Origin: a virus | Virus record (IMG/VR): IMGVR_UViG_3300027777_000002 | Location: 1-64,000 of that record | Direction: 5' to 3' (one strand) | Length of the DNA stretch: 64,000 nt | Shown: piece by piece, positions 1 to 64,000 of the stretch | How positions within the stretch are numbered: the first letter of the stretch is position 1 | How the letters are laid out: every line of letters starts with the position of its first letter | Translations under genes and position numbers: made by a program | The notes under the pieces: generated by a model | Databases searched by the model: none | The model's input: the letters and a program-made list of their open reading frames with translations, nothing else | Told to the model about the DNA's origin: nothing

Positions 1-92
1 AGCAACTCATCTTTTGTATAGGCTTTAGTGCGTGGTTCGCCATCTTCTAACCATTGACCAGCTTTCCATTCTTCAAATGTTTTGTATATCAT
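1..92 (-). CDS. hypothetical protein, 3' part outside window
   Basis: An ATG at 92-90 opens a leftward frame that stays open to the window edge (30 residues, starting MIYKTFEEWKAGQW). A purine-rich AAGAAAGG lies about ten bases upstream, and the gene follows the stop of its upstream neighbour by 16 bp, as is usual in this operon. The function cannot be judged from the fragment. Confidence 0.6.
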   Translation of the reverse strand, partial: MIYKTFEEWKAGQWLEDGEPRTKAYTKDEL

Positions 93-108
93 TTCTCTTG
101 TGCCTTTC

Positions 109-336
109 TTAATTTAAAGTCCTGTTTTCCAAGTCGTCTAACACACGTTGACCAATCTCAGCCGCCGTTTCAGTAAGTAGTATTGGAACTTCCATCTCAT
201 CAATGTTTAGTCCGCATACCTTTACTGTGTTTGTTTCGCTATTGGCTACTACGATTACAATAGATATGTTTGGGTCATCTGCCGAAGTATTTAAAATATC
301 TCGCATTGTTTCTAAAGCGTCTGTTGTATTTATCAT
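109..336 (-). CDS. hypothetical protein, 75 aa
   Basis: This is a small acidic protein starting MINTTDALETMRD, with a central run of hydrophobic beta-strand-like residues (SIVIVVANSE) and a charged C-terminus. No signal peptide or membrane segment is seen. Its ATG overlaps the TGA of the upstream VRR-NUC gene (ATGA), so the two are probably translationally coupled. I do not recognise the family. Confidence 0.65.
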   Translation of the reverse strand: MINTTDALETMRDILNTSADDPNISIVIVVANSETNTVKVCGLNIDEMEVPILLTETAAEIGQRVLDDLENRTLN

Positions 337-653
337 CTGTATTCTTTCAGGTCGTTTACGTCGTTTATTGCATCTAACAAATGCGTTACTGTATCAAGGT
401 TGTTTTCATCTACTACTACTGCTACACCTTCAGCATCTTCTATCTTCCTAAGTTCAGCTTCTTGTAATGCCGTTGCCGTATTACCGCCAGCCTTACATTC
501 TATCGCAATGAACTTGCCTTTATGACACACAATGATATCGGGTATACCCGAACGTCCATAGCCACCCATGACAGGATAAAAATAGTATGCGCCGTAAGCT
601 TTAAGTATCTTCGTTACCGAGTCCTTGACTTTCTTCTCCGGTGTCTTCGCCAT
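333..653 (-). CDS. VRR-NUC domain nuclease, 106 aa
   Basis: This is a stand-alone VRR-NUC nuclease of the PD-(D/E)XK superfamily, about the usual length for phage copies. The core is visible: an N-terminal helix with Glu6, a G-x-PD motif (SGIPDII, Asp39), the ECK catalytic strand (AIECKAG, Glu52 and Lys54) and a following Gln in TALQ. Family members cut branched or single-strand-containing DNA in repair and replication. Here it probably acts in phage DNA processing, beside zinc-ribbon genes in the early operon. It overlaps the upstream gene by 53 bp and the downstream gene by 4 bp. Confidence 0.85.
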   Translation of the reverse strand: MAKTPEKKVKDSVTKILKAYGAYYFYPVMGGYGRSGIPDIIVCHKGKFIAIECKAGGNTATALQEAELRKIEDAEGVAVVVDENNLDTVTHLLDAINDVNDLKEYR

Positions 654-831
654 CAGCTTCCTCCTCGTCTGCTTGCTCTACTGTTAGATCGCTTACTGGC
701 ATCTCGATTGTTGATACTCGAAACCCACAGTTCTCGCACACTTGTCTGCGCCTTGTCCATGTGGGGCTTTGTGATGCTATGCGTGTTTGCGTAGTGATTA
801 GTTTGGTTTCGCAGTCAGGGCAGTTTCTCAT
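601..831 (-). CDS. zinc-ribbon protein, 76 aa
   Basis: The N-terminal half has a two-CxxC zinc ribbon (CPDC at 4-7 and CENC at 32-35) with an arginine cluster RRRQ between, an arrangement like the N-terminal zinc ribbon of NrdR or the Ogr/Delta activators. The C-terminal half is a very acidic tail. It may be a nucleic-acid or RNA-polymerase-binding adaptor; that is inference. Its ATG directly follows the TAA of the upstream gene. Confidence 0.7.
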   Translation of the reverse strand: MRNCPDCETKLITTQTRIASQSPTWTRRRQVCENCGFRVSTIEMPVSDLTVEQADEEEADGEDTGEESQGLGNEDT

Positions 832-996
832 TTAGCACCGCCCGTCCATATCAAAATCATCTTCTTGTAGTGCGCTTGCTTTCTGTATCAAACGACTAAA
901 CCTTTCTAGCTTCACAATATCACGCATAACTTCGTGCCTACCAAGTCCAGCCGTTAAAGCCAACTTGACTACTTCTTCTCTACTTAACTCTTCCAT
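832..996 (-). CDS. hypothetical helical protein, 54 aa
   Basis: The start is set at the ATG at 996 (MEELSREEVVKLAL). A longer frame upstream runs antisense-style through the neighbouring gene and is rejected. The product is charged and helical, with an acidic C-terminus. It starts two bases after the TAA of the upstream gene. Unknown function. Confidence 0.6.
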   Translation of the reverse strand: MEELSREEVVKLALTAGLGRHEVMRDIVKLERFSRLIQKASALQEDDFDMDGRC

Positions 997-997
997 A

Positions 998-1306
998 TTA
1001 TGCCTTTGACCAAATATACAAACCATAAATAAACAGACTGAATGATAATACCGCCAGTAAAGCCCCAATAATACTATCAGAAATGTAGCGCAGCAGCACA
1101 TCAAAATCCGATTCGCATTTCCAAAACGGCGTGGCATAGTCAGCATCTTTAAATGCTTCTGATGCAGAACGATATGTCTTACCTACTTCCCTTGTTAAAT
1201 CAAAGTTGTAGTTGTTTCTATCCCTGTCAATAGCGTCTTGTATGTTGGTTGACGTTGGGTTATACAAGCGGTCAGCTTTCTTACGTCTGAATTTAGTGAC
1301 TACCAT
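998..1306 (-). CDS. membrane-anchored hypothetical protein, 102 aa
   Basis: I place the start at the ATG at 1306 because AAGGAG lies about eight bases upstream; a further in-frame extension to 1381 has no such site and overlaps another small gene. The N-terminal ~75 residues are polar and rich in R/D/N. A single membrane helix (ISDSIIGALLAVLSFSLF) sits near the C-terminus, predicting a tail-anchored protein. No known family is recognised. Confidence 0.65.
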   Translation of the reverse strand: MVVTKFRRKKADRLYNPTSTNIQDAIDRDRNNYNFDLTREVGKTYRSASEAFKDADYATPFWKCESDFDVLLRYISDSIIGALLAVLSFSLFIYGLYIWSKA

Positions 1307-1443
1307 ATCTTCTCTCTCCTTATCTCTATAACTTCTTTTACAACGTGGATACCTACAACAATCCAATACGCAGTCCACCACCAGTTATTAGCATCGGACT
1401 CGTATAGAAAATATCCTACGAATATGGATAACATTTCAAACAT
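1300..1443 (-). CDS. small membrane protein, 47 aa
   Basis: This gene is hidden by its small size. The ATG at 1443 is preceded by AAGGAG at optimal spacing and the frame runs 47 codons (MFEMLSIFVGYFLYES...), ending in a TAG that overlaps the ATG of the next gene. It has two hydrophobic stretches (LSIFVGYFLY and WTAYWIVVGIHVV) and a basic tail, so it is probably an inner-membrane protein. Function unknown. Confidence 0.65.
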   Translation of the reverse strand: MFEMLSIFVGYFLYESDANNWWWTAYWIVVGIHVVKEVIEIRREKIW

Positions 1444-1453
1444 TTACTTCTCC

Positions 1454-1570
1454 TTAGTGTAGTCTGTGATACGCATGGGTGGGGTTTGCCAACATAGACT
1501 GTATTGCTTTATCTATGTCGTCAAACCACGCAATATGATAGCCTTTTCCATCATATACCTTAAAACTCAT
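1454..1570 (-). CDS. hypothetical protein, 38 aa
   Basis: This short ORF (MSFKVYDGKGYHIAWFDD...) starts inside the stop of the DUF3310 gene (TAAATGAG) and ends in the Shine-Dalgarno region of the next small gene. Its sequence alternates hydrophobic and charged residues like a folded beta-alpha unit. Evidence is position, tight spacing and lack of any competing frame. Function unknown. Confidence 0.5.
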   Translation of the reverse strand: MSFKVYDGKGYHIAWFDDIDKAIQSMLANPTHAYHRLH

Positions 1571-1878
1571 TTACTTCTTTCTTCTCTGACGGCTAACTCA
1601 TCTTGCAGATACCAAATTGCTTTTCGTAAGTCCTCAATGGCATCACGCTTTAAGTCGCATCTCCAAATGTATTTGACTGCGTTACCCAAGTTGTATCCCA
1701 TGTGCCGAGTGATTTCTATACACTCCACACCGCTAGGGTGTGAGGTGTAGTGCTTGGGGTGATTGACTTGGTCGGGTTTGATAATTAGTTTCTCAGCTTG
1801 TTGTGCGGTTATAGCTGGTAATACTGTATCGTCCTCAAAGTATTTCCATCCATAAAAAGGGATTGGCTCTTCTATCAT
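1567..1878 (-). CDS. DUF3310 family protein, 103 aa
   Basis: The protein carries the DUF3310 signature: DQVNHPKHYTS, a GVECIEI strand, then GNAVKYIWRC and DLRKAIWYLQDEL. It spans roughly residues 36-97 after a short variable N-terminus. The family is widespread in phages, sometimes labelled nucleotide kinase, without firm biochemical proof. It is part of the tightly coupled early operon, with 4-bp overlaps at both ends. Confidence 0.85.
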   Translation of the reverse strand: MIEEPIPFYGWKYFEDDTVLPAITAQQAEKLIIKPDQVNHPKHYTSHPSGVECIEITRHMGYNLGNAVKYIWRCDLKRDAIEDLRKAIWYLQDELAVREERSK

Positions 1879-2120
1879 TTCTTCTTCTCCTTAGTTGGTT
1901 TGGTTAGTGTTGCGTGTTCTGCTCTGTGTAGCTCCATAACTGTGTCGCTTAACTTCTGTAGCTTTTCTTCCATGACCCCAATCATTTCAGCTATACCCCA
2001 TATAGCCCCACTTTCGGGGTCGGTTGTAATACGCTCCGCTACAATCTCAGCCACATCTTTGATACTACTTAAGCGGTATGAGATTACATCTATGTCGTTA
2101 CTAATTTCCCAATAACTCAT
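1875..2120 (-). CDS. hypothetical helical protein, 81 aa
   Basis: It starts at an ATG preceded by AAAGGAG and overlaps the TGA of the upstream zinc-ribbon gene. The product (MSYWEISNDIDVISYRL...) is predicted all-helical, with a Lys-rich C-terminus (TKEKKK). It has no cysteines, membrane segment or recognised motif. Confidence 0.65.
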   Translation of the reverse strand: MSYWEISNDIDVISYRLSSIKDVAEIVAERITTDPESGAIWGIAEMIGVMEEKLQKLSDTVMELHRAEHATLTKPTKEKKK

Positions 2121-2335
2121 TTCACTTCTCCTTTAGGTTTAGATTGATACTTCTTTGCACTAATGTTTTTAAGACAGTTGGCGCACTTCCATCTTGTGCG
2201 CTTCCCTGTGGCTGTTGGCACTTCTTTACCGCCTTCCATGATTTGAAACGCATGGCATGAAGAACAATACTTTCTGCCTGTAATGTTCTGCGTAGCCTTG
2301 CGTATCTCCGCATGTGTTTTAGTTAGTTCGCCCAC
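2117..2335 (-). CDS. zinc-ribbon protein, 72 aa
   Basis: A GTG at 2335 with AGGGACGG just upstream is taken as start. Two CxxC knuckles (CSSC near residue 24 and CANC near residue 51) are separated by about 25 residues with a basic patch (GKRTRWK), which forms a treble-clef or ribbon fold. Such small phage ribbons usually bind nucleic acid. It overlaps both neighbours. Confidence 0.65.
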   Translation of the reverse strand: MGELTKTHAEIRKATQNITGRKYCSSCHAFQIMEGGKEVPTATGKRTRWKCANCLKNISAKKYQSKPKGEVK

Positions 2336-2537
2336 GTTTGCCGTCCCTTGCTGATGTTACATATAACAATTCATTTACAGGCAAAGCACCTAGTTTGATT
2401 AGGTCAGCTTCAATTCTCTTGCGTCCAGCTGGACCTACAAAAATGCCCTCATCATTGTAGCTTGGTATGTATAAGACTTGTCCTAGCTTATAGCATCTAT
2501 ACATATCTCTTGGGTGTGGTACATCTTTACTGCTCAT
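2319..2537 (-). CDS. hypothetical protein, 72 aa
   Basis: The product (MSSKDVPHPRDMYRCYKLGQ...) is basic, with a possible small beta fold in the middle (VLYIPSYNDEGIFVGP). It overlaps its upstream gene by 11 bp and its downstream gene by 17 bp, a pattern typical of genuine genes here. Function unknown. Confidence 0.6.
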   Translation of the reverse strand: MSSKDVPHPRDMYRCYKLGQVLYIPSYNDEGIFVGPAGRKRIEADLIKLGALPVNELLYVTSARDGKRGRTN

Positions 2538-2715
2538 TACTTTCTCCTAGTTGTTTAATTAAATTCTTTGCTTTGGTTTCATGCTTGTGCTCCAATGCGT
2601 CAAGCACCTGATCAAACAGAAATTCTTTTGACACTGGTTGCCCATGCCTACGCTTGGGCTTGTGCATGGTTTCAATAGCTACGTTGTTACGGATTGTTAT
2701 TGGGTTGTTTAACAT
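2527..2715 (-). CDS. hypothetical protein, 62 aa
   Basis: This is a short basic helical protein (MLNNPITIRNNVAIETMHK...) with a second half predicted as a long amphipathic helix ending in ESNEQ. It overlaps the 54-aa gene upstream by 7 bp. The codons of its QPVSK segment contain one of the four copies of a 12-base word discussed in the findings. Function unknown. Confidence 0.6.
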   Translation of the reverse strand: MLNNPITIRNNVAIETMHKPKRRHGQPVSKEFLFDQVLDALEHKHETKAKNLIKQLGESNEQ

Positions 2716-2873
2716 ATGTCCTCCTCAACGTCGTAAATTTCCCAAAGAATATCTACTGGCTTGTCTTCTACTTCTACATCTTGCATTTTTTCCCTAGCTT
2801 CTTCCCATGTATCAGCTTCCACATGGATTAGGAAATATTCTTTCTTAATAACCCAGCCTTTCCATTTCTTCAT
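2709..2873 (-). CDS. hypothetical protein, 54 aa
   Basis: This small gene has a perfect Shine-Dalgarno (AGGAGG, about 5 bases before the ATG at 2873). The product MKKWKGWVIKKEYFL... is rich in Trp and acidic residues and looks like one beta-beta-alpha unit; the segment EADTWEEAREKM resembles a stress-type small acidic domain seen in many phages. Function unknown. Confidence 0.7.
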   Translation of the reverse strand: MKKWKGWVIKKEYFLIHVEADTWEEAREKMQDVEVEDKPVDILWEIYDVEEDIC

Positions 2874-2881
2874 ACACCCTC

Positions 2882-3754
2882 CTAGAAACTAAGATTGGAT
2901 AGGATTGCATCAACGTCTTTCTTAACTGCGTGGCGAGTATCTAAGTCCTTACGCAGATCGCTTAACTCCATGCCGTCAATAGCGTTGTGTAACTTGATGC
3001 GTGCGTCTTCTAAGTCTGCATCTCCTGTGATGTTTAAGTCCTTGGCTAGACTGCATAACTCGTTGGCAGTATCTAACAGGCTAGCGTGGAACATACGAGG
3101 TTGTGCTTTCTGTCCCGCATAGTCAACAGTCAGACGATCAGACATACGCTTGAGGTGATCTTTGAGTCGTGTCTTGATGTCGGACATAGCGTGCTCGATG
3201 CGCTCATCAGCTAGCTTTGCTAACTTGTTTTGTAACTCTGCTTGTGCATCATTACCTACATCTACTCGGAAGTCACCCGAGGTAGGCACAGGCATATAGT
3301 TAACTCGGAACTCGAAGCGGTGCTTGATGTCGTCAGGTGTTGGATACTCGTTGCGGTTGAACATATCACCGAGAGCCATAGCCTGTGCAGTAATCAAGGT
3401 AGGATAAGTAACTACGAAATCATCTACCAACGCATTGAACTCATCCTCGTAGTCTTGCATACGCTGATTGAACTCCATGAACTTAGATGTGGTCAGCAAG
3501 CGCAAACCTGAGTCAGACCAAGGCAACGTAACGTCATACATATAAGTGCGAATACTACCTACGCATTGGTTGATTGTTTCTAACTCAGGGCGACCAGCGA
3601 GTAAGTTCTTGTTAACTCGAGCCGCACCTTTACTGCCTGCACTCTTACCGATCAATACTTCCTCGGTTGTTGTCTTGTCTAGCTTGCGTGCAGTCCATTG
3701 GCGAACATTAACTTCTACCAACATAGCACAAGTATCAATATTAAAGCGTGTCAT
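2882..3754 (-). CDS. DUF3150-like protein of a MoxR/VWA triad, 290 aa
   Basis: I assign this to the DUF3150-type family from its layout: an N-terminal VNVRQWTARKLDK segment, the central LPWSDSGLRLLTTSKFMEFNQRM block and a long helical C-terminus (residues ~170-285) that should form coiled coil. It lies downstream of a VWA/metallopeptidase gene and a MoxR-like ATPase, spaced 14 and 9 bp and each with its own AAGGAG. In other phages and bacteria the same three families occur together, which suggests one complex, perhaps a chaperone or remodelling machine. No enzymatic motif is visible in this member. Confidence 0.7.
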   Translation of the reverse strand: MTRFNIDTCAMLVEVNVRQWTARKLDKTTTEEVLIGKSAGSKGAARVNKNLLAGRPELETINQCVGSIRTYMYDVTLPWSDSGLRLLTTSKFMEFNQRMQDYEDEFNALVDDFVVTYPTLITAQAMALGDMFNRNEYPTPDDIKHRFEFRVNYMPVPTSGDFRVDVGNDAQAELQNKLAKLADERIEHAMSDIKTRLKDHLKRMSDRLTVDYAGQKAQPRMFHASLLDTANELCSLAKDLNITGDADLEDARIKLHNAIDGMELSDLRKDLDTRHAVKKDVDAILSNLSF

Positions 3755-3768
3755 GTAATTCTCCTTTG

Positions 3769-4971
3769 TTATGAATAGATACGAACAGTTTTACCCTTGT
3801 TGGACACGAATGAATCGTTGTCCACTACACCAAACAGAATCGGACAGTCGGGTAATATGTAGTCTGATTCTATGTAGCCGTCTGACAGAATGATGGTAGC
3901 CTTGGGCTTGATCTTGTGCTTGGTCATATACTCCGATACACAAGTAAGTCGTGTGCCACCACCACCATTGGGCTGTAACAAGTCAGGTATGCGGTGATAG
4001 TCTTGCGGTTTGAATATCTGCTCACCTTCGATGTCGCACTCCCACCATAGCACACGCACTTGCTCAGGCTTGACGTTCTCACAGATGCGAGCAATCTCAC
4101 CGAACACAGTCCCATACAAACCCATCATGGAACCTGACGTATCACAAGCTACTACTAACTCGCCTGTTGATTCGCTGAAGTGTGATGGCATGAGGATACC
4201 CTGTGGTAGTAAGCGCTTGTTAGGCGGTGCAAAGCGAGAGTAGTCATCACCCTCACATAGCGTAGTGATGAAGTCACGCATATGGTCACGCCAGTTGGTG
4301 TCACGCTTTTGTGTAAGTCTATCTAGCGCACTACCATTCTTGCCGTTGCCACGATCTTGCAAACGCTTCTGCAATATCTTGCCTTGATGTAACGCTTCGC
4401 TAATCTCCTGTGCAGTCTTCTCGCCTATCGCCTCGGCTAGCTTGCCCATGATGTGATTGTCTAACGGCTCACCACCCTCACCATTACCCGCCTCAGGGTC
4501 GCCACCCTTCTCCTCGCACTCTTTGATTAAGTCTTGCAACACCTCAACGAATGACCAACCGAAATACTTCTTATCGAGTAGAGGTGGGATTGTGGTTGTA
4601 TGCTCGACAAAGCTATGCGTTGGGTCTGTTTCCTCGATCATGCCGTTGACTACATAATCCATAGCCATGTTACATAAGCGAGGATACTTCTTGGACAACG
4701 CAATGTGAGCAGAGCAATGATGTAACGCTTTGTGCATTGACTCATGCAACACCAAGAAACGTAACTGCTTGCGGTTCAACGGCTCGATAAAGCTAGGCGC
4801 ATACCACACGTTGCGACCATCAGTCCCCGCAGTCACTACGTTCTCGTCATACACTACGTCACCCACATACACCACACCTGATAGTGTGGCGAACAATGGG
4901 CTATTACTGATGTCGACGTGCGCTGATACGATACGATCGTTAAGCGCCATCTTTTCCCATGTGCTAGACAT
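3769..4971 (-). CDS. VWA-like metallopeptidase (DUF2201 type), 400 aa
   Basis: Two domains are visible. The N-terminal part (residues ~10-125) contains a zincin motif HESMH at 76-80 with further histidines at 84-85. The C-terminal part (~265-400) is a von Willebrand A domain with the MIDAS signature DTSGS at 277-281 and a later LSDGY loop. An acidic, glycine-rich linker lies near residues 155-172. This matches the DUF2201 pair of N-terminal peptidase-like and C-terminal VWA domains. It is sandwiched between the MoxR-like ATPase and the DUF3150-like gene, so it is the likely VWA partner of that ATPase. Whether it cleaves anything is unknown. Confidence 0.8.
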   Translation of the reverse strand: MSSTWEKMALNDRIVSAHVDISNSPLFATLSGVVYVGDVVYDENVVTAGTDGRNVWYAPSFIEPLNRKQLRFLVLHESMHKALHHCSAHIALSKKYPRLCNMAMDYVVNGMIEETDPTHSFVEHTTTIPPLLDKKYFGWSFVEVLQDLIKECEEKGGDPEAGNGEGGEPLDNHIMGKLAEAIGEKTAQEISEALHQGKILQKRLQDRGNGKNGSALDRLTQKRDTNWRDHMRDFITTLCEGDDYSRFAPPNKRLLPQGILMPSHFSESTGELVVACDTSGSMMGLYGTVFGEIARICENVKPEQVRVLWWECDIEGEQIFKPQDYHRIPDLLQPNGGGGTRLTCVSEYMTKHKIKPKATIILSDGYIESDYILPDCPILFGVVDNDSFVSNKGKTVRIYS

Positions 4972-4980
4972 ACGTTCTCC

Positions 4981-6099
4981 TTATTTAGTTGTGAAGTAAA
5001 TCTTGTTATCTTGAAGCATGGATTGGAACGGCTTGACAGTCACGAACGTGGACACACGACTAGACTGTGCAAGGTTGTGGCAGAACATAGACTGCATCTC
5101 CTTACGCATACGCAAGACATACTCGCACACACCCTCGGCTTCCTCTCTGCTATTGGTCTGCGTGATGCACTTGAGAACTGTAATGATTTGTGCAACAGGA
5201 TTCTCAGGCACAGGGCATGACTTGGGTTCTTTGACTATGCGAGAGAACTGCGGTGTCTGCTCACCGAACTTGATGAAAGCCTTGAGAGCCTCGGCACTAG
5301 CCTCACCGATAGTGCCTGACAAAGACGCTAGCAAAGTCGGCTCGTCCATACCATCCTTGCTATACACGATGTCCGATGCGCCATGCAGAGAGCGTGGAGT
5401 TACATACGAAGTCTGTGCGATAGATGGATTGAAGATGTGCTGATTGTGTGCTTCCATCTTCTGACCATGATACTTACCGCCATCGTGGTAGTCGATGAAG
5501 CTATCAAACATCTGTGGGTGCTCATCAGTAAACGCAATAACCTCAGGAGATAAGCCACGATCAATAGCCCACTCTCGCCACTCGGGTTGTGTAGGCTTAC
5601 GCATCTTGACAAACACTAAGCGGTTACGCAAGTGCGCTTGAATCGAATCGCCCAAACCCTCGATAGATAAGTTGGTTGCACAGAACACTACGCTACCCTC
5701 GGGCATGTGATAGTTGCCTACCCTACGCTCATACACGATTGGTGCAAGCACGTCCTTGATATACTGCCGAGCCTTGGCAATCTCATCTAAGAACACAAGT
5801 GCGGGTCGTGCGCCATTGATACCTTTCTGATTGTCCTTGTGAACACCGAAGCGCTCGTTAGGTAACTCACGAGATACACCCTTCTCACGATCAATGTCAG
5901 GCATCCACACCGAGCCGTCAGATAACTGCGTGCAATCAATCGGGTCAACGTGAACGTGGTTGGCAAAGAACGGGTCGTTAGCTAAGTGATAGAACAGACC
6001 AGTCTTACCGATACCATTCTCACCCTCAACAATGATGGTGCGCTTGTGACCTACTGCCTTGATGAGTTGTGATACTTGCTTGAATGAAAGCATTGTCAT
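4981..6099 (-). CDS. MoxR-like AAA ATPase, 372 aa
   Basis: This is an AAA-type ATPase with Walker A GENGIGKT at 26-33, Walker B LVFLDE at 101-106 and a sensor-like FCATN around residue 147. Its size and the VWA gene just downstream place it near the MoxR/AAA_5 group, which works with VWA proteins in remodelling complexes. A 140-bp gap with repeated GAGTTGTGATACT words precedes it, so it may head its own transcription unit with the two genes downstream. Confidence 0.85.
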   Translation of the reverse strand: MTMLSFKQVSQLIKAVGHKRTIIVEGENGIGKTGLFYHLANDPFFANHVHVDPIDCTQLSDGSVWMPDIDREKGVSRELPNERFGVHKDNQKGINGARPALVFLDEIAKARQYIKDVLAPIVYERRVGNYHMPEGSVVFCATNLSIEGLGDSIQAHLRNRLVFVKMRKPTQPEWREWAIDRGLSPEVIAFTDEHPQMFDSFIDYHDGGKYHGQKMEAHNQHIFNPSIAQTSYVTPRSLHGASDIVYSKDGMDEPTLLASLSGTIGEASAEALKAFIKFGEQTPQFSRIVKEPKSCPVPENPVAQIITVLKCITQTNSREEAEGVCEYVLRMRKEMQSMFCHNLAQSSRVSTFVTVKPFQSMLQDNKIYFTTK

Positions 6100-6187
6100 A
6101 CGATATTTCCTTTCGAGTTGTGATACTACATATAGTGAGTTGATACTGTGCGCTACTATTAGTTGTAGCTTTCTTCTTAATGATACT
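6064..6187. repeat. direct repeats upstream of the ATPase triad
   Basis: The 13-mer GAGTTGTGATACT occurs at 6064-6076 and 6115-6127, a shortened form GAGTTGATACT at 6137-6147, and the core TGATACT again at 6181-6187. The first copy lies in the N-terminal codons of the ATPase gene; the rest fill the gap before it. Direct repeats in such a position suggest an operator for a DNA-binding protein. Confidence 0.5.
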
Positions 6188-6238
6188 GATTACCATATGC
6201 GCTAACATAGGGATATACCCTGCTACTACGGATAGTAG
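6100..6238. other. 139-bp gap without a gene
   Basis: This space separates the ATPase triad from the upstream gene. It contains the TGATACT repeats and two short inverted repeats (GCTAC...GTAGC near 6151-6169 and CTACTA...TAGTAG near 6222-6237). A frame that crosses it has low coding quality and was not accepted. It is probably a promoter/operator or processing region. Confidence 0.45.
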
Positions 6239-7210
6239 TTAGCTATACCACTTGCGTGGGATAGAGTCTTTGAACTGCCCCCAAGGTGTCTTGACTGTGC
6301 CTGTTTTCATACCGCTAATCTCAAGCACTCGGTTTACTAACGACTTCTTGAACTCGTCTGCTGTGATCTCGTTGCATATCTCACGCATCTTGAGGTTGTT
6401 AGCATCTATCTCCTCGGGTTTCTTACCCCATGTATGGAACAAACTACCTGACCAACGATCACCCTCAGGCACATAGTTATATATCCTATGGCTAGCAAGA
6501 ACGTCCATCACACCCTGACCTAGATCAAGGAAGTATTGGACAAAGTGTGGGTTATCAACCTCTAACTCGCTATCTGTGGCAGAGTGAACCCAACGGCGAT
6601 AGTCCTCAATGAACACAGGCTCTTTATGTTGCGTGCCAAATGGTGCGCCGTAGTCATCCTTGAAGGTAGCATGATCTTTGTATTCGTCTAGCCTGAACAT
6701 GGCTAGCGTGAGGAGTGTGTCTAGCTTGGTCTTGAAGTCCTTGCGCTTTTGCTTATCCTCGTTTGATGATCTGTATGTGTAGATGTCGAGGTGCTTGGAC
6801 TTATCTACGATCAGCTTACCGAAAGAATCAAACCACAAAGTTGCGCTTGGTTCGTTGTCTTGATAACCGCCTTGCACATACGGCACACATACTTGCTTGC
6901 CCTCGGTAGTTATTTGGTGGTAGTAGTTCAAGCCGTAGTCATACATAAAGATATTGGTAAGTTGACTACTGTAATACCGCATCTCTACCTTGCGTGTGCC
7001 ATCAGGTAGCGGTGGAAAGAACTTAGCCACGTTGGTGTTGTAAAGCCTGTAATAGATAGCGCCCGTTGCATCTTCTTTGTGGATACCCTTGTGCCAATTG
7101 CTTACGCCGTTAAGGTAGCGTGGGTTATCTGAATACTTCTTCCACTTCTGACTACGCTTTGGTGCTTTGCTGTTTTCGTAATGCTGTAATGCTTCTTCGT
7201 ATGTTCTCAT
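6239..7210 (-). CDS. hypothetical protein, 323 aa
   Basis: The start is the ATG at 7210, which has AAGGAG upstream and overlaps the TGA of the previous gene; a longer version to 7240 is unsupported. The protein (MRTYEEALQHYENSKAPKR...) is aromatic-rich and soluble, with a mix of helices and strands and no nucleotide-binding, metal or membrane motif that I recognise. Its place next to the ATPase triad may mean a related role, but no domain evidence supports this. Confidence 0.7.
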   Translation of the reverse strand: MRTYEEALQHYENSKAPKRSQKWKKYSDNPRYLNGVSNWHKGIHKEDATGAIYYRLYNTNVAKFFPPLPDGTRKVEMRYYSSQLTNIFMYDYGLNYYHQITTEGKQVCVPYVQGGYQDNEPSATLWFDSFGKLIVDKSKHLDIYTYRSSNEDKQKRKDFKTKLDTLLTLAMFRLDEYKDHATFKDDYGAPFGTQHKEPVFIEDYRRWVHSATDSELEVDNPHFVQYFLDLGQGVMDVLASHRIYNYVPEGDRWSGSLFHTWGKKPEEIDANNLKMREICNEITADEFKKSLVNRVLEISGMKTGTVKTPWGQFKDSIPRKWYS

Positions 7211-7881
7211 ACCATCTCTCCTTCTTCGTTGAACTTCCAATCGTTTGCTTCACATGCTTCTATTAAACTTGCTTCGCTTGTTAAGTATTCATACTCCTCC
7301 CTAAGTTGTTTGTATAGTTCATCTGCATAATCCTTTGCGCTTTCAAATGCGGCTTGCTCTATGTCGTTAGGATCTGTATATGAAAAGTCGGTTGATCTGA
7401 TTAGGTTGTGTAAGTCTTTGTATTGCATACCTTCAAAGATGGACGGCTTTGTTAAGTAGTGGTTTGAGTTTTCTACATCTGAACAGTCTACATCTACCCA
7501 ATCCCAACCTACGCAAGTCATGGTGTTGCTATGCGAGTAGTGATTGCTTCTTGTATGGATACTGAAATGCTTATCGCAAAAGTCTTCGGCAATCAAAGCG
7601 CACCACGCATCTCTAGCTATACTGTCCTCGGTATGCGTCTTGAGCCATGTCGCTACATCTACCTGACCTTCCCAACAAGCGCCATCACCTTGTGAGTAAA
7701 AGCCTGTGAAGTTCATCTTGTCAATGACAAACCCTAGCGCATAGCCTTCCTCTTTGAATCTCTCGTAGGTATCTTCATACCAGTCATCCCATATGCCATG
7801 CTCACACCACCACGCTTTTACTTTCTCCTTTGCGTTGTCGTCTAGTTGTTCGTATGTATAAGTCGTTTCTATGGTTTCCAT
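7207..7881 (-). CDS. hypothetical phage protein, 224 aa
   Basis: The start METIETTYTYEQL at 7881 has AAAGGAG upstream; the GTG extension upstream runs through a palindrome and is rejected. The N-terminus (YEQLDDNAKEKVKAWWCEHG followed by W/Y/D-rich sequence) is typical of a common but uncharacterised phage family. The protein is strongly acidic with many aromatic residues and a few cysteines. A 19-bp palindrome lies in its 5' leader, so it may be under the control of whatever recognises that element. Confidence 0.7.
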   Translation of the reverse strand: METIETTYTYEQLDDNAKEKVKAWWCEHGIWDDWYEDTYERFKEEGYALGFVIDKMNFTGFYSQGDGACWEGQVDVATWLKTHTEDSIARDAWCALIAEDFCDKHFSIHTRSNHYSHSNTMTCVGWDWVDVDCSDVENSNHYLTKPSIFEGMQYKDLHNLIRSTDFSYTDPNDIEQAAFESAKDYADELYKQLREEYEYLTSEASLIEACEANDWKFNEEGEMV

Positions 7882-7898
7882 ACTCTCTCCTTTGTTGT

Positions 7899-7917
7899 GT
7901 GGGAATAAATCCCACAC
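7899..7917. promoter_or_regulatory. 19-bp palindrome copy 1 (TGTGGGA-N5-TCCCACA)
   Basis: This is a perfect 7+5+7 inverted repeat; here the arms extend to 8 bp (GTGTGGGA/TCCCACAC, 7897-7917). It is in the leader of the 224-aa gene, about 15 bases before its Shine-Dalgarno. Three further copies have the same arms and the same 5-base spacer. It could be a DNA operator or an RNA hairpin. Confidence 0.65.
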
Positions 7918-7923
7918 TTTTGT

Positions 7924-8613
7924 TTAGTTAAACGAGATGGTTGCGGTGCTTAGCTTCTCCCGTAGTATCTCCTCGACCTTCTCTTGCACCATGTCATCTA
8001 GGCGATCATCAACAATGCTTTCAATCTCGCTAGACACATCAACATGATCTTCCAAACAGAAGTCACCGAAGTGGTTCTCGACTGCCCGTTCGACCTCGTA
8101 ACTAAAGTCGTGGTCATCAACCAATTCATCTAGCTTTTCATCAACCTTGTTTGCAAACCAATCGGCTTGCTCAAGCACAGTTTCCACAGCATCGACCAGA
8201 CCTTCTGACACTGGTTGGGCTTGTGGTTTGTATTGCTCTACGCTTAGCTTGACGATTGCTTGAATGGTAGAGGTTAGCGTGATGAATAAGTTCTGCATTT
8301 CTAAGCTATTACCCTGTATTTCCTCAAGTGGTTTGTGGAATTGGGTCATGTCAATCGGGGTATACTGCGCCCCTGTTGCGCCTTGTATGGTTTCTAATAC
8401 TGCGGTCTTGCCTATGCCAATGTAGCCGTCCATTGCGGTAGCTACTGCCTGTGCGTTTACTTCCTGTTGTAATGCTTGCTCCATAAACTCCTCCTTCGTT
8501 GCGGGTTGAATGTTGTCGAATATCTTGCGGTTCTCTAGCGCTTGCGTTAGCGCCTCAAACGCCTCATCTTCTTCTTTAGTTACTGCTAGGTCCTGCATTG
8601 TGAATGTTGTCAT
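7924..8613 (-). CDS. acidic helical hypothetical protein, 229 aa
   Basis: The start MTTFTMQDLAVT at 8613 has GAGGAG upstream, inside the end of the previous gene. The C-terminal half (residues ~140-225) is a very acidic, mostly helical region rich in Val/Asp/Glu and probably coiled coil. A GYIGIGKT string at 63-70 resembles a P-loop, but no Walker B or AAA/kinase context follows, so I do not call it an ATPase. Function unknown. Confidence 0.65.
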   Translation of the reverse strand: MTTFTMQDLAVTKEEDEAFEALTQALENRKIFDNIQPATKEEFMEQALQQEVNAQAVATAMDGYIGIGKTAVLETIQGATGAQYTPIDMTQFHKPLEEIQGNSLEMQNLFITLTSTIQAIVKLSVEQYKPQAQPVSEGLVDAVETVLEQADWFANKVDEKLDELVDDHDFSYEVERAVENHFGDFCLEDHVDVSSEIESIVDDRLDDMVQEKVEEILREKLSTATISFN

Positions 8614-8614
8614 G

Positions 8615-8779
8615 CTAGTTCTCCTCTTGTTTTGCGTAGTCCAATACATCTTCTTTAAACATCTCAATGGGGTATTTGCCGTTGATTAGTTCAGTAAGTA
8701 GATCAAGGAAATCATCTACCCCTAAGTTATCGCTACCAATCCATTGTTCTATTTGCTCTTTAGTTATTTCTTTGCTCAT
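8615..8779 (-). CDS. hypothetical protein, 54 aa
   Basis: This short gene (MSKEITKEQIEQWIGSDN...) starts at 8779 overlapping the TGA of its upstream neighbour and ends two bases before the next ATG. It is acidic and probably all-helical. Tight coupling on both sides is the main support. Function unknown. Confidence 0.65.
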   Translation of the reverse strand: MSKEITKEQIEQWIGSDNLGVDDFLDLLTELINGKYPIEMFKEDVLDYAKQEEN

Positions 8780-8970
8780 TGCTCTACCCTCCATCCTTCT
8801 TCTTGCTTAACGTATTTGGCGATCTCTATCGCATTTAACGGGTCTTGTGCTACTACATTTAGCACATACTTGACTCCGTCTTCGCCTTCGGCATACACCT
8901 CGTGCATCACATACTCCTCGATGCTCTCCTTATCAATGCACCTACCCATAAAGTTACTTAACTTGCTCAT
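8776..8970 (-). CDS. hypothetical protein, 64 aa
   Basis: The product (MSKLSNFMGRCIDKESIEEY...) has a beta-alpha pattern with the string VLNVVAQDPLNAIEIAKYV, much like small single-domain phage proteins of unknown role. It overlaps both neighbours by 4 bp. Confidence 0.65.
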   Translation of the reverse strand: MSKLSNFMGRCIDKESIEEYVMHEVYAEGEDGVKYVLNVVAQDPLNAIEIAKYVKQEEGWRVEQ

Positions 8971-9386
8971 GCTAATACTCCTTCTTCGTTGATTACTGCG
9001 GTTAATTTGTCATCATCTACACATACATCTATGGTTCTGCTGATACTTGTATAGTCCCATAGGTCGTCATACTCCCCGTCCTCTGTGATTTCTATGTCCT
9101 CTACTTCCTCACCAATGCGGGTGAACCGATACCCCGCACCATCATCACCATATAACTCGACCGCCTCTAGATAGAGATCGGTCATGGCTTTGACAAACCC
9201 ATACGACTCATACCACTTGACATCATCAGCGTAATAGAACAGCTTATTCGTCTCCAACTTTTTTGTTTCCTTAAGTGCCTCGTTGATGTCCTCGTCTTTC
9301 TTGGCTACTTGTATGGATAAAAACATATCCCTCTGCGCCTCGTCTTTGAACGCTATGACTACGGCTACTTGTGATCTATATCCCAT
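8967..9386 (-). CDS. conserved phage-type hypothetical protein, 139 aa
   Basis: I start it at MGYRSQVAVVIAF (9386), which has CGGAG upstream. The MGYRS-x-VA opening is typical of a phage family that I know only as hypothetical. It has an N-terminal strand, a helical middle (EDINEALKETKKLE), then acidic beta-rich sequence. No catalytic motif is visible. Confidence 0.7.
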   Translation of the reverse strand: MGYRSQVAVVIAFKDEAQRDMFLSIQVAKKDEDINEALKETKKLETNKLFYYADDVKWYESYGFVKAMTDLYLEAVELYGDDGAGYRFTRIGEEVEDIEITEDGEYDDLWDYTSISRTIDVCVDDDKLTAVINEEGVLA

Positions 9387-9618
9387 TTGTATGCTCCGTT
9401 TTCGCATTGTTGATCTCCATTAGTTTCTTAATGGTGTCGTCCGCTAAATCTAAATACGCATCAAGCTTATCTCTGCCGTATTCGCTACGCATGTGATTAA
9501 GCGCCTTGCTTGTCATGGGGTCTGACATAGCACGCTTACAACTCTCGAATGTGCCGTATTTAATATCAGCCACTAGCGATAGTGCGTTCTCGTAAAACTC
9601 CCCTATATCCATGCTCAT
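9376..9618 (-). CDS. hypothetical helical protein, 80 aa
   Basis: The ATG at 9618 overlaps the TGA of the upstream gene and is preferred over a longer in-frame version. The product MSMDIGEFYENALSLV... is all-helical. It shares the string YGRDK/YGRDF and a similar layout with the gene immediately upstream, suggesting the two are distant paralogues. Confidence 0.65.
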   Translation of the reverse strand: MSMDIGEFYENALSLVADIKYGTFESCKRAMSDPMTSKALNHMRSEYGRDKLDAYLDLADDTIKKLMEINNAKTEHTNGI

Positions 9619-9878
9619 TCTTCCCATCCTTCCTGTATGCGGTTGCAAAACTCATAGATCACTTCGCCTATGGCATCTTCTAGATCACGCATGAAGTCAC
9701 GCCCATACTTACTTCCATAACTCACTAACGCACTACTCTGTTCTTCTGATCTAGCTTGATTGCCGTAGCCCTCGCAATCGTCTGTATATATGCGTGCTGT
9801 GATGCAATGCACTATGTCTTGCACATCTGTGCTTACTTCTAACTCTCTAGCCATTTGCTTTTCAAAATCGTCCATCAT
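9615..9878 (-). CDS. hypothetical helical protein, 87 aa
   Basis: The product (MMDDFEKQMARELEVSTDV...) is acidic and helical, with the segment SYGSKYGRDFMRDLEDAI resembling a segment of the downstream gene. It overlaps the upstream 54-aa membrane gene. Unknown function. Confidence 0.65.
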   Translation of the reverse strand: MMDDFEKQMARELEVSTDVQDIVHCITARIYTDDCEGYGNQARSEEQSSALVSYGSKYGRDFMRDLEDAIGEVIYEFCNRIQEGWEE

Positions 9879-10039
9879 TCTTCTCCTTGTGCTGACTGCT
9901 CGCCTAATAAAAACCCAAACCCAAACATAGATACTCCGAAGCCTACTACATACAGTAGACCCGCCTCATGGTATAGATACGAGGCACATAGCGTTGCGGT
10001 TGCAACAATGATTGATAAAGCTAAACTGAAATACATCAT
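9875..10039 (-). CDS. small two-helix membrane protein, 54 aa
   Basis: This gene starts MMYFSLALSIIVATATL at 10039 with AAAGGAG upstream and ends overlapping the next ATG. Two hydrophobic segments (residues ~4-24 and ~28-45) predict an inner-membrane hairpin with a polar Gln/Glu tail. Small early phage membrane proteins of this type often target host envelope processes; that is inference. A 19-bp palindrome lies about 35 bp upstream. Confidence 0.7.
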   Translation of the reverse strand: MMYFSLALSIIVATATLCASYLYHEAGLLYVVGFGVSMFGFGFLLGEQSAQGEE

Positions 10040-10074
10040 GGTGTTTCTCCTTTGGTTGTTTTACTGCTTAGTTG

Positions 10075-10093
10075 TGTGGGATTTATTCCCACA
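10075..10093. promoter_or_regulatory. 19-bp palindrome copy 2
   Basis: TGTGGGA-TTTAT-TCCCACA, the same arms and spacer length as copy 1 but with the spacer inverted. It lies in the 5' leader of the 54-aa membrane protein gene. Six bases away is the 12-base word TGACACTGGTTG at 10098-10109. Confidence 0.65.
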
Positions 10094-10125
10094 GTTTTGA
10101 CACTGGTTGGGGCGAGTAGCTTGCC

Positions 10126-10593
10126 CTATTTAAATAACTCACGGCGGTTGTTACTGTTCTTTGATGCGTAAGGTATGCTGTGATAGCGTTGCGTGTAGTC
10201 TGTGCGTAGTTGCGGTTGTATATAGTCAGACCAATGCTTTTTCTTTTTGTCATGGTTCGTGGGTGTTGCCTCTCGTTGTATCTTTAGTGAGGTTAGTATT
10301 CCTTTCGTTTGTTGTAGTAGGTCAAGGTAATCAGTAAAGAAACAGAATAGTTCGGGGTTGTGTTGTTCGTGGTATTTGAGGTTAGCCCTTACTGATTTGA
10401 TTTCTTTTGTTAGGGGTTCGATTAACTTTGCCCATCTTCGTAGCCTGATCTTGTTCTCTACCCTCGCCGTATTCCTTAACTTCTTTTGCGACGCTACTCT
10501 TTCTTTGATGATGGTGATGATGTGCGGTGGTAGGTTTCGTTTGAGTAAGCGGTTATGCAGTTGGTTAGGTGCTAGGTCTATGTATCTTTTCAT
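10126..10593 (-). CDS. basic hypothetical protein, 155 aa
   Basis: This strongly basic protein (MKRYIDLAPNQLHNRLLKR...) has an Arg/Lys-rich central helix region (RLRRWAKLIEPLTKEIKSVR) and a Lys-rich C-terminus. It looks like a nucleic-acid-binding protein, but no named domain is recognised. It is the first gene leftward of the AT-rich gap, with an AGGAC ribosome site. Confidence 0.65.
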   Translation of the reverse strand: MKRYIDLAPNQLHNRLLKRNLPPHIITIIKERVASQKKLRNTARVENKIRLRRWAKLIEPLTKEIKSVRANLKYHEQHNPELFCFFTDYLDLLQQTKGILTSLKIQREATPTNHDKKKKHWSDYIQPQLRTDYTQRYHSIPYASKNSNNRRELFK

Positions 10594-10943
10594 GGTTTTG
10601 TCCTACTTGTTTAAAAAGTGTCCACCAATTATACCTATTTAGCATACATAGTGGACGCCCGCTAAGCCTTTAAGTATATGGTGTTGAGCAAAAAGCGGTC
10701 AAATGTCCAGCGATTTCGGGGAGAGAATAAAACAAGCCCAAAGGATAAAGTTCAGAATGTCCACTTATATATAGCCTATATATATAATTAAATAAAAATA
10801 AATATATATATATACATTTGGGGGTGAAGTGGACAGGACATATATAGATAAAGGGTTTGCGGTCGTCCATTATGTTGGCGGAGTGGTATAGGGTTAGGCT
10901 TTTTGTTTTTTGCACCAAACAAGTGCCTAACCCCAACAACAAA
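10594..10943. other. AT-rich non-coding region, possible replication origin
   Basis: This 350-bp gap has no credible gene. It holds a 60-bp tract of almost pure A/T (10767-10815 is nearly all TATA steps) bounded by the perfect 9-bp inverted repeat TGTCCACTT (10758-10766) / AAGTGGACA (10827-10835). The same hexamer recurs as GTCCAC (10620-10625) / GTGGAC (10651-10656). A 9-bp inverted repeat GGGTTAGGC (10891-10899) / GCCTAACCC (10925-10933) closes the right side. An unwinding element flanked by protein-binding repeats would suit an origin; a strong promoter region is the alternative. Confidence 0.5.
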
Positions 10944-11171
10944 CTAAACACCCGCTTTGTCCCACTCCTTTCTATGTATCTCAGCAAGCCTTACATTGGT
11001 CATAGCGACCCATTCGCCATCACCTTGATACCCCTCCCTCAACTTCTTAACGGCATTGATAGCGGTCGTTAAATGGTCGTGGTGAGGCTTGCTCTTGCTA
11101 GGTCTTTTGATCTCCATAACAAAGCCGTTGTGCATACGGACTACGAGGAAGTTAGTTGGGTTTGCTTTCAT
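10944..11171 (-). CDS. hypothetical protein, 75 aa
   Basis: The start MKANPTNFLVVRMHNG at 11171 has AAGGAG upstream; the longer in-frame GTG version reads through the palindrome and is rejected. The product is basic, with an early beta strand and a helical second half (HDHLTTAINAVKKLREG). Function unknown. Confidence 0.65.
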   Translation of the reverse strand: MKANPTNFLVVRMHNGFVMEIKRPSKSKPHHDHLTTAINAVKKLREGYQGDGEWVAMTNVRLAEIHRKEWDKAGV

Positions 11172-11181
11172 TTGATTCTCC

Positions 11182-11346
11182 TTAGTGAGTTGTGTGGGAT
11201 TCTTTCCCACAGTTAGGGTGATACTCGTTTAATGCCACTTCTACTTCGTCCTTGCTCATGTCCAACAAGCGAGCTATCATTTTTGGTGAGTAGCCGTTGT
11301 CATACATGGCACAGATTGATTCGACTAGGTTTTTCATTGCTGACAT
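11182..11346 (-). CDS. possible small HTH protein, 54 aa
   Basis: The frame MSAMKNLVESICAMYDNG... runs 54 codons with AGAAGGGA upstream. The segment GYSPKMIARLLDMSKDEVEVAL reads as a helix-turn-helix like those of sigma-region-4 or Trp-repressor-type proteins. The C-terminal codons contain palindrome copy 3, so the gene overlaps a possible operator. It is a candidate regulator of the palindrome family, though this is speculative. Confidence 0.6.
   Translation of the reverse strand: MSAMKNLVESICAMYDNGYSPKMIARLLDMSKDEVEVALNEYHPNCGKESHTTH
11193..11211. promoter_or_regulatory. 19-bp palindrome copy 3
   Basis: TGTGGGA-TTCTT-TCCCACA. It lies within the last codons of the 54-aa HTH-like gene and in the leader of the 75-aa gene downstream, again about 10-20 bases before the Shine-Dalgarno. 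Confidence 0.65.
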
Positions 11347-11486
11347 AAATAATCCCTTCTGTCAGCTAAAATCCAAAACAAACGCCTGACCCCCATGTAT
11401 TTCTTGCGTTTGGGGTTGCGTTCCCTACTTACTTTGTAGCGTGGGTGTTTCAGAGTGTGGGCTTTCCACAAGTATTTGATTTCCAT
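11334..11486 (-). CDS. basic hypothetical protein, 50 aa
   Basis: This short ORF starts at the ATG at 11486 with AAGGAG upstream and overlaps the next gene by 13 bp. The product MEIKYLWKAHTLKHPRYK... is very basic (RERNPKRKKY) and probably binds nucleic acid. Function unknown. Confidence 0.6.
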   Translation of the reverse strand: MEIKYLWKAHTLKHPRYKVSRERNPKRKKYMGVRRLFWILADRRDYLCQQ

Positions 11487-11496
11487 TACATTCTCC

Positions 11497-11640
11497 TTAT
11501 GGGCGTGTGTTAATCATCTTGAACTGCGTGCTTAGCCTGTCCCATACTTCACCCGCTTCCTCTAGACCATACACATCAGTCTTGAGTATGAAAGCGGTTG
11601 ATGGGTTTGAATCGGGTAATACATAAAAAATTGAATACAT
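11497..11640 (-). CDS. hypothetical protein, 47 aa
   Basis: Starting at 11640 with AAGGAG six bases upstream, the frame MYSIFYVLPDSNPSTAFILK... ends with a TAA that overlaps the Shine-Dalgarno of the following gene. It reads like a small beta-beta-alpha unit. A longer frame through the same DNA was rejected because it has no ribosome site. Confidence 0.6.
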   Translation of the reverse strand: MYSIFYVLPDSNPSTAFILKTDVYGLEEAGEVWDRLSTQFKMINTRP

Positions 11641-11665
11641 TTCATTCTCCTTAGTGAATTAGACA

Positions 11666-11705
11666 GAGAGTCGCACCGCAATGAAGCCTCGCACGCACGA
11701 CTCTC
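11666..11705. repeat. hairpin in intergenic leader
   Basis: GAGAGTCG (11666-11673) and CGACTCTC (11698-11705) form a perfect 8-bp stem with a GC-rich 24-base loop that can fold further. There is no T-tract on either strand. It is between the 154-aa gene and the 47-aa gene and could be an RNA processing or regulatory structure. Confidence 0.5.
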
Positions 11706-11720
11706 CCAAACTTCTTTGTC

Positions 11721-11755
11721 AAACTGCATTACACAAACTGCATTACACAAACTGC
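11721..11755. repeat. 14-bp tandem repeat at a gene end
   Basis: The unit AAACTGCATTACAC occurs twice in tandem followed by a half copy AAACTGC. The repeat spans the stop codon of the 154-aa gene, so loss or gain of a unit would leave the C-terminus nearly unchanged. It is a likely slippage duplication. Confidence 0.7.
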
Positions 11756-12207
11756 TTAAGCAACTTGAGTTCGATAGCCAACTCGTCAAGTCGTTCCTGA
11801 ATCTCCGACTTCTTAGCTGTCTTAACGAACTTAGTAACCTTAGCCTTGATGCGATCGACTGGCGTTACCTTGCTTGCCTTACGAACTGTGGGATTCTGTC
11901 CCACACTTTTCATCAACGGGAAACCCTTGCGTAAGATATCCCTAGCGTTTTGCTCCGCTTTACTGCCATGAGAATCAAACCCTAGCAAGCCTTTGTTAGC
12001 TCCTTGCTCCATTACCTTTGGCACTACTCCATACTTCACACCGATAAGAGTCGCAACCGAATTGCGTATCTCTATTTGCTCCGCAGGCTTTGCCTTGTTA
12101 AACAATGGTGTTAGCTCCTTGAGAGCCTGCTGGTATGAGGTAGTAGCCTCAATCAATAACTCAAACTTGTTTAGGAAGTTTGATACTGCTTTGCTAATTG
12201 CTTTCAT
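11743..12207 (-). CDS. hypothetical basic protein, 154 aa
   Basis: This is the first gene of the leftward arm, with AAGGAG upstream of MKAISKAVSNFLNKFELL. The protein is helical and Lys/Ala-rich, with a basic region (RIKAKVTKFVKTAKK) near the C-terminus. It contains palindrome copy 4 within codons ~100-108. I see no known domain; a DNA-binding role is possible from charge alone. Confidence 0.65.
   Translation of the reverse strand: MKAISKAVSNFLNKFELLIEATTSYQQALKELTPLFNKAKPAEQIEIRNSVATLIGVKYGVVPKVMEQGANKGLLGFDSHGSKAEQNARDILRKGFPLMKSVGQNPTVRKASKVTPVDRIKAKVTKFVKTAKKSEIQERLDELAIELKLLKQFV
11887..11905. promoter_or_regulatory. 19-bp palindrome copy 4, inside a gene
   Basis: TGTGGGA-TTCTG-TCCCACA lies within the coding sequence of the 154-aa gene (codons for SVGQNPT). 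Preservation of both arms and the 5-base spacer inside a reading frame argues that the element itself is selected. Confidence 0.6.
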
Positions 12208-12229
12208 AGTAATACTCCTTCATTAAGAA

Positions 12230-12254
12230 ATAAAAAAGCCATAACAAGTATGGC
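12230..12254 (-). terminator. intrinsic terminator in the leader of the left arm
   Basis: Read leftward, GCCATA-CTTGT-TATGGC forms a 6-bp stem followed by six T residues. It stands only about 20 bp before the Shine-Dalgarno of the first left-arm gene, so leftward transcripts starting upstream must pass it. This is the layout of an attenuator or antitermination target. Confidence 0.55.
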
Positions 12255-12259
12255 AATGA

Positions 12260-12283
12260 GTGTCGAACAAACTATCTCGACAC
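12260..12283. promoter_or_regulatory. 7+10+7 inverted repeat, candidate operator
   Basis: GTGTCGA and TCGACAC are perfect inverted arms separated by 10 bases, a spacing that fits a dimeric repressor site. It lies just upstream of the left-arm leader. Confidence 0.45.
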
Positions 12284-12518
12284 AATTAGTTTAGCAAATC
12301 GAGGCTTTTTGAAATCGAAAATCAAAAAGTCAGACCCCACTATCCACCCACCAAGCCGATATTGTTGAGCCATGCCTGCCTAGCCCGAATACTATTCCTC
12401 AGGCGCAAATCAAAAAATGTCAAATTTTTGTAAAAAAATCAAAGAGTTACGTGTCAAAAGTGCATGAAATTTCAATAAAAATATAGGGGGGTATGTCAAA
12501 AAATTTACAAAACATCCC

Positions 12519-12547
12519 TAGACAAATGTTGCATTGCAATATAAAAT
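12519..12547 (+). promoter_or_regulatory. candidate sigma70-type promoter
   Basis: TAGACA and TAAAAT are separated by 17 bases, upstream of the 47-aa gene that begins at 12596. The match to the -35/-10 consensus is moderate. Confidence 0.4.
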
Positions 12548-12595
12548 AAACCCAAAGGTTCCATAACGGAACCTAACTAACCTAAAGGAAAAACC

Positions 12596-12739
12596 ATGTT
12601 TGATTTTGAAAAGCAATACAAAGAAGCGCTAGAGAAGTTTGAGACTTTAACCAGCCAGACTAAGCAGGCGTATGAGTTTTGGTACAACTGCGTAATGGAT
12701 ACTTGGAAAGATTTGTATAGCGGCAAGAAGTCTAAGTAA
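12596..12739 (+). CDS. phasin-like small protein, 47 aa
   Basis: This is the first rightward gene, with AAAGGAA upstream of MFDFEKQYKEALEKFETL. The product is an amphipathic helix-rich peptide ending in a basic tail (GKKSK). Its pattern (F..Q...ALE.F..LT.Q..QAYEFW) is reminiscent of short phasin-like segments of host polyester-granule proteins, but the match is impressionistic. It is isolated from the terminase operon by 300 bp of non-coding DNA. Confidence 0.6.
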   Translation: MFDFEKQYKEALEKFETLTSQTKQAYEFWYNCVMDTWKDLYSGKKSK

Positions 12740-12854
12740 AATAATCCCCGGGCAGTTAAGCCGACGCAGAAGGATGTTATGTGTATATTTTTTCGGCTTT
12801 CCTATACACGTATACAGTAACATGTATATAAAACGACCAAATTCTTGCCCACCA

Positions 12855-12890
12855 AAAAGAAAACCCCCGGGCGTTTTAAGTCCGGGGGTT
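12855..12890 (-). terminator. intrinsic terminator facing left
   Basis: AACCCCCGG (12862-12870) pairs perfectly with CCGGGGGTT (12882-12890). On the minus strand the stem is followed by TTTTCTTTTT, giving a strong Rho-independent terminator. On the plus strand the trailing sequence is AAAGTAC, so rightward termination should be weak. It would block antisense transcripts leaving the late region toward the early region. Confidence 0.6.
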
Positions 12891-12964
12891 AAAGTACAAC
12901 CTCACACCGACGCCACAACGAAAGGAGAAGTAAAAACGCCGGTAAGTGTAGTATAAGTAAAAAT

Positions 12965-12994
12965 TTGGCAAAGCGCCAACAACGCGTATATAAT
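12965..12994 (+). promoter_or_regulatory. late-gene promoter, near-consensus
   Basis: TTGGCA (12965-12970) and a perfect TATAAT (12989-12994) are separated by 18 bases, about 40 bp before the small terminase start. It is the best sigma70-type promoter seen in the window and should use host RNA polymerase; no phage polymerase gene is visible here. The -35 overlaps a small hairpin TTGGC/GCCAA. Confidence 0.65.
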
Positions 12995-13037
12995 CAACCC
13001 AATCGCAACCCCAGCGCAACCATAGGGAAACAAATAC

Positions 13038-13661
13038 GTGCTACTAGACCATCTAGTTTCAGCAAAAGCAGCCGACTACGCTCCGGAAACCCTACCGGAC
13101 GACACCCTATTCACGCCTTTAGATAAGGCAAACACCGTACAAACCCTAAATGCGCAGGTAAAAACAACTAGTTGGTTAGACCAGTTTGATGACGAAGACG
13201 AAGTTGTATTAGAAAAAGCACAACAAGAACGAGTTAGCGACACTTTCTCAAGCCTTGTAGCCCAAGATCCCAACGCCAAAGACAAACTACTAACGCTAGA
13301 GATGCCAGAAGAGGTAAAAAGCGTGGTTAGCATGGTCACGGCGTATCAATGGAAGTTTGTAGAGCAAGCAAATGAGCTGCGAAGCATGGCAGTTACAAAA
13401 ATAGCCAAGGAAACTGACCATCCGGATGCCCGAATACGCCTTAAAGCATTGGAATTGCTAGGAAAAGTGACGGAAGTGGCACTATTTACAGACAGAGTTG
13501 AAGTTAAGAAGACCGAAATTAGCGATGAAGACTTAGATGCGCAGATTAAAAAGAAGCTAGAGAAGTATATGGGCGTAGTAGATGTTGTAGATGCGCAGCC
13601 GGTTGAAGAAGAAGACGAAGTCGGTGTGGAAAAAGTAATAAAACCAAAAGAAAATACATGA
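13038..13661 (+). CDS. terS: putative small terminase subunit, 207 aa
   Basis: The start is a GTG at 13038 with AGGGA upstream; no better ATG exists. An acidic N-terminus (FDDEDEVVLEK) precedes a central helical block with DHPDARIRLKALELLGKVTEVALF, a pattern common in small terminases of T7- and P22-like environmental phages. The tail (residues ~175-207) is acidic. It recognises and delivers phage DNA to TerL. Support is mostly position: it overlaps the TerL start by 4 bp and begins the late operon. Confidence 0.75.
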   Translation: MLLDHLVSAKAADYAPETLPDDTLFTPLDKANTVQTLNAQVKTTSWLDQFDDEDEVVLEKAQQERVSDTFSSLVAQDPNAKDKLLTLEMPEEVKSVVSMVTAYQWKFVEQANELRSMAVTKIAKETDHPDARIRLKALELLGKVTEVALFTDRVEVKKTEISDEDLDAQIKKKLEKYMGVVDVVDAQPVEEEDEVGVEKVIKPKENT

Positions 13662-15178
13662 ACCTCGACTTTCTAACCCCTCAAGAAGCTATGGCAGCAC
13701 GTATGGCGCTCAAAGATATGAACCGAGCGGAGAAAGAGGCGTACCTAGGGCTGTTGGAGGAAAAAGAACAACGGGCGCACAAAAAGAAGGCGATGACAGA
13801 CCCAATTGAGTTTGCCAAATACGTGTATCCAAATTTCAAAGTAGGCCCACACCACAAAAAACTAGCAAAAATTTTTCAAGATGTAGTAGAAGGCAAAAAA
13901 AAGCGTGTAATCATAAATATTGCACCAAGGATGGGCAAATCGGAGTTTAGTTCGTATCTGTTTCCGGCATACTTTCTTGGGCAGGACCCTAATAAAAAAA
14001 TAATCATGGCTACGCATACCGCAGGCCTATCTGAAGACTTTGGTCGGAGAGTGAGAAATTTAATTGAATCAGATGAATACAAAGAGTTGTTCCCAAATTC
14101 AATCGTCGCAGACGATCAAAAAGCCGCTGGTAAGTGGTCGACTGGTGCTGGCGGGCAGTATTACGCTGTGGGTGTTGGGGGTGCCTTGGCAGGACGTGGT
14201 GCAGATTTATTTGTTATTGATGATCCTCATTCTGAGCAAGACATAAAGGCTAACAGCCGGGCTACGTTTGATAATGCGTGGTCTTGGTTCCAAACCGGCC
14301 CTTTGCAGCGTTTGATGCCGGGCGGGGCGATTGTGGTGATTATGACCCGTTGGTCGTTAATTGATTTGACTGGGCGGTTGGTAGATTTCACCATAAAAAA
14401 CCCTGAAGCTGAGCCTTGGGAAGTGGTAGAGCTGCCGGCAATCCTCCCTAGCGGTAAATCATTGTGGCCTGAACAATGGCCTTTGGAGCAGCTAGAAGCT
14501 AAGAAACTGCAGATGGATCCTCGGTATTGGAACGCGCAATACATGCAGCAGCCGACATCAGACATGGCGGCATTGATCAAAAGAACGGACTGGAGAGTGT
14601 GGGAAGCGGACGAACCCCCTACCTGCGAGTACGTCATACAGTCTTGGGATACGGCGCACGAAGTTAAAACTACATCTGACTACAGCGCTTGCACAACTTG
14701 GGGTGTTTGGTACAACGAGGAGGACAACATGTCCCCCAACCTCATCCTACTTGACGCTTTTAAAGACCGCATGACATTCCCAGAACTCAAAGAAATAGCC
14801 CTTAAACATTACAACGAGTGGAAACCAGATGCGTGCATTATTGAGAAAAAAGCAGCAGGCGCCCCGTTAATTCAAGAACTTAGAAGAATGGGTATTCCCA
14901 TCCAAGAATTTACCCCGAGTAGAGGGAATGATAAGATTGTGCGTTTAAATGCAATAGCGGACTTATTTACCTCAGGTAAAGTGTGGGCGCCAGACCGCCG
15001 CTGGGCTAGAGACGTGATTGAAGAACTTGCGTCTTTCCCTGCTGGCGAGCACGATGACTTTGTTGATACGACAACCCAAGCGCTATTGCGTTACAGGCAG
15101 GGTGGGTTTGTTAGTTTAGACAGCGACGAGAAAGACGATTTAACCCTCAAATACAGACGAAAGGCAGCGTACTACTAA
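13658..15178 (+). CDS. terL: large terminase subunit, 506 aa
   Basis: This is the DNA packaging motor. The N-terminal ATPase has a Walker A-like APRMGKSE at 89-96, a Walker B LFVIDDP at 184-190 and a coupling MTRWS at 229-233. The C-terminal RNase H-like nuclease shows SWDTA (Asp331), IIEKKAAG (Glu396) and HDDFVD (Asp466/467). The length is typical of the family (Terminase_6). It translocates DNA into the prohead through the portal encoded two genes downstream. Confidence 0.95.
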   Translation: MNLDFLTPQEAMAARMALKDMNRAEKEAYLGLLEEKEQRAHKKKAMTDPIEFAKYVYPNFKVGPHHKKLAKIFQDVVEGKKKRVIINIAPRMGKSEFSSYLFPAYFLGQDPNKKIIMATHTAGLSEDFGRRVRNLIESDEYKELFPNSIVADDQKAAGKWSTGAGGQYYAVGVGGALAGRGADLFVIDDPHSEQDIKANSRATFDNAWSWFQTGPLQRLMPGGAIVVIMTRWSLIDLTGRLVDFTIKNPEAEPWEVVELPAILPSGKSLWPEQWPLEQLEAKKLQMDPRYWNAQYMQQPTSDMAALIKRTDWRVWEADEPPTCEYVIQSWDTAHEVKTTSDYSACTTWGVWYNEEDNMSPNLILLDAFKDRMTFPELKEIALKHYNEWKPDACIIEKKAAGAPLIQELRRMGIPIQEFTPSRGNDKIVRLNAIADLFTSGKVWAPDRRWARDVIEELASFPAGEHDDFVDTTTQALLRYRQGGFVSLDSDEKDDLTLKYRRKAAYY

Positions 15179-15732
15179 TGTTAAAACACTTTTATTCCTA
15201 CACTCCAAAGGCTATTCCTAAAGAAATGTGTGAGTATTTAATTCAAACAACACCTTGGGATAAGCGTTTTGATGCCCAGTTATCTGAAGATAATACGGAT
15301 TTGTTTGTAGACGACAATATTAGAAAAACAGATGTAGTCTTCCTAAACCCACTCTCAACCATTGGCTGCATACTACAGTCGTACATAACAACGGCAAATA
15401 AAATGGCGGATTGGAATTTTGACATTAGCAAAATTGAGGATGTTCAAGTGGGTTGCTACCAACCCGGCGGGCATTATGATTGGCATATTGACAGCTTTGT
15501 TCCCAATAATGACCGACAACAGCGTAAAATATCAGCAGTAGCTTTTTTAAGTGATCCTGACTCGTACGACGGCGGGGTCTTTGAATTAGAAGTTGCGCCG
15601 GGTATTCCTGAAAGAATTCCGCAGGGCAGTATTATTGTTTTTCCGTCAGTACTTAAACATAGAGTAACCGCTGTTGAAGATGGCGTACGGTTTTCAGCAG
15701 CTTGCTGGGCATCAGGTCCGGCGTTTAGATAA
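15178..15732 (+). CDS. 2OG-Fe(II) oxygenase (PKHD/PiuC-like), 184 aa
   Basis: The double-stranded beta-helix signature is complete. HYDWHID gives H103 and D105, LKHRV gives the distal iron ligand H161, and R171 in GVRFSA is placed to bind 2-oxoglutarate. Such prolyl-4-hydroxylase-like enzymes hydroxylate proteins or small molecules. It is inserted between TerL and portal, with its ATG overlapping the TerL stop, and is co-expressed with late genes. Its substrate is unknown; modification of a capsid or host protein is plausible. Confidence 0.85.
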   Translation: MLKHFYSYTPKAIPKEMCEYLIQTTPWDKRFDAQLSEDNTDLFVDDNIRKTDVVFLNPLSTIGCILQSYITTANKMADWNFDISKIEDVQVGCYQPGGHYDWHIDSFVPNNDRQQRKISAVAFLSDPDSYDGGVFELEVAPGIPERIPQGSIIVFPSVLKHRVTAVEDGVRFSAACWASGPAFR

Positions 15733-15740
15733 GGCATATT

Positions 15741-18203
15741 ATGGGCATTGAAAAGTCACTATACCAAGTTCCACAAGGCATGGCAGCCACGATGGGTGCA
15801 GAACCAGACATCACCGTTGAAGTAGAAGATCCAGCGATGGTAATGGAAGTTGAGATGGAAGAAATGATTGGCACCGATACAGGTAGCGAAGAATTTAACG
15901 CCAACTTAGCAGAAGAGATTGATCCAAGCGAACTTGAAACGCTTGCCGCAGAATTAGAAGAAGATATTGGTAATGATGTTGAAGCCCGCAAAGACTGGGA
16001 AAAGATGTACAAAGACGGCATTACATTGTTAGGTTTGAAGTTTGAGGAAAGAACCGAACCTTGGGACGGAGCCTGTGGTGTCTATCACCCTATGATTACA
16101 GAAGCTGTAATTCGTTTCCAATCAGAAACAATTATGGAAACTTTCCCAGCAAAAGGACCTGTGCGTACACAGATCGTTGGTAAAGAAACACGAGATAAAA
16201 AAGAAGCTGCGCAGCGTGTAGAAACTGATATGAACTACCAGCTGACAGAAAAGATGCCTGAGTATCGCGCAGAGCATGAAAAAATGTTGTGGAACTTGCC
16301 GGGTGCAGGTTCTGCGTTTAAGAAGATTTATTATGACCCGGGTTTAGGTCGACAGACTTCTATCTTTATTCCAGCCGAAGATGTAATTATTCCTTACGGC
16401 ACAAGCGAAATTGAGTCCTGCCATCGTGTAACACACAGAATGCGCAAGACCAAAAACGATCTTATTAAACTAATGCACGCTGGGTTTTACCGAGAGGTAG
16501 AGCTAGGCGAGCCAGAAAAGTTTAGAACTGAGATTCAGGAAAAGAAAGATAAAGAGACAGGCTTTAGCGCATCTTATGATGACCGCTTTGAACTGTATGA
16601 AGCACACGTTGACCTTGATATACCCGGATTTGAAGACAAAGACGATGACGGCAAGCCTACAGGAATTGCGCTACCGTACGTCGTTACGATGATAAGGGGT
16701 ACAAATGAAATACTTGCTATTCGTAGAAATTGGAAAGAAGATGATGAGCTTTGTCAAAAGCGTCAGCACTTTGTTCACTATCAATACATTCCGGGATACG
16801 GCGCTTACGGTTTTGGTCTATTCCATCTTGTTGGTGGCTTTGCTAAGTCAGCCACTTCCATCTTGCGCCAGCTTGTCGATGCCGGCACTCTTTCCAATCT
16901 GCCGGGGGGTCTAAAGGCTAGAGGATTAAGAATCAAGGGCGATGACACACCAATTGCTCCCGGTGAGTTTAGAGATGTGGATGTAGGTTCAGGATCAATT
17001 AGAGACAACATCCTCCCGCTTCCATATAAAGAGCCTTCAATGGTTCTAGCTGGTTTGCTTGACAAGATTATTGATGAAGGACGTCGCTTTGCGGCAACTT
17101 CTGATATGAAAGTTAGCGATATGTCAGCTAACGCACCTGTTGGAACTACGCTGGCTATTCTGGAAAGAACGCTTAAAGTTATGTCTGCAGTGCAAGCTAG
17201 GGTACACTATGCACTACGGCAGGAATTAAAGCTCCTCGCAGAAATCATTCGGGATTACACCGAGGACGAATATAACTATGAGCCAGAAACCGGGAATCCA
17301 CCAGCAAAGAAAGCGGACTACAACTATGTGGACGTCCTGCCTGTATCCGACCCAAATGCAGCCACCCTTTCTCAGAGAGTGGTACAGTACCAAGCGGTTA
17401 TTCAACTGGCTCAATCAGCACCCCAGATTTACAACTTGCCTCAATTACACAGGCAGATGCTCGACGTACTTGGAATTAAGCACGCCGACAAACTGGTGCC
17501 TTTGGAGGAAGACCAGAAGCCAACCGACCCTGTAACAGAAAATATGAACGTGCTTAAGGGTAAACCCCTAAAAGCATTCTTGTACCAAGACCACGAAGCG
17601 CACATCAAAGTGCATCAGATGGCTGCGCAAGATCCGTTAATCCAACAGTTACTGGGGCAAAACCCGCAGGCGCAATCCATTCAAGCCGCACTCATGGCGC
17701 ATATAGCCGAGCATTTAGGTTACGCATATCGTCAGAAGATGGAACAAGCTATGGGCGCTCCTCTACCAAACCCAGAACACCACATGCCAGAAGATATGGA
17801 AGTGCAGATTTCTCAGTTGGTCGCTCAAGCCGCACCGCAGGTTCTTGCCCAGTCACAAGCGCAAGTTGCACAGCAACAAGCCCAGCAAAATCAACAAGAT
17901 CCGGTTATGCAAGCTCAGCTCATTGACCAGCAAGTTAAACAGGGTGAGTTGCAACGCAAGACTCAAAAAGACCACCAAGACGCCATCTTTAAACAGAAAG
18001 AACTGGCTCTTAAAGAACAACAGATTCGCCAAGAAGCTTTGGCTAAGACCGCTAACGTTATGCTTACAGCCGAGGACAAAAAATCTGGGGCTGATAGAGC
18101 AGCTAAAGATATGGAGCTGCGCGACAAACAGCACAAAGCTAACACAGCAATGGAAATGTATAAGCACCACACCCAACCACCTAAAGGAGGCAACACCGAG
18201 TGA
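15741..18203 (+). CDS. portal protein, 820 aa
   Basis: This protein forms the dodecameric DNA gate at one capsid vertex. The size, the position after TerL and the body sequence (RFQSETIMETFPAKGPVRT, RRFAATSDMKVSDM, NAPVGTTLAILERT) fit large podovirus-type portals. The first ~90 residues are acidic. Residues ~660-815 are a Gln/Lys-rich helical barrel-like tail (QAQVAQQQAQQNQQD), comparable to the barrel extension of P22 gp1. Confidence 0.9.
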   Translation: MGIEKSLYQVPQGMAATMGAEPDITVEVEDPAMVMEVEMEEMIGTDTGSEEFNANLAEEIDPSELETLAAELEEDIGNDVEARKDWEKMYKDGITLLGLKFEERTEPWDGACGVYHPMITEAVIRFQSETIMETFPAKGPVRTQIVGKETRDKKEAAQRVETDMNYQLTEKMPEYRAEHEKMLWNLPGAGSAFKKIYYDPGLGRQTSIFIPAEDVIIPYGTSEIESCHRVTHRMRKTKNDLIKLMHAGFYREVELGEPEKFRTEIQEKKDKETGFSASYDDRFELYEAHVDLDIPGFEDKDDDGKPTGIALPYVVTMIRGTNEILAIRRNWKEDDELCQKRQHFVHYQYIPGYGAYGFGLFHLVGGFAKSATSILRQLVDAGTLSNLPGGLKARGLRIKGDDTPIAPGEFRDVDVGSGSIRDNILPLPYKEPSMVLAGLLDKIIDEGRRFAATSDMKVSDMSANAPVGTTLAILERTLKVMSAVQARVHYALRQELKLLAEIIRDYTEDEYNYEPETGNPPAKKADYNYVDVLPVSDPNAATLSQRVVQYQAVIQLAQSAPQIYNLPQLHRQMLDVLGIKHADKLVPLEEDQKPTDPVTENMNVLKGKPLKAFLYQDHEAHIKVHQMAAQDPLIQQLLGQNPQAQSIQAALMAHIAEHLGYAYRQKMEQAMGAPLPNPEHHMPEDMEVQISQLVAQAAPQVLAQSQAQVAQQQAQQNQQDPVMQAQLIDQQVKQGELQRKTQKDHQDAIFKQKELALKEQQIRQEALAKTANVMLTAEDKKSGADRAAKDMELRDKQHKANTAMEMYKHHTQPPKGGNTE

Positions 18204-18409
18204 TCGACCTACTAACGGCTGATTTCATAGCCGCGATGCGTGATAAGTTACGCACAGATATGAATAACTACACTGACGATTTGGCAAATGGTCAGTGCCA
18301 AGACTTTGCAACATACAAAGAGCTTTGCGGGGTGATTCGAGGCCTAGCTTTCGCAGAGCGCCATTTACTTGACCTCGCAGACCATTTGAAAGAAGATAAC
18401 GATGAGTGA
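18200..18409 (+). CDS. hypothetical protein between portal and GroES-like gene, 69 aa
   Basis: It starts at a GTG overlapping the portal stop (GTGA). It is all-helical (MIDLLTADFIAAMRDKLRTD...), acidic and overlaps the next gene. Small helical proteins are common at this position in related phages; the role is unknown, perhaps capsid assembly. Confidence 0.7.
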   Translation: MIDLLTADFIAAMRDKLRTDMNNYTDDLANGQCQDFATYKELCGVIRGLAFAERHLLDLADHLKEDNDE

Positions 18410-18851
18410 TACCATCGCATTACCGCCAGAAGGGTTAATCCTTCCGCCGGGCGTAATACCCACGAAGCAAAACGCACCAACAGAAGCAGAGTTGGCTACC
18501 ATGGACGCTATCGAGAAAGCAACGCAGATCCCAAATCCATCAGGACATAAGATTCTTTGCGCTCTAGTTGACGTCGACGATTCGTTTGAAAGCGGCATTT
18601 TAAAAGCAGATGAGACTAAGAAGACAGAAGAATTGACTTCTCCGGTTTTGTTTGTAATTAAACTTGGCGTATCGGCGTACAAAGACACAGAACGTTTCCC
18701 TGACGGGCCTTGGTGTGCGGAGGGTGATTTTGTATTAACCCGCCCTTACACAGGAACCCGAATCAACATCCACGGAAAAGAATTCCGCATCATTAATGAC
18801 GATCAGGTCGATGGTGTGGTAATGGATCCCCGTGGCATTTCACGCGTATAG
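18402..18851 (+). CDS. GroES-like co-chaperonin, 149 aa
   Basis: The middle and end look like a GroES fold: PSGHKILCALVDVDD as first strand, FESGILKADETKKTEE (62-77) in place of the GroEL-binding mobile loop, then EGDFVLTRPYTGTRINIHGKEFRIINDDQVDGVV, close in pattern to the GroES GD-x-V...G-x-E...I...DI end. An extra N-terminal ~45 residues and a short C-terminal tail distinguish it from host GroES. Like T4 gp31 it may adapt host GroEL to fold the capsid protein encoded nearby. This is a pattern match, not a search result. Confidence 0.75.
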   Translation: MSDTIALPPEGLILPPGVIPTKQNAPTEAELATMDAIEKATQIPNPSGHKILCALVDVDDSFESGILKADETKKTEELTSPVLFVIKLGVSAYKDTERFPDGPWCAEGDFVLTRPYTGTRINIHGKEFRIINDDQVDGVVMDPRGISRV

Positions 18852-18859
18852 GAGCTACC

Positions 18860-19834
18860 ATGGCAGAACAATTTAAATTCCCCGATGAAGATGACAGCTT
18901 TAACAAAGCAGAGGCCGAAGAGCAGTTACATGTAACGGCTGAAGGCGATGAAGAAGCAGAACTTATAATTGAAGACGATACACCCGAGCGCGACCGTAGA
19001 GCGCAACCGCTAAACCGTGAAGTTGAAGATCCTTCGGAAGAAGAGATTGAAGGCTACACAAAAGGCGTTCAAGGGCGTATCAAAGAACTAACCCATGCCC
19101 GCCACGACGAGCGTAGAGCAAAAGACGCAGCTCAACGTGAACGTGACGAGGCTGTGCGTTTAGCGCAACAAGTTCTTGAAGAGAACAAGAAACTTAAGGA
19201 ATACGTAAAATCTGGTGAGACAACATACCAAGAGATGATGGCTTCTAAAGCTGACTCAGAACTTGAAATGGCTCGCCGCAAATTGCGTGAAGCACAAGAG
19301 TCTTATGACACCGATGCTATAATTGCGGCTAATGAAGCTCTAACAGAAGCAATGTTAAATAGGCAACAGGCAAAGAATTTTAAGCCTACCCCTTTACAAA
19401 CTTCTGAAAATGAGGTACAAATACAAACATCGGCACCAGAGGTTCCCCAACCCGACCAAAAAACACTGCGCTGGCAGGCAAAAAACCAGTGGTTCGGAAG
19501 TCCGGGATACGAAGATATGACAGCCTTCGCTCTAGGTCTGCACCAAAAGCTAGTCGCCACGGGCATTGACCCGCGTAGTGAAGAATATTTCGAGCGCATT
19601 GACGCACGCTTACATAACGTTTTCCCTGAAGTATTCAAGGATAACGAAACGACAAAACCTAGCGAACCTGCTAAAAAGCCTGCGACAGTAGTGGCATCGG
19701 CGTCCCGCACTACGGGTGCCAAAAAAACCGTCAAGTTAACAGCGAGTGCAGCTGCATTAGCCGATAAACTTGGTATCCCCCGTGAACTATACGCTCAGGA
19801 ATTTTTAAAACAGGAGGCCCGCAATGGCAACTAG
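18860..19834 (+). CDS. putative scaffolding protein, 324 aa
   Basis: It lies just upstream of the capsid genes and is acidic at the start and almost wholly helical. A long coiled coil covers residues ~75-175 (ERDEAVRLAQQVLEENKKLKEY). A basic, Ala-rich C-terminus (KKTVKLTASAAALADKLGI) could bind the coat protein, as in P22 and T7 scaffolds. It has AGGAG upstream and overlaps the next gene by 11 bp. Confidence 0.75.
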   Translation: MAEQFKFPDEDDSFNKAEAEEQLHVTAEGDEEAELIIEDDTPERDRRAQPLNREVEDPSEEEIEGYTKGVQGRIKELTHARHDERRAKDAAQRERDEAVRLAQQVLEENKKLKEYVKSGETTYQEMMASKADSELEMARRKLREAQESYDTDAIIAANEALTEAMLNRQQAKNFKPTPLQTSENEVQIQTSAPEVPQPDQKTLRWQAKNQWFGSPGYEDMTAFALGLHQKLVATGIDPRSEEYFERIDARLHNVFPEVFKDNETTKPSEPAKKPATVVASASRTTGAKKTVKLTASAAALADKLGIPRELYAQEFLKQEARNGN

Positions 19835-20276
19835 TCGTAAACCCCGTGATATTGAAACACGCGAAAAAAGTCAAACTCGTGCTGTCTACCAACCGGCTGC
19901 AACACTACCAACACCTACACCTCAACATGGGTTTAGTTTTAGATGGGTAGCAACTGCAGTATTAGGACAGGATGTTCCAACTAACGTGTCACAGAAGTTC
20001 CGTGACGGTTACGAACCCGTGAAAGCGGCAGATCATCCTGAGTTAATGTTGCAGGGCAATAGCAACGGTAACGTAGAAGTTGGTGGGTTAATGCTCTGCA
20101 AGATACCTACTGAGAAGTTAGAGGCACGACAAGAGTATTACGAGAAACAAGCAGAAGACCAAATGAATTCGGTTGATAACCATTTCATGCGGAATAACGA
20201 TGCTCGGATGCCTTTGTTTTCGGAGAGAAAATCTACGTCAACTAGGGGACCCGGGTTTGGAAGCGGTACTAAATAA
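19824..20276 (+). CDS. head-associated conserved protein, 150 aa
   Basis: The protein (MATSRKPRDIETREKSQ...) has the core FRWVATAVLGQDVPTNVSQKFRDGYEPVKAADHPEL, a pattern that I associate with proteins between scaffold and coat genes in podovirus-like environmental phages. A Gly-rich C-terminus ends in GFGSGTK. It probably belongs to the head, but its exact role is unknown. Confidence 0.7.
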   Translation: MATSRKPRDIETREKSQTRAVYQPAATLPTPTPQHGFSFRWVATAVLGQDVPTNVSQKFRDGYEPVKAADHPELMLQGNSNGNVEVGGLMLCKIPTEKLEARQEYYEKQAEDQMNSVDNHFMRNNDARMPLFSERKSTSTRGPGFGSGTK

Positions 20277-20289
20277 TTAGGAGATTTTT

Positions 20290-20946
20290 ATGGCTACAGT
20301 ATCTAGCCCCTACGGGCTAAAGCCGATCAGTATGATCGGTGGTCAGTCATTTACTGGCGGTACAATCCGTGAGTATTTGATGACTACAAACAACTCAGCC
20401 GCCATTTATAATGGTGACTTGGTTCAACTCGGCGCAGCTGCTGCCGGTCAACCAACTGTTGTAACCTCTACTCCAACAACAAGCTCTGTCGGTATTGTAG
20501 GAGTTTGCGTTGGTGTACGCTATCAGTTGGCTGGTCAGCAATTAGGCTACCCATTGTTTGCTCAGTATTTACCAGCTAACGCTGTAACTGCTGGTTACAC
20601 AAACATTTTCATTCGTGTAGTAGAAGATCCAGATCAACTGTACCAAGTACAGTCTTTGGGTTCTATTGGCTACGGTTCTATCGGTAAGACAATTGCTTTG
20701 GCAAACTTCTCCGCTGGTACATCTAGCTCAACTGGTAACACAACTTCTGGTAATTCAGTTGTTGCATTGTCAGCTACTGTTGCTAACACGAGCGCGTTGG
20801 CGTGCAAAATTGTTGACTTGGTTAACTCCAGCTCTACATTTGGCGGCAACTTCCCATCTAACCCCGGTGATGCGTATACCGACTGTATCGTTAAGTTAAA
20901 CTTTGGCGTACATTCGTACTATCAATCCGCTGGAACAACTGCTTAA
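20290..20946 (+). CDS. putative capsid decoration/stabilisation protein, 218 aa
   Basis: The opening MATVSSPYGLKPISMIGG followed by FTGGTIREY is typical of phage structural proteins lying next to the coat gene. The rest is beta-rich, with Ser/Thr/Gly-rich loops, in keeping with a surface head protein. AGGAG precedes the start. It could also be a second head fibre or vertex protein. Confidence 0.65.
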   Translation: MATVSSPYGLKPISMIGGQSFTGGTIREYLMTTNNSAAIYNGDLVQLGAAAAGQPTVVTSTPTTSSVGIVGVCVGVRYQLAGQQLGYPLFAQYLPANAVTAGYTNIFIRVVEDPDQLYQVQSLGSIGYGSIGKTIALANFSAGTSSSTGNTTSGNSVVALSATVANTSALACKIVDLVNSSSTFGGNFPSNPGDAYTDCIVKLNFGVHSYYQSAGTTA

Positions 20947-20960
20947 TAAAGGAGCTATAA

Positions 20961-21878
20961 ATGGCTATTTCACGTTCACAACTCCTTAAAGAGTTACTCC
21001 CCGGTCTAAACGCATTGTTTGGTTTAGAGTACAAGCGCTATGGCGAAGAGCATAAAGAGATTTATGAAACTGAAGCCTCTGAGCGTTCATTTGAAGAAGA
21101 GACAAAGTTGTCTGGTTTCTCGGCTGCTCCAGTCAAGAACGAAGGCGGCGCAATCTCTTATGACAATGCGCAAGAAGCTTTCACAGCTCGCTATACACAC
21201 GAAACTATCGCTTTGGGCTTCTCAGTTACTGAAGAAGCTATTGAAGATAACTTGTATGACTCATTGTCTGCTCGTTACACCAAAGCACTAGCTCGTGCAA
21301 TGTCTTATACCAAACAGGTTAAAGCAGCTTCTGTATTGAACAACGGTTTCACAAACAGCGCTAACTACTACGGTGGTGATGGCGTTCCTTTGTTCAGCAC
21401 TGCTCACCCATTGGTATCTGGCGGCACAAACAGCAACACATTCTCAACCCAATCTGACTTGAATGAGACTTCTTTGGAAGCCGCTACAATTCAAATCGCT
21501 GCTTGGACTGACGAGCGTGGTCTGTTGATCGCTGCTAAGCCACGTAAATTGGTTATCCCACCAGCATTGATGTTCGTTGCTACACGTCTGTTAGAGACCA
21601 CACTCCGTGTTGGTACAACTAACAATGACATTAACGCAATTAAGAACAACGGTACCGTTCCAGAAGGTTACACTGTTAACCACTTCTTGACCGATACAAA
21701 TGCTTGGTTCTTGTTAACCGATGTACCTAACGGCTTGAAGCATTTCGAGCGCACTCCGCTACAAAATAGCATGGATGGTGACTTTGATACAGGTAACGTA
21801 CGCTACAAATCACGCGAGCGTTATAGCTTTGGTTGGTCTGATCCATTGGGAGCCTTTGGCTCTTCTGGCTCGTTCTAA
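20961..21878 (+). CDS. major capsid protein, 305 aa
   Basis: An HK97-fold coat protein is inferred from position, size and sequence. SERSFEEETKLSGFSAAPVKNEGG resembles the E-loop region, followed by the strand TARYTHETIALGFSVTEEAIEDN and a C-terminal GDFDTGNVRYKSRERYSFGWSD, as in Mu gpT-like and related major heads. It has a strong AAAGGAG site and is followed at once by a strong terminator, as expected for the most abundant virion protein. Confidence 0.88.
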   Translation: MAISRSQLLKELLPGLNALFGLEYKRYGEEHKEIYETEASERSFEEETKLSGFSAAPVKNEGGAISYDNAQEAFTARYTHETIALGFSVTEEAIEDNLYDSLSARYTKALARAMSYTKQVKAASVLNNGFTNSANYYGGDGVPLFSTAHPLVSGGTNSNTFSTQSDLNETSLEAATIQIAAWTDERGLLIAAKPRKLVIPPALMFVATRLLETTLRVGTTNNDINAIKNNGTVPEGYTVNHFLTDTNAWFLLTDVPNGLKHFERTPLQNSMDGDFDTGNVRYKSRERYSFGWSDPLGAFGSSGSF

Positions 21879-21893
21879 TCGGACTTGTCCTAC

Positions 21894-21925
21894 AAAAAAC
21901 CCAGCTCACAAGGCTGGGTTTTTTT
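21894..21925. terminator. bidirectional intrinsic terminator
   Basis: AAAAAACCCAGC and GCTGGGTTTTTTT form a perfect stem with a 7-base loop. T-runs follow on both strands, so it ends the capsid transcript rightward and the HNH/GNAT cassette leftward. Confidence 0.88.
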
Positions 21926-22256
21926 CATTGTGGTGATGGATTCTGTGGCAGTTAGCGCATAGAACTATGCACTTAGTTATTTCTTTGTACGCTTTTTTAA
22001 ATTGACCGTTTGACACTAGTCGGTTTACGTTGTACTCTTTTTTGCTTGGGTCTTCGTGATGAAAATCCAAAGCCGCTATGTGGTCAAACCCGCATTTAGT
22101 ACACTTAAGGGCGCCTTTAAACTTGTACCATTCTTCTTTTTGAACGGCTTTATTGCTTTTAGTTCGCTGGATTGTTTCTTCTTGGTTAGCCAAGTAATGC
22201 TTACGGCTGTACTCCTTGTGCTTTTGTTTTCTTACGTTCACGTCTTTGTATGGCAT
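21906..22256 (-). CDS. HNH endonuclease, 116 aa
   Basis: This is a free-standing HNH nuclease. Start at 22256 (MPYKDVNVRKQKHKEY). A basic N-terminus precedes the zinc-supported core CTKCG, LDFHHED and CANCHRIHHH. The family includes homing and packaging-associated nickases. It is on the opposite strand from all neighbouring late genes and sits immediately behind the coat gene, typical of a mobile or homing insertion. Its start overlaps the 3' end of the GNAT gene by 56 bp. Confidence 0.85.
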   Translation of the reverse strand: MPYKDVNVRKQKHKEYSRKHYLANQEETIQRTKSNKAVQKEEWYKFKGALKCTKCGFDHIAALDFHHEDPSKKEYNVNRLVSNGQFKKAYKEITKCIVLCANCHRIHHHNEKNPAL

Positions 22257-22689
22257 CAGGATCGACCTTATATTTCCAGTAGCAAGCGTTTTTAAAAGAC
22301 CACGGTTGTCCGGGAGTATACATCTTAAAACCAGCATTGATCAAAGAATTAGCGCTAGCGGGGTTATTTGTTGTATCAGTAATGCACCAGTTCCAACCTA
22401 GTTTCTTTGCTTGAGCCAACCTAGCTTTTATTAAACGCAGTTGCAATCCGTGTCCTGTAAAGCCATCCATTACACCCGCTCTACATAAATAACCTGTATC
22501 TGTCCACTTGATCGAGCGGACCAAACCCGCAAAGCCTACAGGTTTTCCACATTCGGCATACGCAACCCACCAATGACCTCGATCCGGTTTGTATGGCGTA
22601 TCGTCCGGAAGTATTTTCCTTTGTAGAAAAAGTAGTGTGGTTTGAACTGATGGGACTCTGATGTCCACTTTTTTTACTGTAAATTTCAT
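22201..22689 (-). CDS. GNAT-family acetyltransferase, 162 aa
   Basis: I start it at MKFTVKKVDIRVPSV (22689), with GGGGGA upstream. The GNAT fold is suggested by the strand GKPVGFAGLVRSI, a degenerate acetyl-CoA loop RAGVMDGFTGHGLQLRLIKARL (Q/RxxGxG/A position), then CITDTTNNPASANSLINAGFKMY, the conserved N-x-x-S-x-x-x-x-x-x-x-G-F ending. The substrate is unknown. With the HNH gene it forms a two-gene leftward cassette inside the late region. Confidence 0.8.
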   Translation of the reverse strand: MKFTVKKVDIRVPSVQTTLLFLQRKILPDDTPYKPDRGHWWVAYAECGKPVGFAGLVRSIKWTDTGYLCRAGVMDGFTGHGLQLRLIKARLAQAKKLGWNWCITDTTNNPASANSLINAGFKMYTPGQPWSFKNACYWKYKVDPDAIQRRERKKTKAQGVQP

Positions 22690-22745
22690 TACCCATAATC
22701 CCCCAAAATATTTATCTGTTTTACCCATTTTACAGAAAAACCATG

Positions 22746-22751
22746 TATACT
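22746..22751 (+). promoter_or_regulatory. candidate -10 element of an internal late promoter
   Basis: TATACT lies between the leftward cassette and the rightward gene at 22842, with no good -35. A promoter is needed here because the terminator at 21894 should stop upstream transcripts. Confidence 0.3.
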
Positions 22752-22765
22752 ACGGCTAACTGGGT

Positions 22766-22819
22766 GATGCTCTTACCGGACTGCCCCAGCAGACGATGCA
22801 ACGATTGGTAAGAGTGATC
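22766..22819 (+). ncRNA. structured 5' leader element
   Basis: CTCTTACC (22770-22777) and GGTAAGAG (22807-22814) make a perfect 8-bp stem, extended by GAT/ATC beyond one bulge. The 29-base loop contains a smaller stem CTGC/GCAG. It ends about 10 bases before the Shine-Dalgarno of the next gene. It could stabilise or regulate the mRNA; I know no Rfam family it belongs to. Confidence 0.45.
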
Positions 22820-22841
22820 TTTTGCATAAGGACAATTTATA

Positions 22842-23543
22842 ATGGCACGTTCCACTTTTGAAGGCCCGATTTTATCTGGCGACAACCGTTTTGGCCCACT
22901 ACGTAACGTAGGCTACGCACAATTAGTACAAAACGTCGATTTAGACTTTGCTAATACTACAGCTGGTACCATCACATACAGCGGCGGTTCAGGCGTTTTT
23001 GTAGCATCTAATGGTATTCCTAACGTAGCTGGCACGGTTTACACCCCATCTGCAAGCACATTTCCTTCAGTAGTTCAGACTATTCCTGCTGATACAGCTA
23101 CTAACATCTATCGTGGCGCTGTATTTTATGTACCTACTGGCTCTGACTTAGACAACATTTATGTTGATTGCTTGGTTCCAGCAGCTGTTTCAGGCGGTAG
23201 TGCAGCTCTTACTTCTGTTACTGCTTATATTTCTAACAACTACACAGCTGCTGCCGGTACCGCCGCTTATTTTAAAACTGGCGCTATTTCAACAGCTGGT
23301 CGTCAGGCTCTCTCAACATTTACAGCTACTCAGATGGCTAATCAGAGCGCAACTTCTACAGATATTTTACAAGCTAACGGCTATCCAAATATCTCCCAAG
23401 TTGTTGTAACTCTTGCTATTGTTGGTACTGCACTAGATACGTTGACAGCCTTGACAGGTAAATACAACTTTACTTTACAGTACACACAGCCTGACAACAA
23501 CATTGGTACTACAACTGCTTACCCATACGGTAACTTTGACTAA
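22842..23543 (+). CDS. virion structural protein, 233 aa
   Basis: The opening MARSTFEGPILSGDNRFGPLRNVGYAQ is a recurrent start of phage head-region proteins. The body is Ala/Thr/Ser-rich and beta-like. It has its own leader, a possible promoter and a downstream terminator, so it is probably expressed at high level. The most likely roles are head fibre or decoration protein. Confidence 0.65.
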   Translation: MARSTFEGPILSGDNRFGPLRNVGYAQLVQNVDLDFANTTAGTITYSGGSGVFVASNGIPNVAGTVYTPSASTFPSVVQTIPADTATNIYRGAVFYVPTGSDLDNIYVDCLVPAAVSGGSAALTSVTAYISNNYTAAAGTAAYFKTGAISTAGRQALSTFTATQMANQSATSTDILQANGYPNISQVVVTLAIVGTALDTLTALTGKYNFTLQYTQPDNNIGTTTAYPYGNFD

Positions 23544-23552
23544 TTAATCCCG

Positions 23553-23573
23553 GGGGACTTCGGTCTCCTTTTT
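23553..23573 (+). terminator. intrinsic terminator with TTCG loop
   Basis: GGGGAC-TTCG-GTCTCC (one G-T pair) with a stable tetraloop is followed by TTTTTAAA, ten bases after the stop of the 233-aa gene. Confidence 0.75.
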
Positions 23574-23592
23574 AAAATTTAGGAGATTAAAT

Positions 23593-24087
23593 ATGTCGAT
23601 GCAATATGATGTAAAGTCATTTCATGTAATGGCTGGTACGCCAACTACGGTAAATACCTCTCGCACACGTTTAAAAGGTGCAGTGGTATCAAATACTAAT
23701 GCTGGTGTAGCGGCAAACGTAACATTTTCAAACAATTCTACTGTTACTGGAACTTATAACGTCCCCGGCACAACCACTTGTACAATAACAACTTCAACTC
23801 CACATGGGTTGACTACTGGAAATCGTATTTGGGTGGATTTTACTTCTGGTACTTCTACAGATAATACTTACACTGTTACTGTTTCATCTACTACTGTTTT
23901 TACAATTACCGTTACTTCAGCTACAACTTCTGGCAACGTAACTATTTACCCACAGACTTTAATGGAAATAGATATTACATATAGTGTTCCAGTTTGCGTA
24001 ATTGTTCCAGGCGAAGGTATTTTAGCAACGGACGGTATTTTTGTAGGTGTCCCAGTAAACATTGGCGCAACGGTATTTTATGGCTAA
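23593..24087 (+). CDS. virion protein with inserted beta module, 164 aa
   Basis: The ends (MSMQYDVKSFHVMAGTPTTV and DITYSVPVCVIVPGEGILA) read as one small structural domain. Residues ~60-120 are a Thr/Ser-rich inserted module with the marker TPHGLTTGNRIWVDF that also appears, diverged, in the 874-aa tail protein. It probably belongs to the head or head-tail junction. AGGAG lies upstream. Confidence 0.65.
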   Translation: MSMQYDVKSFHVMAGTPTTVNTSRTRLKGAVVSNTNAGVAANVTFSNNSTVTGTYNVPGTTTCTITTSTPHGLTTGNRIWVDFTSGTSTDNTYTVTVSSTTVFTITVTSATTSGNVTIYPQTLMEIDITYSVPVCVIVPGEGILATDGIFVGVPVNIGATVFYG

Positions 24088-24337
24088 GAAAAAAGGCGTC
24101 TCTCTTGCGATTGGTCGTGGTGAAAAGCTGCCTGTATCTAAGGGCGCTGGGCTTACCGCCAAAGGTCGTGCTAAATATAATGCGGCTACTGGCTCACATT
24201 TAAAAGCCCCACAACCTGAAGGTGGTCCTCGTAAGAAGTCGTTTTGTGCTCGTATGTCTGGTATGCCCGGTCCTATGAAAGATGAGAACGGCAAACCTAC
24301 TCGTAAGGCAGCTAGCTTGAAAAGGTGGAAATGCTAA
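24080..24337 (+). CDS. small basic conserved phage protein, 85 aa
   Basis: The start MAKKKGVSLAIGRGEKLP at 24080 overlaps the previous stop. The protein is very basic with segments GLTAKGRAKYNAATGSHL and KKSFCARMSGMPGPM, a combination that I have seen as a conserved domain of unknown function in phages (probably DUF6321, not verified). It leads a cluster of Lys/Gly-rich small proteins that may be packaged in the virion. Confidence 0.7.
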   Translation: MAKKKGVSLAIGRGEKLPVSKGAGLTAKGRAKYNAATGSHLKAPQPEGGPRKKSFCARMSGMPGPMKDENGKPTRKAASLKRWKC

Positions 24338-24528
24338 TGAAAGATGTAATTGAACACGTAAGCGAGCCTGCAAAACACGTTGTGGATGCGCTGTCTATAT
24401 TAACAGTGCTAGGAACTCTCGTGGAAATACTACCGGCTATTGCCGCTTTGTTGTCTATTGTTTGGTCTTTGCTGCGTATCTATGAAAGCAAGACTGTTCA
24501 ACGTTGGCTAGGGAAAAAAGATGAGTGA
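24337..24528 (+). CDS. putative holin-like membrane protein, 63 aa
   Basis: The ATG at 24337 overlaps the previous TAA. An upstream ATG at 24331 is possible. After a short polar N-terminus (MKDVIEHVSEPAKHVVDAL), residues ~20-46 form one or two membrane helices (SILTVLGTLVEILPAIAALLSIVWSLL), ending in a basic tail (QRWLGKKDE). This resembles small class II holins of T7-like phages, although the lysis genes proper are 15 kb downstream. Confidence 0.6.
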   Translation: MKDVIEHVSEPAKHVVDALSILTVLGTLVEILPAIAALLSIVWSLLRIYESKTVQRWLGKKDE

Positions 24529-24844
24529 TGATTTAGAATCCAAATATCCCGGCGCTAAAATAACTAAAGGTGGAGCACAACCTGCTCCTGAAGGATATAG
24601 CCCTAACAGAATAGGTGAAAACAAGGTTGAAATGGAAGTACCCCGCAATCGTTCTGACGCACGTACATTAGCGCCATATGAAATAAAAGCAGCTAAGTTT
24701 AGTAAAACTGGTGGAGGCGGTAGTAGTGGTACAGGCGGTGCAGGTGAAATTAAATCCCTACAAAATCCTAGAGCTATGAAAGCAGGCGGTAAAGTGTTTC
24801 GTCACCATGATGGCATAGCACAAAGAGGTAAAACCCGTGCCTAG
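24521..24844 (+). CDS. small virion-associated protein, 107 aa
   Basis: A hydrophilic protein with a Gly/Ser linker (TGGGGSSGTGG, ~70-80) and the C-terminal block RAMKAGGKVFRHHDGIAQRGKTRA, a motif that recurs in many phages at the end of short structural-cluster proteins. Function unknown; it may bind DNA or another virion protein through the conserved end. Confidence 0.65.
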   Translation: MSDDLESKYPGAKITKGGAQPAPEGYSPNRIGENKVEMEVPRNRSDARTLAPYEIKAAKFSKTGGGGSSGTGGAGEIKSLQNPRAMKAGGKVFRHHDGIAQRGKTRA

Positions 24845-25157
24845 TACGTCTAAAAAACAGCACAACTTCATGGCGGCAATTGCGCACAATCCTGCGTTTG
24901 CTAAAAAAGTTGGTGTTCCGCAGTCTGTTGGGCAAGAGTTTGATAAAGCCGATAAAGGCAAGAAATTTAAAAAAGGCGGCATGATGGATAAAGAAGATAA
25001 AAAACAAGACATTGCTATGATTAAGAAAGCGTTCAAAGAGCACGATGCTCAAGAACACAAAGGCGGTAAGGGCACTAAACTTACTCTTAAAAAAGGTGGC
25101 TCTGTAAAGGGGCATGGTTGTGAATTTAAAGGTAAAACCAAAGGAAAAATGCTATGA
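24837..25157 (+). CDS. DUF3008-like small basic protein, 106 aa
   Basis: Starts at a GTG overlapping the previous gene. The first half (MPSTSKKQHNFMAAIAHNPAF...) looks like the DUF3008 family, defined by S-x-x-Q-x-x-FMA and later VA/EF positions. The second half is a Lys/Gly-rich tail with KKGG motifs. Perhaps a virion-packaged DNA-associated peptide; this is inference. Confidence 0.65.
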   Translation: MPSTSKKQHNFMAAIAHNPAFAKKVGVPQSVGQEFDKADKGKKFKKGGMMDKEDKKQDIAMIKKAFKEHDAQEHKGGKGTKLTLKKGGSVKGHGCEFKGKTKGKML

Positions 25158-25372
25158 AAATGAAAGAAACTATGGGACCAACAAAATCAATGTCTAAAGA
25201 TGTTGAGAAATTTCCTCAATTTGAAAGCCACGACGCTGCTATGAAAAAACACGGCGCTGGTCACACATCGCAGCACGACATGATTGCTGAGCATAAAGCT
25301 GGACACATGGCGCACCACGAAGCTGTTGCTAAGATGTGCGGTGGTGGTATGTACGGTAAAAAAGGTAAGTAA
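25154..25372 (+). CDS. His/Lys-rich small protein, 72 aa
   Basis: The protein is rich in His, Met, Lys and Gly (HGAGHTSQHDMIAEHKAGH), ending in CGGGMYGKKGK. The His cluster could bind metal. It overlaps its neighbours by 4 bp and 1 bp within the basic small-protein cluster. Function unknown. Confidence 0.6.
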   Translation: MKMKETMGPTKSMSKDVEKFPQFESHDAAMKKHGAGHTSQHDMIAEHKAGHMAHHEAVAKMCGGGMYGKKGK

Positions 25373-25599
25373 TGAAAGCCAGTCGTGGCATGGGTGATAT
25401 TAACCCTGCTAAACAACCTAAAGTTACTAAGAGCGCTGTGCTTTTAAATAGTGGTGGTAAGCCCGGACTTTATGCAAATATTCATAAAAAGCAAGCACGT
25501 ATTGCGGCTGGCTCTGGTGAAAAGATGCGTCCTGTTGGGGCTAAAGGCGCGCCTACTAAAGCGGACTTTATTAAATCTGCTAAAACAGCGAGGAAATAA
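25372..25599 (+). CDS. small basic conserved phage protein, 75 aa
   Basis: The segment GLYANIHKKQARIAAGSGEKMRPVGAKGAPTKADF is a strong phage-conserved pattern, typically in the head-tail region, of unknown function. It is Lys/Ala-rich and starts at the TAATG overlap with the previous gene. Confidence 0.7.
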   Translation: MKASRGMGDINPAKQPKVTKSAVLLNSGGKPGLYANIHKKQARIAAGSGEKMRPVGAKGAPTKADFIKSAKTARK

Positions 25600-25602
25600 T
25601 AA

Positions 25603-25800
25603 GTGAAAGACTTCATGCAAACTCAGATTGAAGCATCTGAGCGGTTGTATAACATGATGTTGGAAGACCACAAAGAACGTGTCAGAGACATGGCAATGTG
25701 GGCAGATACAAGCGTTGGTTTAATGCGTAAGTTAGATGAACGTGATGCAGAAATAAAGAAGTTGCGTGAAGAAATTGCAATTTTAAAAGCGAGTAAGTAA
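25603..25800 (+). CDS. coiled-coil protein, 65 aa
   Basis: The start is GTG at 25603. Nearly the whole chain is a charged coiled coil (ERVRDMAMWADTSVGLMRKLDERDAEIKKLREEI). Its stop overlaps the start of the connector gene. It may be an assembly factor for the tail connector, inferred from position only. Confidence 0.6.
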   Translation: MKDFMQTQIEASERLYNMMLEDHKERVRDMAMWADTSVGLMRKLDERDAEIKKLREEIAILKASK

Positions 25801-26765
25801 TGGCATATACAACTGGAACTACGGCGTTCAATTTAGATTTAAACGATCTGATTGAAGAAGCATTTGAGCGCTGCGGCTCTGAGCTACGCTCGGGTTATGA
25901 CTTTAGAACTGCTAGAAGAAGTTTAAATTTGCTGACAATTGAGTGGGCTAACAGAGGCATCAATCTATGGACTATCGAGCAAGGTGTTATTAACATGGTA
26001 CAGGGTCAAGCATCATACCCAGTCCCTTCCGATACTATTGACCTCTTAGAGCACCAGATTCGTACCAACATCAACAGTCAAGCAAACCAGACTGATATTA
26101 ACATCAGCCGAATCAGCGTTTCAACATACGCCACCATCCCAAATAAACTAGCGCAAGGCAGGCCAATTCAAGTTTGGTTCCAACGTTTAACCGGCGATAC
26201 AAATGATGGGTTTTGCACACTGGCATCCGCCATCTCGAGCACAGCGACAACAATTAACTTAACTGGGTCAGGCGTTGCTAACTTAGCAAGCACCGGGTTT
26301 ATTCAGTTAGATTCAGAAGTTATTTATTATCAGTATGCTCAAGTTGACACACCTACTACTTGTACCCTAAATAATTGCGTACGTGCGCAAAACAACGCAA
26401 CAGCGGCGACTCATACAGCAACAACTAAAGTCTACGTACCACAGCTACCCAATGTGAATGTCTGGCCTACACCAGATCAGGGTTCGGCAACACAACCGTA
26501 TTATCAGTTCGTTTATTGGCGGCTACGCCGCATTCAGGATGCAGGCAATGGCGTTAATATTCAAGATATTCCGTTCAGATTTATTCCTTGTATGGTTGCT
26601 GGTTTGGCTTATTATCTCTCTTTAAAGCTGCCGGGTATGGACCCAACTCGTGTTATGGGTTTAAAGCAAGACTATGAACAACAATTTGATTTAGCTGCGG
26701 CTGAAGATCGTGAAACCGCTCCAGTTCGCTGGGTACCTCGTAGGCAATATATCGGGGGTGCATAA
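25800..26765 (+). CDS. head-tail connector (P22 gp4-like), 321 aa
   Basis: The N-terminus (LDLNDLIEEAFERCGSELRSGYDFRTARRSLNLL) is the helical pattern of P22 gp4 / T7 gp11-like adaptors that bind under the portal. The C-terminus (PFRFIPCMVAGLAYYLSLKLPG) matches the same family. Between them, residues ~137-215 are a Thr-rich beta insert (STATTINLTGSGVANLAS) absent from simple adaptors. It probably forms the first ring of the tail. Confidence 0.8.
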   Translation: MAYTTGTTAFNLDLNDLIEEAFERCGSELRSGYDFRTARRSLNLLTIEWANRGINLWTIEQGVINMVQGQASYPVPSDTIDLLEHQIRTNINSQANQTDINISRISVSTYATIPNKLAQGRPIQVWFQRLTGDTNDGFCTLASAISSTATTINLTGSGVANLASTGFIQLDSEVIYYQYAQVDTPTTCTLNNCVRAQNNATAATHTATTKVYVPQLPNVNVWPTPDQGSATQPYYQFVYWRLRRIQDAGNGVNIQDIPFRFIPCMVAGLAYYLSLKLPGMDPTRVMGLKQDYEQQFDLAAAEDRETAPVRWVPRRQYIGGA

Positions 26766-27184
26766 TGCCTAATAAGTTTAGTTCTGGCAAATTTGCAATT
26801 GCCCAGTGCGATAGGTGTGATTTTCGATTTAAGCTGGTGGATTTAAAAACAGAGATTATTAAGACCAAACCGTATAAGATTAAAGTTTGTAACACCTGTT
26901 GGGATCCTGACCATCCTCAGTTACAATTGGGCATGTATCCTGTGAATGACCCACAAGCAGTTCGGGAACCACGCAGAGACAACAGTTATTACCAGTCTGG
27001 CTTTGACGGTTTACAGATAAATACTGTGGCTAACAACAACACCGTGCAGTCTTTTGGTGTGCCAGCAGGCGGTAGCCGTGTTATACAGTGGAGTTGGAAC
27101 CCGGTAGGGCAGCATTATGATTTTGGTGAAACGCCCAATTATTTAGTAACACAAGGGCAAGTTGGTAACGTAACAATTAACTAG
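26765..27184 (+). CDS. tail-region protein with N-terminal zinc ribbon, 139 aa
   Basis: CDRCDFRF (15-22) and CNTCWDPDHPQLQLG (42-56) form a two-CxxC zinc ribbon, followed by a beta-rich C-terminus. This arrangement is known to me from hypothetical proteins beside connector genes in podovirus-like genomes. It may be a structural or DNA-sensing component of the connector. Confidence 0.7.
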   Translation: MPNKFSSGKFAIAQCDRCDFRFKLVDLKTEIIKTKPYKIKVCNTCWDPDHPQLQLGMYPVNDPQAVREPRRDNSYYQSGFDGLQINTVANNNTVQSFGVPAGGSRVIQWSWNPVGQHYDFGETPNYLVTQGQVGNVTIN

Positions 27185-27193
27185 GAGTAGAAA

Positions 27194-27379
27194 ATGACAT
27201 TCAAAAGCGGAGCAAACGGAATTGCAAAAAAGGGTAAAACTAAAGGTAAAAACTTTGGTGACTCAGGTCCAAACGTCGGCATTACTAAAGAAATTAAAGG
27301 TAAGGGCGGCAAGACTAATGAAAACATGAAGTCTATGGGTCGTAACATGGCTAAAATAGCAGCTCAAAGAGGTAAGTAA
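27194..27379 (+). CDS. small Lys/Gly-rich protein, 61 aa
   Basis: The protein is strongly basic (GIAKKGKTKGKNFGDSGP...) with low complexity and no aromatic core, so probably disordered. Like the 24-25.6 kb cluster it may be a packaged DNA-binding peptide. AGGAG lies upstream. Confidence 0.6.
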   Translation: MTFKSGANGIAKKGKTKGKNFGDSGPNVGITKEIKGKGGKTNENMKSMGRNMAKIAAQRGK

Positions 27380-27381
27380 TC

Positions 27382-27624
27382 ATGGCGATTAACAACAAAC
27401 CGGCGGAAACATATGCTCCGCCACATACAATGAGCGGGGCTAAAGTCGGTAATGAATTACCAGCTATGTCTACAGAATCGGGCGCGGAGTTTTTAAAGCA
27501 AGCCAACATCTCTGTAGGCACTACAAGCAAAGGCAACTACGCTCCGACTAAAACTTCTGGCATTCAAGTGCGTGGCGGTAAAGCGCAAACTAAAGGCAAG
27601 ATGGCTCGTGGGCCAATGGCCTAG
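27382..27624 (+). CDS. small virion-cluster protein, 80 aa
   Basis: The product (MAINNKPAETYAPPHTMSG...) is hydrophilic with a basic C-terminal tail (GGKAQTKGKMARGPMA) resembling the tails of the neighbouring small proteins. Unknown function; placed between the zinc-ribbon protein and the second connector gene. Confidence 0.6.
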   Translation: MAINNKPAETYAPPHTMSGAKVGNELPAMSTESGAEFLKQANISVGTTSKGNYAPTKTSGIQVRGGKAQTKGKMARGPMA

Positions 27625-27638
27625 TAGGGTAAACCCGA

Positions 27639-28568
27639 ATGAATTACGTAAATCTGTATCAGGCAATACAAGACTACTCTGAAAATACTGAAGCGTTATT
27701 TATTGCCAACATACCTACTTTTGTACAGCAGGCGGAAGAGCGTATTTACAATTCGGTTCAAATTCCAGCACTACGTAAAAACGTAACGGGCACGCTTACG
27801 TCTAGTAACAAATATTTGTCTTGCCCTAATGATTATTTGTCTACGTATTCAATGGCGGTTATTGATGCTGATGGCGTTTATAGTTACTTGTTAAATAAAG
27901 ATGTTAACTTTATACGTGAAGCTTATCCCCAACCTACTGACACTGGTTTGCCTAAATACTACGCTTTGTTTGGTTCTCAATACAGTAATCCAAATGAGTT
28001 ATCTTTTATTCTTGGGCCAACTCCCAGCGGTAACTATGGCGTAGAACTTCATTATTTTTACTACCCTGTTTCTATTGTGCAGGGCGCTATTGCATTAGGT
28101 TCTATTACTGCAGCCGGTTCTTTATACACTAACGGGATATACGCTAATGTACCTTTAACAGGTGGAAATGGTTCCGGTGCAACTGCAAATATTACTGTTT
28201 CTGGAGAAGCTGTTACTTCTGTAGCCATTGAAAATGGCGGTCAGTTTTATGCTGTTGGTGATGTTTTATCGTGTTCTAACTCTTATATTGGTGGATCCGG
28301 TTCCAGTTTTGCGTATACTGTTTCTAGTGTTAATAACGCTTCTGGTACAAGCTGGCTTGGCGATAACTACGACCCAGTACTGTTTTATGGCGCTATGCGG
28401 GAAGCAATGTTGTTTATGAAGGGCGAGCAGGACTTGGTTGGTTACTATGAAACCAAATATCAAGAAGCGCTTGGACAACTTAGACGTTTGGGTGATGGTT
28501 TGGAGCGTGGCGATGCGTATCGTGACGGGCAGCTTAAAATTGATGTTAGCGGTAAAGGTAGGGCATAA
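27639..28568 (+). CDS. second head-tail connector protein with inserted module, 309 aa
   Basis: N-terminal YQAIQDYSENTEALFIANIPTFVQQAEERIYNSVQIPALRK and C-terminal FYGAMREAMLFMKGEQDLVGYYETKYQEAL fit the phage gp6/adaptor type. Residues ~153-228 are a Gly/Ser/Val beta module (TNGIYANVPLTGGNGSGATANITV ... ENGGQFYAVGDVL) that interrupts the fold. The module pattern (VPLTGG..SGA.A.I.VSG..VT.V.I.NGG..Y.VGD) is a widespread phage insertion. Confidence 0.8.
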   Translation: MNYVNLYQAIQDYSENTEALFIANIPTFVQQAEERIYNSVQIPALRKNVTGTLTSSNKYLSCPNDYLSTYSMAVIDADGVYSYLLNKDVNFIREAYPQPTDTGLPKYYALFGSQYSNPNELSFILGPTPSGNYGVELHYFYYPVSIVQGAIALGSITAAGSLYTNGIYANVPLTGGNGSGATANITVSGEAVTSVAIENGGQFYAVGDVLSCSNSYIGGSGSSFAYTVSSVNNASGTSWLGDNYDPVLFYGAMREAMLFMKGEQDLVGYYETKYQEALGQLRRLGDGLERGDAYRDGQLKIDVSGKGRA

Positions 28569-29008
28569 TGGCTATTCAACAAGGTCAATGCACCATTTTC
28601 TACCAAAACGTGCTTAGCGGGTTGGAAAACTTTAATACCGGCACGTCTTATACCTACAAGATTGCCCTATACACAGGGCTAGCTAACCTTAATAATTCAA
28701 CCCTAACGTACACTACACAGAATGAAATTACAGGTACTGGCTATACGGCTGGGGGCAAAACCCTAACTATTACTCAAATCCCCACATCAGACTTTACCAG
28801 CAGCACCTCCTATATTAGTTTTGCTGATGTGGTTTGGAACCCAGCTAGCTTTACGGCTAGGTGCGCATTAATTTATAATAGTACGACAAATGCGGCTGTA
28901 GCCGTTTTAGACTTTGGATCAGATAAAACGAATACGGCTGCTGGAACATTTACGGTTACTTTCCCAACGGCAACATCAACAAATGCCATTATTAGATTTA
29001 CAAATTAA
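28568..29008 (+). CDS. tail structural protein, 146 aa
   Basis: A beta-rich protein (MAIQQGQCTIFYQNVLSGLENF...) with a YTYKIALYTGLANLNNSTLTY segment typical of phage fibre-like proteins whose C-terminal half carries an intertwined beta structure. Ends ATSTNAIIRFTN. Probably part of the fibre base or tail tip. Confidence 0.6.
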   Translation: MAIQQGQCTIFYQNVLSGLENFNTGTSYTYKIALYTGLANLNNSTLTYTTQNEITGTGYTAGGKTLTITQIPTSDFTSSTSYISFADVVWNPASFTARCALIYNSTTNAAVAVLDFGSDKTNTAAGTFTVTFPTATSTNAIIRFTN

Positions 29009-29017
29009 GGAGTATTT

Positions 29018-29797
29018 ATGAGCAATGAACTATCAAACTTTGGTGACAGCGCAAGCGCATCAATAACTCGTGGCGCAGGCCATAATGAAACTTTGGGTAT
29101 CCAAGGTTTTTACCACGTAGAGTGCCGCGATTCTGAAGGCAATCTCAAATGGGAAGATACTATTGAGAACGTAGTTACCGCTATTGGTAAACAGTCTTTA
29201 TTTGACTTTTATTTTGGCGCTACTGGTACAGCTGGCGGTACGGCTTCCGGTGTTAACTATTTAGGTCTTGTTGGTTACACAGGTACGCTGGTAACTGCAG
29301 GTTCTTTTACAACTGGTGCTACTTATCAAATTGCCTCAGTTGGCACAACAAACTTTACGTTAATTGGCGCTTCTTCTAATACTGTTGGTGTTGTGTTTGT
29401 TGCTACTGGCGCAGGTTCAGGTACAGGTACAGCAAACTTAATTGGTACTTTTTTAGCTGCAGATACAATGGGTTCGCATACTGGTTGGATAGAAGTTGGC
29501 TTAGCTAACGCTCCTACATACACAGGCAGTCGTCAGTCAATTAACTGGACCGCTGCTACTTCATCAGGCACATCTCCAACTAACGTAACGTCTAAAACAG
29601 GCGCAGCCGTTACTTTTGCAATGACTTCTTCTGGTAGCGTTGGCGGTTGTTTTATTAACGGCGGCGCATCTGCTTCTGCTACTAAAGATACAGCTACTGG
29701 TGTTCTGTATTCTGCTGGCGCGTTTACTGGCGGTTCAAAAACTGTAGCAAACGGCGACTCTTTAGCTGTTACTTACACTACCACTGCCACTTCATAA
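29018..29797 (+). CDS. tail structural protein with nested module, 259 aa
   Basis: The main fold is split: NVVTAIGKQSLFDFYFG...NYLGLVGYTGT and FLAADTMGSHTGWIEVG...TYTGSRQSINWTAATSSGT read as one family pattern. Between them, residues ~92-143, lies a module with SVGTTNFTLIGASSNTVG and GAGSGTGTAN. The same module is found in the 874-aa tail protein at 41.15 kb. Role: fibre/tail surface protein. Confidence 0.65.
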   Translation: MSNELSNFGDSASASITRGAGHNETLGIQGFYHVECRDSEGNLKWEDTIENVVTAIGKQSLFDFYFGATGTAGGTASGVNYLGLVGYTGTLVTAGSFTTGATYQIASVGTTNFTLIGASSNTVGVVFVATGAGSGTGTANLIGTFLAADTMGSHTGWIEVGLANAPTYTGSRQSINWTAATSSGTSPTNVTSKTGAAVTFAMTSSGSVGGCFINGGASASATKDTATGVLYSAGAFTGGSKTVANGDSLAVTYTTTATS

Positions 29798-29976
29798 TGG
29801 TCATAGACTTCGTAATCACACAAAACAATTACACGTTTAGTGATGCCTTAATTCTGCCTGATGACCACACATTCACAGACGTAGAACTTGAAGCTATGAA
29901 ACAAGCTCGTTTTGATAATTGGTACACAATTATTACTACTCCTGCAGAAAACCCAGAACCCGATCCACAGGTGTAA
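29797..29976 (+). CDS. hypothetical protein in fibre region, 59 aa
   Basis: This gene starts at the TAATG overlap with its neighbour and ends 3 bp before the next start codon. The acidic product (MVIDFVITQNNYTFSDALIL...) includes LPDDHTFTDVELEAMKQARFDNW, a pattern seen in small proteins beside tail fibres. It may be a chaperone or clip for the giant fibre. Confidence 0.65.
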   Translation: MVIDFVITQNNYTFSDALILPDDHTFTDVELEAMKQARFDNWYTIITTPAENPEPDPQV

Positions 29977-29979
29977 ACC

Positions 29980-32900
29980 GTGGCTACTAGATACTGGGTA
30001 CTCGGCTCAGGAACTTGGGATCTTACAACTACAACTAACTGGTCTGCCACATCAGGCGGTACTGGTGGTGCATCTGCGCCTACCTCAGCTGATGACGTTA
30101 TTTTTGATGCTGGTTCTAACGTAGGAACAGGAGCATTTACCGTAACTATTGGAGCGGCAGGTGCGGTATGTAGAGACATAAGTTTTGGCGGTGCTGGTGG
30201 CGCACTTGACGGTGTAATGACATTAGCTGGTAGTGGCGCATGGTCTGTCTATGGAAGTATGACCTTAGTATCCGCAAATTTAACTTTTTCATACGGCGGT
30301 ATTACAACTTTTGCGGCAACCACCACAGGTAAAACCATTACCACAGCAGCAAAATCATTTACTCTTGGCAACGGTATTATATTTAACGGTGTAGGCGGTG
30401 GTTGGACATTACAAGACGCTTGTACATTTTATAAAATAACTTTAACGGCTGGCGCATTAGATACAAATAACCAGACAGTTAGTTTATCAGCAGGTGTTAA
30501 TGGCTTTATTACATCAGGATCAACAACAAGGTCATTAACATTAGGAACTTCTACTGTTTCTTTGAGTGGAATTATTGACGCTTGGAGCGTATCATCAACA
30601 ACTGGTTTTACACTTAGCGCTGCGTCATCTACTCTTAATTTTACTGGTGGCTCCAACGATATAGTTGGTGGAGGTTTGACATACGGAACAATTACAGTAA
30701 ACGCAAGCAGCGGCACTATTGCTGGCGCAAACACCATTACCACATTAAATTTAAACGCTACAACAGGTACAAGTCTTACCATTAGTGCAGCACAAAATAT
30801 AACTACGCTTAACTCTACAACTCTTACAAGCGGCATAAATGTTATTACTTGTAGTGCAAATCAAACTATTGGCACTATTAATACTAATTCAAATGTATCT
30901 TTAAGAACTTTTTTTGTAAGTAACACATTAGGAACAGCAAGAACATTTACTATTACTACTAGACCCGTTTCTAATATAGATTTTAGAGATATAACAATTG
31001 CTGGTACTGTTCTAACGGGTACAAGTTTTGGTGATTGCGGTGGAAATAGTAACATTACGTTTGATGCAGCAAAAACGGTTTATTGGAATCTTGCAGGAAC
31101 ACAAAACTGGTCAGCAACAGGATGGGCAACTTCAAGTGGTGGTTCTCCAGCAGCAGCTAATTTTCCGTTAGCTCAAGATACTGTAACATTTGATAACACG
31201 GGATCTGTTACTGGAACAATTACAGTAAACGCAAGCTATAACATCGGCACCGTTAATATTACCAAAACTGGTTCTATGACGTTGTCCTTAGCTTCAAACA
31301 GGCCGCAGGTTTATGGAAGTTTTACCCTTGGGGCTTTAACAACGCTTACTGGCGGTAATGGACTTTTCTTATCTGGTAGAAGTACTACACAAACAATTAC
31401 TACCAACACAAGAACTTTTGGAAGCGCTAGCATTACTGTACAAGCATTAAGTAGCACCATAACTTTTGCAGACACTTTTACCACCACTGGCGCATTAACC
31501 CATAACAACGGAACATTAAATTTAAACAATTTAACAATTACCGCAGCTGGTTTTACGTCTGCATCAAGTTCTACTAGGGCTATTACTTTTGGCACTACTG
31601 GAGCTATCACAGTTAATGGATCTGGTAGTTTTTTTATTACAGTTGTTGCAACAGGACTTACTACTACAGGCACCCCAACACTTAACATATCAAATAACTC
31701 AGGAACAGCCAGTTCATTTTATTTTACAGGTTTTACAGAGTCAACCGCATTTAATGTAAATGTTACAACAGGAACATACACCCTTACTGAAGGTAGCAGC
31801 AGTGTTTACAAAAATTTAAATTTTACTGGGTTTGCAGGTACTTTTACAGGTTATTCTTTTGGCGGTAACACCATATACGGAAATTTAACAACGTCCACAG
31901 GCATGAGTTATTCTGCTAGCACTTTTGCCATGACATTTGCTGCAACTAGCGGAACACAGACTATAACGTCCAATGCCAAAACAATGGACTTTCCCATTAC
32001 ATTTAATGGATCTGGTGGCACTTTTCAGTTAGTAGATGCACTAACAAGCGGTTCAGGTAGAACCATGACTTTAACTAGCGGTACGCTAGACCTTAACGAT
32101 AAAACTCTTACAACGGGATTGTTTAGTTCTAGTAACTCAAACACTAGGTCTATTCTTTTTGGAACAACTGGAAATATTACTTGCTCTGGTACTGGTACTG
32201 TTTGGACAACTTCTACAATTACAAACTTTAGTTACACAGGCACATCTACAGTCAATTTAACTGATTCTAGTTCAACCCTTAGAAGCATAATTCAAGGTGC
32301 TGGAACTGCCGCACAAGCGGTTAGTTTTTATATAAAAGCTGGAACAGGACAAGTAAGTCTTACCACTACGAGCGGCGCATTTAAAGATATAGACTTTACT
32401 GGTTCAACTGCCATTCTTGGTGTTGGTAGCAGTATTAACTGTTTTGGAAACATTGTTTTAACAAACAACACAACAGCTAGTGGTTTTGGTCTAACCTTTG
32501 CTGGAACTAGCGGTACTCAAACCATGACTTCCAATGGTAAAACTTTTGATTGTGCTTTGACAATGAATGGTGTAGGCGGCACATTACAGCTTGTAGATGC
32601 CCTAACAATGGGTTCTACAAGAACATTAACCCTTACAAACGGCACATTTAACAGTAATGCTAAAAGCGTAACTGTAGGGGCATTTAACGCTAATAACAGC
32701 AATACAAAAACTTTTACTATAACTAACAGCACATTTACTGTATTAAGTGGCACTTCTACAAGTGGATTTTTATTAAATGGAGTAGGAACTACTTATAATG
32801 TTACTGGTTCTAATGTAGTATTTACTACTTCAACTGCGGCACAATATTGGGGTGGTGGTGGTTCAACTTTTCCTGCGGTAACAATGAGTGGTACAGGGCA

Positions 32901-34365
32901 ATTAATTATTGGTGCAAATGGGTCTACTTTAACTATTACAACTCTTTCAAATACTGTTCAACCTTGCACAGTTTCAATATTTAGCACAAATACACAGCTT
33001 AATGTCACCAACTTTAACCTATCAGGAACAGCAGGAAACTTAGTTACTTTTAACAGTTCTGTAGCAGGAACAGCAAGAACAATCAGTAAAGCAAGCGGAA
33101 CAGTAAGTTGTGATTATTTAAGCATTAGGGATAGCACTGCTACAGGTGGCGCTTCATGGTATGCAGGTACAAATTCAACTAACGTTAGCAATAACACGGG
33201 TTGGATATTTGCATCACCAGTAATCACCGTTGCCGTAACAGAAAATTTTTCAATTGCAGATAGTCCAAATGTAGTTGCAAGTTTTGTAGTCTCAATATCA
33301 GAAAGGTCAACTTTAGAAGATACACCCAGTGTAGTTGCCTCTTTTTTAAGCAATATAACAGAAAATTTTACAATAGAAGATAAACCCGTTTATGTAGCTG
33401 TTGCGGATATTACTGAAGGTACAATTTTAGCTGATACTTTAACGGGTTTAGCTACTTTTGCCACAGCTATTACCGAAGACGCTACTTTGGCAGATTCTTC
33501 TATTGTATTACGCACTGCTTTTGGAGACATATCAGAATTATTAATCCTAGCAGATACCCCAAACACAACCGCAGCTTTTTTAAGCAACGTTACAGAACCA
33601 TTAACCCTAGCAGATACCCCTGTTGGTAACGCCGTATTTGCCGGAATTATTACCGAAAACACCACTTTAGCGGATACGCAGTCTGTAAATGCAGTTTTTG
33701 CTTCCGCCATCACCGAGGCGGCTACTTTAGCGGATGCTCAGTCCGTTGTTTTAGCCATAGTATCTGACATATCCGAAGCCATAACCCTAGCCGATTCCCA
33801 GACCGTAATAGCCAACTTTGCTAGTGTGGTATTTGAGAATGTTGGGGTTGCAGAGTCCGAGTCGGTAGTAGCCAGCTTTACGGCAGTTATTTCAGAAGGA
33901 GCTGTTTTAGAAGATGTTGAGTCTGTTTTAGCTTCTTTCGTATCTAGTCTTTCCGAGGCTTTAACGGCAGCAGATAGTAGTATAGCCGTACGCATTCAAA
34001 ACTCCAGCATAACCGAAGACTTTCAACCGGCAGATACCCAAACCGCCCTAAGAATCCATAATGCCTTAATTTCAGAAAACCTAGTACCGGCAGACGCAAT
34101 TACCGTTATAGCATCTTTTAGTAGCCAGATAACTGAAAATTTGGTATTATTAGACAGCCCAATACTACGTGGCTGGTTTAAAATTAATGATGACCAGACC
34201 GTTTCTTGGGGTGCGGTAAATAATACAAATTCAGCAGCTTGGGCGGCTGTTAACGATGGGCAAACGGTGTCTTGGAATAACGTAAACAATGCAAATTCAA
34301 CCACTTGGACAAACATTGGGGACGATCAAAACCCTGTTTGGACTAGCGTAGACAACACGCAATAA
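29980..34365 (+). CDS. giant repeat tail-fibre/adhesin, 1461 aa
   Basis: The GTG start follows the previous stop by three bases. Residues 1-70 (WVLGSGTWDLTTTTNWSATSGG...DDVIFDAGS) form a domain that is repeated near residue 368 (YWNLAGTQNWSAT). Residues ~70-1080 are Thr/Ser/Gly/Asn-rich repeats like autotransporter beta-helices. Residues 1086-1403 are sixteen 20-residue units, and 1404-1461 are five 11-residue units. No signal peptide is seen, so it is a virion fibre rather than a secreted protein. It is the main candidate for host binding. Confidence 0.75.
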   Translation: MATRYWVLGSGTWDLTTTTNWSATSGGTGGASAPTSADDVIFDAGSNVGTGAFTVTIGAAGAVCRDISFGGAGGALDGVMTLAGSGAWSVYGSMTLVSANLTFSYGGITTFAATTTGKTITTAAKSFTLGNGIIFNGVGGGWTLQDACTFYKITLTAGALDTNNQTVSLSAGVNGFITSGSTTRSLTLGTSTVSLSGIIDAWSVSSTTGFTLSAASSTLNFTGGSNDIVGGGLTYGTITVNASSGTIAGANTITTLNLNATTGTSLTISAAQNITTLNSTTLTSGINVITCSANQTIGTINTNSNVSLRTFFVSNTLGTARTFTITTRPVSNIDFRDITIAGTVLTGTSFGDCGGNSNITFDAAKTVYWNLAGTQNWSATGWATSSGGSPAAANFPLAQDTVTFDNTGSVTGTITVNASYNIGTVNITKTGSMTLSLASNRPQVYGSFTLGALTTLTGGNGLFLSGRSTTQTITTNTRTFGSASITVQALSSTITFADTFTTTGALTHNNGTLNLNNLTITAAGFTSASSSTRAITFGTTGAITVNGSGSFFITVVATGLTTTGTPTLNISNNSGTASSFYFTGFTESTAFNVNVTTGTYTLTEGSSSVYKNLNFTGFAGTFTGYSFGGNTIYGNLTTSTGMSYSASTFAMTFAATSGTQTITSNAKTMDFPITFNGSGGTFQLVDALTSGSGRTMTLTSGTLDLNDKTLTTGLFSSSNSNTRSILFGTTGNITCSGTGTVWTTSTITNFSYTGTSTVNLTDSSSTLRSIIQGAGTAAQAVSFYIKAGTGQVSLTTTSGAFKDIDFTGSTAILGVGSSINCFGNIVLTNNTTASGFGLTFAGTSGTQTMTSNGKTFDCALTMNGVGGTLQLVDALTMGSTRTLTLTNGTFNSNAKSVTVGAFNANNSNTKTFTITNSTFTVLSGTSTSGFLLNGVGTTYNVTGSNVVFTTSTAAQYWGGGGSTFPAVTMSGTGQLIIGANGSTLTITTLSNTVQPCTVSIFSTNTQLNVTNFNLSGTAGNLVTFNSSVAGTARTISKASGTVSCDYLSIRDSTATGGASWYAGTNSTNVSNNTGWIFASPVITVAVTENFSIADSPNVVASFVVSISERSTLEDTPSVVASFLSNITENFTIEDKPVYVAVADITEGTILADTLTGLATFATAITEDATLADSSIVLRTAFGDISELLILADTPNTTAAFLSNVTEPLTLADTPVGNAVFAGIITENTTLADTQSVNAVFASAITEAATLADAQSVVLAIVSDISEAITLADSQTVIANFASVVFENVGVAESESVVASFTAVISEGAVLEDVESVLASFVSSLSEALTAADSSIAVRIQNSSITEDFQPADTQTALRIHNALISENLVPADAITVIASFSSQITENLVLLDSPILRGWFKINDDQTVSWGAVNNTNSAAWAAVNDGQTVSWNNVNNANSTTWTNIGDDQNPVWTSVDNTQ
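33235..34188 (+). repeat. sixteen 60-bp (20-residue) repeats in the giant fibre
   Basis: Each unit follows [IV][ST]E-x4-[LIP]xD-[ST]-x2-V-x-A-x-F-x-S-x. Examples are ITENTTLADTQSVNAVFASA and ISEAITLADSQTVIANFASV. Fifteen units are exactly 20 residues and the third is 18. Protein identity is clear while the DNA has drifted, so the array is old rather than a recent slippage. Confidence 0.85.
34189..34362 (+). repeat. five 11-residue Trp repeats at the fibre C-terminus
   Basis: DDQTVSWGAVN, NTNSAAWAAVN, DGQTVSWNNVN, NANSTTWTNIG and DDQNPVWTSVD follow one another without gaps, with Trp at position 7 of each, ending NTQ. They alternate two sub-types, so the true period may be 22. Confidence 0.85.
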
Positions 34366-34377
34366 TAAGGATACACA

Positions 34378-35631
34378 ATGGCTAGTACCTACTCACCGTC
34401 TTTAAAAATAGAGCTTATTGGTAATGGCGACCAATCTGGTACATGGGGAACTACGACTAATAACAACCTTGGAACCCTTGTAGAACAAGCAATTACCGGC
34501 GTTCAAAGCATTGTAATGAGTAATGCAAATTACACCCTAACTAACTATAACGGGGTGTCTGATGAAGCACGAAATGCGGTTTTGGTAGTAACTGGGACTA
34601 ACTCAGCTATACGGCAAATTATCTGCCCCTTGGCAAACAAAGTATATGTTGTCACTAATAACACTACTGGCGGCTACGCTATTACTATTGGCGGGACTAC
34701 AGGAACTACTGTGACTATTCCTAACGGGGTTACTGCTCAAGTTTATTGCGACGGCACAAATACATATTCTGCTCAAACCGGTTCGGCTGGTAACTTTACT
34801 GTAAACGGCACTTTAACAGCTACTGGGTTAACTGATACAGGCAATATGAGTGTTGGTGGTAATTTGGCGGTTACTGGCTCGTTTCAATCTTCTACTGGGT
34901 TAGGCTCGTATGCTGCAGGCTCGTTTACTGGCAGCATAGCTACAACAACGCTAACTATTACTGCGGTTGCTAGCGGGCAATTATTTGTTGGGCAAACTAT
35001 TTCAGGTACGGGTGTTACTTCCGGCACTACCATAACTGCGTTTGGTACAGGTACAGGTGGGGTAGGAACGTACACCGTTAGCGTTTCTCAAGCAGTTGCT
35101 AGCACAACCATTACGGGCGCTGCAGCAACAACAGCTTTGACGCCTACTTCTGGTGATAACTCGGTAAAAATAGCAACAACGGCTTTTGTTACTGCGGCTT
35201 CTAGTGCATTTGCTGCTGGAACCGTACTTTTATTCTATCAAGCAGCTGCTCCTACTGGGTGGACACAAGTAACCACTCAAAACAATAAAGCATTAAGAGT
35301 TGTATCAGGTACTGGGGGCGGTACTGGCGGTACTGTTGCTTTTACTACAGCTTTTGCTAGTCAGGCAGTAGCTGGTACTGTGGGTACTTCAGGTGCCACT
35401 ACACTTTCAACTGCGGAAATGCCAGCCCATACACACTCATATGCTTTGGCAAGTGGTAGTTTTACTGCTCCTATTGGTTTTGATACCTATTTTTATCTTA
35501 GCACGGTTTCAGCCACAACGGGCTCACAAGGTGGTGGTGGTTCACATACCCATACAGGTGGTACATTTACAGGTACGGCAATTAACCTAGCCGTTCAATA
35601 TATTGATATTATTCTTGCGAGTAAAGACTAA
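34378..35631 (+). CDS. tail fibre with collar-like tip, 417 aa
   Basis: N-terminal domain [34 protein letters not shown] is a frequent phage fibre base. A shared beta module lies at ~180-250. The C-terminus (AAPTGWTQ..., [31 protein letters not shown]) is the His-rich collar/needle type tip found on receptor-binding fibres. Likely an adsorption protein. Confidence 0.8.
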
Positions 35632-35939
35632 TGCAGATTGAATCAAAAGCAAACTGTCCTTTAGACGGATTTAAGCCTTGTAGACAATTAGAATGTGCTT
35701 GGTTTATGAAAGTTGTTGGTACTAACCCTAATACTGGAAAAGAAGTTGATGAATGGGGTTGTTCAATGGCATGGTTGCCAATGTTAATGATTGAGAATAG
35801 TCAACAACAAAGAAGTACAAGTGCGGCAGTTGAATCTTTCCGTAATGAAATGGTTAAAAATAATGAAGTTGGACAACGTGTTTTACTAGCCGCCGCCGGT
35901 GTTCCACAACAAACACAGAAAATGATTTTGGAGAATTAA
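35631..35939 (+). CDS. Cys-containing conserved phage protein, 102 aa
   Basis: The N-terminal half has CPLDGFKPCRQLECAWFMKV and WGCSMAWLPML, with spaced cysteines that could bind metal. The C-terminal half is helical (QRSTSAAVESFRNEMVKNNE). It starts at the TAATG overlap with the fibre stop. I know it as a recurrent unnamed protein next to phage fibres. Confidence 0.65.
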   Translation: MQIESKANCPLDGFKPCRQLECAWFMKVVGTNPNTGKEVDEWGCSMAWLPMLMIENSQQQRSTSAAVESFRNEMVKNNEVGQRVLLAAAGVPQQTQKMILEN

Positions 35940-36182
35940 ATGAAACTTACTATTATTCCTAGTGATGGGGCTGTATACAAAGATGGCGTATCTTATTCTG
36001 GTTTAAACCTATCTAGCGTCCCAACTAACGTACACGCATTACAATGGTACGGCACTGAAGGAGAAGTTGAATTTAACGGTAGACCAAAACCTCAAAACGA
36101 ACTAATTACTTCTCTTCCAACATGGGCAATTACTGCTATGACTAAATGGGACGAAGCTAAAGTTGCAGAAGGTAAAAATTAA
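35940..36182 (+). CDS. fibre-region hypothetical protein, 80 aa
   Basis: The protein (MKLTIIPSDGAVYKDGVSY...) has the short motif HALQWYGTEGEVEF...PQNELITSLP, typical of small proteins adjacent to phage tail fibres, perhaps fibre assembly helpers. It is followed by the fibre-tip array. Confidence 0.65.
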   Translation: MKLTIIPSDGAVYKDGVSYSGLNLSSVPTNVHALQWYGTEGEVEFNGRPKPQNELITSLPTWAITAMTKWDEAKVAEGKN

Positions 36183-36191
36183 GGATAAATC

Positions 36192-36410
36192 ATGGGTCAA
36201 TTTACAATTACTGGTGATACAAGCGGTACTTTAACTTTAGCTGCAGCGGCTGTTGCGGGTACGCCGACTATTACTTTTCCGACAGTTTCTGGCAATGCTT
36301 TAGCTTCTACAGCGGTGTCAGCATCTACTACAAACACGGTAACAAACAAAATTGCTGTCAACATTGGTGGCACGGTTTACTATTTGCTAGCTTCTACATC
36401 GGGAACCTAA
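36192..36410 (+). CDS. short fibre-tip protein, type A, 72 aa
   Basis: The N-terminus FTITGDTSGTLTLAAAAVAGTPTITFPT is a paralogue of the N-terminus of the gene at 36,981. The tail NKIAVNIGGTVYYLLASTSGT is short. It may be a truncated or minimal fibre tip. It is the first of five tandem related genes. Confidence 0.65.
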   Translation: MGQFTITGDTSGTLTLAAAAVAGTPTITFPTVSGNALASTAVSASTTNTVTNKIAVNIGGTVYYLLASTSGT

Positions 36411-36411
36411 T

Positions 36412-36984
36412 ATGGCTACAATTTTAAATGCTGGAACAACAGCGGCAACATCGTTAAATATAACGACAGATACTACTGGAGCAATGAAACTTCAGACTAG
36501 TGGTGTAGATGCTGTTTCAATTAGTTCTTCTCAGGTAGTTTCTTTAACCAATGCACTGGCGGTTACTTCTGGCGGTACAGGCGTAACTACTTCAACAGGT
36601 TCTGGCGCAAACGTTTTAGGTACTAGTCCAACAATAGCAACACCAACCATATCTGCGCCTACTATTTCTGGTGACGTAACCATGAGCGGTACGGGGTATT
36701 TACTTATTCCTTCTGGAACAACCGCACAAAGACCTGTTAGCCCTGCCGCTGGCGAAATTAGATATAACACAACAACGGTTGCGTTTGAAGGTTACTCAAA
36801 TGGTGCATGGAGTAGTATAGGTGGCGGTGCAAGTGCTGGCGGGTCAATTTATGAAAACCTTAATAGCATAACTGCAAACTGGACAATTGTTGCTGGTAAA
36901 AACGGTATGTCAGTTGGTCCAATGACCATTGCCTCTGGTGTTTCAGTAACGGTAGCAACAGGACAAAGGTGGGTAATTCTATGA
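36412..36984 (+). CDS. short fibre-tip protein, type B, 190 aa
   Basis: The N-terminus MATILNAGTTAATSLNITTDTTGAM is a paralogue of the gene at 37,624. A middle TSGGTGVTTSTGSGANVLGTSPTIATPTIS and PVSPAAGEIRYNTTTVAFEGYSNGAW are common phage-fibre blocks. The C-terminal ~55 residues (ITANWTIVAGKNGMSVGP) form a separate tip domain. Confidence 0.7.
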   Translation: MATILNAGTTAATSLNITTDTTGAMKLQTSGVDAVSISSSQVVSLTNALAVTSGGTGVTTSTGSGANVLGTSPTIATPTISAPTISGDVTMSGTGYLLIPSGTTAQRPVSPAAGEIRYNTTTVAFEGYSNGAWSSIGGGASAGGSIYENLNSITANWTIVAGKNGMSVGPMTIASGVSVTVATGQRWVIL

Positions 36985-37394
36985 GTTCAGTAGTCATTTC
37001 AGGCGATACATCAGGGGCTATTACACTAGCCGCACCTAGCGTAGCTGGTACTAATACACTTACTTTACCTGCAAGTACAGGAACAGTAGCCTTAACATCA
37101 CAAGTTTTAGGCGTTGGTCAAACTTGGACAGATGTTACTTCAAGCCGAGCATTAGGCACTACTTATACAAATTCTACTGGCAGGCCAATAACAATTGCTA
37201 TTGCTCAAAATTCTACAAGTTCAGGTGGTTTTGGTGGGGCTATTGTTATTAATGGTGCAAGTTTGCCACAAAATTATTCTTATGCTTCTACTGCAGGATA
37301 TCTTAATTGGTTAACATATATTGTTCCAGCTGGGGCAACATATAGTTGTTCTTCAAACGCTACATCTTTGAACTCTTGGTATGAATTGAGATAA
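36981..37394 (+). CDS. short fibre-tip protein, type A, 137 aa
   Basis: The ATG at 36981 overlaps the previous TGA. The N-terminus MSSVVISGDTSGAITLAAPSVAG matches type A. The C-terminal ~90 residues (TWTDVTSSRALGTTYTNSTG...PAGATYSCSSNATSLNSWYELR) are a tip domain unlike that of the other array members. Such tips typically decide receptor specificity. Confidence 0.75.
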   Translation: MSSVVISGDTSGAITLAAPSVAGTNTLTLPASTGTVALTSQVLGVGQTWTDVTSSRALGTTYTNSTGRPITIAIAQNSTSSGGFGGAIVINGASLPQNYSYASTAGYLNWLTYIVPAGATYSCSSNATSLNSWYELR

Positions 37395-37396
37395 TT

Positions 37397-37624
37397 ATGA
37401 AATTATATAAAGATAATAACAAAAATGTTTTTGCTTATGAATTAGATGGTTCACAAGATTATTTAATTGGCGATAAAACATCAATTACACAAGAAGAAGC
37501 TGATGCACTAATTGCTGAAAAACAAGCATCTATTCCTGCACCAACACCATTAACTCCAGCGGAAAAACTTGCATCAGTAGGTTTAACTGTTGATGAATTA
37601 AAAGCACTATTAGGAGTAGCATAA
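37397..37624 (+). CDS. fibre-associated protein, 75 aa
   Basis: MKLYKDNNKNVFAYELDGSQDY... followed by a helical Ala/Pro-rich C-terminus (TPAEKLASVGLTVDELKALLG) resembles small fibre-assembly or fibre-linked proteins. It is between two fibre-tip genes, with a one-base TAATG overlap to the next. Confidence 0.65.
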   Translation: MKLYKDNNKNVFAYELDGSQDYLIGDKTSITQEEADALIAEKQASIPAPTPLTPAEKLASVGLTVDELKALLGVA

Positions 37625-38265
37625 TGGCCTCAATAATTTCCGCTGGAACAACTTCCGGCACAGCTTTAAACTTAAGTGGCGACACTTCTGGCAACCTTGC
37701 TTTTACAACTTCTGCAGGGACTTATACTCAAACAATGCCTAATGTAACTGGTAATGTGGTGTTAGATTCTGCTACACAAACGCTGACTAATAAAACCATT
37801 CAAGGCGGTGCTATTACTAGCATGACCGCACAAACCACTAATGGTGCGTCAACTTATACATTTACCGGCATTCCATCTTGGACTAAGCGTATTACTTTAA
37901 TGTTTGTTAATGTGACAGCAGGAACATCTGCAAACTGGGCTGTACAAGTAGGTTCAGGAAGTTTACAAACATCAGGTTATGTTGCTACATATGGCTATGT
38001 AGCCGCAGGTAATATTGCTAGTGCAGATTCCCTTACTTCAGGTTTTCCAATGGGGTGCCCAAGTTCAGTTGTCGGCAATGGGGCTATTGTTTTAAGTTAT
38101 GTAGGTTCTAATACTTGGGTTTGTCATGGAACAGTAGGAATGAAATCAAATGTAGCAATCACAGTTTCTGGTAGCGTTGTGGTAACTGGAACTTTAGACA
38201 GAATTGCCTTGTATAACTCTGGCACTACTTATACTGGTGGCTCAATTAACGTCTTGTATGAATAA
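37624..38265 (+). CDS. short fibre-tip protein, type B, 213 aa
   Basis: The N-terminus MASIISAGTTSGTALNLSGDTSGNL is type B. A QTLTNKTIQGGAITSMT linker leads to a ~140-residue tip domain (YTFTGIPSWTKRITLMFVNV...). The C-terminal domain looks like those of exchangeable phage fibre ends and ends GGSINVLYE. Confidence 0.75.
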   Translation: MASIISAGTTSGTALNLSGDTSGNLAFTTSAGTYTQTMPNVTGNVVLDSATQTLTNKTIQGGAITSMTAQTTNGASTYTFTGIPSWTKRITLMFVNVTAGTSANWAVQVGSGSLQTSGYVATYGYVAAGNIASADSLTSGFPMGCPSSVVGNGAIVLSYVGSNTWVCHGTVGMKSNVAITVSGSVVVTGTLDRIALYNSGTTYTGGSINVLYE

Positions 38266-38274
38266 GGAATAATT

Positions 38275-38757
38275 ATGACTACAATCATTAACGGCTCAAG
38301 CCCATCAATTACGTTTAGTGATTCAACTACGCAAGCTACTACTGGATTAGTTGCTGGCGGTACTATTGCTACTGGAACAGTTACTACTTTAACAACAACA
38401 ACTATTTCAGACGGTACTAATAGCACTTCTTCTACTAACTGTATTAAAGGTGCTGCAAAGGTTTGGTGTAATTTTAATGGCACTTTATCTACTCCAATAA
38501 CTCCTAGAAGTTCTTACAATGTTACAGATGTAACAAAACACGGTACTGGTGATTACACCATTAATTTTACTAATGCTTTTGCAAATACAAACTACGCAAC
38601 ATTTATATCTCTTGGACCAACACAAGGAACTGTAGCTGATTGCGCAGTAATCACAAGCTATACAACCACTGGGGTTCGTATTAGTACATACTATCTTTCT
38701 GGCACTACTAAAGTAGCAGCAGACTACTCAACTATTTGTGTATCAATACTAAGTTAG
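38275..38757 (+). CDS. short fibre-tip protein, type C, 160 aa
   Basis: The N-terminus MTTIINGSSPSITFSDSTTQATTG differs from types A and B but serves the same place. The tip (CIKGAAKVWCNFNGTLSTPITPRSSYNVTDVTKHGTGDYTI) is a well-known phage fibre-end pattern (KAW..FNG....I..SFNVSS....GTGDYT). Confidence 0.78.
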   Translation: MTTIINGSSPSITFSDSTTQATTGLVAGGTIATGTVTTLTTTTISDGTNSTSSTNCIKGAAKVWCNFNGTLSTPITPRSSYNVTDVTKHGTGDYTINFTNAFANTNYATFISLGPTQGTVADCAVITSYTTTGVRISTYYLSGTTKVAADYSTICVSILS

Positions 38758-38767
38758 GAATTAAATA

Positions 38768-38947
38768 ATGTTTATTATTCACTGGATGTTTGATAAATTA
38801 GGTTATATGCCAAAAATTGATATGCAAGTCGGTAAAGTTAATATCAAGGCAGCGTGGCCTTTTCCGGAAGAAGTAGAAAAACCGGCTGTGAAAAAACCAG
38901 CTGCTAAGAAAACCACGGCACGTAAAACCACAAAGAAGGTGAAATAA
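38768..38947 (+). CDS. basic-tailed small protein, 59 aa
   Basis: MFIIHWMFDKLGYMPKIDMQVGKV... ends in an AK/TK-rich tail (KKPAAKKTTARKTTKK), like histone-H1-type basic tails. The start follows the fibre-tip stop by 10 bp with TAGGAA upstream. It may bind nucleic acid or anchor at a membrane surface. Function unknown. Confidence 0.6.
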   Translation: MFIIHWMFDKLGYMPKIDMQVGKVNIKAAWPFPEEVEKPAVKKPAAKKTTARKTTKKVK

Positions 38948-38956
38948 AAGTGTGCC

Positions 38957-39409
38957 ATGTCAGACCCGTTTGGTTTGTCCGAAGGAGTAAAGACTCTTAG
39001 CGGAAGCCTAGATGCAAGTCGGGAGGCTAGTAAAGGGCTGTCCAAAAGCATTGAAGGAATACAAAAAGACGGATTAGATGTAGCACAAAGACAAGCCCAA
39101 GAGCGATTACGGGCAAGACGAGAAGCAGAAATAAAAAAGGAAATGGCGCTGATTAAAGCGCTTGAAGCATGGAAACATAAAAAACAAATAAGTGATGAAG
39201 AAGCAAGATTGAAGATTGAGTTTGTAAAAAAGTACGGCGCTAAAGAATGGGACGCAGTATTAAAGATTAAGCTAGATATTGAAAACCTTCAACGTAAAGA
39301 CAACGAAGAATATCAGCATGATATAAAAGAAGTAAGACGGGTTCAGATGTATTGTTTTGCAGTTGCAGCATTAATTGCTTGGTATTTTACTTGGGGAATA
39401 AAGGGGTAG
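38957..39409 (+). CDS. coiled-coil protein with C-terminal membrane helix, 150 aa
   Basis: Residues ~15-125 are a long charged coiled coil (QERLRARREAEIKKEMALIKALEAWKHKKQ), and residues ~132-147 form a membrane helix (MYCFAVAALIAWYFTWG). Because it directly precedes the holin and endolysin it could be a spanin-like lysis protein, though spanins usually carry the helix at the N-terminus. The reverse topology is unusual. Confidence 0.6.
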   Translation: MSDPFGLSEGVKTLSGSLDASREASKGLSKSIEGIQKDGLDVAQRQAQERLRARREAEIKKEMALIKALEAWKHKKQISDEEARLKIEFVKKYGAKEWDAVLKIKLDIENLQRKDNEEYQHDIKEVRRVQMYCFAVAALIAWYFTWGIKG

Positions 39410-39411
39410 TT

Positions 39412-39813
39412 ATGTTTGGCGTAGACGATATTATTAATGTAGGAATGAAAATCCTAGACAAAGTTATTCCAGATCCAGCCGCAAAAGCTGAAGCACAAGC
39501 AAAACTATTAGAAATACAACAGCAAGGCCGATTAGCAGAGTTACAGGCAGACACAGCAGAAACTCAAGAGCTGACCAAGCGACAAGAAGCAGATATGTCG
39601 TCAGATAGTTGGCTATCGAAAAATATTCGTCCATTAACATTAATTGCTATTTTAGTCGGTTATTTTGTGTTTGCTATGATGTCGGCGTTTGACCTAAATA
39701 CTAACAAAACTTACGTAGAACTGCTAGGTCAATGGGGTATGCTTATTATGTCATTTTATTTTGGCGGACGCACTCTTGAAAAAATTATGGATATGAAAGC
39801 TAAAAAAGAATGA
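39412..39813 (+). CDS. holin (3-TM, gene-transfer-release type), 133 aa
   Basis: I start it at MFGVDDIINVGMKI (39412, with AAAGGGG upstream). The IPDPAAKAEAQAKLLEIQQQGRLAELQADT block followed by membrane segments (IRPLTLIAILVGYFVFAMM and WGMLIMSFYFGGRTL) matches the Holin of 3TMs family. It makes the inner-membrane lesion that frees the endolysin encoded directly downstream (overlap 4 bp). Confidence 0.85.
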   Translation: MFGVDDIINVGMKILDKVIPDPAAKAEAQAKLLEIQQQGRLAELQADTAETQELTKRQEADMSSDSWLSKNIRPLTLIAILVGYFVFAMMSAFDLNTNKTYVELLGQWGMLIMSFYFGGRTLEKIMDMKAKKE

Positions 39814-40406
39814 GTCTGAGTAACGCACTACAAACATTAGGTATTGACCCAAAATGGGAAGCGCCTTTGCAGGCTGCCTTTGATAAATATGACATCAACA
39901 CACCAAAGCGTCAAGCAGCGTTTATTGGTCAGTGCGCTCATGAATCTGGTAATTTTAAGACTCTTGAAGAAAACCTCCATTACAAAGCCGAGTCTTTAAT
40001 GAAAGTTTGGCCTAGTCGATTTACAGATACACTGGTTGCCAATGCCTACGCCAATAACCCAGAAAAGATTGCTAACAAAGTTTATGGTGGGCGCATGGGT
40101 AACGGTACGGAAGAAACAGGCGATGGTTGGAAATATCACGGTAGAGGGTTAATTCAGTTGACTGGGCGTGAAAACTATGAGCGATGTGGAAGTGCAATTG
40201 GCGTTGACCTTATTGGGCAACCTAATCTTTTGGTTGAGCCTACTTATGCCGCTATGTCTGCGGGGTGGTTCTGGAACAAAAAAGGATTAAATGAGTTAGC
40301 CGACCAACAAGAACACGGGCAAATTACTAAACGAATTAATGGCGGAACCCTAGGTCTAGATGATAGAATTGCTAAAACAACCAAAGCAGCGCAAGCATTA
40401 GGGTAA
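39810..40406 (+). CDS. GH19-family endolysin, 198 aa
   Basis: This is a chitinase-class GH19 lysozyme that cleaves peptidoglycan glycans. The catalytic Glu lies in CAHESGNF (E45), and a second acid is at E53/E54 in LEENLHY. The motif YHGRGLIQLTGRENYERC and the ending NGGTLGLDDR are typical. No signal peptide is seen, so it depends on the upstream holin. Confidence 0.92.
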   Translation: MSLSNALQTLGIDPKWEAPLQAAFDKYDINTPKRQAAFIGQCAHESGNFKTLEENLHYKAESLMKVWPSRFTDTLVANAYANNPEKIANKVYGGRMGNGTEETGDGWKYHGRGLIQLTGRENYERCGSAIGVDLIGQPNLLVEPTYAAMSAGWFWNKKGLNELADQQEHGQITKRINGGTLGLDDRIAKTTKAAQALG

Positions 40407-40409
40407 ACC

Positions 40410-43034
40410 ATGCCATTACAGAAAATACAATTTCGCCCCGGTTTAAACCGTGAAGGTACTGATTACTCAAACGAGGGTGGTTGGTATGATGGGGATAAAA
40501 TTCGTTTTCGTTCTGGTTTTCCTGAAAAACTCGGTGGTTGGATTCGGTTTGCTAGCACCACATTTTTAGGTGTTTGCCGTTCTTTATGGAACTGGGTTGA
40601 CTTATCTGGCAACAACTACATGGGTGTTGGCACGAGTGTTAAATACTATATTGCCAAAGGCGGCGTTTATAACGACGTTACCCCACTGCTTGTAAACGGT
40701 AGCGGCAGCACAACCACTACTTTAGGGGCTAGCCCGTTATCTACACAAAGCGGCTCTTCAACAGTAACGGTGACAGACACGGTTAGCGGAATTTCTACGA
40801 ACATTGGGGATTATGTAATTTTAACTAGCACTGCTACAGTTGGTGGGTTAACCATTTCTGGCGAATACACAGTTACTAAAGTTATTAGTAGCGTACAGTT
40901 TGAAATTACTGCTAGCGGTACCGCTTCTTCTACTACTACAGGCGGGGGCACAGTAACAATCCAGTATGAATACCCAATAGGTAATGACGTATACACTACA
41001 AGTAACGGCTGGGGCGCAGGCGCATGGTCGCCAACAAGCACCGTTGCATTAGGCACAAACCCCTTTACTGTTTCTGGGGGAAGTACTACAGTTACGGTAA
41101 CTCAAAATGCTCATGGATATTTAACTACTGCTGGCGCTTTTACTGTTGGTCAACAATACAAAATTGTTTCTGTAGGGTCCACTAGCTTTACGTCTATTGG
41201 CGCTTCTGCTAATACGGTTGGGACAATATTTACTGCAACTGGAGCGGGTACTGGTTCTGGCACGGCTTCTATTGTTTGGGTGTCTTTTGCCGGTGCTATA
41301 GATGTGACAGCCGTACCAACTGTTTATGGTTTTTCTACAGGCACTTATGGATTGCGTACAGGCACTTATGGGCTTTCTGGACATAGTACTGTAACACCTG
41401 TACCAGCTACTCTTTTAAATAGCACTTTTGAAATTACTTATGTAGATGCCAATACTTACACAATTACTATCGCTGCTGCTGCCCCTTATGGCGGTGTTGG
41501 TGGTGGCTCTAATGTTGTTGTGTACCCTCAATACGGCATACGTCCTTGGGGTTCTGCTGCTACTGTAGGCATTGGCTCGCAATTACGCTTATGGTCTAAC
41601 GACAACTACGGTCAAAACTTATTAATTGCCCCTCGTGGTGGCCCTATATATTATTGGCTAGCCTCTTCTGGAGTAACTACAAGGGCGCAACTTTTAGCTA
41701 CCTTAGCGTCTTCAGCATATGTTCCAACGGCAACTTACCAAGTAGTTTCTTCGGCTATTCAGCGGTTTGTTATTGCTATGGGGGCTAATCCATATACTTC
41801 TGGAACCCCAAATACTACTTTTAATCCAATGCTGGTACGCTGGTCAGATCAAAATAATGAGTACCAATGGGTTCCGGATGTTACAAACCAGTCAGGCGAG
41901 TTTGCATTAACTAACGGTTCTTACATTATGGGCGCACGGGCTACACGCCAAGAGATTTTAGTATGGACTGATTCCGCTATTTATTCTATGCAGTATTTAG
42001 GCGCTCCGTATGTTTGGGGCTTTCAAGTATTAATGGATAACATTTCTATTATTTCACCTAACTGCATGGTTACTGTTAATAACGTAACCTACTGGATGGG
42101 TACAGAAAAGTTCTACCAATATTCTGGTAGGGTTGAGACATTGCCATGCTCGCTGCGTCAATACATTTTTGATGACATTAATCAGAACCAAGCATACCAA
42201 GTATTTGCCGGCGCTAACGAAGGGTACAACGAAGTCTGGTGGTATTATGTTAGCAACTCAAGCCAAAGTACTGCGGTTGATAAATACGTGATTTATAATT
42301 ATTTAGACCGTGTTTGGTATTATGGTACGTTATCTCGTACGGCTTGGTTGCAAACTGGAATTCAACAGTACCCAGTAGCGGCATCTTACACCCCCAGCGC
42401 TACATTTACAGCATCTATTAGCGGAACAACGTTAACTGTTAGCAACGTAACTTCTGGCACTATTACTTTAGATACTACTATTGTTGGGTCTGGGGTTTCT
42501 GCGGGTACCCAAATTACAAATTACATAACGGGTACAGGCGGTACTGGCACATATGAACTAAACGTAAACCAAACGGTATCTTCTACTAGTATGTCTATTA
42601 CTGGTGGTACTGGGCAGCTTTTATATCACGAGAATGGCGTAGATGATGTATCCGGTTTAACACCTAGAGCTATTAGTTCTTATGTTCAATCTTCTGATTT
42701 TGATATTGGGGATGGACATAATTTTGGATTTGTGTGGCGAATTCTTCCTGACGTTAACTTTAACGGTTCTACTGTTAACCAGCCGTCTGTAACAATGACT
42801 ATAAGACCAAGACAAAACTCGGGTACTCCCTATGGCACTGCGGATAATCCTACAGTTCAAAGCCAAAATAATTATGCGACTAGAAGTGTGTACAATGTTC
42901 AAGAATTTGATGGGCAGGTATACACAAGATTAAGAGGTAGGCAAATGGCGTTTAGACTTGAGTCTAATACATTGGGTGTTGCTTGGCAGTTAGGTAGCCC
43001 ACGTATGGACATTAGACCGGATGGTAGAAGATGA
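40410..43034 (+). CDS. tail protein, P22 gp10-like, with inserted modules, 874 aa
   Basis: The frame parts ([34 protein letters not shown] near the start; [17 protein letters not shown] and [21 protein letters not shown] in the middle; [27 protein letters not shown] at the end) fit the DNA-stabilisation/tail hub protein of short-tailed phages. Three or more Thr/Gly beta modules are inserted at ~113-180, ~212-370 and ~663-735. The second insert itself contains another module (~242-290). Confidence 0.82.
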
Positions 43035-43327
43035 CATATAACGCTAGAATTCGCCCTTCAAAAGCTCCTAACCTGCCTATTGCGCCGGTTGAATATGCAC
43101 AGATGTATCAAGACCAGTTAAATAACGCGCTTCGTTTGTATTTTAATCAGATAGATAACCTTACCCAAGCCGTTACAACGCCTGCATCGGGTACTACAGC
43201 AGAAAGACCAACAAATACATTAGCAGCGCCGCTGGTTATTGGGCAGATTTATTACGATACAACCCTTGGAATTCCTATTTGGTGGAACGGTACTGTGTGG
43301 AAAAACGCTAGCGGCACGACGGTTTAG
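43031..43327 (+). CDS. conserved tail-region protein, 98 aa
   Basis: [22 protein letters not shown]... with [25 protein letters not shown] as a long helix and [39 protein letters not shown] at the end, a pattern common in phage tail fibres and adaptors. It overlaps the stop of the gp10-like gene. Probably trimeric and bound to that protein. Confidence 0.7.
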
Positions 43328-43361
43328 CATGGTAAAATTAGCAAAAAGTAAAGGATAGATT

Positions 43362-44471
43362 ATGTCTGGTGGATTTGGTGGTGGTGGAGGAGGCGGAGGC
43401 CTTTTTAGTGATCCTCTAATGCTAGCTCTAGTAGCTGGTACGGCTATTGCCGCGCCTTACGCAGCCCCTTTATTGTTTGGTGAAGGCGCAGCTTTAGGCG
43501 GATTAGGTTTAGCTGGAGATGGCATGTTGGCTACCGGTTTAACGGGTGCTGGTATTGGCGCTTTAGGTGGCGCTGTAGCAGGTCGAGACCCTATTCAAAC
43601 AGGTCTTATGGGCGGTTTAAGCGGCGCAGCTGCTGCTGGTCTGGGTGTTGGTGCTGGTGCTGGTGGTCCTCAACTTGTTGATGCTGTATCTGGACCGCTT
43701 AGTGGGGTTGGAGCTAGTGCTGGTGCTGGCGCATCTCTTATTCCCGGCATTTCAAATACCGCTCTTGGTATAGGTGCTGGTGGTTTGGGTTTAATGAGTT
43801 TAATGAACCAAGATAAAAAACAATACGGCGTGCCGTCAAACGACCAAGTTAATTGGAATGGCGGTTCTTTATCTAAATTCCGTTATAGCCCAGATAGGTA
43901 TAATCCAGATACAGTAACACCGCCTAACCCACATTATCAACCGCAATATATAGACCGTAGAAACCCGCCTGATACAGTAACGCCTATGACTCCTTACCAG
44001 CCCGTTATGATGGCTGCTGGCGGTGGTTTAATGCAGTCTGGGGGTATGTATCCCGGTAGCCAAATTGATAAAACGCAATATGCGACATCCCCACAAACCC
44101 CAATGAGTATGCAAGCTACTATGGCTGGGTATGACCCAATGACTAACCCAATAACGGGCGAACTTACTACCCATATGGCTAGCGGTGGTCTAGCTGATTT
44201 AGGCGGTTATTCTGATGGTGGACGTATGCTTAAAGGTCCGGGTGACGGCATGAGCGATTCTATTCCAGCGACTATTGGTAGAAAACAACCTGCCCGGCTT
44301 GCAGATAATGAATTTGTTGTACCGGCTGATGTGGTAAGCCATTTAGGAAACGGTTCTAGTGACGCTGGTGCTAAGAAGTTGTACTCTATGATGAATAATG
44401 TACGTAAAGCTCGTACAGGCAAAAAGAAACAAGCGCCACAAATTAACGCATTTAAATACATGCCAGCATGA
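43362..44471 (+). CDS. internal virion/ejection protein, 369 aa
   Basis: A Gly/Ala-rich N-terminus (LMLALVAGTAIAAPYAAPLLF; residues ~15-150) could insert in membranes. The C-terminal block GDGMSDSIPATIGRKQPARLADNEFVVPADVVSHLGNGSSDAGAKKLYSMM is conserved among podovirus ejection proteins. GG motifs (MAAGGGLMQSGG, MASGGLADLGG) are shared with its neighbours. Probably forms part of the trans-envelope channel. Confidence 0.7.
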   Translation: MSGGFGGGGGGGGLFSDPLMLALVAGTAIAAPYAAPLLFGEGAALGGLGLAGDGMLATGLTGAGIGALGGAVAGRDPIQTGLMGGLSGAAAAGLGVGAGAGGPQLVDAVSGPLSGVGASAGAGASLIPGISNTALGIGAGGLGLMSLMNQDKKQYGVPSNDQVNWNGGSLSKFRYSPDRYNPDTVTPPNPHYQPQYIDRRNPPDTVTPMTPYQPVMMAAGGGLMQSGGMYPGSQIDKTQYATSPQTPMSMQATMAGYDPMTNPITGELTTHMASGGLADLGGYSDGGRMLKGPGDGMSDSIPATIGRKQPARLADNEFVVPADVVSHLGNGSSDAGAKKLYSMMNNVRKARTGKKKQAPQINAFKYMPA

Positions 44472-44881
44472 GTTTGGTAATTAGACATGTTCCAGTTCAA
44501 TACGTTAATCAAGCTTGGCCTTTGGTTGAGAAATATATTAGCGAAGCGCAGCAGTATTGCGGAGATGATTACACGTTGGAACAAGTTAAAGTCTACGTGT
44601 CATCAGGGCAGTGGCTTTTGGTTGTAGCAGTAGATGATGAGGGTGCAATACACGGAGCAGCAACAGTAACATTTTCAAATTACCCAAATGATAGAGTCGC
44701 TTTTGTAACATTTATTGGCGGCAAGTTAATATCAAATAAAGATACGTTTGGGCAATTTAAAGATTTACTTAAGGCTAACGGAGCTACTAAAATACAGGGT
44801 GCAGCTAGAGAAGCAATTGCCCGTTTGTGGAGTCGTTATGGGTTTGAAGAGCGGTACAGAATTGTAGAGACTAAAATATGA
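44468..44881 (+). CDS. GNAT-like protein of the ejection cluster, 137 aa
   Basis: The layout suggests a GNAT fold: MSLVIRHVPVQYVNQAWPLVEKYI, a strand LLVVAVDDEGAIHGAATVTFSN and the ending ARLWSRYGFEERYRIVE. The acetyl-CoA loop is weak (GGKLISNKDTFGQFK), so it may be inactive and structural. Similar genes occur beside internal virion proteins in many podoviruses. Confidence 0.7.
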   Translation: MSLVIRHVPVQYVNQAWPLVEKYISEAQQYCGDDYTLEQVKVYVSSGQWLLVVAVDDEGAIHGAATVTFSNYPNDRVAFVTFIGGKLISNKDTFGQFKDLLKANGATKIQGAAREAIARLWSRYGFEERYRIVETKI

Positions 44882-45942
44882 GATACACACTAGATTCAAT
44901 GTTGCCTGAACAGGCTTTTAAACCACGCATGGGCCGTGGTTTTGGCGCTGGTGGTATGACTCTTGAAGGCGGCGGTGGTGGTACTCCTCCCCCTCCTCCC
45001 CCTGCGGCACCTACTCAAACTACTGTACAGAATACAAACATCCCTGAATACTTGCGTCCTTATGCAGAAACAATGCTTGGCGCTACTCAGCAACAGTTGT
45101 TTAATACCCAGCAAAACGAAGACGGCACAACCCAGATTACTGGCGTTAAACCTTATGTACCATACAGCGAAAATCCGCAAGACTACATAGCTAAATTTAG
45201 CCCACTGCAAGAACAGGCAATGAATACTGCGGCTAATTTGCAGACCCCACAACAATACCAAGATGCGTCTCAGATGGCTGCTGCTAGCGGTATGGGTGCG
45301 TTACAAGCTGGTCGTAACTATGCTATGCAGGCTACAGACCCACGCATTAGTCAAGCGTACATGAACCCGTATTTACAGGCGTCATTAAACCCACAACTTG
45401 CAGAAATTCAAAGACAGTACGATATTACTGGCACGCAACAAATGGGTAACGCTACTAAATCTGGCGCTTTTGGTGGATCTCGTGAAGCTTTGATGGCTTC
45501 TGAAAATCAGCGTAATAAAAACATGGCTATGAACCAAGCAATTGGTCAAGGGTACAACAATGCGTTTCAACAAGCACAACAGGCGCAACAGTTTGGGGCT
45601 AATTTAGGTTTGCAAGGTTTAGGCCAAGGAGCTAGCGCCGCCAATCAACTAGCTGGTATTGGCGGTCAACAACTGGCTGCTCAACAAGGTATTGCGCAAT
45701 CTCAAATGCAAGCCGGTACTGCTGAACAACAGCAACAACAAAACATGATTAACCAAGCAATCCAAAACTATGCTACAGCGCAACAATATCCGCAACAACA
45801 GCTGTCATTTATGAACGCAATGCTGCGTGGATTGCCAACTCAGTCTACAACAACACAAAACTATCAAGCCGCTCCAAGTACGCTAAATCAAATGACAGGT
45901 TTAGGTATTGCTGGTTTGGGTGCATACAAAGCGTTTAGTTAA
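44878..45942 (+). CDS. Gln-rich internal virion protein, 354 aa
   Basis: A Gly/Pro-rich start (GGGGGTPPPPPPAAPTQ) is followed by EYLRPYAETMLGATQQQLFN and then Ala/Gln/Gly-rich helices (GQGYNNAFQQAQQAQQFGANLGLQGLG). These amphipathic helical repeats are typical of ejection proteins that assemble a channel. No enzymatic motif seen. Confidence 0.7.
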   Translation: MRYTLDSMLPEQAFKPRMGRGFGAGGMTLEGGGGGTPPPPPPAAPTQTTVQNTNIPEYLRPYAETMLGATQQQLFNTQQNEDGTTQITGVKPYVPYSENPQDYIAKFSPLQEQAMNTAANLQTPQQYQDASQMAAASGMGALQAGRNYAMQATDPRISQAYMNPYLQASLNPQLAEIQRQYDITGTQQMGNATKSGAFGGSREALMASENQRNKNMAMNQAIGQGYNNAFQQAQQAQQFGANLGLQGLGQGASAANQLAGIGGQQLAAQQGIAQSQMQAGTAEQQQQQNMINQAIQNYATAQQYPQQQLSFMNAMLRGLPTQSTTTQNYQAAPSTLNQMTGLGIAGLGAYKAFS

Positions 45943-45951
45943 GGACTAATT

Positions 45952-48105
45952 ATGGGAATGAATCTAGAACAGATGTACAAACTGGCGCTGAATCCAAAGA
46001 TTTACCCAGATGACAGATTGTTAAGAATTATGCAAGGGCAAGATAACTCTTTGCCTATGGCTGTTGCTATGTCCGCTAAACAAATGCGGGATAAACAAGC
46101 TACTGCACTCAAAGGAGCGCAAGCTAAAGCCAAAGGCGCTCAGCCTAGCGTAAGAGATAGAATGGTTGCTCAAGCGCAGCCACAAATGGCTGGTTTAGAT
46201 CAGTTGCCTGCTCCTACAATGGAAGGCATGGGCGAACCTGCTATGGGCGCTGGCGGCGGTTTGGTGTCTTTTGCTACAGGCGGTTTTAACGTTTTTGATG
46301 AAGATGACGAAGACGCTGAAGATGATGATTTTGCTGAATTAGAAGCTATGTCTGCACGTTATGGCGACTTGGGTGGTTTAGGCGCTGGCATTATGGCTGT
46401 AGCGAACCCTAAAGCAGCTAAATATAGTTCAATAACTAAACCTGCTGCAGCCAGTATTATTTCTGCCTCTAAAACAATCTCCGGAGATAACAAAGGCATT
46501 TCAAATATTCTTTCAAGCGCTGCAGAAAAACATAGCCTACCTACAGATTTGTTGGCTCGTATAGCGCATTCTGAAAGCGGCGGTAAAACAGACGCTAAAA
46601 ACCCACACAGTACTGCTAAAGGACTTTTTCAATTTACAGACAGAACTTGGAAAGGCATGGGCGGTAAAGAGGGCGAGCAGTTTGACCCTGTAAAAAATGC
46701 CGACTTAGGTGCGGCGTATTTGCGTCAAAACGCAGAAGGACTTAAAAAATCTCTTGGACGTGACCCAACATACGGCGAAGTATACGGTGCGCATCATTTT
46801 GGTTTGGCGGGAATTAAAAGTATGTTAAATAAAAAACATGATACGCCTATTGACCGTGTTGTATCTCGCCAAGTAATAGCAAGTAACCCATATTTAAAAG
46901 GTAAAACTGTTGGCGACACTTTATCGTTTCTTAATTCTAAAGCCGGTACGGGTGTTGTTTCTTTGGCGCACGGCGGCATTGTAGGTTTAACTGGCGGTGG
47001 AACACCCGCAACAGAAGCGCTATTAAATGCTGAATATGGGTACCCAAATCAAGCAGAAAGACTTTTAGAAGAAGAGTACGGGCCAAAAGATAAAAAAATT
47101 AAAAGTCCTAAAGCACCTAACAGAACAATGAGCAGAGAAGCTGCCGATTTTTTACAAAAACAAGCAGCTAAAAAAGCGCCTATTCCAGCCGCACCTTCTG
47201 CACCAACATCTACAATACCAAACGCCCCTAATATGCCGGGTGGCGTTAGAGGTTTTTTACAGAAACAGGCTGCTACTCTTGGTATACCCGGATTGATTTA
47301 TGAAGGTGGAAAAAATTTAGGTGAAGGTACTATGAGTACTATGGCTGGCAACCCGTATTTTGAAAATTTTAGTGATCCAATGAACGGTGATTTTGCTGTA
47401 GGCAATCAAATACTTCGGCAAAACCCCGAAGCTTTAGCAAAAGCAAGAGAAGAAGTATCCGCAGTTAAACCAACAGCTAAAGCGCCTGCAACAAACGACA
47501 CACAAACTAACGCCGTACCTGCAGACATTCAAAAAATACTAGGTACAAAAACTGAAGACTCTACCCCTACAGCTAACCCATTTGCGGCTTCTCAAACAAC
47601 TCTTGATAAGTATTTAGCTGGTTTAGCGCAACAACGTAAAGAAGATAGAGGTATTGGTATGATATTGAGCGGTTTAACTACTGCCGGTTCAGCAGGACCA
47701 TTAAGTTCCGCAATTTCAAAAGGCGCTCAAACAGGCTTAGGTTATTATGGCGATGCGCAAAAAGGATACAACACCGCTATGGCTCAAGGCTTAGGAGCGC
47801 AACTTGCACTAGACAAAAACCAAATATTAGATAAATACTATGGCTCTAAAGTAGGAGAAGGAAGCGACGCTAAATATTCTTTGCAGTTACAAAACATTCA
47901 CAACACAATACAAAAAGAACTCGACAAACGAATGTTACCCGCAAATCAAATTGATGCGTATAGACAAAAACGTTTCCTTGAAATAATAAAAAGTAACCCA
48001 AAACTGGTACAATGGTTCAGTGACCAAGGCGGAGATTTAACTGCGCCTAGTTTACAAGTAGATACCGTCCCCGGAAATGTAATTGGGGCAATTAAACCAA
48101 AGTAA
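45952..48105 (+). CDS. virion lytic transglycosylase, 717 aa
   Basis: An SLT-type domain lies at residues ~183-310: ARIAHSESGG with catalytic E208, then STAKGLFQFTDRTWKGMGG and YGAHHFG. This virion enzyme opens the peptidoglycan during DNA entry. The N-terminal ~150 residues have a GAGGGLVSFATGG motif and an acidic patch (DEDDEDAEDDD). The C-terminal ~350 residues are helical and disordered segments with Pro/Thr linkers. Confidence 0.85.
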   Translation: MGMNLEQMYKLALNPKIYPDDRLLRIMQGQDNSLPMAVAMSAKQMRDKQATALKGAQAKAKGAQPSVRDRMVAQAQPQMAGLDQLPAPTMEGMGEPAMGAGGGLVSFATGGFNVFDEDDEDAEDDDFAELEAMSARYGDLGGLGAGIMAVANPKAAKYSSITKPAAASIISASKTISGDNKGISNILSSAAEKHSLPTDLLARIAHSESGGKTDAKNPHSTAKGLFQFTDRTWKGMGGKEGEQFDPVKNADLGAAYLRQNAEGLKKSLGRDPTYGEVYGAHHFGLAGIKSMLNKKHDTPIDRVVSRQVIASNPYLKGKTVGDTLSFLNSKAGTGVVSLAHGGIVGLTGGGTPATEALLNAEYGYPNQAERLLEEEYGPKDKKIKSPKAPNRTMSREAADFLQKQAAKKAPIPAAPSAPTSTIPNAPNMPGGVRGFLQKQAATLGIPGLIYEGGKNLGEGTMSTMAGNPYFENFSDPMNGDFAVGNQILRQNPEALAKAREEVSAVKPTAKAPATNDTQTNAVPADIQKILGTKTEDSTPTANPFAASQTTLDKYLAGLAQQRKEDRGIGMILSGLTTAGSAGPLSSAISKGAQTGLGYYGDAQKGYNTAMAQGLGAQLALDKNQILDKYYGSKVGEGSDAKYSLQLQNIHNTIQKELDKRMLPANQIDAYRQKRFLEIIKSNPKLVQWFSDQGGDLTAPSLQVDTVPGNVIGAIKPK

Positions 48106-48131
48106 TACCTGCAAACTGCTAGGAAAAATTT

Positions 48132-51100
48132 ATGCCGTATTTACCATTACCCAATGGGTCTTATGTTGAAGTGCCAAAAGGTTTATCTGATGAAGAGGCG
48201 CTTAAGTTAGCAAAAGAACAATTCCCTGAGGGTTTTGAAGATTACGCTAAGCATAAAGAAAAAACTGGCTTTTTTCCAGCACTTACTTCCGGTTTTAAAA
48301 CTGGCGCTGGCTCTTATGCACAGGGCATAGGCAATACAGCAAATCTTGAAGGCGTAAACAAATACGGCACAGAATTAAAAAAAGCCGGTGAAGAAGGTTT
48401 TCAAAGTACTACTGACCAAGATATAGAGATTGCCAAACGTCAAGGCATTACATCTTTACTTGGTACCGGACTTAGCAAATATATTACAGAACCTGTTGGC
48501 GGAATGCTTGGTAGTCTTGCCGGTCGTTACGGTGCTCCTATTGCTGCTAACACTGTTGGGCGTGTTGCCGGTCCTGTAGTAGGCGCTGCAGCTTTTGCTG
48601 CTACAAACTTCCCTGCATATTTAGGTGAATTTGTTCAAGCACAAAAAGAGAAAGGTCAAGAAGCTGACTTTGGTAAAGCATTAGTACCCGCATTAGTTTC
48701 TACCGTTGTTGATTCTTTAGGTAACGAAATTGTTGGCGGAGCTATGAAAGGCTTTGCTTTAAGAACGGCAACTCAAGAAGCTAAACTACTAGCACCTAAA
48801 GTATTAAGCGGTGAACTTGGGGCACAAGAAGCTGCCGCACAAATTTCTGGCAAACTATCTAACGTATTAAAAGGCACGGTTGAAGCGGCTGGTGCTGGTG
48901 CTGCGTCTGGTATAGCCAATGAAGCGGGTCGTTTATATTCTATTGGCAAAGATATATTTAGCCCTGAAGCTTATGAACAATATATTCAAGCCGCTAAAGA
49001 TATGGGTATGGTTGCTCCGTTTTTTGGTTTGCTTCGTATGGGCGAGCCACGCAGAGCTAAAAAACTTATTGATGAAGCCGGTAAAAAAGTAGAGAGCGAA
49101 AAGCTGGCTACAGAAAAAGCTGCCGCTGAAGCAGAACAAAAAGCCTACCGTGAAAGCCCGGAAGGTATAGCGGAAATGGCGCAGCAACGCACCACGTTAG
49201 AACAACAAATTGCCGATCTTAAAGCTGTACTCAAAGATAAAACTTTACCTGATGAAGAGCGCCTTTTGGGTAAAGAACAAATAGGTGATCTGTATAAGCA
49301 GCTAAACGAACTTAAAAAACAAACTGGCGAAGTTGAAGAAAAACCTAGTACGCTTGAAGGCCGTTTAGAAGAACTACGGTTAAAGCGTGAGCAAGAAGCT
49401 ATAGCCGCACAACAACAAGAACAGATAATTAAGCAAAAAGAAATTGATGACGCAGCCAAAGCTGAAGAATTAAAACAAGGCGCTGAAGTTATTAAACAGA
49501 ATCCCGATTTAGCCCAAGCTGCTCATGCGGAACTATATAAACAAGTTGACGATCTTGAAACTCGTCTGCGTGACGCTGCCGAAAACGGGGACGTTGAAAA
49601 AGTAAAAAAAATTGGTGAAGAATACGACACAAAATTAGCCGCCTTACAAAGATTGCAAGCGCACGGTAAAGAAGCCGGTATTAGTTTTGAGCCGTTAGAA
49701 AAACAATTGGCTGCTGCTAAAAGACAGCTAGCAAACGTAACTAAAAAACTGGCTGATGACAAAGTATTAGAACCCGGTAAACGTGAAGAAATGGCTGCCG
49801 CAGTTGATGCTGCTAAAGCTAGAGTAACGGCTTTACAAGGGTACATTAATGATTTAAACCGCCGTGATGTGTTGCGTGGCGAAGAAAAAGCTGAACTCCC
49901 TAACCCTAAAGACTATCGTGATATTCCCGAAGAGGAGCGCATAGCTAGATTAGTTGGTATTAAAAGCGATAACATCAAATATCGTCAAATGCTTGATACA
50001 GACACTTTAACTAAAGTTGCAGATGATTTAGATAAAAATAAATTAAACAAAGAATCAGCAAACGCATTAGGTTTACCGGCTGGGCAAACTGCTTGGTATT
50101 TTGATAAGGGGCCAACCAAAAAAGTAGATACGCTACGTAACCACGTAGCAGAAGCACTTGCAACGATTGAAGAAGATGCAGCGTTTGCCAAAGCGCACAA
50201 CTTGCAGATAGAACCGGATGCTCGTGTTGGTGTATTAACAAACTTGTATGAAAAATTAAACGCTATAAAGCCGGCAGAAGGAGAAAAAGCCCCGACTTCA
50301 GCGGTTAGTTTATTGCGTTCTGCTAGAGGAGAACAACCGTACCTACAATACGTTGCTAAAAAAGCGGCGGCTAAACGTTTAAAACTAGAGGAGCCTAAAC
50401 TAAAAGAAGGCTACCGTCCAGAACATTTAGAACGTATTCGCAAAGAAATTGCGGATATTGAAAACACATTAAAAATTGATGAAGATCAAGCTAAAAAAGC
50501 TAAGAAAAAAAACAAAAAAGCCGGTAAGTTTGCAGTAGAGATTGTTCAATATAAACAACTTACTAAAGATGAAAAAGCGCGTATGCTGCGCCGCAAAGCA
50601 CGTCTTGAACAAGATTTAGAAGATGCGCAAATGCAGGGTGAGTGGAAAGCTACAGAATCCTTAAAAATTCAAGCTGCGTTAGAAGATGTAAATTTAAAAA
50701 TTGAAGACGCTAAAAACAACCCAAAAACAAAAATAACAAAGAACGGGGTAGCCAACCTACTTAACCTTAAAAAGCGTTTAGAACTTGATTTAGCTAAAGC
50801 GCAACAAGGTGAGTTTGGACAGTTAGCTGGGGCGCCTACGCCTAAAGGTACGGTAGCGGGTGAGCAGGCTGTGCCTGCTAAACGTCAAGAAACTGCCATT
50901 TCTGAAATTATTGACAATATTGATTCGTTGCGTAAAGGCGAGTTTTTTGGTGGTACCGCTGGTAAAGAAGGCCTTTTAGAAAGCAGATCTCGTGAAGTTA
51001 TTTTGCGTTCTATTCGTAATGAAATTGACACGTACGCTGCTGGCGCTATTACGGAAATTAATGCTGGGCGCCGTAGTAACGACTTGCCCGACTTAACAAA

Positions 51101-54100
51101 GCAAGAAGAGAATACAGTACGTACCGTTGTTGAAGTGTATCTTGGAACTAAAGCTGAACGTGCTACAGGGTATCGTGCGACTCGTTTGCGTGCTCAAGAA
51201 AAAGGCGCCGCTAAGCTTACTCCTGAAGATACAGCCATAGCTGAAGCATTTGAAAAAGCCGGATTTGAAGGTGCAAGCGAATTAACTAAAAAGCAAAAAC
51301 AAATTATGCAGGCTGTTGGTATTGATCCAACAGAATTTGATGGGCACTCATCAGCTGAAATACAAGCGCTGTACAACCGTGTTAACTTTGTACAAAAACA
51401 ATACGACGCCGCTTCCGCTGGTTTAGAAAAAGCGCAAGTTTCGGGCGATATTGATGCGCAAAAACAATTTAAAGTTAGAAAAAACAAACTTAAAACTCGT
51501 CTTGACGAAGTTAAAGCTAAGTACGATACCGCTACAAAAGCGTTTGTTGAAGGCGCAGAAGAAGAAACAGGTGTAATTCGTACGGGTGTTAAAAAAGAAG
51601 AAGCTGATGAAATTTTAAACAGACTTAAAGCTCTTAAAGAAGCGTTTGGTTCTAAAGCGTATAAGTATAGAGAAGCGCCTGCTATTACCGCCACTAAGAT
51701 GGGCGAGACTAAAGACATTAATGTAACACCAAAAGAAGCTGATACGGCAAAACTTTTAAAAGAAGGCGAGAAAAAAGCTGCTCGTGAAACAGGTCTTGGA
51801 CTACCCGGTAAACGAGTTACTACTCAAGTATCTACCGGCACAATATATGAAACCGATTTAGTCAATGCCGATAAAACAGCTAAAAAACTTGGTAATTTGT
51901 TTAAAAAATCTAACGACCAACTAAAAAGCGAAAATGAGCGTGAAGCTGCCCGTAAAGTATATGAAGAGGCACTTGAAAAAGATGGTAAACGTTTAGAAGA
52001 TTTAGGCTTTGGTGACGTAAAAGACGAAGACAGTTTAGCGGGTATGCTGCTTGCTCGTGCAAAACTTGACGACCCTAAGTCGGCAGAATACAAACGTTTA
52101 ACCGACAGCATTAATAAAGAACAAAACTCGTTGCGTGAAGCCGCCGCCAGAATAACTAAAGCAGAACGTTTCAAAAAAGATATTGGCGAAAGCTCAATAG
52201 AAAAAGAAGAGAAAGCTAAAGCACTACAAGCGGAACAACTTGAAGAGTCTAAACGCACCGTTGAGCGTAGAAAAAATCGTGTTACTGAAAAACAACGTGC
52301 TGCAATTAAAGCAACTGTTGAAAAAGAACTTGCGGCTGCTAGAGCTAAATTAATTAAAAAAGTACCCGATAATGCTACGGCAGCGCAAAGAAAGTCTATC
52401 AACGCAGCCAATGACAAAATTCGTATTGAAAGACAAACTTTAGAAGCTCAGCTCGATATTATTAATGGCGGTGATTTTGAGGCGTTGCGCACTCGTGGCA
52501 AGATTAAAGAAGAAGCTTCTGACCGTTTGTATAAAAAATCTGCTTTTGAAAAAGAAGAAGATAAGAAACTTCGTGACGTAATAGAGAAAGATGAAAAAGG
52601 CATTGAATTAACTGATGCTGAAGAAAAAATTTATACTGACGCTTCGTCTAAAGGAATTAATGCCGAAGGATGGTTAAAAGGCGAAGCAGAAACCACAATA
52701 AGAGCTATTGATGAAATAAAGCAAAAATATTTAGACGAAGCAGCTACCAAAAAAGAGCTTATATATTACGTTGACACTCTTAGAAAGTGGCGCGGTATTG
52801 CTCGTAAAAAAGAACAGCGCGCTGACTTTTTATATTTAGACAAACAAGTAAAAGACGTATCAAAACGCCTTAAAACTTTACAAGAAGAAGCCGCTGCCCC
52901 AGCTTTAGAAAAACATGCTGCTCGTGAAGAAGCGGAATATGCCGCATCGCCAGCCGGTAAGAAAACTGCCAAACGTATTGGGTTTGTTAAAAAGCGTATT
53001 GCTGAAAAAGAAACAAAGAAAGCGTTTGCGTCAGCCGCTGAAATGTATGAAGCTGAAATGCTTAAAGCACGTAAGGCTGGTTTTCAATCTCCCGAAGAGA
53101 TGGAGCGTTATATTCGCAACGCCAGCAAGTCAATGGACGTTGAAGAAAACACACGAGATATACGTAATCTATTTGATAGAGACCTTTCAGAGTTAGATTA
53201 CGATAACTATGACGATTTTGGTAACGTGTTCCGTTTAGGCTCAAAAGAAAAAACTACGGCAAACCTTAAAGAAACACGACGTGTTGCTGACGAGTTTAAA
53301 GCTAAACTGCCTGAAGGAGTTAAGTTTGAATACGCTGATACTGCAGTAGAGTTGCCTGACTATGTTCGCCGTCAAATTTCTAAAGAAGAAGCGGACATAA
53401 TGAAGGGTGCCGTACTTAAAGACGGTACTATTGTTATTGTTGGCGACACGCACAAGACTATGCTGGACTTTGAAAAAACGTTAGCACACGAAGCTGTTGG
53501 ACACTACGGATTAGATCGTTTGCTTGGGCTAGAAGGTATGGTTAATTTAGCTAAGCGCATTGAAGCACAGCCCGGCGGGTTTGTTCGTATGTCTAGAGAA
53601 CTTGGCGTACTTGATGATGTTATGCACGCTATTAGAGAAGCTAGAAAGAGCGACCCTAATCTAACGCCTGAACAAGAAATGATGGTGGGCGTGCGTGAAA
53701 TGATTGCGCACTTTGAAGAACAGCGTTTAGATAGCAAAAACTTTTTACAAAAAGCTCAACGTTTTATTAAAGAGTTAATAGGTCAGTTTAAAGATTGGCT
53801 ACGTAAAAACAATTTAATGGAGTTAAGTAAGGTTACTGACGCCGACTTATTGTTTGTGCTTAAGCGTTCTAAAGAAGCAATGGAAAGCAGAGGCGGTTTA
53901 CGTTCCGGCGATATTGGCATGGAAACTGCTTTCCGTAAAGCTAAACCTACTGACAGCAACGATCCGTTGATGCAGCTTTCTAACACATTAGTTGCTAAAC
54001 CAAAAACAGTTACCGAATCTTTTAAAGGCAACTTAGCGGCTTTTAATACGCAGTTTGTTGATCGCCTAGCGCCAATTAAAGAGATATGGCGCCGTATGGG

Positions 54101-56555
54101 TGAAAATGCGGCATCTTCACAAATGATTTACAAACTACTGTCTCATGGACAGCGGACTAACATTACTAGTGAAACTTTGGTAAACGGCGCTCGTGTGTTT
54201 TACACCGACCCAACTACAGGCGAAGTAACTATCCGTGCGTCGGGTGGACCCGGCATGAAACAAGTTTTAGATGAGTTGCTTAAGTCAACTAAAGGTAATC
54301 CTGAAGCGTTAAATCAAATGTTTACTGCATATGCTGCAGCTAAACGTGCTAAAAGCGTTGGGTTTGAAAAACTGGTACGTGACGGTGAAATTGACGGTAA
54401 CAAAATTACCAAAGATATGCTGGCTGCCGCTGAAAGATCAGGCGATGCGGACCCTGCGTTTGTTAAAGCGTTTGAAACATATCAAAAATATAACCACGGC
54501 TTAATTGATTCCTTAGCTAGTTCTGGATACATATCTAAAGATAGTGCGGCTAAGTTTAAAGCTAAAAACTACATACCTTACTATCGTGCTCGTGGCGGTA
54601 ACGTAGATTTAATCATTGGTAACGAGTCTCCAATTCGTATTGGTTCTTTAAAAGACCAACCATATCTACATGAACTAGTTGGTGACAACACAAAGATTCA
54701 AGACTTTTTCCGTACTTCTGTACAGAACACCAACATGATTACTGAAATGGCTTTGCGCAATGATGCAACAGCCAGCGTAGCTAACACGTTAAAGAATCTT
54801 GGAATTGCTGAAATTCATAAAGGTAGCGGGCCAGCAGGACCAAACGTAATACGGTTTAAAAACGATGGTAAGGACTACCACGCTGTAATTGATACATCTA
54901 AAAACGCCGAGTTTAGCGATATTAGCTCAGAGCTTTTAGTTAAAGGTTTAGAAGGCATACCTACTCAGCTTCCGGGTATTGTGCGTTTGCTTGGCATACC
55001 GGCTAACTGGCTACGTAAAGGCGTAACACGTAACCCATTCTATGCGTACAAACAGTTAGTGCGTGACCCAATATCCGCTTGGTTAACATCAGGCGCTGAT
55101 TTTGTGCCTATTTTATCGTCGCTTAATGAGATTAATAAAGCCGTACGTGGTCAAAGCGATACAGCTAAAAAATTACAAGAAGCCGGTATTTTAGGTGGGG
55201 AAATTTACACAGGGCGTGCAGAAGATTTAAATCAAATTGTTACTCGCCTTAAGTCAGGCAAAGCTAATTTAAATGGCGCTATGGCTTTTATGGATAGAGT
55301 AGCTACTGAAGCAGATGCGTCCACTCGTTCTGTTATATACGAAAACTATCGCAAGCAAGGCTTGTCAGATATGGAAGCGCAGATTGCCACAATGGAGTCA
55401 ATGAACTTCAATACTCGTGGTGCGTCGCCTTCTATGCACTGGGTTAACACAATGGTGCCGTTTTTTAATTCGGCGATTCAAGGCTACAACGTAATGTATA
55501 AAGCGTTTAGTGGCAATATGCCTTACGCTAAGCGTTTAGAGTTGCAAAACAAATTAATAAAACGTGGCTCAATGATAATGGGTATGTCTATTTTGTATGC
55601 TATAGCGCAACAAGATAACGAAGCGTATCAAAACGCTACGCCTGAACAGCGTTACATGAATTGGTTTATACCCGGCATGGGCAAAGATGGTAAAGAATCA
55701 TTTAGATTGCCAATCCCGTTTGAAATAGGTTATATATTTAAAGCGTTACCTGAAGCTATTGTACGTATGGCTTATGCTGACGACAAAGCTAAAGAAGGCT
55801 TAGATGCAATTAAGACTGTATTGCAAGCAACTAATCCTATTGGAATACCCACCGCTATTAAAGCACCGCTTGAAATTGCTATGAACCGTTCAGTGTATTC
55901 AGGGGCGGAAGTAGAAAGCAAACGTTTGCAGGGGTTAAGACCAAACGAGCGTTATTACGATACGACTACAGAAGTGGCTAAGTTAATTGGCGGTAATCTT
56001 GGAGAGGTTGGTAACTTCTTTGGTATATCACCAGCTAAAATAGACTACTTAGCTAAAGGGTATTTTGGTGGGCTGTATACAACCGTTGCTACATTGGTAA
56101 ATCCTTTAATCGCCGATATACGCGGTGATAAATCTACTGTAAAACCTGACGGCACAATGGCTGATTTGCCTGTGTTTGGTCAAATGTTCCAACCTAAAGA
56201 TGCTGGCGGTCTTACTATGAAAGCGTACGATGTTTTAGAAAAAGCATCGCAGTATTCTGAAACATATAAGCATTTCCAAGAAACGGGCGCTGAAAAAGAA
56301 GCTGAAGAATACGGCAAAAAATACGAACAAGAAATTAATATTGGTATGGGCGCTGCTAGTATGAAAGCTGAGTTAGATCAGTTGTCAGGACAAATTCGCA
56401 AAGTAAAAGAACAGCGTTTACCTTCCGGTATGGATTCTAAACAGTTTGCAATTCAAAAACGTGAACAGTTAGATGAATTGATGCGAACTAGAGCAAAACT
56501 AGCAAAACAATTTAGTGCCCAGATCGCCGAAACAAAACGCCAATCTTCCCGTTAA
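48132..56555 (+). CDS. giant ejection/polyvalent protein with peptidase-like motif, 2807 aa
   Basis: The N-terminus LPLPNGSYVEVPKGLSDEEALKLAKEQFP is a known opening of internal virion proteins. Residues ~50-330 include Gly/Ala-rich putative membrane segments. Residues ~330-1700 are mostly charged coiled coil. A zincin-like motif HEAVGH (HEXXXH, 1786-1791) lies in LAHEAVGHYGLDRLL. The last ~850 residues (YRARGGNVDLIIG, FYAYKQLVRDPISAW, MVPFFNSAIQGYN) resemble LPD-type polyvalent domains. It is probably delivered into the host with the DNA and may act as a T7 gp16-like channel plus effector. Confidence 0.8.
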   Translation: MPYLPLPNGSYVEVPKGLSDEEALKLAKEQFPEGFEDYAKHKEKTGFFPALTSGFKTGAGSYAQGIGNTANLEGVNKYGTELKKAGEEGFQSTTDQDIEIAKRQGITSLLGTGLSKYITEPVGGMLGSLAGRYGAPIAANTVGRVAGPVVGAAAFAATNFPAYLGEFVQAQKEKGQEADFGKALVPALVSTVVDSLGNEIVGGAMKGFALRTATQEAKLLAPKVLSGELGAQEAAAQISGKLSNVLKGTVEAAGAGAASGIANEAGRLYSIGKDIFSPEAYEQYIQAAKDMGMVAPFFGLLRMGEPRRAKKLIDEAGKKVESEKLATEKAAAEAEQKAYRESPEGIAEMAQQRTTLEQQIADLKAVLKDKTLPDEERLLGKEQIGDLYKQLNELKKQTGEVEEKPSTLEGRLEELRLKREQEAIAAQQQEQIIKQKEIDDAAKAEELKQGAEVIKQNPDLAQAAHAELYKQVDDLETRLRDAAENGDVEKVKKIGEEYDTKLAALQRLQAHGKEAGISFEPLEKQLAAAKRQLANVTKKLADDKVLEPGKREEMAAAVDAAKARVTALQGYINDLNRRDVLRGEEKAELPNPKDYRDIPEEERIARLVGIKSDNIKYRQMLDTDTLTKVADDLDKNKLNKESANALGLPAGQTAWYFDKGPTKKVDTLRNHVAEALATIEEDAAFAKAHNLQIEPDARVGVLTNLYEKLNAIKPAEGEKAPTSAVSLLRSARGEQPYLQYVAKKAAAKRLKLEEPKLKEGYRPEHLERIRKEIADIENTLKIDEDQAKKAKKKNKKAGKFAVEIVQYKQLTKDEKARMLRRKARLEQDLEDAQMQGEWKATESLKIQAALEDVNLKIEDAKNNPKTKITKNGVANLLNLKKRLELDLAKAQQGEFGQLAGAPTPKGTVAGEQAVPAKRQETAISEIIDNIDSLRKGEFFGGTAGKEGLLESRSREVILRSIRNEIDTYAAGAITEINAGRRSNDLPDLTKQEENTVRTVVEVYLGTKAERATGYRATRLRAQEKGAAKLTPEDTAIAEAFEKAGFEGASELTKKQKQIMQAVGIDPTEFDGHSSAEIQALYNRVNFVQKQYDAASAGLEKAQVSGDIDAQKQFKVRKNKLKTRLDEVKAKYDTATKAFVEGAEEETGVIRTGVKKEEADEILNRLKALKEAFGSKAYKYREAPAITATKMGETKDINVTPKEADTAKLLKEGEKKAARETGLGLPGKRVTTQVSTGTIYETDLVNADKTAKKLGNLFKKSNDQLKSENEREAARKVYEEALEKDGKRLEDLGFGDVKDEDSLAGMLLARAKLDDPKSAEYKRLTDSINKEQNSLREAAARITKAERFKKDIGESSIEKEEKAKALQAEQLEESKRTVERRKNRVTEKQRAAIKATVEKELAAARAKLIKKVPDNATAAQRKSINAANDKIRIERQTLEAQLDIINGGDFEALRTRGKIKEEASDRLYKKSAFEKEEDKKLRDVIEKDEKGIELTDAEEKIYTDASSKGINAEGWLKGEAETTIRAIDEIKQKYLDEAATKKELIYYVDTLRKWRGIARKKEQRADFLYLDKQVKDVSKRLKTLQEEAAAPALEKHAAREEAEYAASPAGKKTAKRIGFVKKRIAEKETKKAFASAAEMYEAEMLKARKAGFQSPEEMERYIRNASKSMDVEENTRDIRNLFDRDLSELDYDNYDDFGNVFRLGSKEKTTANLKETRRVADEFKAKLPEGVKFEYADTAVELPDYVRRQISKEEADIMKGAVLKDGTIVIVGDTHKTMLDFEKTLAHEAVGHYGLDRLLGLEGMVNLAKRIEAQPGGFVRMSRELGVLDDVMHAIREARKSDPNLTPEQEMMVGVREMIAHFEEQRLDSKNFLQKAQRFIKELIGQFKDWLRKNNLMELSKVTDADLLFVLKRSKEAMESRGGLRSGDIGMETAFRKAKPTDSNDPLMQLSNTLVAKPKTVTESFKGNLAAFNTQFVDRLAPIKEIWRRMGENAASSQMIYKLLSHGQRTNITSETLVNGARVFYTDPTTGEVTIRASGGPGMKQVLDELLKSTKGNPEALNQMFTAYAAAKRAKSVGFEKLVRDGEIDGNKITKDMLAAAERSGDADPAFVKAFETYQKYNHGLIDSLASSGYISKDSAAKFKAKNYIPYYRARGGNVDLIIGNESPIRIGSLKDQPYLHELVGDNTKIQDFFRTSVQNTNMITEMALRNDATASVANTLKNLGIAEIHKGSGPAGPNVIRFKNDGKDYHAVIDTSKNAEFSDISSELLVKGLEGIPTQLPGIVRLLGIPANWLRKGVTRNPFYAYKQLVRDPISAWLTSGADFVPILSSLNEINKAVRGQSDTAKKLQEAGILGGEIYTGRAEDLNQIVTRLKSGKANLNGAMAFMDRVATEADASTRSVIYENYRKQGLSDMEAQIATMESMNFNTRGASPSMHWVNTMVPFFNSAIQGYNVMYKAFSGNMPYAKRLELQNKLIKRGSMIMGMSILYAIAQQDNEAYQNATPEQRYMNWFIPGMGKDGKESFRLPIPFEIGYIFKALPEAIVRMAYADDKAKEGLDAIKTVLQATNPIGIPTAIKAPLEIAMNRSVYSGAEVESKRLQGLRPNERYYDTTTEVAKLIGGNLGEVGNFFGISPAKIDYLAKGYFGGLYTTVATLVNPLIADIRGDKSTVKPDGTMADLPVFGQMFQPKDAGGLTMKAYDVLEKASQYSETYKHFQETGAEKEAEEYGKKYEQEINIGMGAASMKAELDQLSGQIRKVKEQRLPSGMDSKQFAIQKREQLDELMRTRAKLAKQFSAQIAETKRQSSR

Positions 56556-56709
56556 CAATGCCGAACTCGGCTTTGCCTTTGATGTGGTGATGTACGGCGG
56601 CTTTAAGTCCTTCCTCTCGGACTTCGGTTAGCTTTAAAGTAGGAACAAAGAACGCCCCTTTTGGGGGCGTTGTCTGCCAAGGATAATGCACTCTAAGTTT
56701 CCTGCTCAT
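56512..56709 (-). CDS. conserved-looking small protein, 65 aa
   Basis: MSRKLRVHYPWQTTPPKGAFFVPTLKL... has a compact, folded look and ends GKIGVLFRRSGH. The gene overlaps the stop of the primase-helicase gene upstream by 17 bp and, on the opposite strand, the last 44 bp of the 2807-aa gene. The hairpin AACGCCCC/GGGGCGTT (56,649-56,670 region) lies in its codons. Convergent overlap makes it less certain than its neighbours. Confidence 0.55.
   Translation of the reverse strand: MSRKLRVHYPWQTTPPKGAFFVPTLKLTEVREEGLKAAVHHHIKGKAEFGIVNGKIGVLFRRSGH
56649..56670. terminator. possible terminator hairpin at the convergence point
   Basis: AACGCCCC and GGGGCGTT pair perfectly around a short T-rich loop, about 95 bp after the stop of the giant late gene. 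The T-tract is poor on both strands. It could end the late transcript. Confidence 0.4.
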
Positions 56710-59560
56710 CCGATGCGTCTACTCTGCGACTTATTTTCATTACGTTGACACGCATACTAGGACCCTTGGTTTTAAACAATAGGTTCTTCTTTTCGTGATA
56801 CGAAACCATATAAGCTGGTAACGCTTCCATTTGTTTCTTGAAATTTGAATAGCCAAAGCTCATTGATACGCAGTGCGACCGAAGTTGTTGCTCTTCAATG
56901 TAGTAATCAATCCAGCCGGGGGTCATATTATGATCTACCCTACCGGCAATCTGCGAGCGTGTAAGTGATTGGTCTACTGCCTCGCCGGTTCCAAGCATGG
57001 CTTCTGTTGTACCGTTAAAAATTTTAACAATAACAAACTTGCCATAGTTCTCTCGGGTGTAGGCATTGAGGATGTCTTCTGCTGTACGCTGTGAGCCAAA
57101 GATTATTACCCTAGCCCTGTCAACCATTCCACGCAAAACATCAACAACTGGCCTAACAGGTATATCAATAATATTGGCGTACTTAGAACTAAGAAGAATA
57201 GTAGTAGCAACAATACAAGCGTTGCCAGCAGACCAAAAGCGCTCGTCGTTGGTGGATTTAAACTCTTTCTTAAGCGAGTCGTAAGTTTTCTTATAGACAT
57301 CTTTAACTGTCTCCCTGTTCTGCACTACCCAATGAATAAAGCGTTCGCCTGCTACGCCGTAATTTAGTTTTAATTTATCTAGCGTAGCGGATTCCACTAC
57401 GTTCCATTCTAGTTTAACTGTTGGGCATTCTTCAAGAATACGAAGCATCTCTGCTTGTGAAGCGTGTTTTCTCATACCGCCAAGGTAATCATAGACGTGG
57501 GTATTAGAACTAAGCAAAGCTATTGACTTCCAGTCCAATACATTTAACCTCTCTTTATTCGCATTACTCTCCATACGCTCCTTGCCCTTACCCTGTGATT
57601 GGTCTAGCAAGAAGGTAGGCAACCACTCAAAGTCTTCACGACTCTTAGCCGTAATCTCGTCAGAGATCAAAGGCAAACTACCTAGCAAACCTTGACGTTG
57701 TTGCAAAGCAACCGCTGATGTAGCTTGCCCTACCCTGTATTTCTCAGGCTCGCCAAAGAAGCTTTCAGCAAGCGCTAGCGCTAGTGACTTGCCAGTACCC
57801 GATGTATCTGAACCGAGGTGGTATGTCATACCGCTAAAGCCTGTGAACTCCATAAGGATAGACGCTGGACCCGCTATACCGATAGTCAGGATGTTCCAAA
57901 TCTCTCGTTTAATAAACAGATTCATAACCTCACGCCACTCCTCTATGGAGCCAGCCGACTTACAAGCCTTATTGATATTCTCAAGTCCGGGTGTTGGGAC
58001 AAACATTTTTTTGCCGTTGGGCGAGTATATACAACTGCTATATACAAAGGTTCTATCTTCTTGCCAACCATATTTATTAGGAACCTTGATTGCCGCTTTG
58101 TTAGCGCTAGCTACTTCTACGCAGGCACGGATGTATTCAAACAAGTTCTTATCGTTGCCTGAACCAAAAGCTGCAATAATGTTTTGGCTAGCTAAAGCCT
58201 TTACAGTTTCGTCTTTACTTACTACAGCCCGTTGTGGAAGCAGAATATCTACTACGCCTTCAGGTCTAAACGCCATCATGTGAACGCTATGCTCCCCGTT
58301 GCGGTTAAGAATGTCCACAACAAATAAGTCATACGGCAATAGCAAAACTTGTTTGCGAGATTTACTGCCATCAGCATCTTCCATGATTTTGTCCATGTAG
58401 ATACCGCCATGTTCGCCGTAGCTAAATCCTTTTGGTGGTACAGGGCGTGTAACTGCTACTGGCACAGCTTGTGTTTCTATCTCAGCTTCTTCTTTGGCTT
58501 GCTCAATCACCAATTCTTTCTCGGTGTTGTCAGTTTTTAATTCTCTCCCCCATACCAGAGGGTTAGTAATTTTACCTAGGTGCGGGCATGAGGTACAAAT
58601 GCCGGGGTTTATTTCATCTAGTTTTAAGCAAGGACTTGGACCCTTGGTGCTGTTCCATTTAGCGTTGATGCGTTCTTCATCGTATGGGTGCATTGCACCT
58701 AGTTTTTGCGCCCACTCGTAGCCGTCATCGCATTTCTTAGCCCATGACACTATGTTGAAAAACAATGGCTCCATGCCATCTTTGCTTGCGTTGGCTTTGT
58801 AGTGCTCAAGTTGACCGCATTGTTTTGTTGCGTCTATGTTTTTGAAAAACGTTGAGTTGTTTTCTATTAGTTTGACACTGGTTGCTCCTGTTGCTTTAGG
58901 GCGCTTGCCGGGTATATTGAGGGAGGTCTGCTCGTAGCTAGTAGTTAGCAAGTCTTTGAGGATAGCGTTGATCTTGTCTAGTTCAAACACCCCGCCAGCC
59001 ACTTTAATAACCACTTTACGAGGTTTCTCTTGCTTGTAGTTGTTGGTGTCAGGAACCCTTAAAACCCTCGCCGCATCGCCTGTAACGCCGAAGTCAATAC
59101 GTAGCCCTTCCTGTTTGCAAAGACGCTTTAGGTTCTCTGCTACGGGCTTCCAAGTGGCTATATCAACCTCTTCTATCAGGGGCCAATAAACGTGCAGTCC
59201 ACCCCCACTAGATAAGATGTATGGGGTTCCAAGGTCGGCTAACGAAGTTGTAGACAAAAAGGAGTCCAGCGCCGCCGCAGCTTCGTTCTTATTAGAATAA
59301 TCCTTTCCTTCGCCACAATCAATATCTAAAAATAGCGACTTGATTTTGGATGCGTTCTCTGCTACACGCTTGCCTGATTCTTTAAATGATGCTAGTGCGT
59401 AAAACGCATTGAGTCCTTGGCTATTAAACTGCATAGCTTCTTTGTATAAGTCTTCAATTGATTCAACAAACTTGTGTTCTTTCTTGGCTGTACTTAATTC
59501 ACAAGAGCAGTAATACCCCGATGACGGTAGCACAGTCGCTAAAAAATCTTGCGACTTCAT
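56693..59560 (-). CDS. primase-helicase (AEP-like + DUF927), 955 aa
   Basis: The N-terminal part looks like an archaeo-eukaryotic-type primase: FLDIDCGEG (D79, D81), SSGGGLHVYW (H123) and RIDFG with RVLRVPDTNNYK. A DUF927-type helicase follows from ~390: Walker A DTSGTGKS (~584-591) and a Walker B-like LPLISDEI. Three cysteines in CTSCPHLG (near 325) may bind zinc. It should prime and unwind phage DNA. It starts 9 bp after the HTH gene. Confidence 0.85.
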   Translation of the reverse strand: MKSQDFLATVLPSSGYYCSCELSTAKKEHKFVESIEDLYKEAMQFNSQGLNAFYALASFKESGKRVAENASKIKSLFLDIDCGEGKDYSNKNEAAAALDSFLSTTSLADLGTPYILSSGGGLHVYWPLIEEVDIATWKPVAENLKRLCKQEGLRIDFGVTGDAARVLRVPDTNNYKQEKPRKVVIKVAGGVFELDKINAILKDLLTTSYEQTSLNIPGKRPKATGATSVKLIENNSTFFKNIDATKQCGQLEHYKANASKDGMEPLFFNIVSWAKKCDDGYEWAQKLGAMHPYDEERINAKWNSTKGPSPCLKLDEINPGICTSCPHLGKITNPLVWGRELKTDNTEKELVIEQAKEEAEIETQAVPVAVTRPVPPKGFSYGEHGGIYMDKIMEDADGSKSRKQVLLLPYDLFVVDILNRNGEHSVHMMAFRPEGVVDILLPQRAVVSKDETVKALASQNIIAAFGSGNDKNLFEYIRACVEVASANKAAIKVPNKYGWQEDRTFVYSSCIYSPNGKKMFVPTPGLENINKACKSAGSIEEWREVMNLFIKREIWNILTIGIAGPASILMEFTGFSGMTYHLGSDTSGTGKSLALALAESFFGEPEKYRVGQATSAVALQQRQGLLGSLPLISDEITAKSREDFEWLPTFLLDQSQGKGKERMESNANKERLNVLDWKSIALLSSNTHVYDYLGGMRKHASQAEMLRILEECPTVKLEWNVVESATLDKLKLNYGVAGERFIHWVVQNRETVKDVYKKTYDSLKKEFKSTNDERFWSAGNACIVATTILLSSKYANIIDIPVRPVVDVLRGMVDRARVIIFGSQRTAEDILNAYTRENYGKFVIVKIFNGTTEAMLGTGEAVDQSLTRSQIAGRVDHNMTPGWIDYYIEEQQLRSHCVSMSFGYSNFKKQMEALPAYMVSYHEKKNLLFKTKGPSMRVNVMKISRRVDASDEQET

Positions 59561-59569
59561 ATTTGCCCT

Positions 59570-59833
59570 TTATTTACGATTACATTTTCTCATTGCTTCT
59601 TCCGATGTTGCGCTAGATGCAAGAATAATTAATAGGTTTTCTACACTCTTACGATATGCTGGTGATACCTCGGACCCGCCAAACCAGTTATAAATTGATT
59701 GTCTTGTTGCGCCTGTGTATTCTGCAATTTTTATTACAGGGAAGTCCAACTTAATAGCCCAACGACCTAGTTGATTACCTAGCGTCTTTGGGGCGCTTGA
59801 TGTTGTTTGTCTTATAGTTTCTGAATACGGCAT
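59570..59833 (-). CDS. HTH DNA-binding protein, 87 aa
   Basis: The segment LGRWAIKLDFPVIKIAEYTGATRQSIYNWFGG (~23-55) is a Cro/XRE-like helix-turn-helix. The C-terminus is helical and may dimerise. It lies directly before the primase-helicase gene and behind a 115-bp gap, so it could autoregulate the replication genes. It is one candidate to bind the 19-bp palindromes. Confidence 0.75.
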   Translation of the reverse strand: MPYSETIRQTTSSAPKTLGNQLGRWAIKLDFPVIKIAEYTGATRQSIYNWFGGSEVSPAYRKSVENLLIILASSATSEEAMRKCNRK

Positions 59834-59948
59834 ATTTCTCTCGTTAGTTAGGGTGGGGTACTTGCGTGATGTGAAGGAGCCGTCATAAATTAACGGTTAT
59901 ACAGGCTATTTAAGGTCGCCGAGCCGACCCACGCTTTCCCCCAAAACT
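59834..59948. other. intergenic gap with hairpin
   Basis: On the minus strand, after the stop of the 294-aa gene, GGTCG/CGACC forms a short GC stem (near 59,912-59,927) followed by TTAAAT, perhaps a weak terminator. A TATAAC lies downstream of it as a possible -10. The gap presumably holds the promoter of the HTH/primase unit. Confidence 0.4.
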
Positions 59949-60833
59949 TTACTCGTCGTCTGTTTCCCACTCGCCAATAACTTCGGCTAGCTTGCCTGTT
60001 TTCTTGGCTGGTACTGCATTGGGTTTAACGGCGGGTTTGCGTTTCTCAGGCTCATCAACCTCATCAGAGGCTTCTACCTTAACTGGCTTCTTGCCTTCTA
60101 ACGCTAATGGCGTATCTGACTTCTTAGATACGCTCATTGTGATAGCTTGCTTGGCTTCAGTAGACTGCCCCTTCTTTGCACAAACCTCGTACTCATCATC
60201 AGTCAACCAACGCTGTGGTTGGAAGAACAACTTGGGTACTGCGGCTTTAGTATCAAAACGTAAACGAGTTACCAAGGTTTCGGGGTTAATGCTCTGTGCC
60301 GCTAAGTAGCGTGCGTATGCCTGTAGTGGGCGCTTATCGCCATCTTCCTTACCAAAGATAGAAGTAGCGGCTAGGGTCAACTGCATAACATCGCCATCCA
60401 TATCGTTAGCTAATACAACCGCTAAGCGTTGGCTGAAACGGCAAGCACGAGAATCACCTTGCCCTGAACCCTTGGCATTTTGTGGGCAGTTAACACATGA
60501 ATCAGATTGAGGTTCATCAATGCTTGCGTCAGGCTTATCGCCATCAGCAGACCAACAATTAGGCGCAGAGGTAGCGCCTTCCTCGTAAGTGCCAGCATAG
60601 AATGTGCGGCTGATTTTTGGTGCGGCTTGCACAATGACTACGTCAAGGTGGCGGTCTTCAATAGACGCAACTTCTTTACCGCCAGCGACCAAGCGGAATA
60701 CCCCGCCCTTTGTTGAAATACGTTTTGTTGATGACCCTACGCCACCGGCAAGGCTCTTAGCTAATGATGAAAGTTCTGCACTCTTAGCAAAGGCAGGCAG
60801 TTTTGAGGGATTAAATGTAGTGAGTTCACTCAT
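59949..60833 (-). CDS. putative ssDNA-binding-like phage protein, 294 aa
   Basis: The pattern KRISTKGGVFRLVAGGKEVASIEDRHLDVVIVQAAPKISRTFYAGTYEEG, then CWSADGDKPDASI, CVNCPQNAKGSGQGDSRACRFSQRLAVVL, marks a conserved phage family that I know from replication modules. The three or four cysteines may bind zinc. A disordered C-terminus ends in acidic EWETDDE, as in SSB proteins. Placement beside the primase fits an ssDNA-binding role, but this is inference. Confidence 0.65.
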   Translation of the reverse strand: MSELTTFNPSKLPAFAKSAELSSLAKSLAGGVGSSTKRISTKGGVFRLVAGGKEVASIEDRHLDVVIVQAAPKISRTFYAGTYEEGATSAPNCWSADGDKPDASIDEPQSDSCVNCPQNAKGSGQGDSRACRFSQRLAVVLANDMDGDVMQLTLAATSIFGKEDGDKRPLQAYARYLAAQSINPETLVTRLRFDTKAAVPKLFFQPQRWLTDDEYEVCAKKGQSTEAKQAITMSVSKKSDTPLALEGKKPVKVEASDEVDEPEKRKPAVKPNAVPAKKTGKLAEVIGEWETDDE

Positions 60834-60844
60834 TTGTTTTTTCC

Positions 60845-61243
60845 TTAAGTTGTTGGTTTAGTAACGGTTACGGTGTTTTCAGTTAAAGAAGATAACCCCG
60901 CCGGAACCTTTCCGGGATTTTCTTCCAAAAATAAAGCCATATTAGATTGAGAAATTCTTCTTTCTACCAAATCCAAAGCATCGTTGTCCATCATAAATGT
61001 TTTGAATGAATCCCAATCGTCTGTGTAGTACCTCTTTTTAGTAGACAGGGAGATGTTGCCGCCCTCTGTTTTAACAGACTTAAGTCCAAGTTCACGCATT
61101 TGATCTTTCATAGCGTTCTTGAGTTCGTCTTTCTGTTCTTCCAGTTTGTCTAACTGTTTTTGTATTTCTTGCGTTTTTAAATATATCTTTCGATACACTC
61201 TTGCTAAAGTTTCTAGCGGTACTACTTCGTTTTCTTCTGACAT
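60845..61243 (-). CDS. coiled-coil replication-module protein, 132 aa
   Basis: Residues ~15-55 form a coiled coil (KTQEIQKQLDKLEEQKDELKNAM), followed by a beta/alpha domain (LKSVKTEGGNISLSTKKRYYTDDWDSFKTFM) like Gp157-type phage proteins. AAAGGAG lies upstream. It is probably an accessory to recombination or replication. Confidence 0.65.
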   Translation of the reverse strand: MSEENEVVPLETLARVYRKIYLKTQEIQKQLDKLEEQKDELKNAMKDQMRELGLKSVKTEGGNISLSTKKRYYTDDWDSFKTFMMDNDALDLVERRISQSNMALFLEENPGKVPAGLSSLTENTVTVTKPTT

Positions 61244-61253
61244 CTATTTTCTC

Positions 61254-61322
61254 CTTTCAATGTCTTTGTCAAATACTTTACATCTACAGCGGTGCAAATA
61301 CAACCCGATATAGGGTTTTTAC
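61254..61322 (-). promoter_or_regulatory. candidate promoter before the SSB-like unit
   Basis: On the minus strand TTGTAT-17-TAAAGT lies after a small AACCC/GGGTT stem that follows the helicase gene stop. The stem could terminate helicase transcripts and the promoter could start the next unit. Both matches are modest. Confidence 0.35.
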
Positions 61323-62882
61323 TTATCCGTTAATCTCTTCTTTATACAAGCTTAACAGAATGTCGTGTCCTCTTACCCGTTTTTCTAATTGGGCGAACAT
61401 CTTTTTTTCTATCTCGCTACCTTGTAAGTGTATCACAGTTACTTTCGTAGAATCCTGTCCGATTCGGTCAGCACGAGCAATACATTGAAGGTAGGTTTCT
61501 ACAGACATAACTGGTCCATAGAAAATTACTGTATCAGCCGCAGTAAGCGTTACACCATGAGATGCGGATTGCGGTTGAACTACTAAAATACGGGGGTCAG
61601 GAAGCGTTTGGAAGCGTTTAAAGATGTCTGTGCGTTTGGATACCCCTACATCCCCATGAATTACTTCAGAGGCTACATTGTGCTTTAAAAGGTGCGTATG
61701 AATGGTTTCTATACTGTGTCTAAACGGCGCAAAGACAATGACCTTGCGGTTAGTTTCTTCTAATACTTCCAGTAGTACTTGTAGACGTGGGGCGCAATCA
61801 AACTCCACAACTTCATGGTCGTCTGTGTATGCCGCACCAGCGCTGATTTGAAGAAGCTTGCTAACACCAGCCGCCGCATTAACTGCGGTAATTGTTTCTC
61901 CAGCCGCTTGCATAACCATTTTGTCTTTCAACTGCCTGTAGTATTTAACTTGCTGTGAAGTTAGCGGTATCTCTCGGGTTTCTGTAAGGACTGGTGGTAG
62001 GTCGGTACATTCTTCTTTGGTAAACCTAATGGCTGGTTGTAGCGCCTCAAATACTGCTTCAGCCGCACCCTTCTTTGGAACCCATTTGAACTGTGTAAGT
62101 TTCTGCATAGTCTTGTCACGCCATGCAGTAGCAAACTTAGGCACACCGCCGGGATTAACTAACCTAGCCAAACCGTACGCATCTACAGGCGATTGAGAAG
62201 CTGGCGTTCCTGTCATCATCCAAAGCATTGTGTCAGGCTTAAGTATTTTGTTAAGTGATTTCCAGCGTTTAGTGGATGTGTTTTTGTATGCGTTAGCTTC
62301 GTCAACAATCACTAGGTCAAACTTGCCGTTGGCAACTACCTCGTCAGCAATTAGATTTAATCCGTCATAGTTGACTACTACAAACTCGTAACTACCCTGA
62401 ACCATTTCTATACGGCGAGTAGCTTGCGCATGATGAGCCACCACAATCGAACGATGAATAATACTCTTGCCAACACCATTCATCCAAGCGTCGTGCATGA
62501 TAGATAGCGGACAGAGGATAAGGCAACGGCGCACAATCCCTAAATTCATTAAGTAGTCAGCCGCCCATAAAGCACTGAGGGTTTTCCCTGTGCCGGGGTC
62601 ATTAAATACAAAGGCTCTGCGATTGAGCGTTAAGAACTCTGAGGTATCTTCTTGGTGTGCAAACGGCTTATACATTCCGGGCCATTTATACCTAGCGCGT
62701 ATGGGAGAAGGGGCGCCTTTAACACCTAGATTGCGTAACACACGCACTTCGTCTAGTCCCCACTTAACTGCGACTTTATGTATGCTGCCATTCGATTCCA
62801 CAATGGCGTGGTTAGGTATGACTGCGTATTTTTCAGGGTTGCGGGTATTAAACACCAGCGCTTTGTTTTGTACAATTTCCAT
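61323..62882 (-). CDS. SNF2-type DNA helicase/translocase, 519 aa
   Basis: This is a superfamily 2 enzyme: KPFAHQ (72-77), Walker A NDPGTGKT (94-101), motif II VDEANAYK with DEAN at 194-197, motif III MTGTPASQSP, and in the C-terminal lobe VIVFAPFR, SASHGVTLT and ARADRIGQD (motif VI). SNF2-like proteins remodel protein-DNA complexes and may clear host proteins or aid replication and recombination. DEAN in place of DEAH/DEAQ is a variant. Its ATG overlaps the previous stop. Confidence 0.88.
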   Translation of the reverse strand: MEIVQNKALVFNTRNPEKYAVIPNHAIVESNGSIHKVAVKWGLDEVRVLRNLGVKGAPSPIRARYKWPGMYKPFAHQEDTSEFLTLNRRAFVFNDPGTGKTLSALWAADYLMNLGIVRRCLILCPLSIMHDAWMNGVGKSIIHRSIVVAHHAQATRRIEMVQGSYEFVVVNYDGLNLIADEVVANGKFDLVIVDEANAYKNTSTKRWKSLNKILKPDTMLWMMTGTPASQSPVDAYGLARLVNPGGVPKFATAWRDKTMQKLTQFKWVPKKGAAEAVFEALQPAIRFTKEECTDLPPVLTETREIPLTSQQVKYYRQLKDKMVMQAAGETITAVNAAAGVSKLLQISAGAAYTDDHEVVEFDCAPRLQVLLEVLEETNRKVIVFAPFRHSIETIHTHLLKHNVASEVIHGDVGVSKRTDIFKRFQTLPDPRILVVQPQSASHGVTLTAADTVIFYGPVMSVETYLQCIARADRIGQDSTKVTVIHLQGSEIEKKMFAQLEKRVRGHDILLSLYKEEING

Positions 62883-63142
62883 TACACCATCCTGTAGGTT
62901 AAGCCCGAGTTACCATCAGGTGCGGTAACAAGTCTGTGAGATTCTAAAAGGTTAGCCATAACTAAACGCATAAACGTATTAGCCCAAAACGGGTCTTCTT
63001 TAATTTCTTCAACAGTAACCCAGTTGTTGCCCCATCTAGCCAACCACATAGCTTCAAGCGTATCAGTAGGTGTATCAAAAGCTGGTGATGCTTCATTAAA
63101 AACTTCACCAAAATCTCTGAATAAACTGCTTAGTAGTTCCAT
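62882..63142 (-). CDS. hypothetical protein, 86 aa
   Basis: The product MELLSSLFRDFGEVFNEA... is helical, with a winged-helix-like string WVTVEEIKEDPFWANTFMRLVMANLLESHRLV and an ending YRMV. It could be a small DNA-binding partner of the helicase. AAAGGAA lies upstream and its stop overlaps the helicase start. Confidence 0.65.
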   Translation of the reverse strand: MELLSSLFRDFGEVFNEASPAFDTPTDTLEAMWLARWGNNWVTVEEIKEDPFWANTFMRLVMANLLESHRLVTAPDGNSGLTYRMV

Positions 63143-63166
63143 GTTTTCCTTTCGTTGTTGTCAGTA

Positions 63167-63406
63167 TTATTTTTTGTTGTCTGACATATTTGCTTTGGGA
63201 GATCGTAGTCTTAGGTTGCCCTTTGTTGACTTGCCCCCCGCTTTCAAAGGCTTGATGTGGTCAATGTGTTTGCCCTTGCGGTCAACGCCTTCTTTATCGT
63301 ATTTGCGTCTTGCACGTTGGCGCTCGATTTGGTCATCGGTTTCGCCTGTTTTCTTTTGCAGTTTGTATGCGTGTTTAAAGTCACGTTTGCCATTTACTTG
63401 AGTCAT
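63167..63406 (-). CDS. HNH-type endonuclease, 79 aa
   Basis: The start MTQVNGKRDFKHAYKLQ at 63406 has TAGGAC upstream. The longer in-frame version overlaps the nuclease gene upstream and is not preferred. GKHIDHIKPLKAGGKSTKGNLRLRSPKANMSD carries the D-H...N...N-type HNH core without zinc cysteines. Similar small HNH proteins are nickases or homing enzymes. Confidence 0.7.
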   Translation of the reverse strand: MTQVNGKRDFKHAYKLQKKTGETDDQIERQRARRKYDKEGVDRKGKHIDHIKPLKAGGKSTKGNLRLRSPKANMSDNKK

Positions 63407-63413
63407 ACTAGTC

Positions 63414-64000
63414 CTAGTGCTTGGGGTTAAATTCACAAGTTTTGACCTGACACCAACCGCATAGGGGTGTGCTTGTAGGATTCCAAACACCATTTGCATG
63501 GCTGGCTTCCAGTCTAGCTACCCTTTCCCTATACAACTGCCAGTGAAAGTCTTTCTCGTCTAACATCATTTTAGACTTAACCATACTATTTTTCACTACA
63601 AAAAGCAAAGATGAGTTTACTTGCCGTATATGAGGGAAATGGGCAAACACCATCAGGGACATCAGAATTAGCTGATCTCTGTCGGGGTATCTATCGTTGC
63701 CTGTTTTGTAATCAACTACCCAAGCCTTTAGCCCATCGTCATCTATGATAACCAAATCAGCAATTCCTCTAGCCCAAACATCCTCAGCATCGAACGCACA
63801 GGGGGAAAGATCAACCCGAACACCCATCTCTAACTCAGGTAGTTTCCTACCCTTGATCTTCATAAGTTGTTCTAGAATCGGTTTCATGTAGGCGTATTCT
63901 TCGGGAACTTCCTTGCCCTCTTTAACATACAACTCAGCCGCTTCATGCACTTGCTTGCCGTAGCGTGTGTGAACTGTGTCTTGAAAGGGGTAGTTCTTTA
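63414..64000 (-). CDS. PD-(D/E)XK (RecB/Cas4-like) nuclease, 5' end outside window
   Basis: The frame is open to the right edge (KNYPFQDTVHTRYGKQVHEAAE), so the start is beyond the window. The core is GIADLVIID and WVVDYKTGND (Asp, Asp, Lys of the PD-(D/E)XK site). A C-terminal CGWCQVKTCEF could hold an iron-sulfur cluster with another cysteine, as in Cas4/AddB-type exonucleases. It probably processes DNA ends in phage recombination. Confidence 0.8.
   Translation of the reverse strand, partial: KNYPFQDTVHTRYGKQVHEAAELYVKEGKEVPEEYAYMKPILEQLMKIKGRKLPELEMGVRVDLSPCAFDAEDVWARGIADLVIIDDDGLKAWVVDYKTGNDRYPDRDQLILMSLMVFAHFPHIRQVNSSLLFVVKNSMVKSKMMLDEKDFHWQLYRERVARLEASHANGVWNPTSTPLCGWCQVKTCEFNPKH

Follow-up and report, generated by a model that had tools for sequence, protein, structure and literature searches.

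A MoxR ATPase, zincin-VWA and DUF3150-like gene trio in phages, conjugative plasmids and ICEs: a candidate protein-remodelling machine of mobile DNA

Three adjacent genes of an uncultured virus encode a MoxR/midasin-type AAA+ ATPase (A), a protein with a zincin-like metallopeptidase domain and a VWA-like domain (B) and a DUF3150-like alpha-helical protein (C). The window (the whole stretch of DNA that was analysed, 64,000 nucleotides) covers positions 1 to 64,000 of the viral contig IMGVR_UViG_3300027777_000002, which measures 66,558 bp. The analysis suggests that the trio is a shared machine that helps mobile DNA to replicate, recombine or establish, rather than to build virus particles. In the reading given most weight here, at a probability of roughly one in two, A, B and C form one ATP-driven protein-remodelling machine of mobile elements that acts on protein-DNA complexes and not on the virion. 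The class of the machine is well supported; its target is what we infer.

The three genes and their products

The genes for A (372 aa, PHROG 1297, positions 4981..6099), B (400 aa, PHROG 1314, 3769..4971) and C (290 aa, 2882..3754) are contiguous on the minus strand, with intergenic gaps of 9 bp (A-B) and 14 bp (B-C). A purine-rich ribosome site (Shine-Dalgarno) is found at each of the three starts (AAAGGAAAT, AAGGAGAACGT and AAAGGAGAATTAC), and a promoter scan yielded fewer sites than in shuffled sequence. The dN/dS values (0.09-0.11 for A and B, 0.13-0.14 for C) show purifying selection on each of the three, and all have many homologues, so that a chance assembly of open reading frames can be excluded. 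The sequence-only reading had described three adjacent genes with their own ribosome sites, encoding a MoxR ATPase, a zincin plus VWA protein with HESMH and DTSGS motifs and a DUF3150-like protein. The reading frames, here placed on the minus strand, and both motifs were recovered, and the three family assignments proved correct in Pfam, PHROG, profile-profile and fold matches. The structural similarity it expected was likewise found, linking A to midasin, the VWA domain of B to the MIDAS domain of MDN1 and C to a DUF3150 protein in BFVD.

In A, the Walker A motif GENGIGKT (residues 26-33, positions 6001..6024, minus strand) and the Walker B motif LVFLDE are intact, and G29, G31 and K32 are invariant in the alignment. 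The protein matches PHROG 1297, labelled 'ATPase', at 1.7e-43, and in a search of its family profile against solved structures the AAA domains of midasin came out best (E 3.9e-17). Against Pfam AAA_5 it scores 15.1 bits, under the 22-bit cut-off. On the evidence of both Walker motifs and of its nearest relatives, in the MoxR/midasin AAA branch, A is classed as a MoxR AAA+ ATPase. In the A proteins of Burkholderiales the DE of Walker B is replaced by DD: the plasmid-borne copies of loci L122, L123, L134, L060 and L064 read FLDD or FFDD, the phage copies FLDE. This substitution may alter hydrolysis.

B scores above the Pfam cut-offs for both DUF2201_N (PF13203, 56.9 bits) and the VWA family DUF2201 (PF09967, 43.2 bits). 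Its zincin motif HESMH (residues 76-80) lies at 4732..4746 and its MIDAS motif DTSGS (residues 277-281) at 4129..4143, both on the minus strand, and GGGGT and LSDG follow downstream of the latter. In an alignment that includes the N4 and PA5oct proteins, H76, E77, H80, H85, D105 and the MIDAS residues are invariant. The two domains together with HExxH and MIDAS assign B, by sequence, to DUF2201_N/DUF2201. An AlphaFold2 model (pLDDT 79) has the human MDN1 MIDAS domain as its top PDB match, and NorQD is also listed. PHROG 1314 carries the label 'HNH endonuclease', as does the zincin-VWA protein in many phage records. This label was rejected for B, which has HExxH and VWA domains and no HNH match; since the sequence holds a metallopeptidase and a VWA domain, it appears to be a mistake passed on from record to record.

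The two motifs of B are not conserved to the same degree. MIDAS is retained in all copies that were examined, and HExxH in 110 of 110 phage copies, in three of three N4-like or jumbo copies and in 53 of 59 plasmid copies. Six Burkholderiales homologues (L125, L126, L128, L130, L145 and L064) have lost HExxH and kept MIDAS, with replacements such as HDVLH, ALKVMQ and SATVLH. Proteolysis is therefore not essential everywhere. With MIDAS intact in all copies examined and HExxH lost in some, the core activity of B would seem to be remodelling through MIDAS, and proteolysis an addition that is strongly retained yet dispensable.

C scores 22.3 bits against DUF3150 (PF11348), just below the gathering cut-off of 24.9. 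Aligned to canonical DUF3150 with hhalign, it matches over its N-terminal half (probability 95.8, E 6.7e-9), and the profile-profile match to Burkholderiaceae plasmid proteins reaches E 2.4e-32. A Manganitrophus protein acts as a bridge: it scores 35.3 bits to DUF3150 and is found from C by tblastn at 3e-15. The structure model of C is helical and of moderate quality (pLDDT 72). In a Foldseek search of BFVD the best match was a DUF3150 protein (E 3.6e-16), and eight viral predicted proteins were found at E <0.001. Against the PDB, neither the sequence search nor the single-protein fold search gave a significant match, and no enzymatic signature was seen in C. Profile, bridge and fold support the view that C is a divergent relative of DUF3150 and not a curated member of the family.

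The trio across phages, plasmids and ICEs

Similarity to B or C was used to collect 109 related viral loci, a few contigs being represented twice; 98 of them contain A, B and C. The order is ABC in 79 of the 98, BAC in 11 and ACB in eight. Ten of the 11 exceptions are cut by a contig end, and only the distant locus L059 is truly without C. Membership is thus kept though the order changes, which is good evidence for a joint function. Mirror-tree correlations are high for A-B, A-C and B-C (0.92-0.93); the next gene, D, reaches nearly the same values (0.90-0.94), and the analysis therefore adds little beyond shared ancestry. N4 and PA5oct keep A and B, and a profile search of their genomes detected no C, so C is not universally needed.

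The record of the cyanophage MinM2 contains all three genes with small genes in between. This record and those of Pag-Yong1 and Pra-JY27 (OQ594354, OL906435 and PP438419) carry different names and hosts, yet all are 65,014 bp long and give identical match scores; they may be one virus. Locus L065 lies on pRBH2-3, which is listed as a plasmid of Acinetobacter baumannii (75 kb, circular). It has an RNA polymerase gene and the A+B pair, as in N4-like phages, and may be the genome of such a phage under a plasmid label.

The trio is also widespread on plasmids. C matches 44 plasmid records, mainly from Burkholderia, Paraburkholderia, Cupriavidus and Variovorax. Of 63 plasmid or bacterial loci, 60 have A, B and C, mostly in the order A-C-B. 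Downstream of the trio, VirB11 is present in 43 and VirB4 in 42 of these 63 loci, and PRTRC genes lie upstream in a subset. In the Burkholderiaceae plasmid loci L061 and L122-L124, the upstream PRTRC cassette (a ThiF-family gene and others) is accompanied by a poorly conserved protein of about 500 aa encoded between cassette and trio. The sequence-only reading held that finding the genes apart in close relatives would count against a functional unit; the co-occurrence survey it called for shows them kept together, in viral as in plasmid and bacterial loci. Its phage-centred framing proved too narrow, the trio being a module of phages, conjugative plasmids and ICEs alike.

Canonical DUF3150 extends this picture. 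Of 399 genomes sampled from the same phylum, eight have it above the cut-off. In several of these loci an AAA+ gene lies nearby, together with a gene whose product, of 550-730 aa, is an HExxH-VWA protein that contains CobT and VWA domains. The arrangement is less clear for L195; for L193 and L197, the VWA gene was the one partner seen to adjoin DUF3150. One DUF3150 locus is 98% identical to R997, a member of the R391 family, and reads ssb, bet, exo, AAA, x, DUF3150, x, VWA, radC (x, other gene). The IncC plasmid pR148 has the order AAA, x, ssb, bet, exo, DUF3150, VWA, and pCFA1707-1 the order ssb, RecT, exo, IS, x, MoxR, DUF3150, VWA. In these gammaproteobacterial elements the trio thus neighbours ssb, bet/RecT and a lambda-type exonuclease. 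DUF3150 is present in 1168 plasmid records, 978 of them predicted to be conjugative. The zincin domains of the phage-type B and the CobT-like B are related (profile-profile E 1e-5, with HExxH aligned). The strongest sign that the machine includes DUF3150 is its occurrence as third component with two AAA/VWA pairs that diverge from each other. On a Manganitrophus plasmid (L062), DUF3150 adjoins a classical AAA ATPase, DUF1257 and DUF2997, and no VWA gene was found nearby; this is possibly a third architecture.

Within the window, the trio lies in a minus-strand replication block with genes for a VRR-NUC/Hjc-like nuclease, DNA polymerase A, a PD-(D/E)XK exonuclease, a SNF2-type helicase and a primase-like protein; the plus strand carries the structural genes. 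D (333 aa, window 6239-7240) and E (236 aa, 7207-7917), which precede the trio on the upstream side, recur beside it in many relatives. Both are without known function and evolve faster than A, B and C; the dN/dS of D is 0.21-0.26. Elsewhere in the window, a protein of 132 aa (60845-61243) has a match to the Pam3 gp33-like DUF7307 and a weak one to Mu Gam-like end protection; it might guard DNA ends beside the exonuclease. A 2807 aa reading frame (48132-56555) matches only PHROGs of unknown function.

A nucleotide search gave no close cultured phage. By terminase, the nearest are HTVC027P, 023Pt_psg01, DSL-LC04 and HTVC023P (48-52% identity), of which DSL-LC04 and HTVC027P also share the portal (41-45%) and the major capsid protein (64-66%) with the window. 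A, B and C were absent from the whole genomes of all four phages, and the trio is therefore not required for this head type.

A proposed machine and its alternatives

MoxR-VWA systems (midasin, NorQD, CbbQO, RavA-ViaA) work by ATP hydrolysis in the ring and by the binding of a partner's carboxylate at the MIDAS site of the VWA domain. By family resemblance, A would form such a MoxR-type AAA+ ring. B would dock on the ring via its VWA domain, with the MIDAS site gripping a carboxylate on the partner, and the zincin domain may clip the extracted chain. C would be a dedicated third subunit, most likely an adaptor for target recognition. Judging from gene location, the target would most likely be a protein-DNA complex that is met during the replication, recombination or establishment of the element. 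It is placed among complexes of DNA metabolism because of the ssb-bet-exo and replication neighbours. However, the copies in Burkholderiaceae are flanked by PRTRC genes on one side and type IV secretion genes on the other, and not by ssb-bet-exo. A more general proposal is offered tentatively: DUF3150 would mark a class of three-part MoxR machines, not described before, in phages, conjugative plasmids and ICEs (IncC, SXT/R391-type) that strip or cleave proteins off incoming or recombining DNA, with DUF3150 as substrate adaptor, and would serve as a general machine of establishment or anti-defence.

The main rival, and a close one despite being somewhat doubtful, is anti-defence or host takeover. 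Here the machine would dismantle or cleave a complex of the host, a defence complex or a nucleoprotein one, directed against the incoming DNA, and C would recognize the host target. Such a role would suit a trio that is common to entering elements of very different biology and that lies early in the minus-strand block of the window, and it would fit the strong bias of DUF3150 towards conjugative plasmids. The PADLOC defence library gives only weak, generic AAA matches, as expected for a non-defence gene; on the same result, the trio was rejected as a host defence system. However, A, B and C evolve slowly, more slowly than D and E and unlike many arms-race proteins, and the ssb-bet-exo association in gammaproteobacterial elements points to the element's own DNA metabolism. 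If the target were a host complex on the DNA of the element, anti-defence and the remodelling of protein-DNA complexes would overlap. Both ideas, remodelling of a complex and anti-defence, had been raised beforehand and remain plausible.

The other two readings are less probable. A chaperone of virion assembly that processes structural proteins is unlikely, although it has been proposed in print for the A+B pair of jumbo phages (Iyer et al. 2021, PMC7824862) and although RPP1 has structural proteins near its gp24/gp25 homologues. The trio is absent from phages with a terminase, portal and capsid like those of the window, is present in plasmids and ICEs, elements that lack a virion, and sits in the replication block rather than the structural one. 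Virion assembly is therefore disfavoured, and with it, where the earlier idea of a matured phage enzyme is concerned, the maturation of a virion component; a machine of virion maturation would be present wherever the virion module is, which is not the case in the four terminase-related phages. Still less probable is a chaperone that inserts a metal or cofactor into an element-encoded metalloenzyme in the manner of CobS-CobT, NorQ-NorD or CbbQ-CbbO. The ICE versions do score to CobT, CbbQ_C and AAA_5, and NorQD chains are among the fold matches of B; however, in the plasmid and ICE loci that were read, the annotations next to the trio include neither a CobN-like protein nor any other obvious client enzyme, and no client metalloenzyme gene is evident that would be common to phage and plasmid elements.

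The remodelling machine preferred here would be a conserved device found both in environmental phages and in the backbone of conjugative plasmids and ICEs of clinical importance, so that tractable E. coli elements could serve to test its role. It would also tie an unnamed domain, DUF3150, to a motor with known mechanics.

Comparison with known systems

The A+B pair has been met in phages before. N4 gp24 and gp25 are core genes of the Schitoviridae (PMC4193335, PMC7650795). Like the window, these phages have adjacent homologues of A and B; the proteins are only 20-26% identical to those of the window, and a profile search of the N4 genome gave no C. In group 2.2 jumbo phages, a MoxR ATPase was reported next to a vWA protein that begins with a metallopeptidase domain, and virion assembly was proposed by analogy with the Acidianus two-tailed virus (PMC7824862). 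The passages on it describe a pair, without DUF3150, whereas the window has a trio. The present results argue against the proposed assembly role, at least for the phage group of the window.

No paper on DUF3150 was found in the literature searched, which mostly excludes subscription journals. A search of the paper on SXT bet/exo finds no mention of the adjoining CobS/CobT-like genes, and in the pAQU1 paper CobS and VWA proteins appear only in a table. In line with the earlier statement, no established job was found for the trio; the A+B pair had already been described in phages. C as a third component and the spread across element types appear to be unreported.

Among plasmids and ICEs, the SXT/R391-type ICEs and IncC plasmids resemble the window in clustering AAA+, DUF3150 and HExxH-VWA genes, with a homologous C and zincin domain. 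Unlike in the window, their AAA protein is of the CbbQ/NorQ type, B is larger (550-730 aa, CobT-like) and the genes are linked to ssb-bet-exo.

The MoxR-vWA ternary conflict systems (Kaur et al. 2020, PMC7159879) share the three-component architecture. They are host-borne defence candidates whose third parts are VMAP, FtsH, beta-propeller or iSTAND proteins, whereas that of the window is C, which has no match to any of these in Pfam, NCBIfam or PADLOC; the trio was not counted among them. Nor was it assigned to the cobaltochelatase CobNST, no CobN being annotated beside the trio in the loci read.

In NorQD, CbbQO and RavA-ViaA, as in the proposed machine, a MoxR ring and a VWA partner remodel a client; unlike the trio, these systems have two components and known, host-encoded clients. 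Among solved structures, midasin (Rea1/Mdn1) comes closest to A by sequence and to the VWA domain of B by fold. It differs from the trio as a single giant eukaryotic chain with neither a zincin domain nor DUF3150, but like the proposed machine it combines an AAA ring with a MIDAS domain, and it strips assembly factors.

Follow-up and report, generated by a model that had tools for sequence, protein, structure and literature searches.

Dispersed palindromes with lineage-specific arms and a candidate site-reading protein in a family of mostly uncultivated phages

Four palindromes in the window and their counterparts in related phages

Which factor reads a perfect palindrome that recurs at separate places among the early genes of a phage? 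The window analysed here, a stretch of 64,000 nucleotides, contains the 19-bp sequence TGTGGGA-N5-TCCCACA in exactly four copies, all in the leftward early arm, as the original prediction stated, and the complete record of 66,558 bases holds those four and no more. Three of the four predicted start positions were correct, and site 1 begins at 7898, not at 7899. Site 1 (7898-7916) belongs to the leader of the early minus-strand gene 7207-7881 (PHROG 5162), 16 nt ahead of its ATG, and site 2 (10075-10093) to the leader of the small early minus-strand gene 9875-10039; both sit a short way ahead of the Shine-Dalgarno (SD) sequence. Site 3 (11193-11211) covers the 3' end of an HTH-like ORF (11182-11346) and the leader of the early minus-strand gene 10944-11171. 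Site 4 (11887-11905) lies within the coding sequence of the minus-strand gene 11743-12207, where it encodes residues 102-107 (VGQNPT) of the product, in a linker predicted to be poorly ordered. These placements are the ones predicted, and so is the combination of identical arms with differing spacers. In transcript sense the spacers of sites 1 to 4 are TTTAT, ATAAA, AAGAA and CAGAA, the first being the reverse complement of the second. In shuffled sequence, 0.00 occurrences of GTGGGA-N(3-9)-TCCCAC are expected. When up to three mismatches are allowed, a single extra match appears in the window, at 51314 with three mismatches, which is chance level because 1.83 matches are expected in all.

Since the 11743-12207 protein alone found nothing as a query against viral contigs, relatives were gathered via the terminase (TerL). 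The scan yielded at least 596 TerL-encoding stretches, and 215 loci were analysed; palindrome families were counted in 164 of them, the other 51 having less than 1.5 kb upstream of TerL. The exact 19-mer is absent from all TerL-relative loci analysed, and a scan of viral contigs for the exact motif gave 98 stretches with one copy apiece, none of which encodes a TerL relative. Absence from equivalent places in relatives had been named as the observation that would speak against the element; the exact sequence is indeed absent there, but a palindrome with other arms is present. Families of at least three dispersed palindromes, each locus having its own, occur upstream of TerL in 94 of the 164 loci, compared with none of the 164 in the stretch that follows the TerL start (taken to the same length, which 69 stretches fall short of) and none of 820 first-order Markov resamplings. 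Where the two lengths are full and equal (95 loci), the count is 46 families upstream and 0 downstream. A clean set of 92 loci was obtained by leaving out two of the 94 for mixed spacers (one of them, L297, was reused in the test of the L274 subfamily described below), and it contains 35 different arm hexamers, some of which are register shifts.

The palindrome carriers are a family of mostly uncultivated phages in which each lineage has its own version of the arms. Within a phage the arms are constant and the spacers and flanks vary; between phages the arms differ, and arm switches were seen even where TerL is 99% identical. Throughout the long records that were scanned, copies lie in the early arm. 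Sites come and go among close relatives: one precedes the homolog of gene 10126-10593 in L103, L104 and L140, and the window has none at this place. Fewer than three copies were found in 16 of the 59 loci having more than 6 kb upstream. In L174 and L175 no family was detected, yet the gene of the 11743-12207 family is present. The scanned stretches of DSL-LC04, HTVC027P, 023Pt_psg01 and two MAG contigs contain no family above two copies.

A candidate reader encoded at 11743-12207

Among the phage genes, the residues of the 11743-12207 family track the arm sequence best. The gene encodes a candidate site-reading protein of 154 amino acids and is the leftward gene closest to the divergent region. 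In 89 of the 92 clean loci a family member occupies the equivalent position, as determined by a search that skipped 38 of the 215 loci because their TerL starts before base 1000. In all 89 the start lies 628-1837 bp ahead of TerL, and in 83 of the 89 a palindrome is located in or just before this gene. The protein has no convincing match in Pfam, PHROG or PDB. Fold searches returned nothing at E ≤ 0.001 or Z ≥ 5, which shows neither a new nor a different fold and lends no structural support to DNA binding, and tblastn with four family members against a phage collection (E ≤ 0.01) gave no match for any of the four. By analogy with relatives, the codons of a predicted recognition helix (residues 83-95) are at 11923-11961 on the minus strand.

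In a clade of 20 genomes, phages with GGACAG arms and phages with GGATAG arms are intermingled on the TerL tree, with three changes by Fitch parsimony. Two residues of the 11743-12207 family separate the arm classes completely: the first is D in 13 of 13 GGACAG genomes and G or T in 7 of 7 GGATAG genomes, and the second is K in 13 of 13 and M in 7 of 7, respectively. K84 lies within a predicted helix (residues 77-95), and D73 is directly ahead of it. Out of 20 ortholog groups, each present in at least 12 of the 20 genomes, this family alone separates the classes in all 20. Perfect columns were found in five groups, namely this family (two columns, 20 genomes), an ORF at +2649 (9 C, 3 T) and three shadow frames marked as such by the script (12-15 genomes); groups were called genes by strand and position only, and some are probably antisense frames. 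An initial residue screen gave the top score to 15 of 48 groups. The 11743-12207 family obtained it on 20 genomes and the other 14 on 7-13; of these 14, a portal-like protein and a 393-aa early protein may, like other groups based on few genomes, also be candidates. A comparison of identity in the helix with that in the rest of the protein gave no more than a modest excess for pairs with the same arms. The prediction of a phage-encoded trans-acting factor gains from the fact that the arms covary with a phage protein, and the 11743-12207 protein, which changes in step with the palindromes, probably reads them.

A second subfamily, represented by L274, was compared at base positions 5 and 6 of the half-site, using 24 unique sequences and 119 columns. 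L271, L208 and L293 (spurious regex hits) and L134 and L294 (doubtful families) had been excluded beforehand, and L217 was added; for six of the 28 loci used, the family has just two copies, and the half-sites were entered by hand from the locus tables. The best column for position 5 is the helix residue K86 (top z 5.5 and 5.8), which exceeds all TerL columns (top 3.0). Residue 86 is K in 17, Q in one and R in one of the sequences with G at this base, R in three and M in one of those with A, and M in the one with C. Exceptions to the rule are L158 (R with G), L216 and L412 (both Q with G); L134 (C with K) stood outside the test as a doubtful family. For position 6, D82 is the top column of the 119 with z 4.8. 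TerL columns reach 6.3 for the same base; thus, the D82 pair is not independent evidence, and phylogeny may explain this covariation. Fresh loci, 64 of 112 new ones having been dropped as pieces of contigs used before, included nine with the L274 subfamily, of which L359 has no helix match and L394 no palindrome family. The position-5 rule fits five of six scorable cases and the position-6 rule six of six; the two-copy CAGAAA family of L335 was judged spurious post hoc and, if counted, would fit at base 5 and not at base 6. For L394, the helix predicted GTGAGAC, and one exact GTGAGAC palindrome is present. In the alignment K86 is about one helical turn away from K84 of the L125 subfamily, so their equivalence is uncertain. 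With hhalign the two subfamily profiles align in a C-terminal motif only, which does not establish common descent of the DNA-binding parts.

DNA sites, RNA hairpins and other explanations

The original prediction left the choice between a dimeric DNA-binding protein and a regulator of RNA hairpins. Counted over sites that are not independent in related phages, the transcript-sense spacers are A-rich in 138 cases and T-rich in 122 (p 0.35) although the flanks are A-rich, and of 31 single transition mismatches 11 retain a G-U pair and 20 break pairing (p 0.15). One spacer occurs in both orientations in 41 of the 92 loci. The missing strand preference of the spacers and the missing wobble preference of the mismatches favour recognition of double-stranded DNA over RNA hairpins. 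Of the two predicted options, the one favoured by the orientation-free spacers is thus the DNA-binding protein, with a dispersed set of sites for a dimer in the early arm.

RNA hairpins in the leaders might still serve as binding sites of a regulator or influence translation, termination or the processing of mRNA, which we regard as unlikely. The stems are perfect, and an SD sequence plus start codon follows within 50 nt after 137 of 350 sites (39%) as against 917 of 7000 random positions; a role in translation would account for this as well. Most of the 12 palindrome copies inspected by eye in the Synechococcus phage MinM2 fall between a stop codon and the next SD sequence. A scan for terminator-like sites gave 8 against 4.7 expected; the hits include sites 1 and 4, both read from the plus strand, which is the antisense strand of the early genes. 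A promoter scan gave 8 sigma-70-like sites against 11.3 expected. Besides the symmetric spacers and the missing wobble preference, a role as hairpins is opposed by the finding that the protein is tracked by the bases of the stem and not by those of the loop.

It is distinctly less probable that the sites are read by the HTH-like protein of 11182-11346 or by some other protein of the phage, for instance the basic zinc/coil protein of 10126-10593. The HTH-like protein, one of two candidates named in the original prediction, has weak HTH-like matches in Pfam. In the first set of 81 loci it clusters with proteins of only four other loci; in its homolog, present in 17 of the 20 clade genomes (11 C, 6 T), no residue tells the two arm classes apart, and so the proposal fails. 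The second candidate, 59570-59833, has a weak terminase-small-subunit match only. The basic protein family is present in 25 of the 29 palindrome loci of the first set and was initially the best of the widely present groups (within- minus between-class identity 0.14). However, its separating residues are the palindrome encoded within it, and it is nearly identical in L150 (GGATAG) and L205 (GGACAG) despite their different arms.

It is equally improbable that the 11743-12207 protein binds the palindromes as parS-like centromeres or as iterons for replication. Dispersed palindromes act as centromeres in phage N15. In 13 long records, possibly fragments, no ParA-type ATPase (PF13614) was matched, and the site in or before the reader's own gene, together with the enrichment ahead of start codons, suggests gene control. 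A host regulator, with arms differing since hosts differ, is slightly less probable again, as arms switch between phages of nearly identical TerL and the switches are tracked by a phage protein. Short repeats of the REP or MITE kind, mobile or homogenised and lacking a sequence-specific reader, would suit the gain and loss of sites between close relatives, but they hardly come into question because the arms alone are shared while spacers and flanks differ, which copying would not yield, and because the copies keep to the early arm.

Proposed mechanism and comparison with known systems

We consider it likely that the palindromes are operator-like sites on double-stranded DNA, read by a dimeric product of 11743-12207 that controls early transcription and whose specificity switches. 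We infer an autoregulated DNA-binding protein, in a system similar to that of mycobacteriophage stoperators. The predicted helix (residues ~83-95) of one subunit would enter the major groove of one half-site and read the base at about position 5 from the dyad, perhaps also a neighbouring base, and the C-terminal helical hairpin is a possible dimerisation part. Binding at its own gene would autoregulate the protein, and from there, as well as from leaders and coding parts of the early operon, it might repress or road-block early transcription as stoperators do. A lineage could acquire another specificity through the exchange of one or two residues or through replacement of the DNA-binding part, with the sites following, and related phages with such private specificities would not perceive one another's regulator.

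According to the available text of the report on Cluster A mycobacteriophages (L5, Bxb1), these carry many dispersed stoperators, and motif and Rep diverge together (PMC6550527). In the phages studied here, each genome likewise repeats one motif at several scattered places of its early region, and site motif and a phage protein diverge jointly among relatives. Stoperators are asymmetric and mainly in one orientation to transcription, whereas the sites described here are perfect palindromes and strand-neutral. Moreover, Cluster A Rep is an immunity repressor with an N-terminal HTH, in contrast to the 11743-12207 protein with no convincing known family in Pfam and PDB searches. Matches to PF00589 and PF00239, which would point to lysogeny, were found in none of the 13 long records, possibly fragments, and HTH_3 matched below the cut-off in two.

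Similar in form is the 17-bp repeat TGTTCGG-N3-CCGAACA of Cluster O (Corndog), with more than 30 dispersed perfect palindromes in intergenic and coding positions, invariant arms, and an A/T-rich spacer without clear orientation, in phages described there as not obviously temperate (PMC4351075, as far as its text was available). The invariant palindromic arms with variable spacer recur in our phages, which lie outside Cluster O and have arms other than TGTTCGG. As far as that text goes, Cluster O has a single motif cluster-wide and no reader is named, whereas here the arms diversify by lineage and a candidate reader is at hand. The SAS/ESAS repeats of Cluster K, according to the accessible part of PMC3203893, are similarly placed just before start codons, in a subset of non-structural genes; unlike our palindromes, SAS is non-palindromic, 13 bp long and conserved cluster-wide.

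Palindromes scattered through phage genomes, with no assigned function, were in print by 2015 at the latest (Corndog). Phages that are nearly identical but differ in their palindromes serve as natural experiments, which point to a protein and even to a residue. If our reading is right, it provides a new family of DNA-binding proteins whose specificity code can be read, a directly testable explanation for dispersed palindromic repeats, and an example of operator networks that were rewritten on many occasions in phages without a temperate appearance. More tentatively, we speculate that this is a private, fast-switching operator code of apparently virulent phages, giving superinfection immunity without lysogeny and kept diverse by negative frequency-dependent selection. 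If that were true, single exchanges, for example K to M, would re-address the whole network of early-arm sites, and co-infecting relatives would discriminate self from non-self in the manner of repressors.

A further repeat, GGTTCA-N3-TGAACC, was found in MinM2 and in Planktothrix phage Pag-Yong1, for which cyanobacteria are the recorded hosts. In contrast to the phages described above, TerL is just 45.5% identical here, and four repeat copies lie in rightward-transcribed regions. Positions 1-63,000 of the MinM2 record (65,014 bases) contain 20 copies, with 12 located between 38,000 and 63,000. One copy lies 58 nt before MM2_92, the leftward gene closest to the divergent point. The N-terminal part of the MM2_92 product is not alignable with the 11743-12207 family, whereas its C-terminus aligns with it over 34 columns (E 2e-5, probability 77%).

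Palindromes of the early arm in the virus and its relatives

As the original prediction had it, TGTGGGA-N5-TCCCACA occurs four times (7898-7916, 10075-10093, 11193-11211 and 11887-11905), and a scan of the window and of the full virus record of 66,558 bases, of which the window is a part, found copies only in the leftward early arm descending from about 12,200. The predicted placement also held, with three copies in leaders, one of them also over the end of an open reading frame, and the fourth, site 4, inside the gene 11743-12207 (minus strand). To the right of the arm, on the plus strand, follow a weak match to the terminase small subunit (13038-13661), the terminase large subunit TerL (13658-15178) and the portal and head genes. 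A 2OG-Fe(II) oxygenase-like protein is encoded between TerL and portal (15178-15732).

Relatives gave a mixed outcome: the exact 19-mer was absent from all TerL-relative loci, but palindromes with other arms were found, including one at the same place in the gene 11743-12207, where site 4 encodes VGQNPT and GTGGAG-arm relatives encode VEKTST. The exact motif is present in 98 stretches of the viral collection, as a single copy each, and none of the 98 carries a TerL relative. The relatives were collected through TerL (215 loci, window included), and perfect inverted repeats with arms of 6 and spacers of 3-9 were counted before TerL in the 164 loci where the upstream stretch measured 1.5 kb or more. 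A palindrome family of at least three copies was detected in 94 of these, namely in 43/59 loci with more than 6 kb, 33/44 with 3-6 kb and 18/61 with less. No family was found after the TerL start in any of the 164 loci, nor in 820 first-order Markov resamplings. The downstream control had up to the length of the upstream stretch and fell short of it in 69 loci (676 kb versus 860 kb in total); where the two were equally long (95 loci), families numbered 46 upstream and 0 downstream.

Copies within one phage share their arms but differ in spacer and flanks. The 92 clean loci, those left of the 94 after two with mixed spacers were set aside, display 35 arm hexamers and 38 arm-spacer types, some of which are register shifts of one palindrome. 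Whole scans of three long records located four sites within 6.3 kb before TerL (64.5-kb record), five sites, all before TerL (42-kb record), and six sites (63.9-kb record), of which four precede TerL and two lie close to the far end; the latter two would belong to the early arm as well if that record is circularly permuted.

The protein that tracks the arms

In one clade of 20 genomes, phages with GGACAG arms (C genomes) and GGATAG arms (T genomes) interleave on the TerL tree, with three changes by Fitch parsimony, and the arms differ even between phages with 99% identical TerL (L125/L127 and L189/L209). The GGATAG phages L150 and L189 retain one GGACAG palindrome each, apparently relics of the switch or of recombination. 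Where a palindrome of this clade lies inside a neighbouring gene, the encoded amino acids are RRTETCP versus RRIETYP; the change alters the peptide, thus the DNA is kept and not the peptide.

A first residue screen of 48 ortholog groups with at least four C and three T genomes gave the top score to 15 groups, 14 of which contained only 7-13 genomes. In a second screen, limited to the 20 groups that comprised 12 genomes or more, the family of the 154-aa protein encoded by 11743-12207, our candidate reader of the palindromes, was the sole group with perfect columns over all 20 genomes: D in 13/13 C genomes and G or T in 7/7 T genomes in one column, K in 13/13 and M in 7/7 in the other. Four other groups with 12-15 genomes had one perfect column each, and TerL had none (11 C, 5 T; 74 polymorphic columns). 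The small HTH-like frame 11182-11346, originally proposed as a reader, fell away, as its homolog has no separating column (11 C, 6 T). The basic protein encoded by 10126-10593 has none either (9 C, 4 T). Among the first-set loci, 37 have a member of its family near the palindromes, and some members carry zinc-ribbon-like CxxC pairs.

Iterating a profile search over the ORFs in the last 4.5 kb before TerL, we found members of the 11743-12207 family in 155 of the 177 loci covered and in 89 of the 92 clean loci, starting 628-1837 bp upstream of TerL in all 89. Distant subfamilies can be aligned mainly in the C-terminal motif, and therefore gene position bears part of the argument. Clades other than that of the window and the GTGGAG-arm relatives place the palindrome at different spots within or ahead of this gene. 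Among the 89 loci, palindromes lay inside the family ORF in 68, at most 120 nt before it in 27 and at neither place in 6; with ORFs taken from the first possible start, some palindromes counted as inside may lie in leaders. Directly upstream of the gene 11743-12207, the divergent region contains an inverted repeat GTGTCGA-N10-TCGACAC (12260-12283), possibly a promoter-proximal operator.

Residues, bases and the predicted helix

Mutual information was calculated between 119 alignment columns and bases 5 and 6 from the dyad in the subfamily with the helix motif A-x-K-x-W (28 loci, 24 unique; 6/28 rest on two-copy families). The top column for base 5 was K86 of L274, with G accompanied by 17 K, 1 Q and 1 R, A by 3 R and 1 M, and C by 1 M; its z of 5.8 compares with at most 3.0 for TerL columns. 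The C/T switch between GGACAG and GGATAG, read off the arm table, likewise falls on base 5. For base 6 the top column was D82, which precedes K86 by one helical turn. Here 12 D, 5 E and 2 N accompany G, 2 V, 1 H and 1 Q accompany A, and 1 V accompanies C. This second pair may be explicable by phylogeny, because TerL reached a higher z for the same labels (6.3 versus 4.8).

Of 48 fresh loci from unused contigs, nine carry this subfamily and six of them a usable family. The base 5 rule fits 5/6, the exception being L412 (Q with G), and the base 6 rule 6/6, with L376 and L413 close to training members and thus not independent tests. A pairing new to the set, T and A with Q and G, occurs in L407. 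In L394, which has no family, the helix predicted GTGAGAC, and one exact GTGAGAC palindrome is present (2956-2974) together with two half-G, half-A hybrids (3262 and 3633), each of one TGGGAC and one GTCTCA half; exact TGGGAC or TGATAC palindromes are lacking in this locus. It looks as if these sites were caught in transition between arm sequences. L335 contains one TTTGGGACA palindrome matching the helix suggestion; its best two-copy family differed and was set aside.

The AlphaFold2 model of the window protein (47 sequences; mean pLDDT 87.4, pTM 0.58) comprises helices 2-38 and 41-59, a short beta pair (63-64/75-76), helix 83-95 and helices 116-130 and 133-153. Its linker, where site 4 is encoded, is poorly ordered (pLDDT <50 at 104-106 and 108-111). 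In the L125 model (pLDDT 84.6; helices 61-69 and 77-95), K84 lies within helix 77-95 and D73 just before it. We infer from the co-variation that the predicted helix is the recognition helix. Searches of PDB and BFVD gave no fold match at E ≤0.001 or with Z ≥5. By sequence, PDB yielded nothing up to E 1, and matches in Pfam and PHROG were scattered and weak.

Proposed mode of action and described systems

The original prediction left a choice between a dimeric DNA-binding protein and an RNA hairpin binder, of which the sequence statistics favour the former. Spacers are strand-neutral (in transcript sense, 355 unique perfect sites: A>T in 138, T>A in 122; binomial p 0.35) despite an excess of A in the flanks (3366 A, 2501 T), and one spacer is present in both orientations in 41 of 92 loci. 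Transitions account for 31 of the 35 single-mismatch sites, and 11 of them retain a G-U pair whereas 20 do not (p 0.15), so that no wobble preference appears; since the phages are related, the spacer and mismatch counts are partly dependent. The candidate reader would thus recognise double-stranded DNA rather than RNA, probably as a dimer with one predicted helix per half-site.

Such a protein would act as an autoregulated early-arm repressor or road-block. Since palindromes sit within an operon-like leftward gene array and also inside genes, a block to elongation is no less likely than one to initiation; placement before starts is enriched (137/350 palindromes versus 917/7000 random positions). 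Classic lysogeny is unsupported, as none of 13 long, possibly incomplete, records has an integrase, resolvase or ParA family and HTH_3 appears only below the cut-off, in two of them. We consider early shut-off the likeliest role, followed by exclusion of related co-infecting phages.

The closest described sites are the Cluster O palindromes of Corndog (PMC4351075) and the closest co-diverging pair is Rep with the stoperators of Cluster A (PMC6550527); the SAS of Cluster K offer a further comparison (PMC3203893). Among the papers listed from the open-licence literature, titles and abstract openings described no case in which phages of this kind have palindromes private to each lineage and a reader that varies along with them.

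The idea is testable in a named phage, the cyanobacterial MinM2 (L188, L435; identical to Pag-Yong1 by megablast across the 8 kb queried), since it has its own palindrome family and its leftward gene nearest the divergent point carries the C-terminal motif. MinM2 contains 20 copies of GGTTCA-N3-TGAACC, four of them in rightward-transcribed regions. Its annotation includes a module of DUF3150, VWA-like and MoxR genes, matching consecutive genes at 2882-6099 of the window for DUF3150 (below cut-off), DUF2201 (metallopeptidase-like and VWA-like) and a weak AAA match. From 12596 onward, a short open frame on the plus strand has by eye a good Shine-Dalgarno sequence and the start MFDFEKQYKEALEKFETLTSQTKQAYEFW; its product may be phasin-like.

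Follow-up and report, generated by a model that had tools for sequence, protein, structure and literature searches.

A giant structural-type gene of an uncultivated aquatic virus of bacteria ends in a long run of 20-residue repeats followed by shorter tryptophan-containing repeats, raising the question of what these repeats build and what part they play in the phage. The DNA analyzed here (the window) comprises 64,000 of the 66,558 bases of the virus record IMGVR_UViG_3300027777_000002, and terminase, portal and capsid genes were found in it. Its portal is 34–45% identical to those of DSL-LC04, Planktothrix phage Pag-Yong1 and Pelagibacter phages HTVC027P and HTVC023P, a range that also covers Roseobacter phages CRP-901/902 and Caulobacter phages, which places the window phage in the neighborhood of the HTVC023P-like podoviruses. 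Phage DSL-LC04, whose genome was assembled from metagenome data, has a terminase that clusters with those of Pelagibacter phages (PMC10611076).

Repeat architecture of the window protein

The gene that hosts the module (29980–34365, + strand, GTG start) encodes 1461 aa. Its Ser/Thr/Gly-rich N-terminal part (29980–33234, + strand; MATRYWVLGSGTWD...) is probably beta-helical, judging from composition, and its only similarities among the loci fetched are to the L001 and L004 giant proteins and to a stretch of L235/L236. Elsewhere in the window, a single open reading frame of 2807 aa (48132–56555, + strand) is without a PHROG match in its first 589 residues.

The 20-residue array occupies residues 1086–1403 (33235–34188, + strand, 954 bp) and consists of 16 tandem units, 15 of 20 aa and one (unit 3) of 18 aa. 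Unit 16 continues into GWFKIN, and the GWFKIND box (34171–34191, + strand) spans the end of this unit and the start of the Trp part. The latter (residues 1404–1461; 34189–34362, + strand) contains five 11-residue units of the DDQTVSWGAVN type, followed by NTQ. The original prediction, made from the sequence of the window, had described 16 repeats of 20 residues and five of 11 residues at 33235–34362, and its coordinates and register were right, with unit 3 as the one shorter unit. Its description of a nearly exact register over 954 bp that gives way to a Trp repeat running to the protein end was likewise borne out: 110 of 296 positions in the array match the position one unit away, more than twice the best value (52) obtained in 10,000 shuffles over all periods from 5 to 59. 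The self-match of the Trp part is stronger at period 22 (46%) than at period 11 (26%), indicating that the 11-mers alternate in pairs; the period-22 value was reached by 0 of 10,000 shuffles and the period-11 value by 7 of 10,000. DNA identity between window units one apart is 46%, so the array is old and not a product of recent slippage.

Neither the window protein nor the module could be assigned to a family by searches of Pfam, NCBIfam, PHROGs and PDB sequences, in agreement with the earlier remark that the 20-residue unit matches no repeat that can be named. Using tblastn, the 20-residue module had no match in INPHARED or PLSDB, and deposited relatives were reached only through the Trp tail and the neighboring gene. 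Literature searches returned no description of these repeats. Relatives gave scattered matches (OSCP, RAD24 and ORC6 among them) that differed from one member to the next, and we took these to be chance.

A family of mostly stand-alone proteins

We identified 66 distinct homologues with a GWFKIND box, nearly all from IMG/VR; this set takes in the window and one match from genome_contigs (L113), which lies on a 62.8-kb contig that carries the same neighbor gene and a terminase match and is therefore most likely a binned phage contig. Later scans yielded mostly loci on already known contigs. A position matrix located 729 units in the 66 homologues, nearly all exactly 20 residues apart, compared to 1.6 units per protein in shuffled sequences. 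Across these homologues, E3 (0.89), D9 (0.88) and F17 (0.81) are strongly conserved, positions 1, 5, 7 and 17 are hydrophobic and position 13 is partly so.

Most relatives are separate proteins of 220–400 aa that share with the window the 20-residue E3/D9/F17 units, the GWFKIND box, the C-terminal Trp units and the downstream fiber-domain gene. They differ from it in having no giant fusion and in opening with an N-terminus of their own, so that the stand-alone layout reads MFGxxxFAxxPFAxLGG, 7–16 repeat units, GWFKIND box and 1–5 Trp units. A pattern for the MFG...FA..PFA.LGG segment matches 54 of the 59 non-fused members. In the window, this segment is replaced by the giant N-terminal part, which marks the window protein as a fused variant. 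Among the loci examined, the module is fused to a giant protein only in the window, L001 and L003/L004, and the description of the repeats as the tip of a giant fiber thus applies to a rare arrangement. The copy-number comparison in related phages that the original prediction had proposed revealed a ladder of 7, 8, 9, 10, 11, 12, 13 and 16 units in the stand-alone proteins, with 12 as the mode (34 of 59).

The window and L001 are 74% identical. Counting complete 20-mers only (the 18-residue unit left out), units 9–15 pair one to one, while several best matches in the N-terminal half are shifted, with window unit 4 being closest to L001 unit 8 (95% at the protein and 83% at the DNA level); these shifts indicate that entire units have been exchanged, or gained and lost. 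Unlike the old window array, the protein at L031:5932–6834 contains near-identical adjacent units (NETQTLTDAKSVLAAFIAAQ), and such units in L031 and some other relatives suggest recent homogenization or duplication. The phage at L004 encodes both a giant protein with the module at its end (L004:3001–6849) and a miniature stand-alone copy of 140 aa (L004:2406–2828) with a few units and a WGTIDNSESTVW end. L034, L036, L087 and L100 have an insertion of about 30–35 residues (...FGGFTFGGVPMAGS...) that separates the first Trp unit from what follows.

A conserved neighbor gene and a second repeat class

The gene that follows the module in the window (34378–35631, + strand) was assigned as a tail-fiber type protein on the basis of PHROG tail-fiber matches; it has a conserved N-terminal domain (MAS[ST]...). 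A strict pattern recognizes a gene of this type directly after the module in 59 of 66 loci, and three of the misses (L049, L055 and L065) proved to be of the same type by inspection of their sequences. The gap between module and next gene is usually within ~15 bp, and the module sits in the tail-gene region beside the fiber gene.

The DSL-LC04 counterpart (L203:9269–10399) has a different, 22-residue repeat (VTGVQATGxVG), but it ends in Trp units of a similar type and is followed by the same tail-fiber domain gene. Of this 22-residue class (L203 and L205–L284), 55 distinct members were examined. Wherever over 300 bp of sequence lies downstream, the same domain gene follows (44 of 44 loci), and 39 of 51 members with a complete end have at least two Trp units by a strict pattern. 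The MFG-type motif also opens some 22-residue members, such as L262 (MFARSPFSSAPFS) and L275 (MFGFFPFASSTFS). The class is represented in cultured Pelagibacter phage HTVC023P by the pair gp68–gp69 (LLGITAISQSPIASLGG...TWTEV...TWTKV), of which gp69 is annotated as a putative tail protein; HTVC027P gp68–gp69 is a looser counterpart. Like the module, HTVC023P gp68 and DSL-LC04 WJZ48131.1 stand directly before the tail-fiber domain and carry C-terminal Trp repeats, and gp68 begins with the same N-terminal motif as the stand-alone 20-residue members, but their repeat of ~22 residues (VTGVQ) is unrelated in sequence to the 20-residue unit. The ends and the neighbor therefore stay in place while the repeat type changes. 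The pairing is not obligatory, as the tail-fiber neighbor occurs without a module directly upstream in Planktothrix phage Pag-Yong1 and Roseobacter phage CRP-902.

Predicted fold of the 20-residue array

The AlphaFold2 monomer model built from 53 sequences is a regular three-sided beta-solenoid with one coil per 20-residue unit, in line with the solenoid suggested by the original prediction. Coil after coil, the model has a short strand (unit residues 5–8), a longer strand (residues 12–17) and, at residue 1, a bridge. The core would be lined by residues 1, 5, 7, 13, 15 and 17, while E3 and D9 would stack into two acidic ladders that border the first strand. The pLDDT was 66–75 over residues 1–160 and dropped under 50 for the final coils and throughout the Trp part, with a modest overall confidence (mean pLDDT 60 and pTM 0.48). 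A coil-per-unit solenoid had also come out of an earlier model from 26 sequences, at a lower mean pLDDT of 52. The closest solved structure was 3p4g (VIA-align Z 25.4, rmsd 1.9 Å over 239 residues; next best Z 17.7). Because the Foldseek E-value for 3p4g (0.012) is not significant and regular solenoids superpose easily on each other, this match supports the fold class and not kinship. Structure-predicted matches were also obtained to UniProt 'uncultured Caudovirales phage' proteins (for example, A0A6J5N9D9 and A0A6J5PBZ6), which have the same 20-residue units, are 22–28% identical and stand as uncharacterized. On these models, the array is predicted to be a parallel beta-solenoid with 20 residues per coil.

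Many tailed-phage fibers are trimers, and the unit might instead need three intertwined chains to fold, giving a stacked beta stalk of the kind found in other phage fiber shafts and leaving the monomeric solenoid as an artefact of single-chain prediction. The modest confidence of the monomer model would be compatible with such a stalk. We nevertheless regard it as rather unlikely, since both monomer runs converged on the same coil-per-unit solenoid, the unit shows the hydrophobic/polar alternation that a closed coil needs and none of the three signatures searched for in the module (GXY of collagen, RTX and pentapeptide) was found.

Conservation along the protein

In the stand-alone proteins, conservation is 0.63 at the N-terminus, 0.35–0.51 over units 1–11, 0.65 in unit 12 (the last) and 0.78 in the GWFK box. 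No aligned sequence departs from GWFKIND, and the W positions are almost as constant; this box and the last unit are conserved more strongly than any other stretch of the family. Such a profile, with better preserved ends than middle, is more readily explained by a spacer that docks at either end than by a stalk that carries a receptor-binding tip.

This profile bears directly on the earlier proposal that the Trp repeats serve as a distal grip, which would bind the receptor with the solenoid as the presenting stalk. Their C-terminal position, their exposed-type aromatic repeats and a copy number varying from 1 to 5 would suit a grip. The host-recognizing tip of a phage is, however, usually its fastest-changing part, whereas here the box is invariant and the Trp end is retained even when the whole solenoid type changes. 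A receptor-binding role for the Trp repeats is accordingly improbable.

Comparison with known solenoids

The window solenoid is strongly acidic, with 41 acidic and 5 basic residues, and the nearest solved fold is a Ca2+-dependent one. Region IV of Marinomonas primoryensis MpAFP (PDB 3p4g) contains 13 repeats of 19–21 residues with an RTX-like consensus (PMC3492233) and forms a Ca2+-bound antifreeze beta-solenoid of similar coil size. As a variant of the tail-rod explanation, with which it is not exclusive, the array could be a rod stabilized in the same way, in which the E3 and D9 ladders, conserved at ~0.9 over the 729 units, bind divalent ions between coils so that folding takes place only in Ca2+-containing water. 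The module differs from 3p4g in sequence (7% identity), in the absence of the xGTGNDxuxuGGxuxGxux consensus and in organism and role. RTX or hemolysin-type membership was rejected, as GGxGxDxUx nonapeptides number 0 in the window and GGxGxD occurs in 0 of 66 relatives; D9 could merely cap a turn. While the modeled acidic ladders make a divalent-ion role possible, an obligate Ca2+-stabilized rod is quite doubtful.

Pentapeptide-repeat solenoids also have 20 residues per coil, but they show four equal five-residue faces as opposed to the two long strands and bridge per coil of the module model. Weak sub-threshold Pentapeptide_4 matches occur in a few relatives; for PF13599, the two relatives' matches examined score 19–20 bits against a cut-off of 38, and the window has no match. 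Membership was rejected, as no tandem A(D/N)LXX run is present in the window or its relatives. Pentapeptide proteins such as MfpA and Qnr are DNA mimics, and the strong negative charge, the 20-residue coil and the weak Pentapeptide_4 matches might suggest that the stand-alone proteins are likewise acidic solenoid mimics acting on host enzymes and lying in the tail operon by accident; the fusion to a giant fiber-like protein, the constant tail-fiber neighbor, the hydrophobic N-terminal motif and the missing A(D/N)LXX runs make this highly improbable.

Proposed architecture and role

We propose, with a probability of about 0.5, that the 20-residue units build a rigid and strongly acidic rod, a beta-solenoid belonging to the tail-fiber apparatus of an HTVC023P-like podovirus and carrying putative docking ends. 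Its presence in the particle is a reading of gene order, since literature searches found no virion proteomics for any member. At ~0.48 nm per coil, the sixteen predicted coils of the window would give a rod of ~7–8 nm. Such a rod would normally stand alone between the MFG...FA..PFA.LGG segment and the GWFKIND and Trp-repeat segment, and both conserved segments may be docking ends, one of them attaching to the tail or another fiber protein. The GWFKIND/Trp end would dock on a conserved partner, most simply and probably the product of the next gene. Between the ends, the array would serve as a spacer that grows or shrinks in steps of whole units and for which the 22-residue repeat can be substituted. 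In the window phage, with the MFG segment replaced by the giant, probably beta-helical protein, the rod and Trp end would become the C-terminus of a single long fiber.

A broader and somewhat more tentative idea, to which we give slightly less than even odds, is that aquatic podoviruses share a 'plug-in rod', in which the ends and the partner fiber gene are constant and entirely different solenoid repeats (the 20-residue E-D-F or the 22-residue VTGVQ type) are exchanged and lengthened coil by coil, tuning the length or surface of the fiber while leaving its attachment points untouched. The module is probably an exchangeable tail rod named in no annotation library searched; the fold type (beta-solenoid) and the role (tail-fiber part) are already known kinds. 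These results provide an identity, and an architecture open to testing, for a class of proteins that is common among aquatic phages, relatives of SAR11 phages among them, and HTVC023P gp68–gp69 offers a cultured system for it. If both ends truly dock, the class would show how phages swap fiber rods and adjust their length.

Repeats of the VTGVAGTGAVG type are also present in CRP-902 gp53 (L285:4461–5387), a protein of another layout that ends in WGNNAWGNGTWGNGL, and VTGVQ-like repeats extend beyond the present family.
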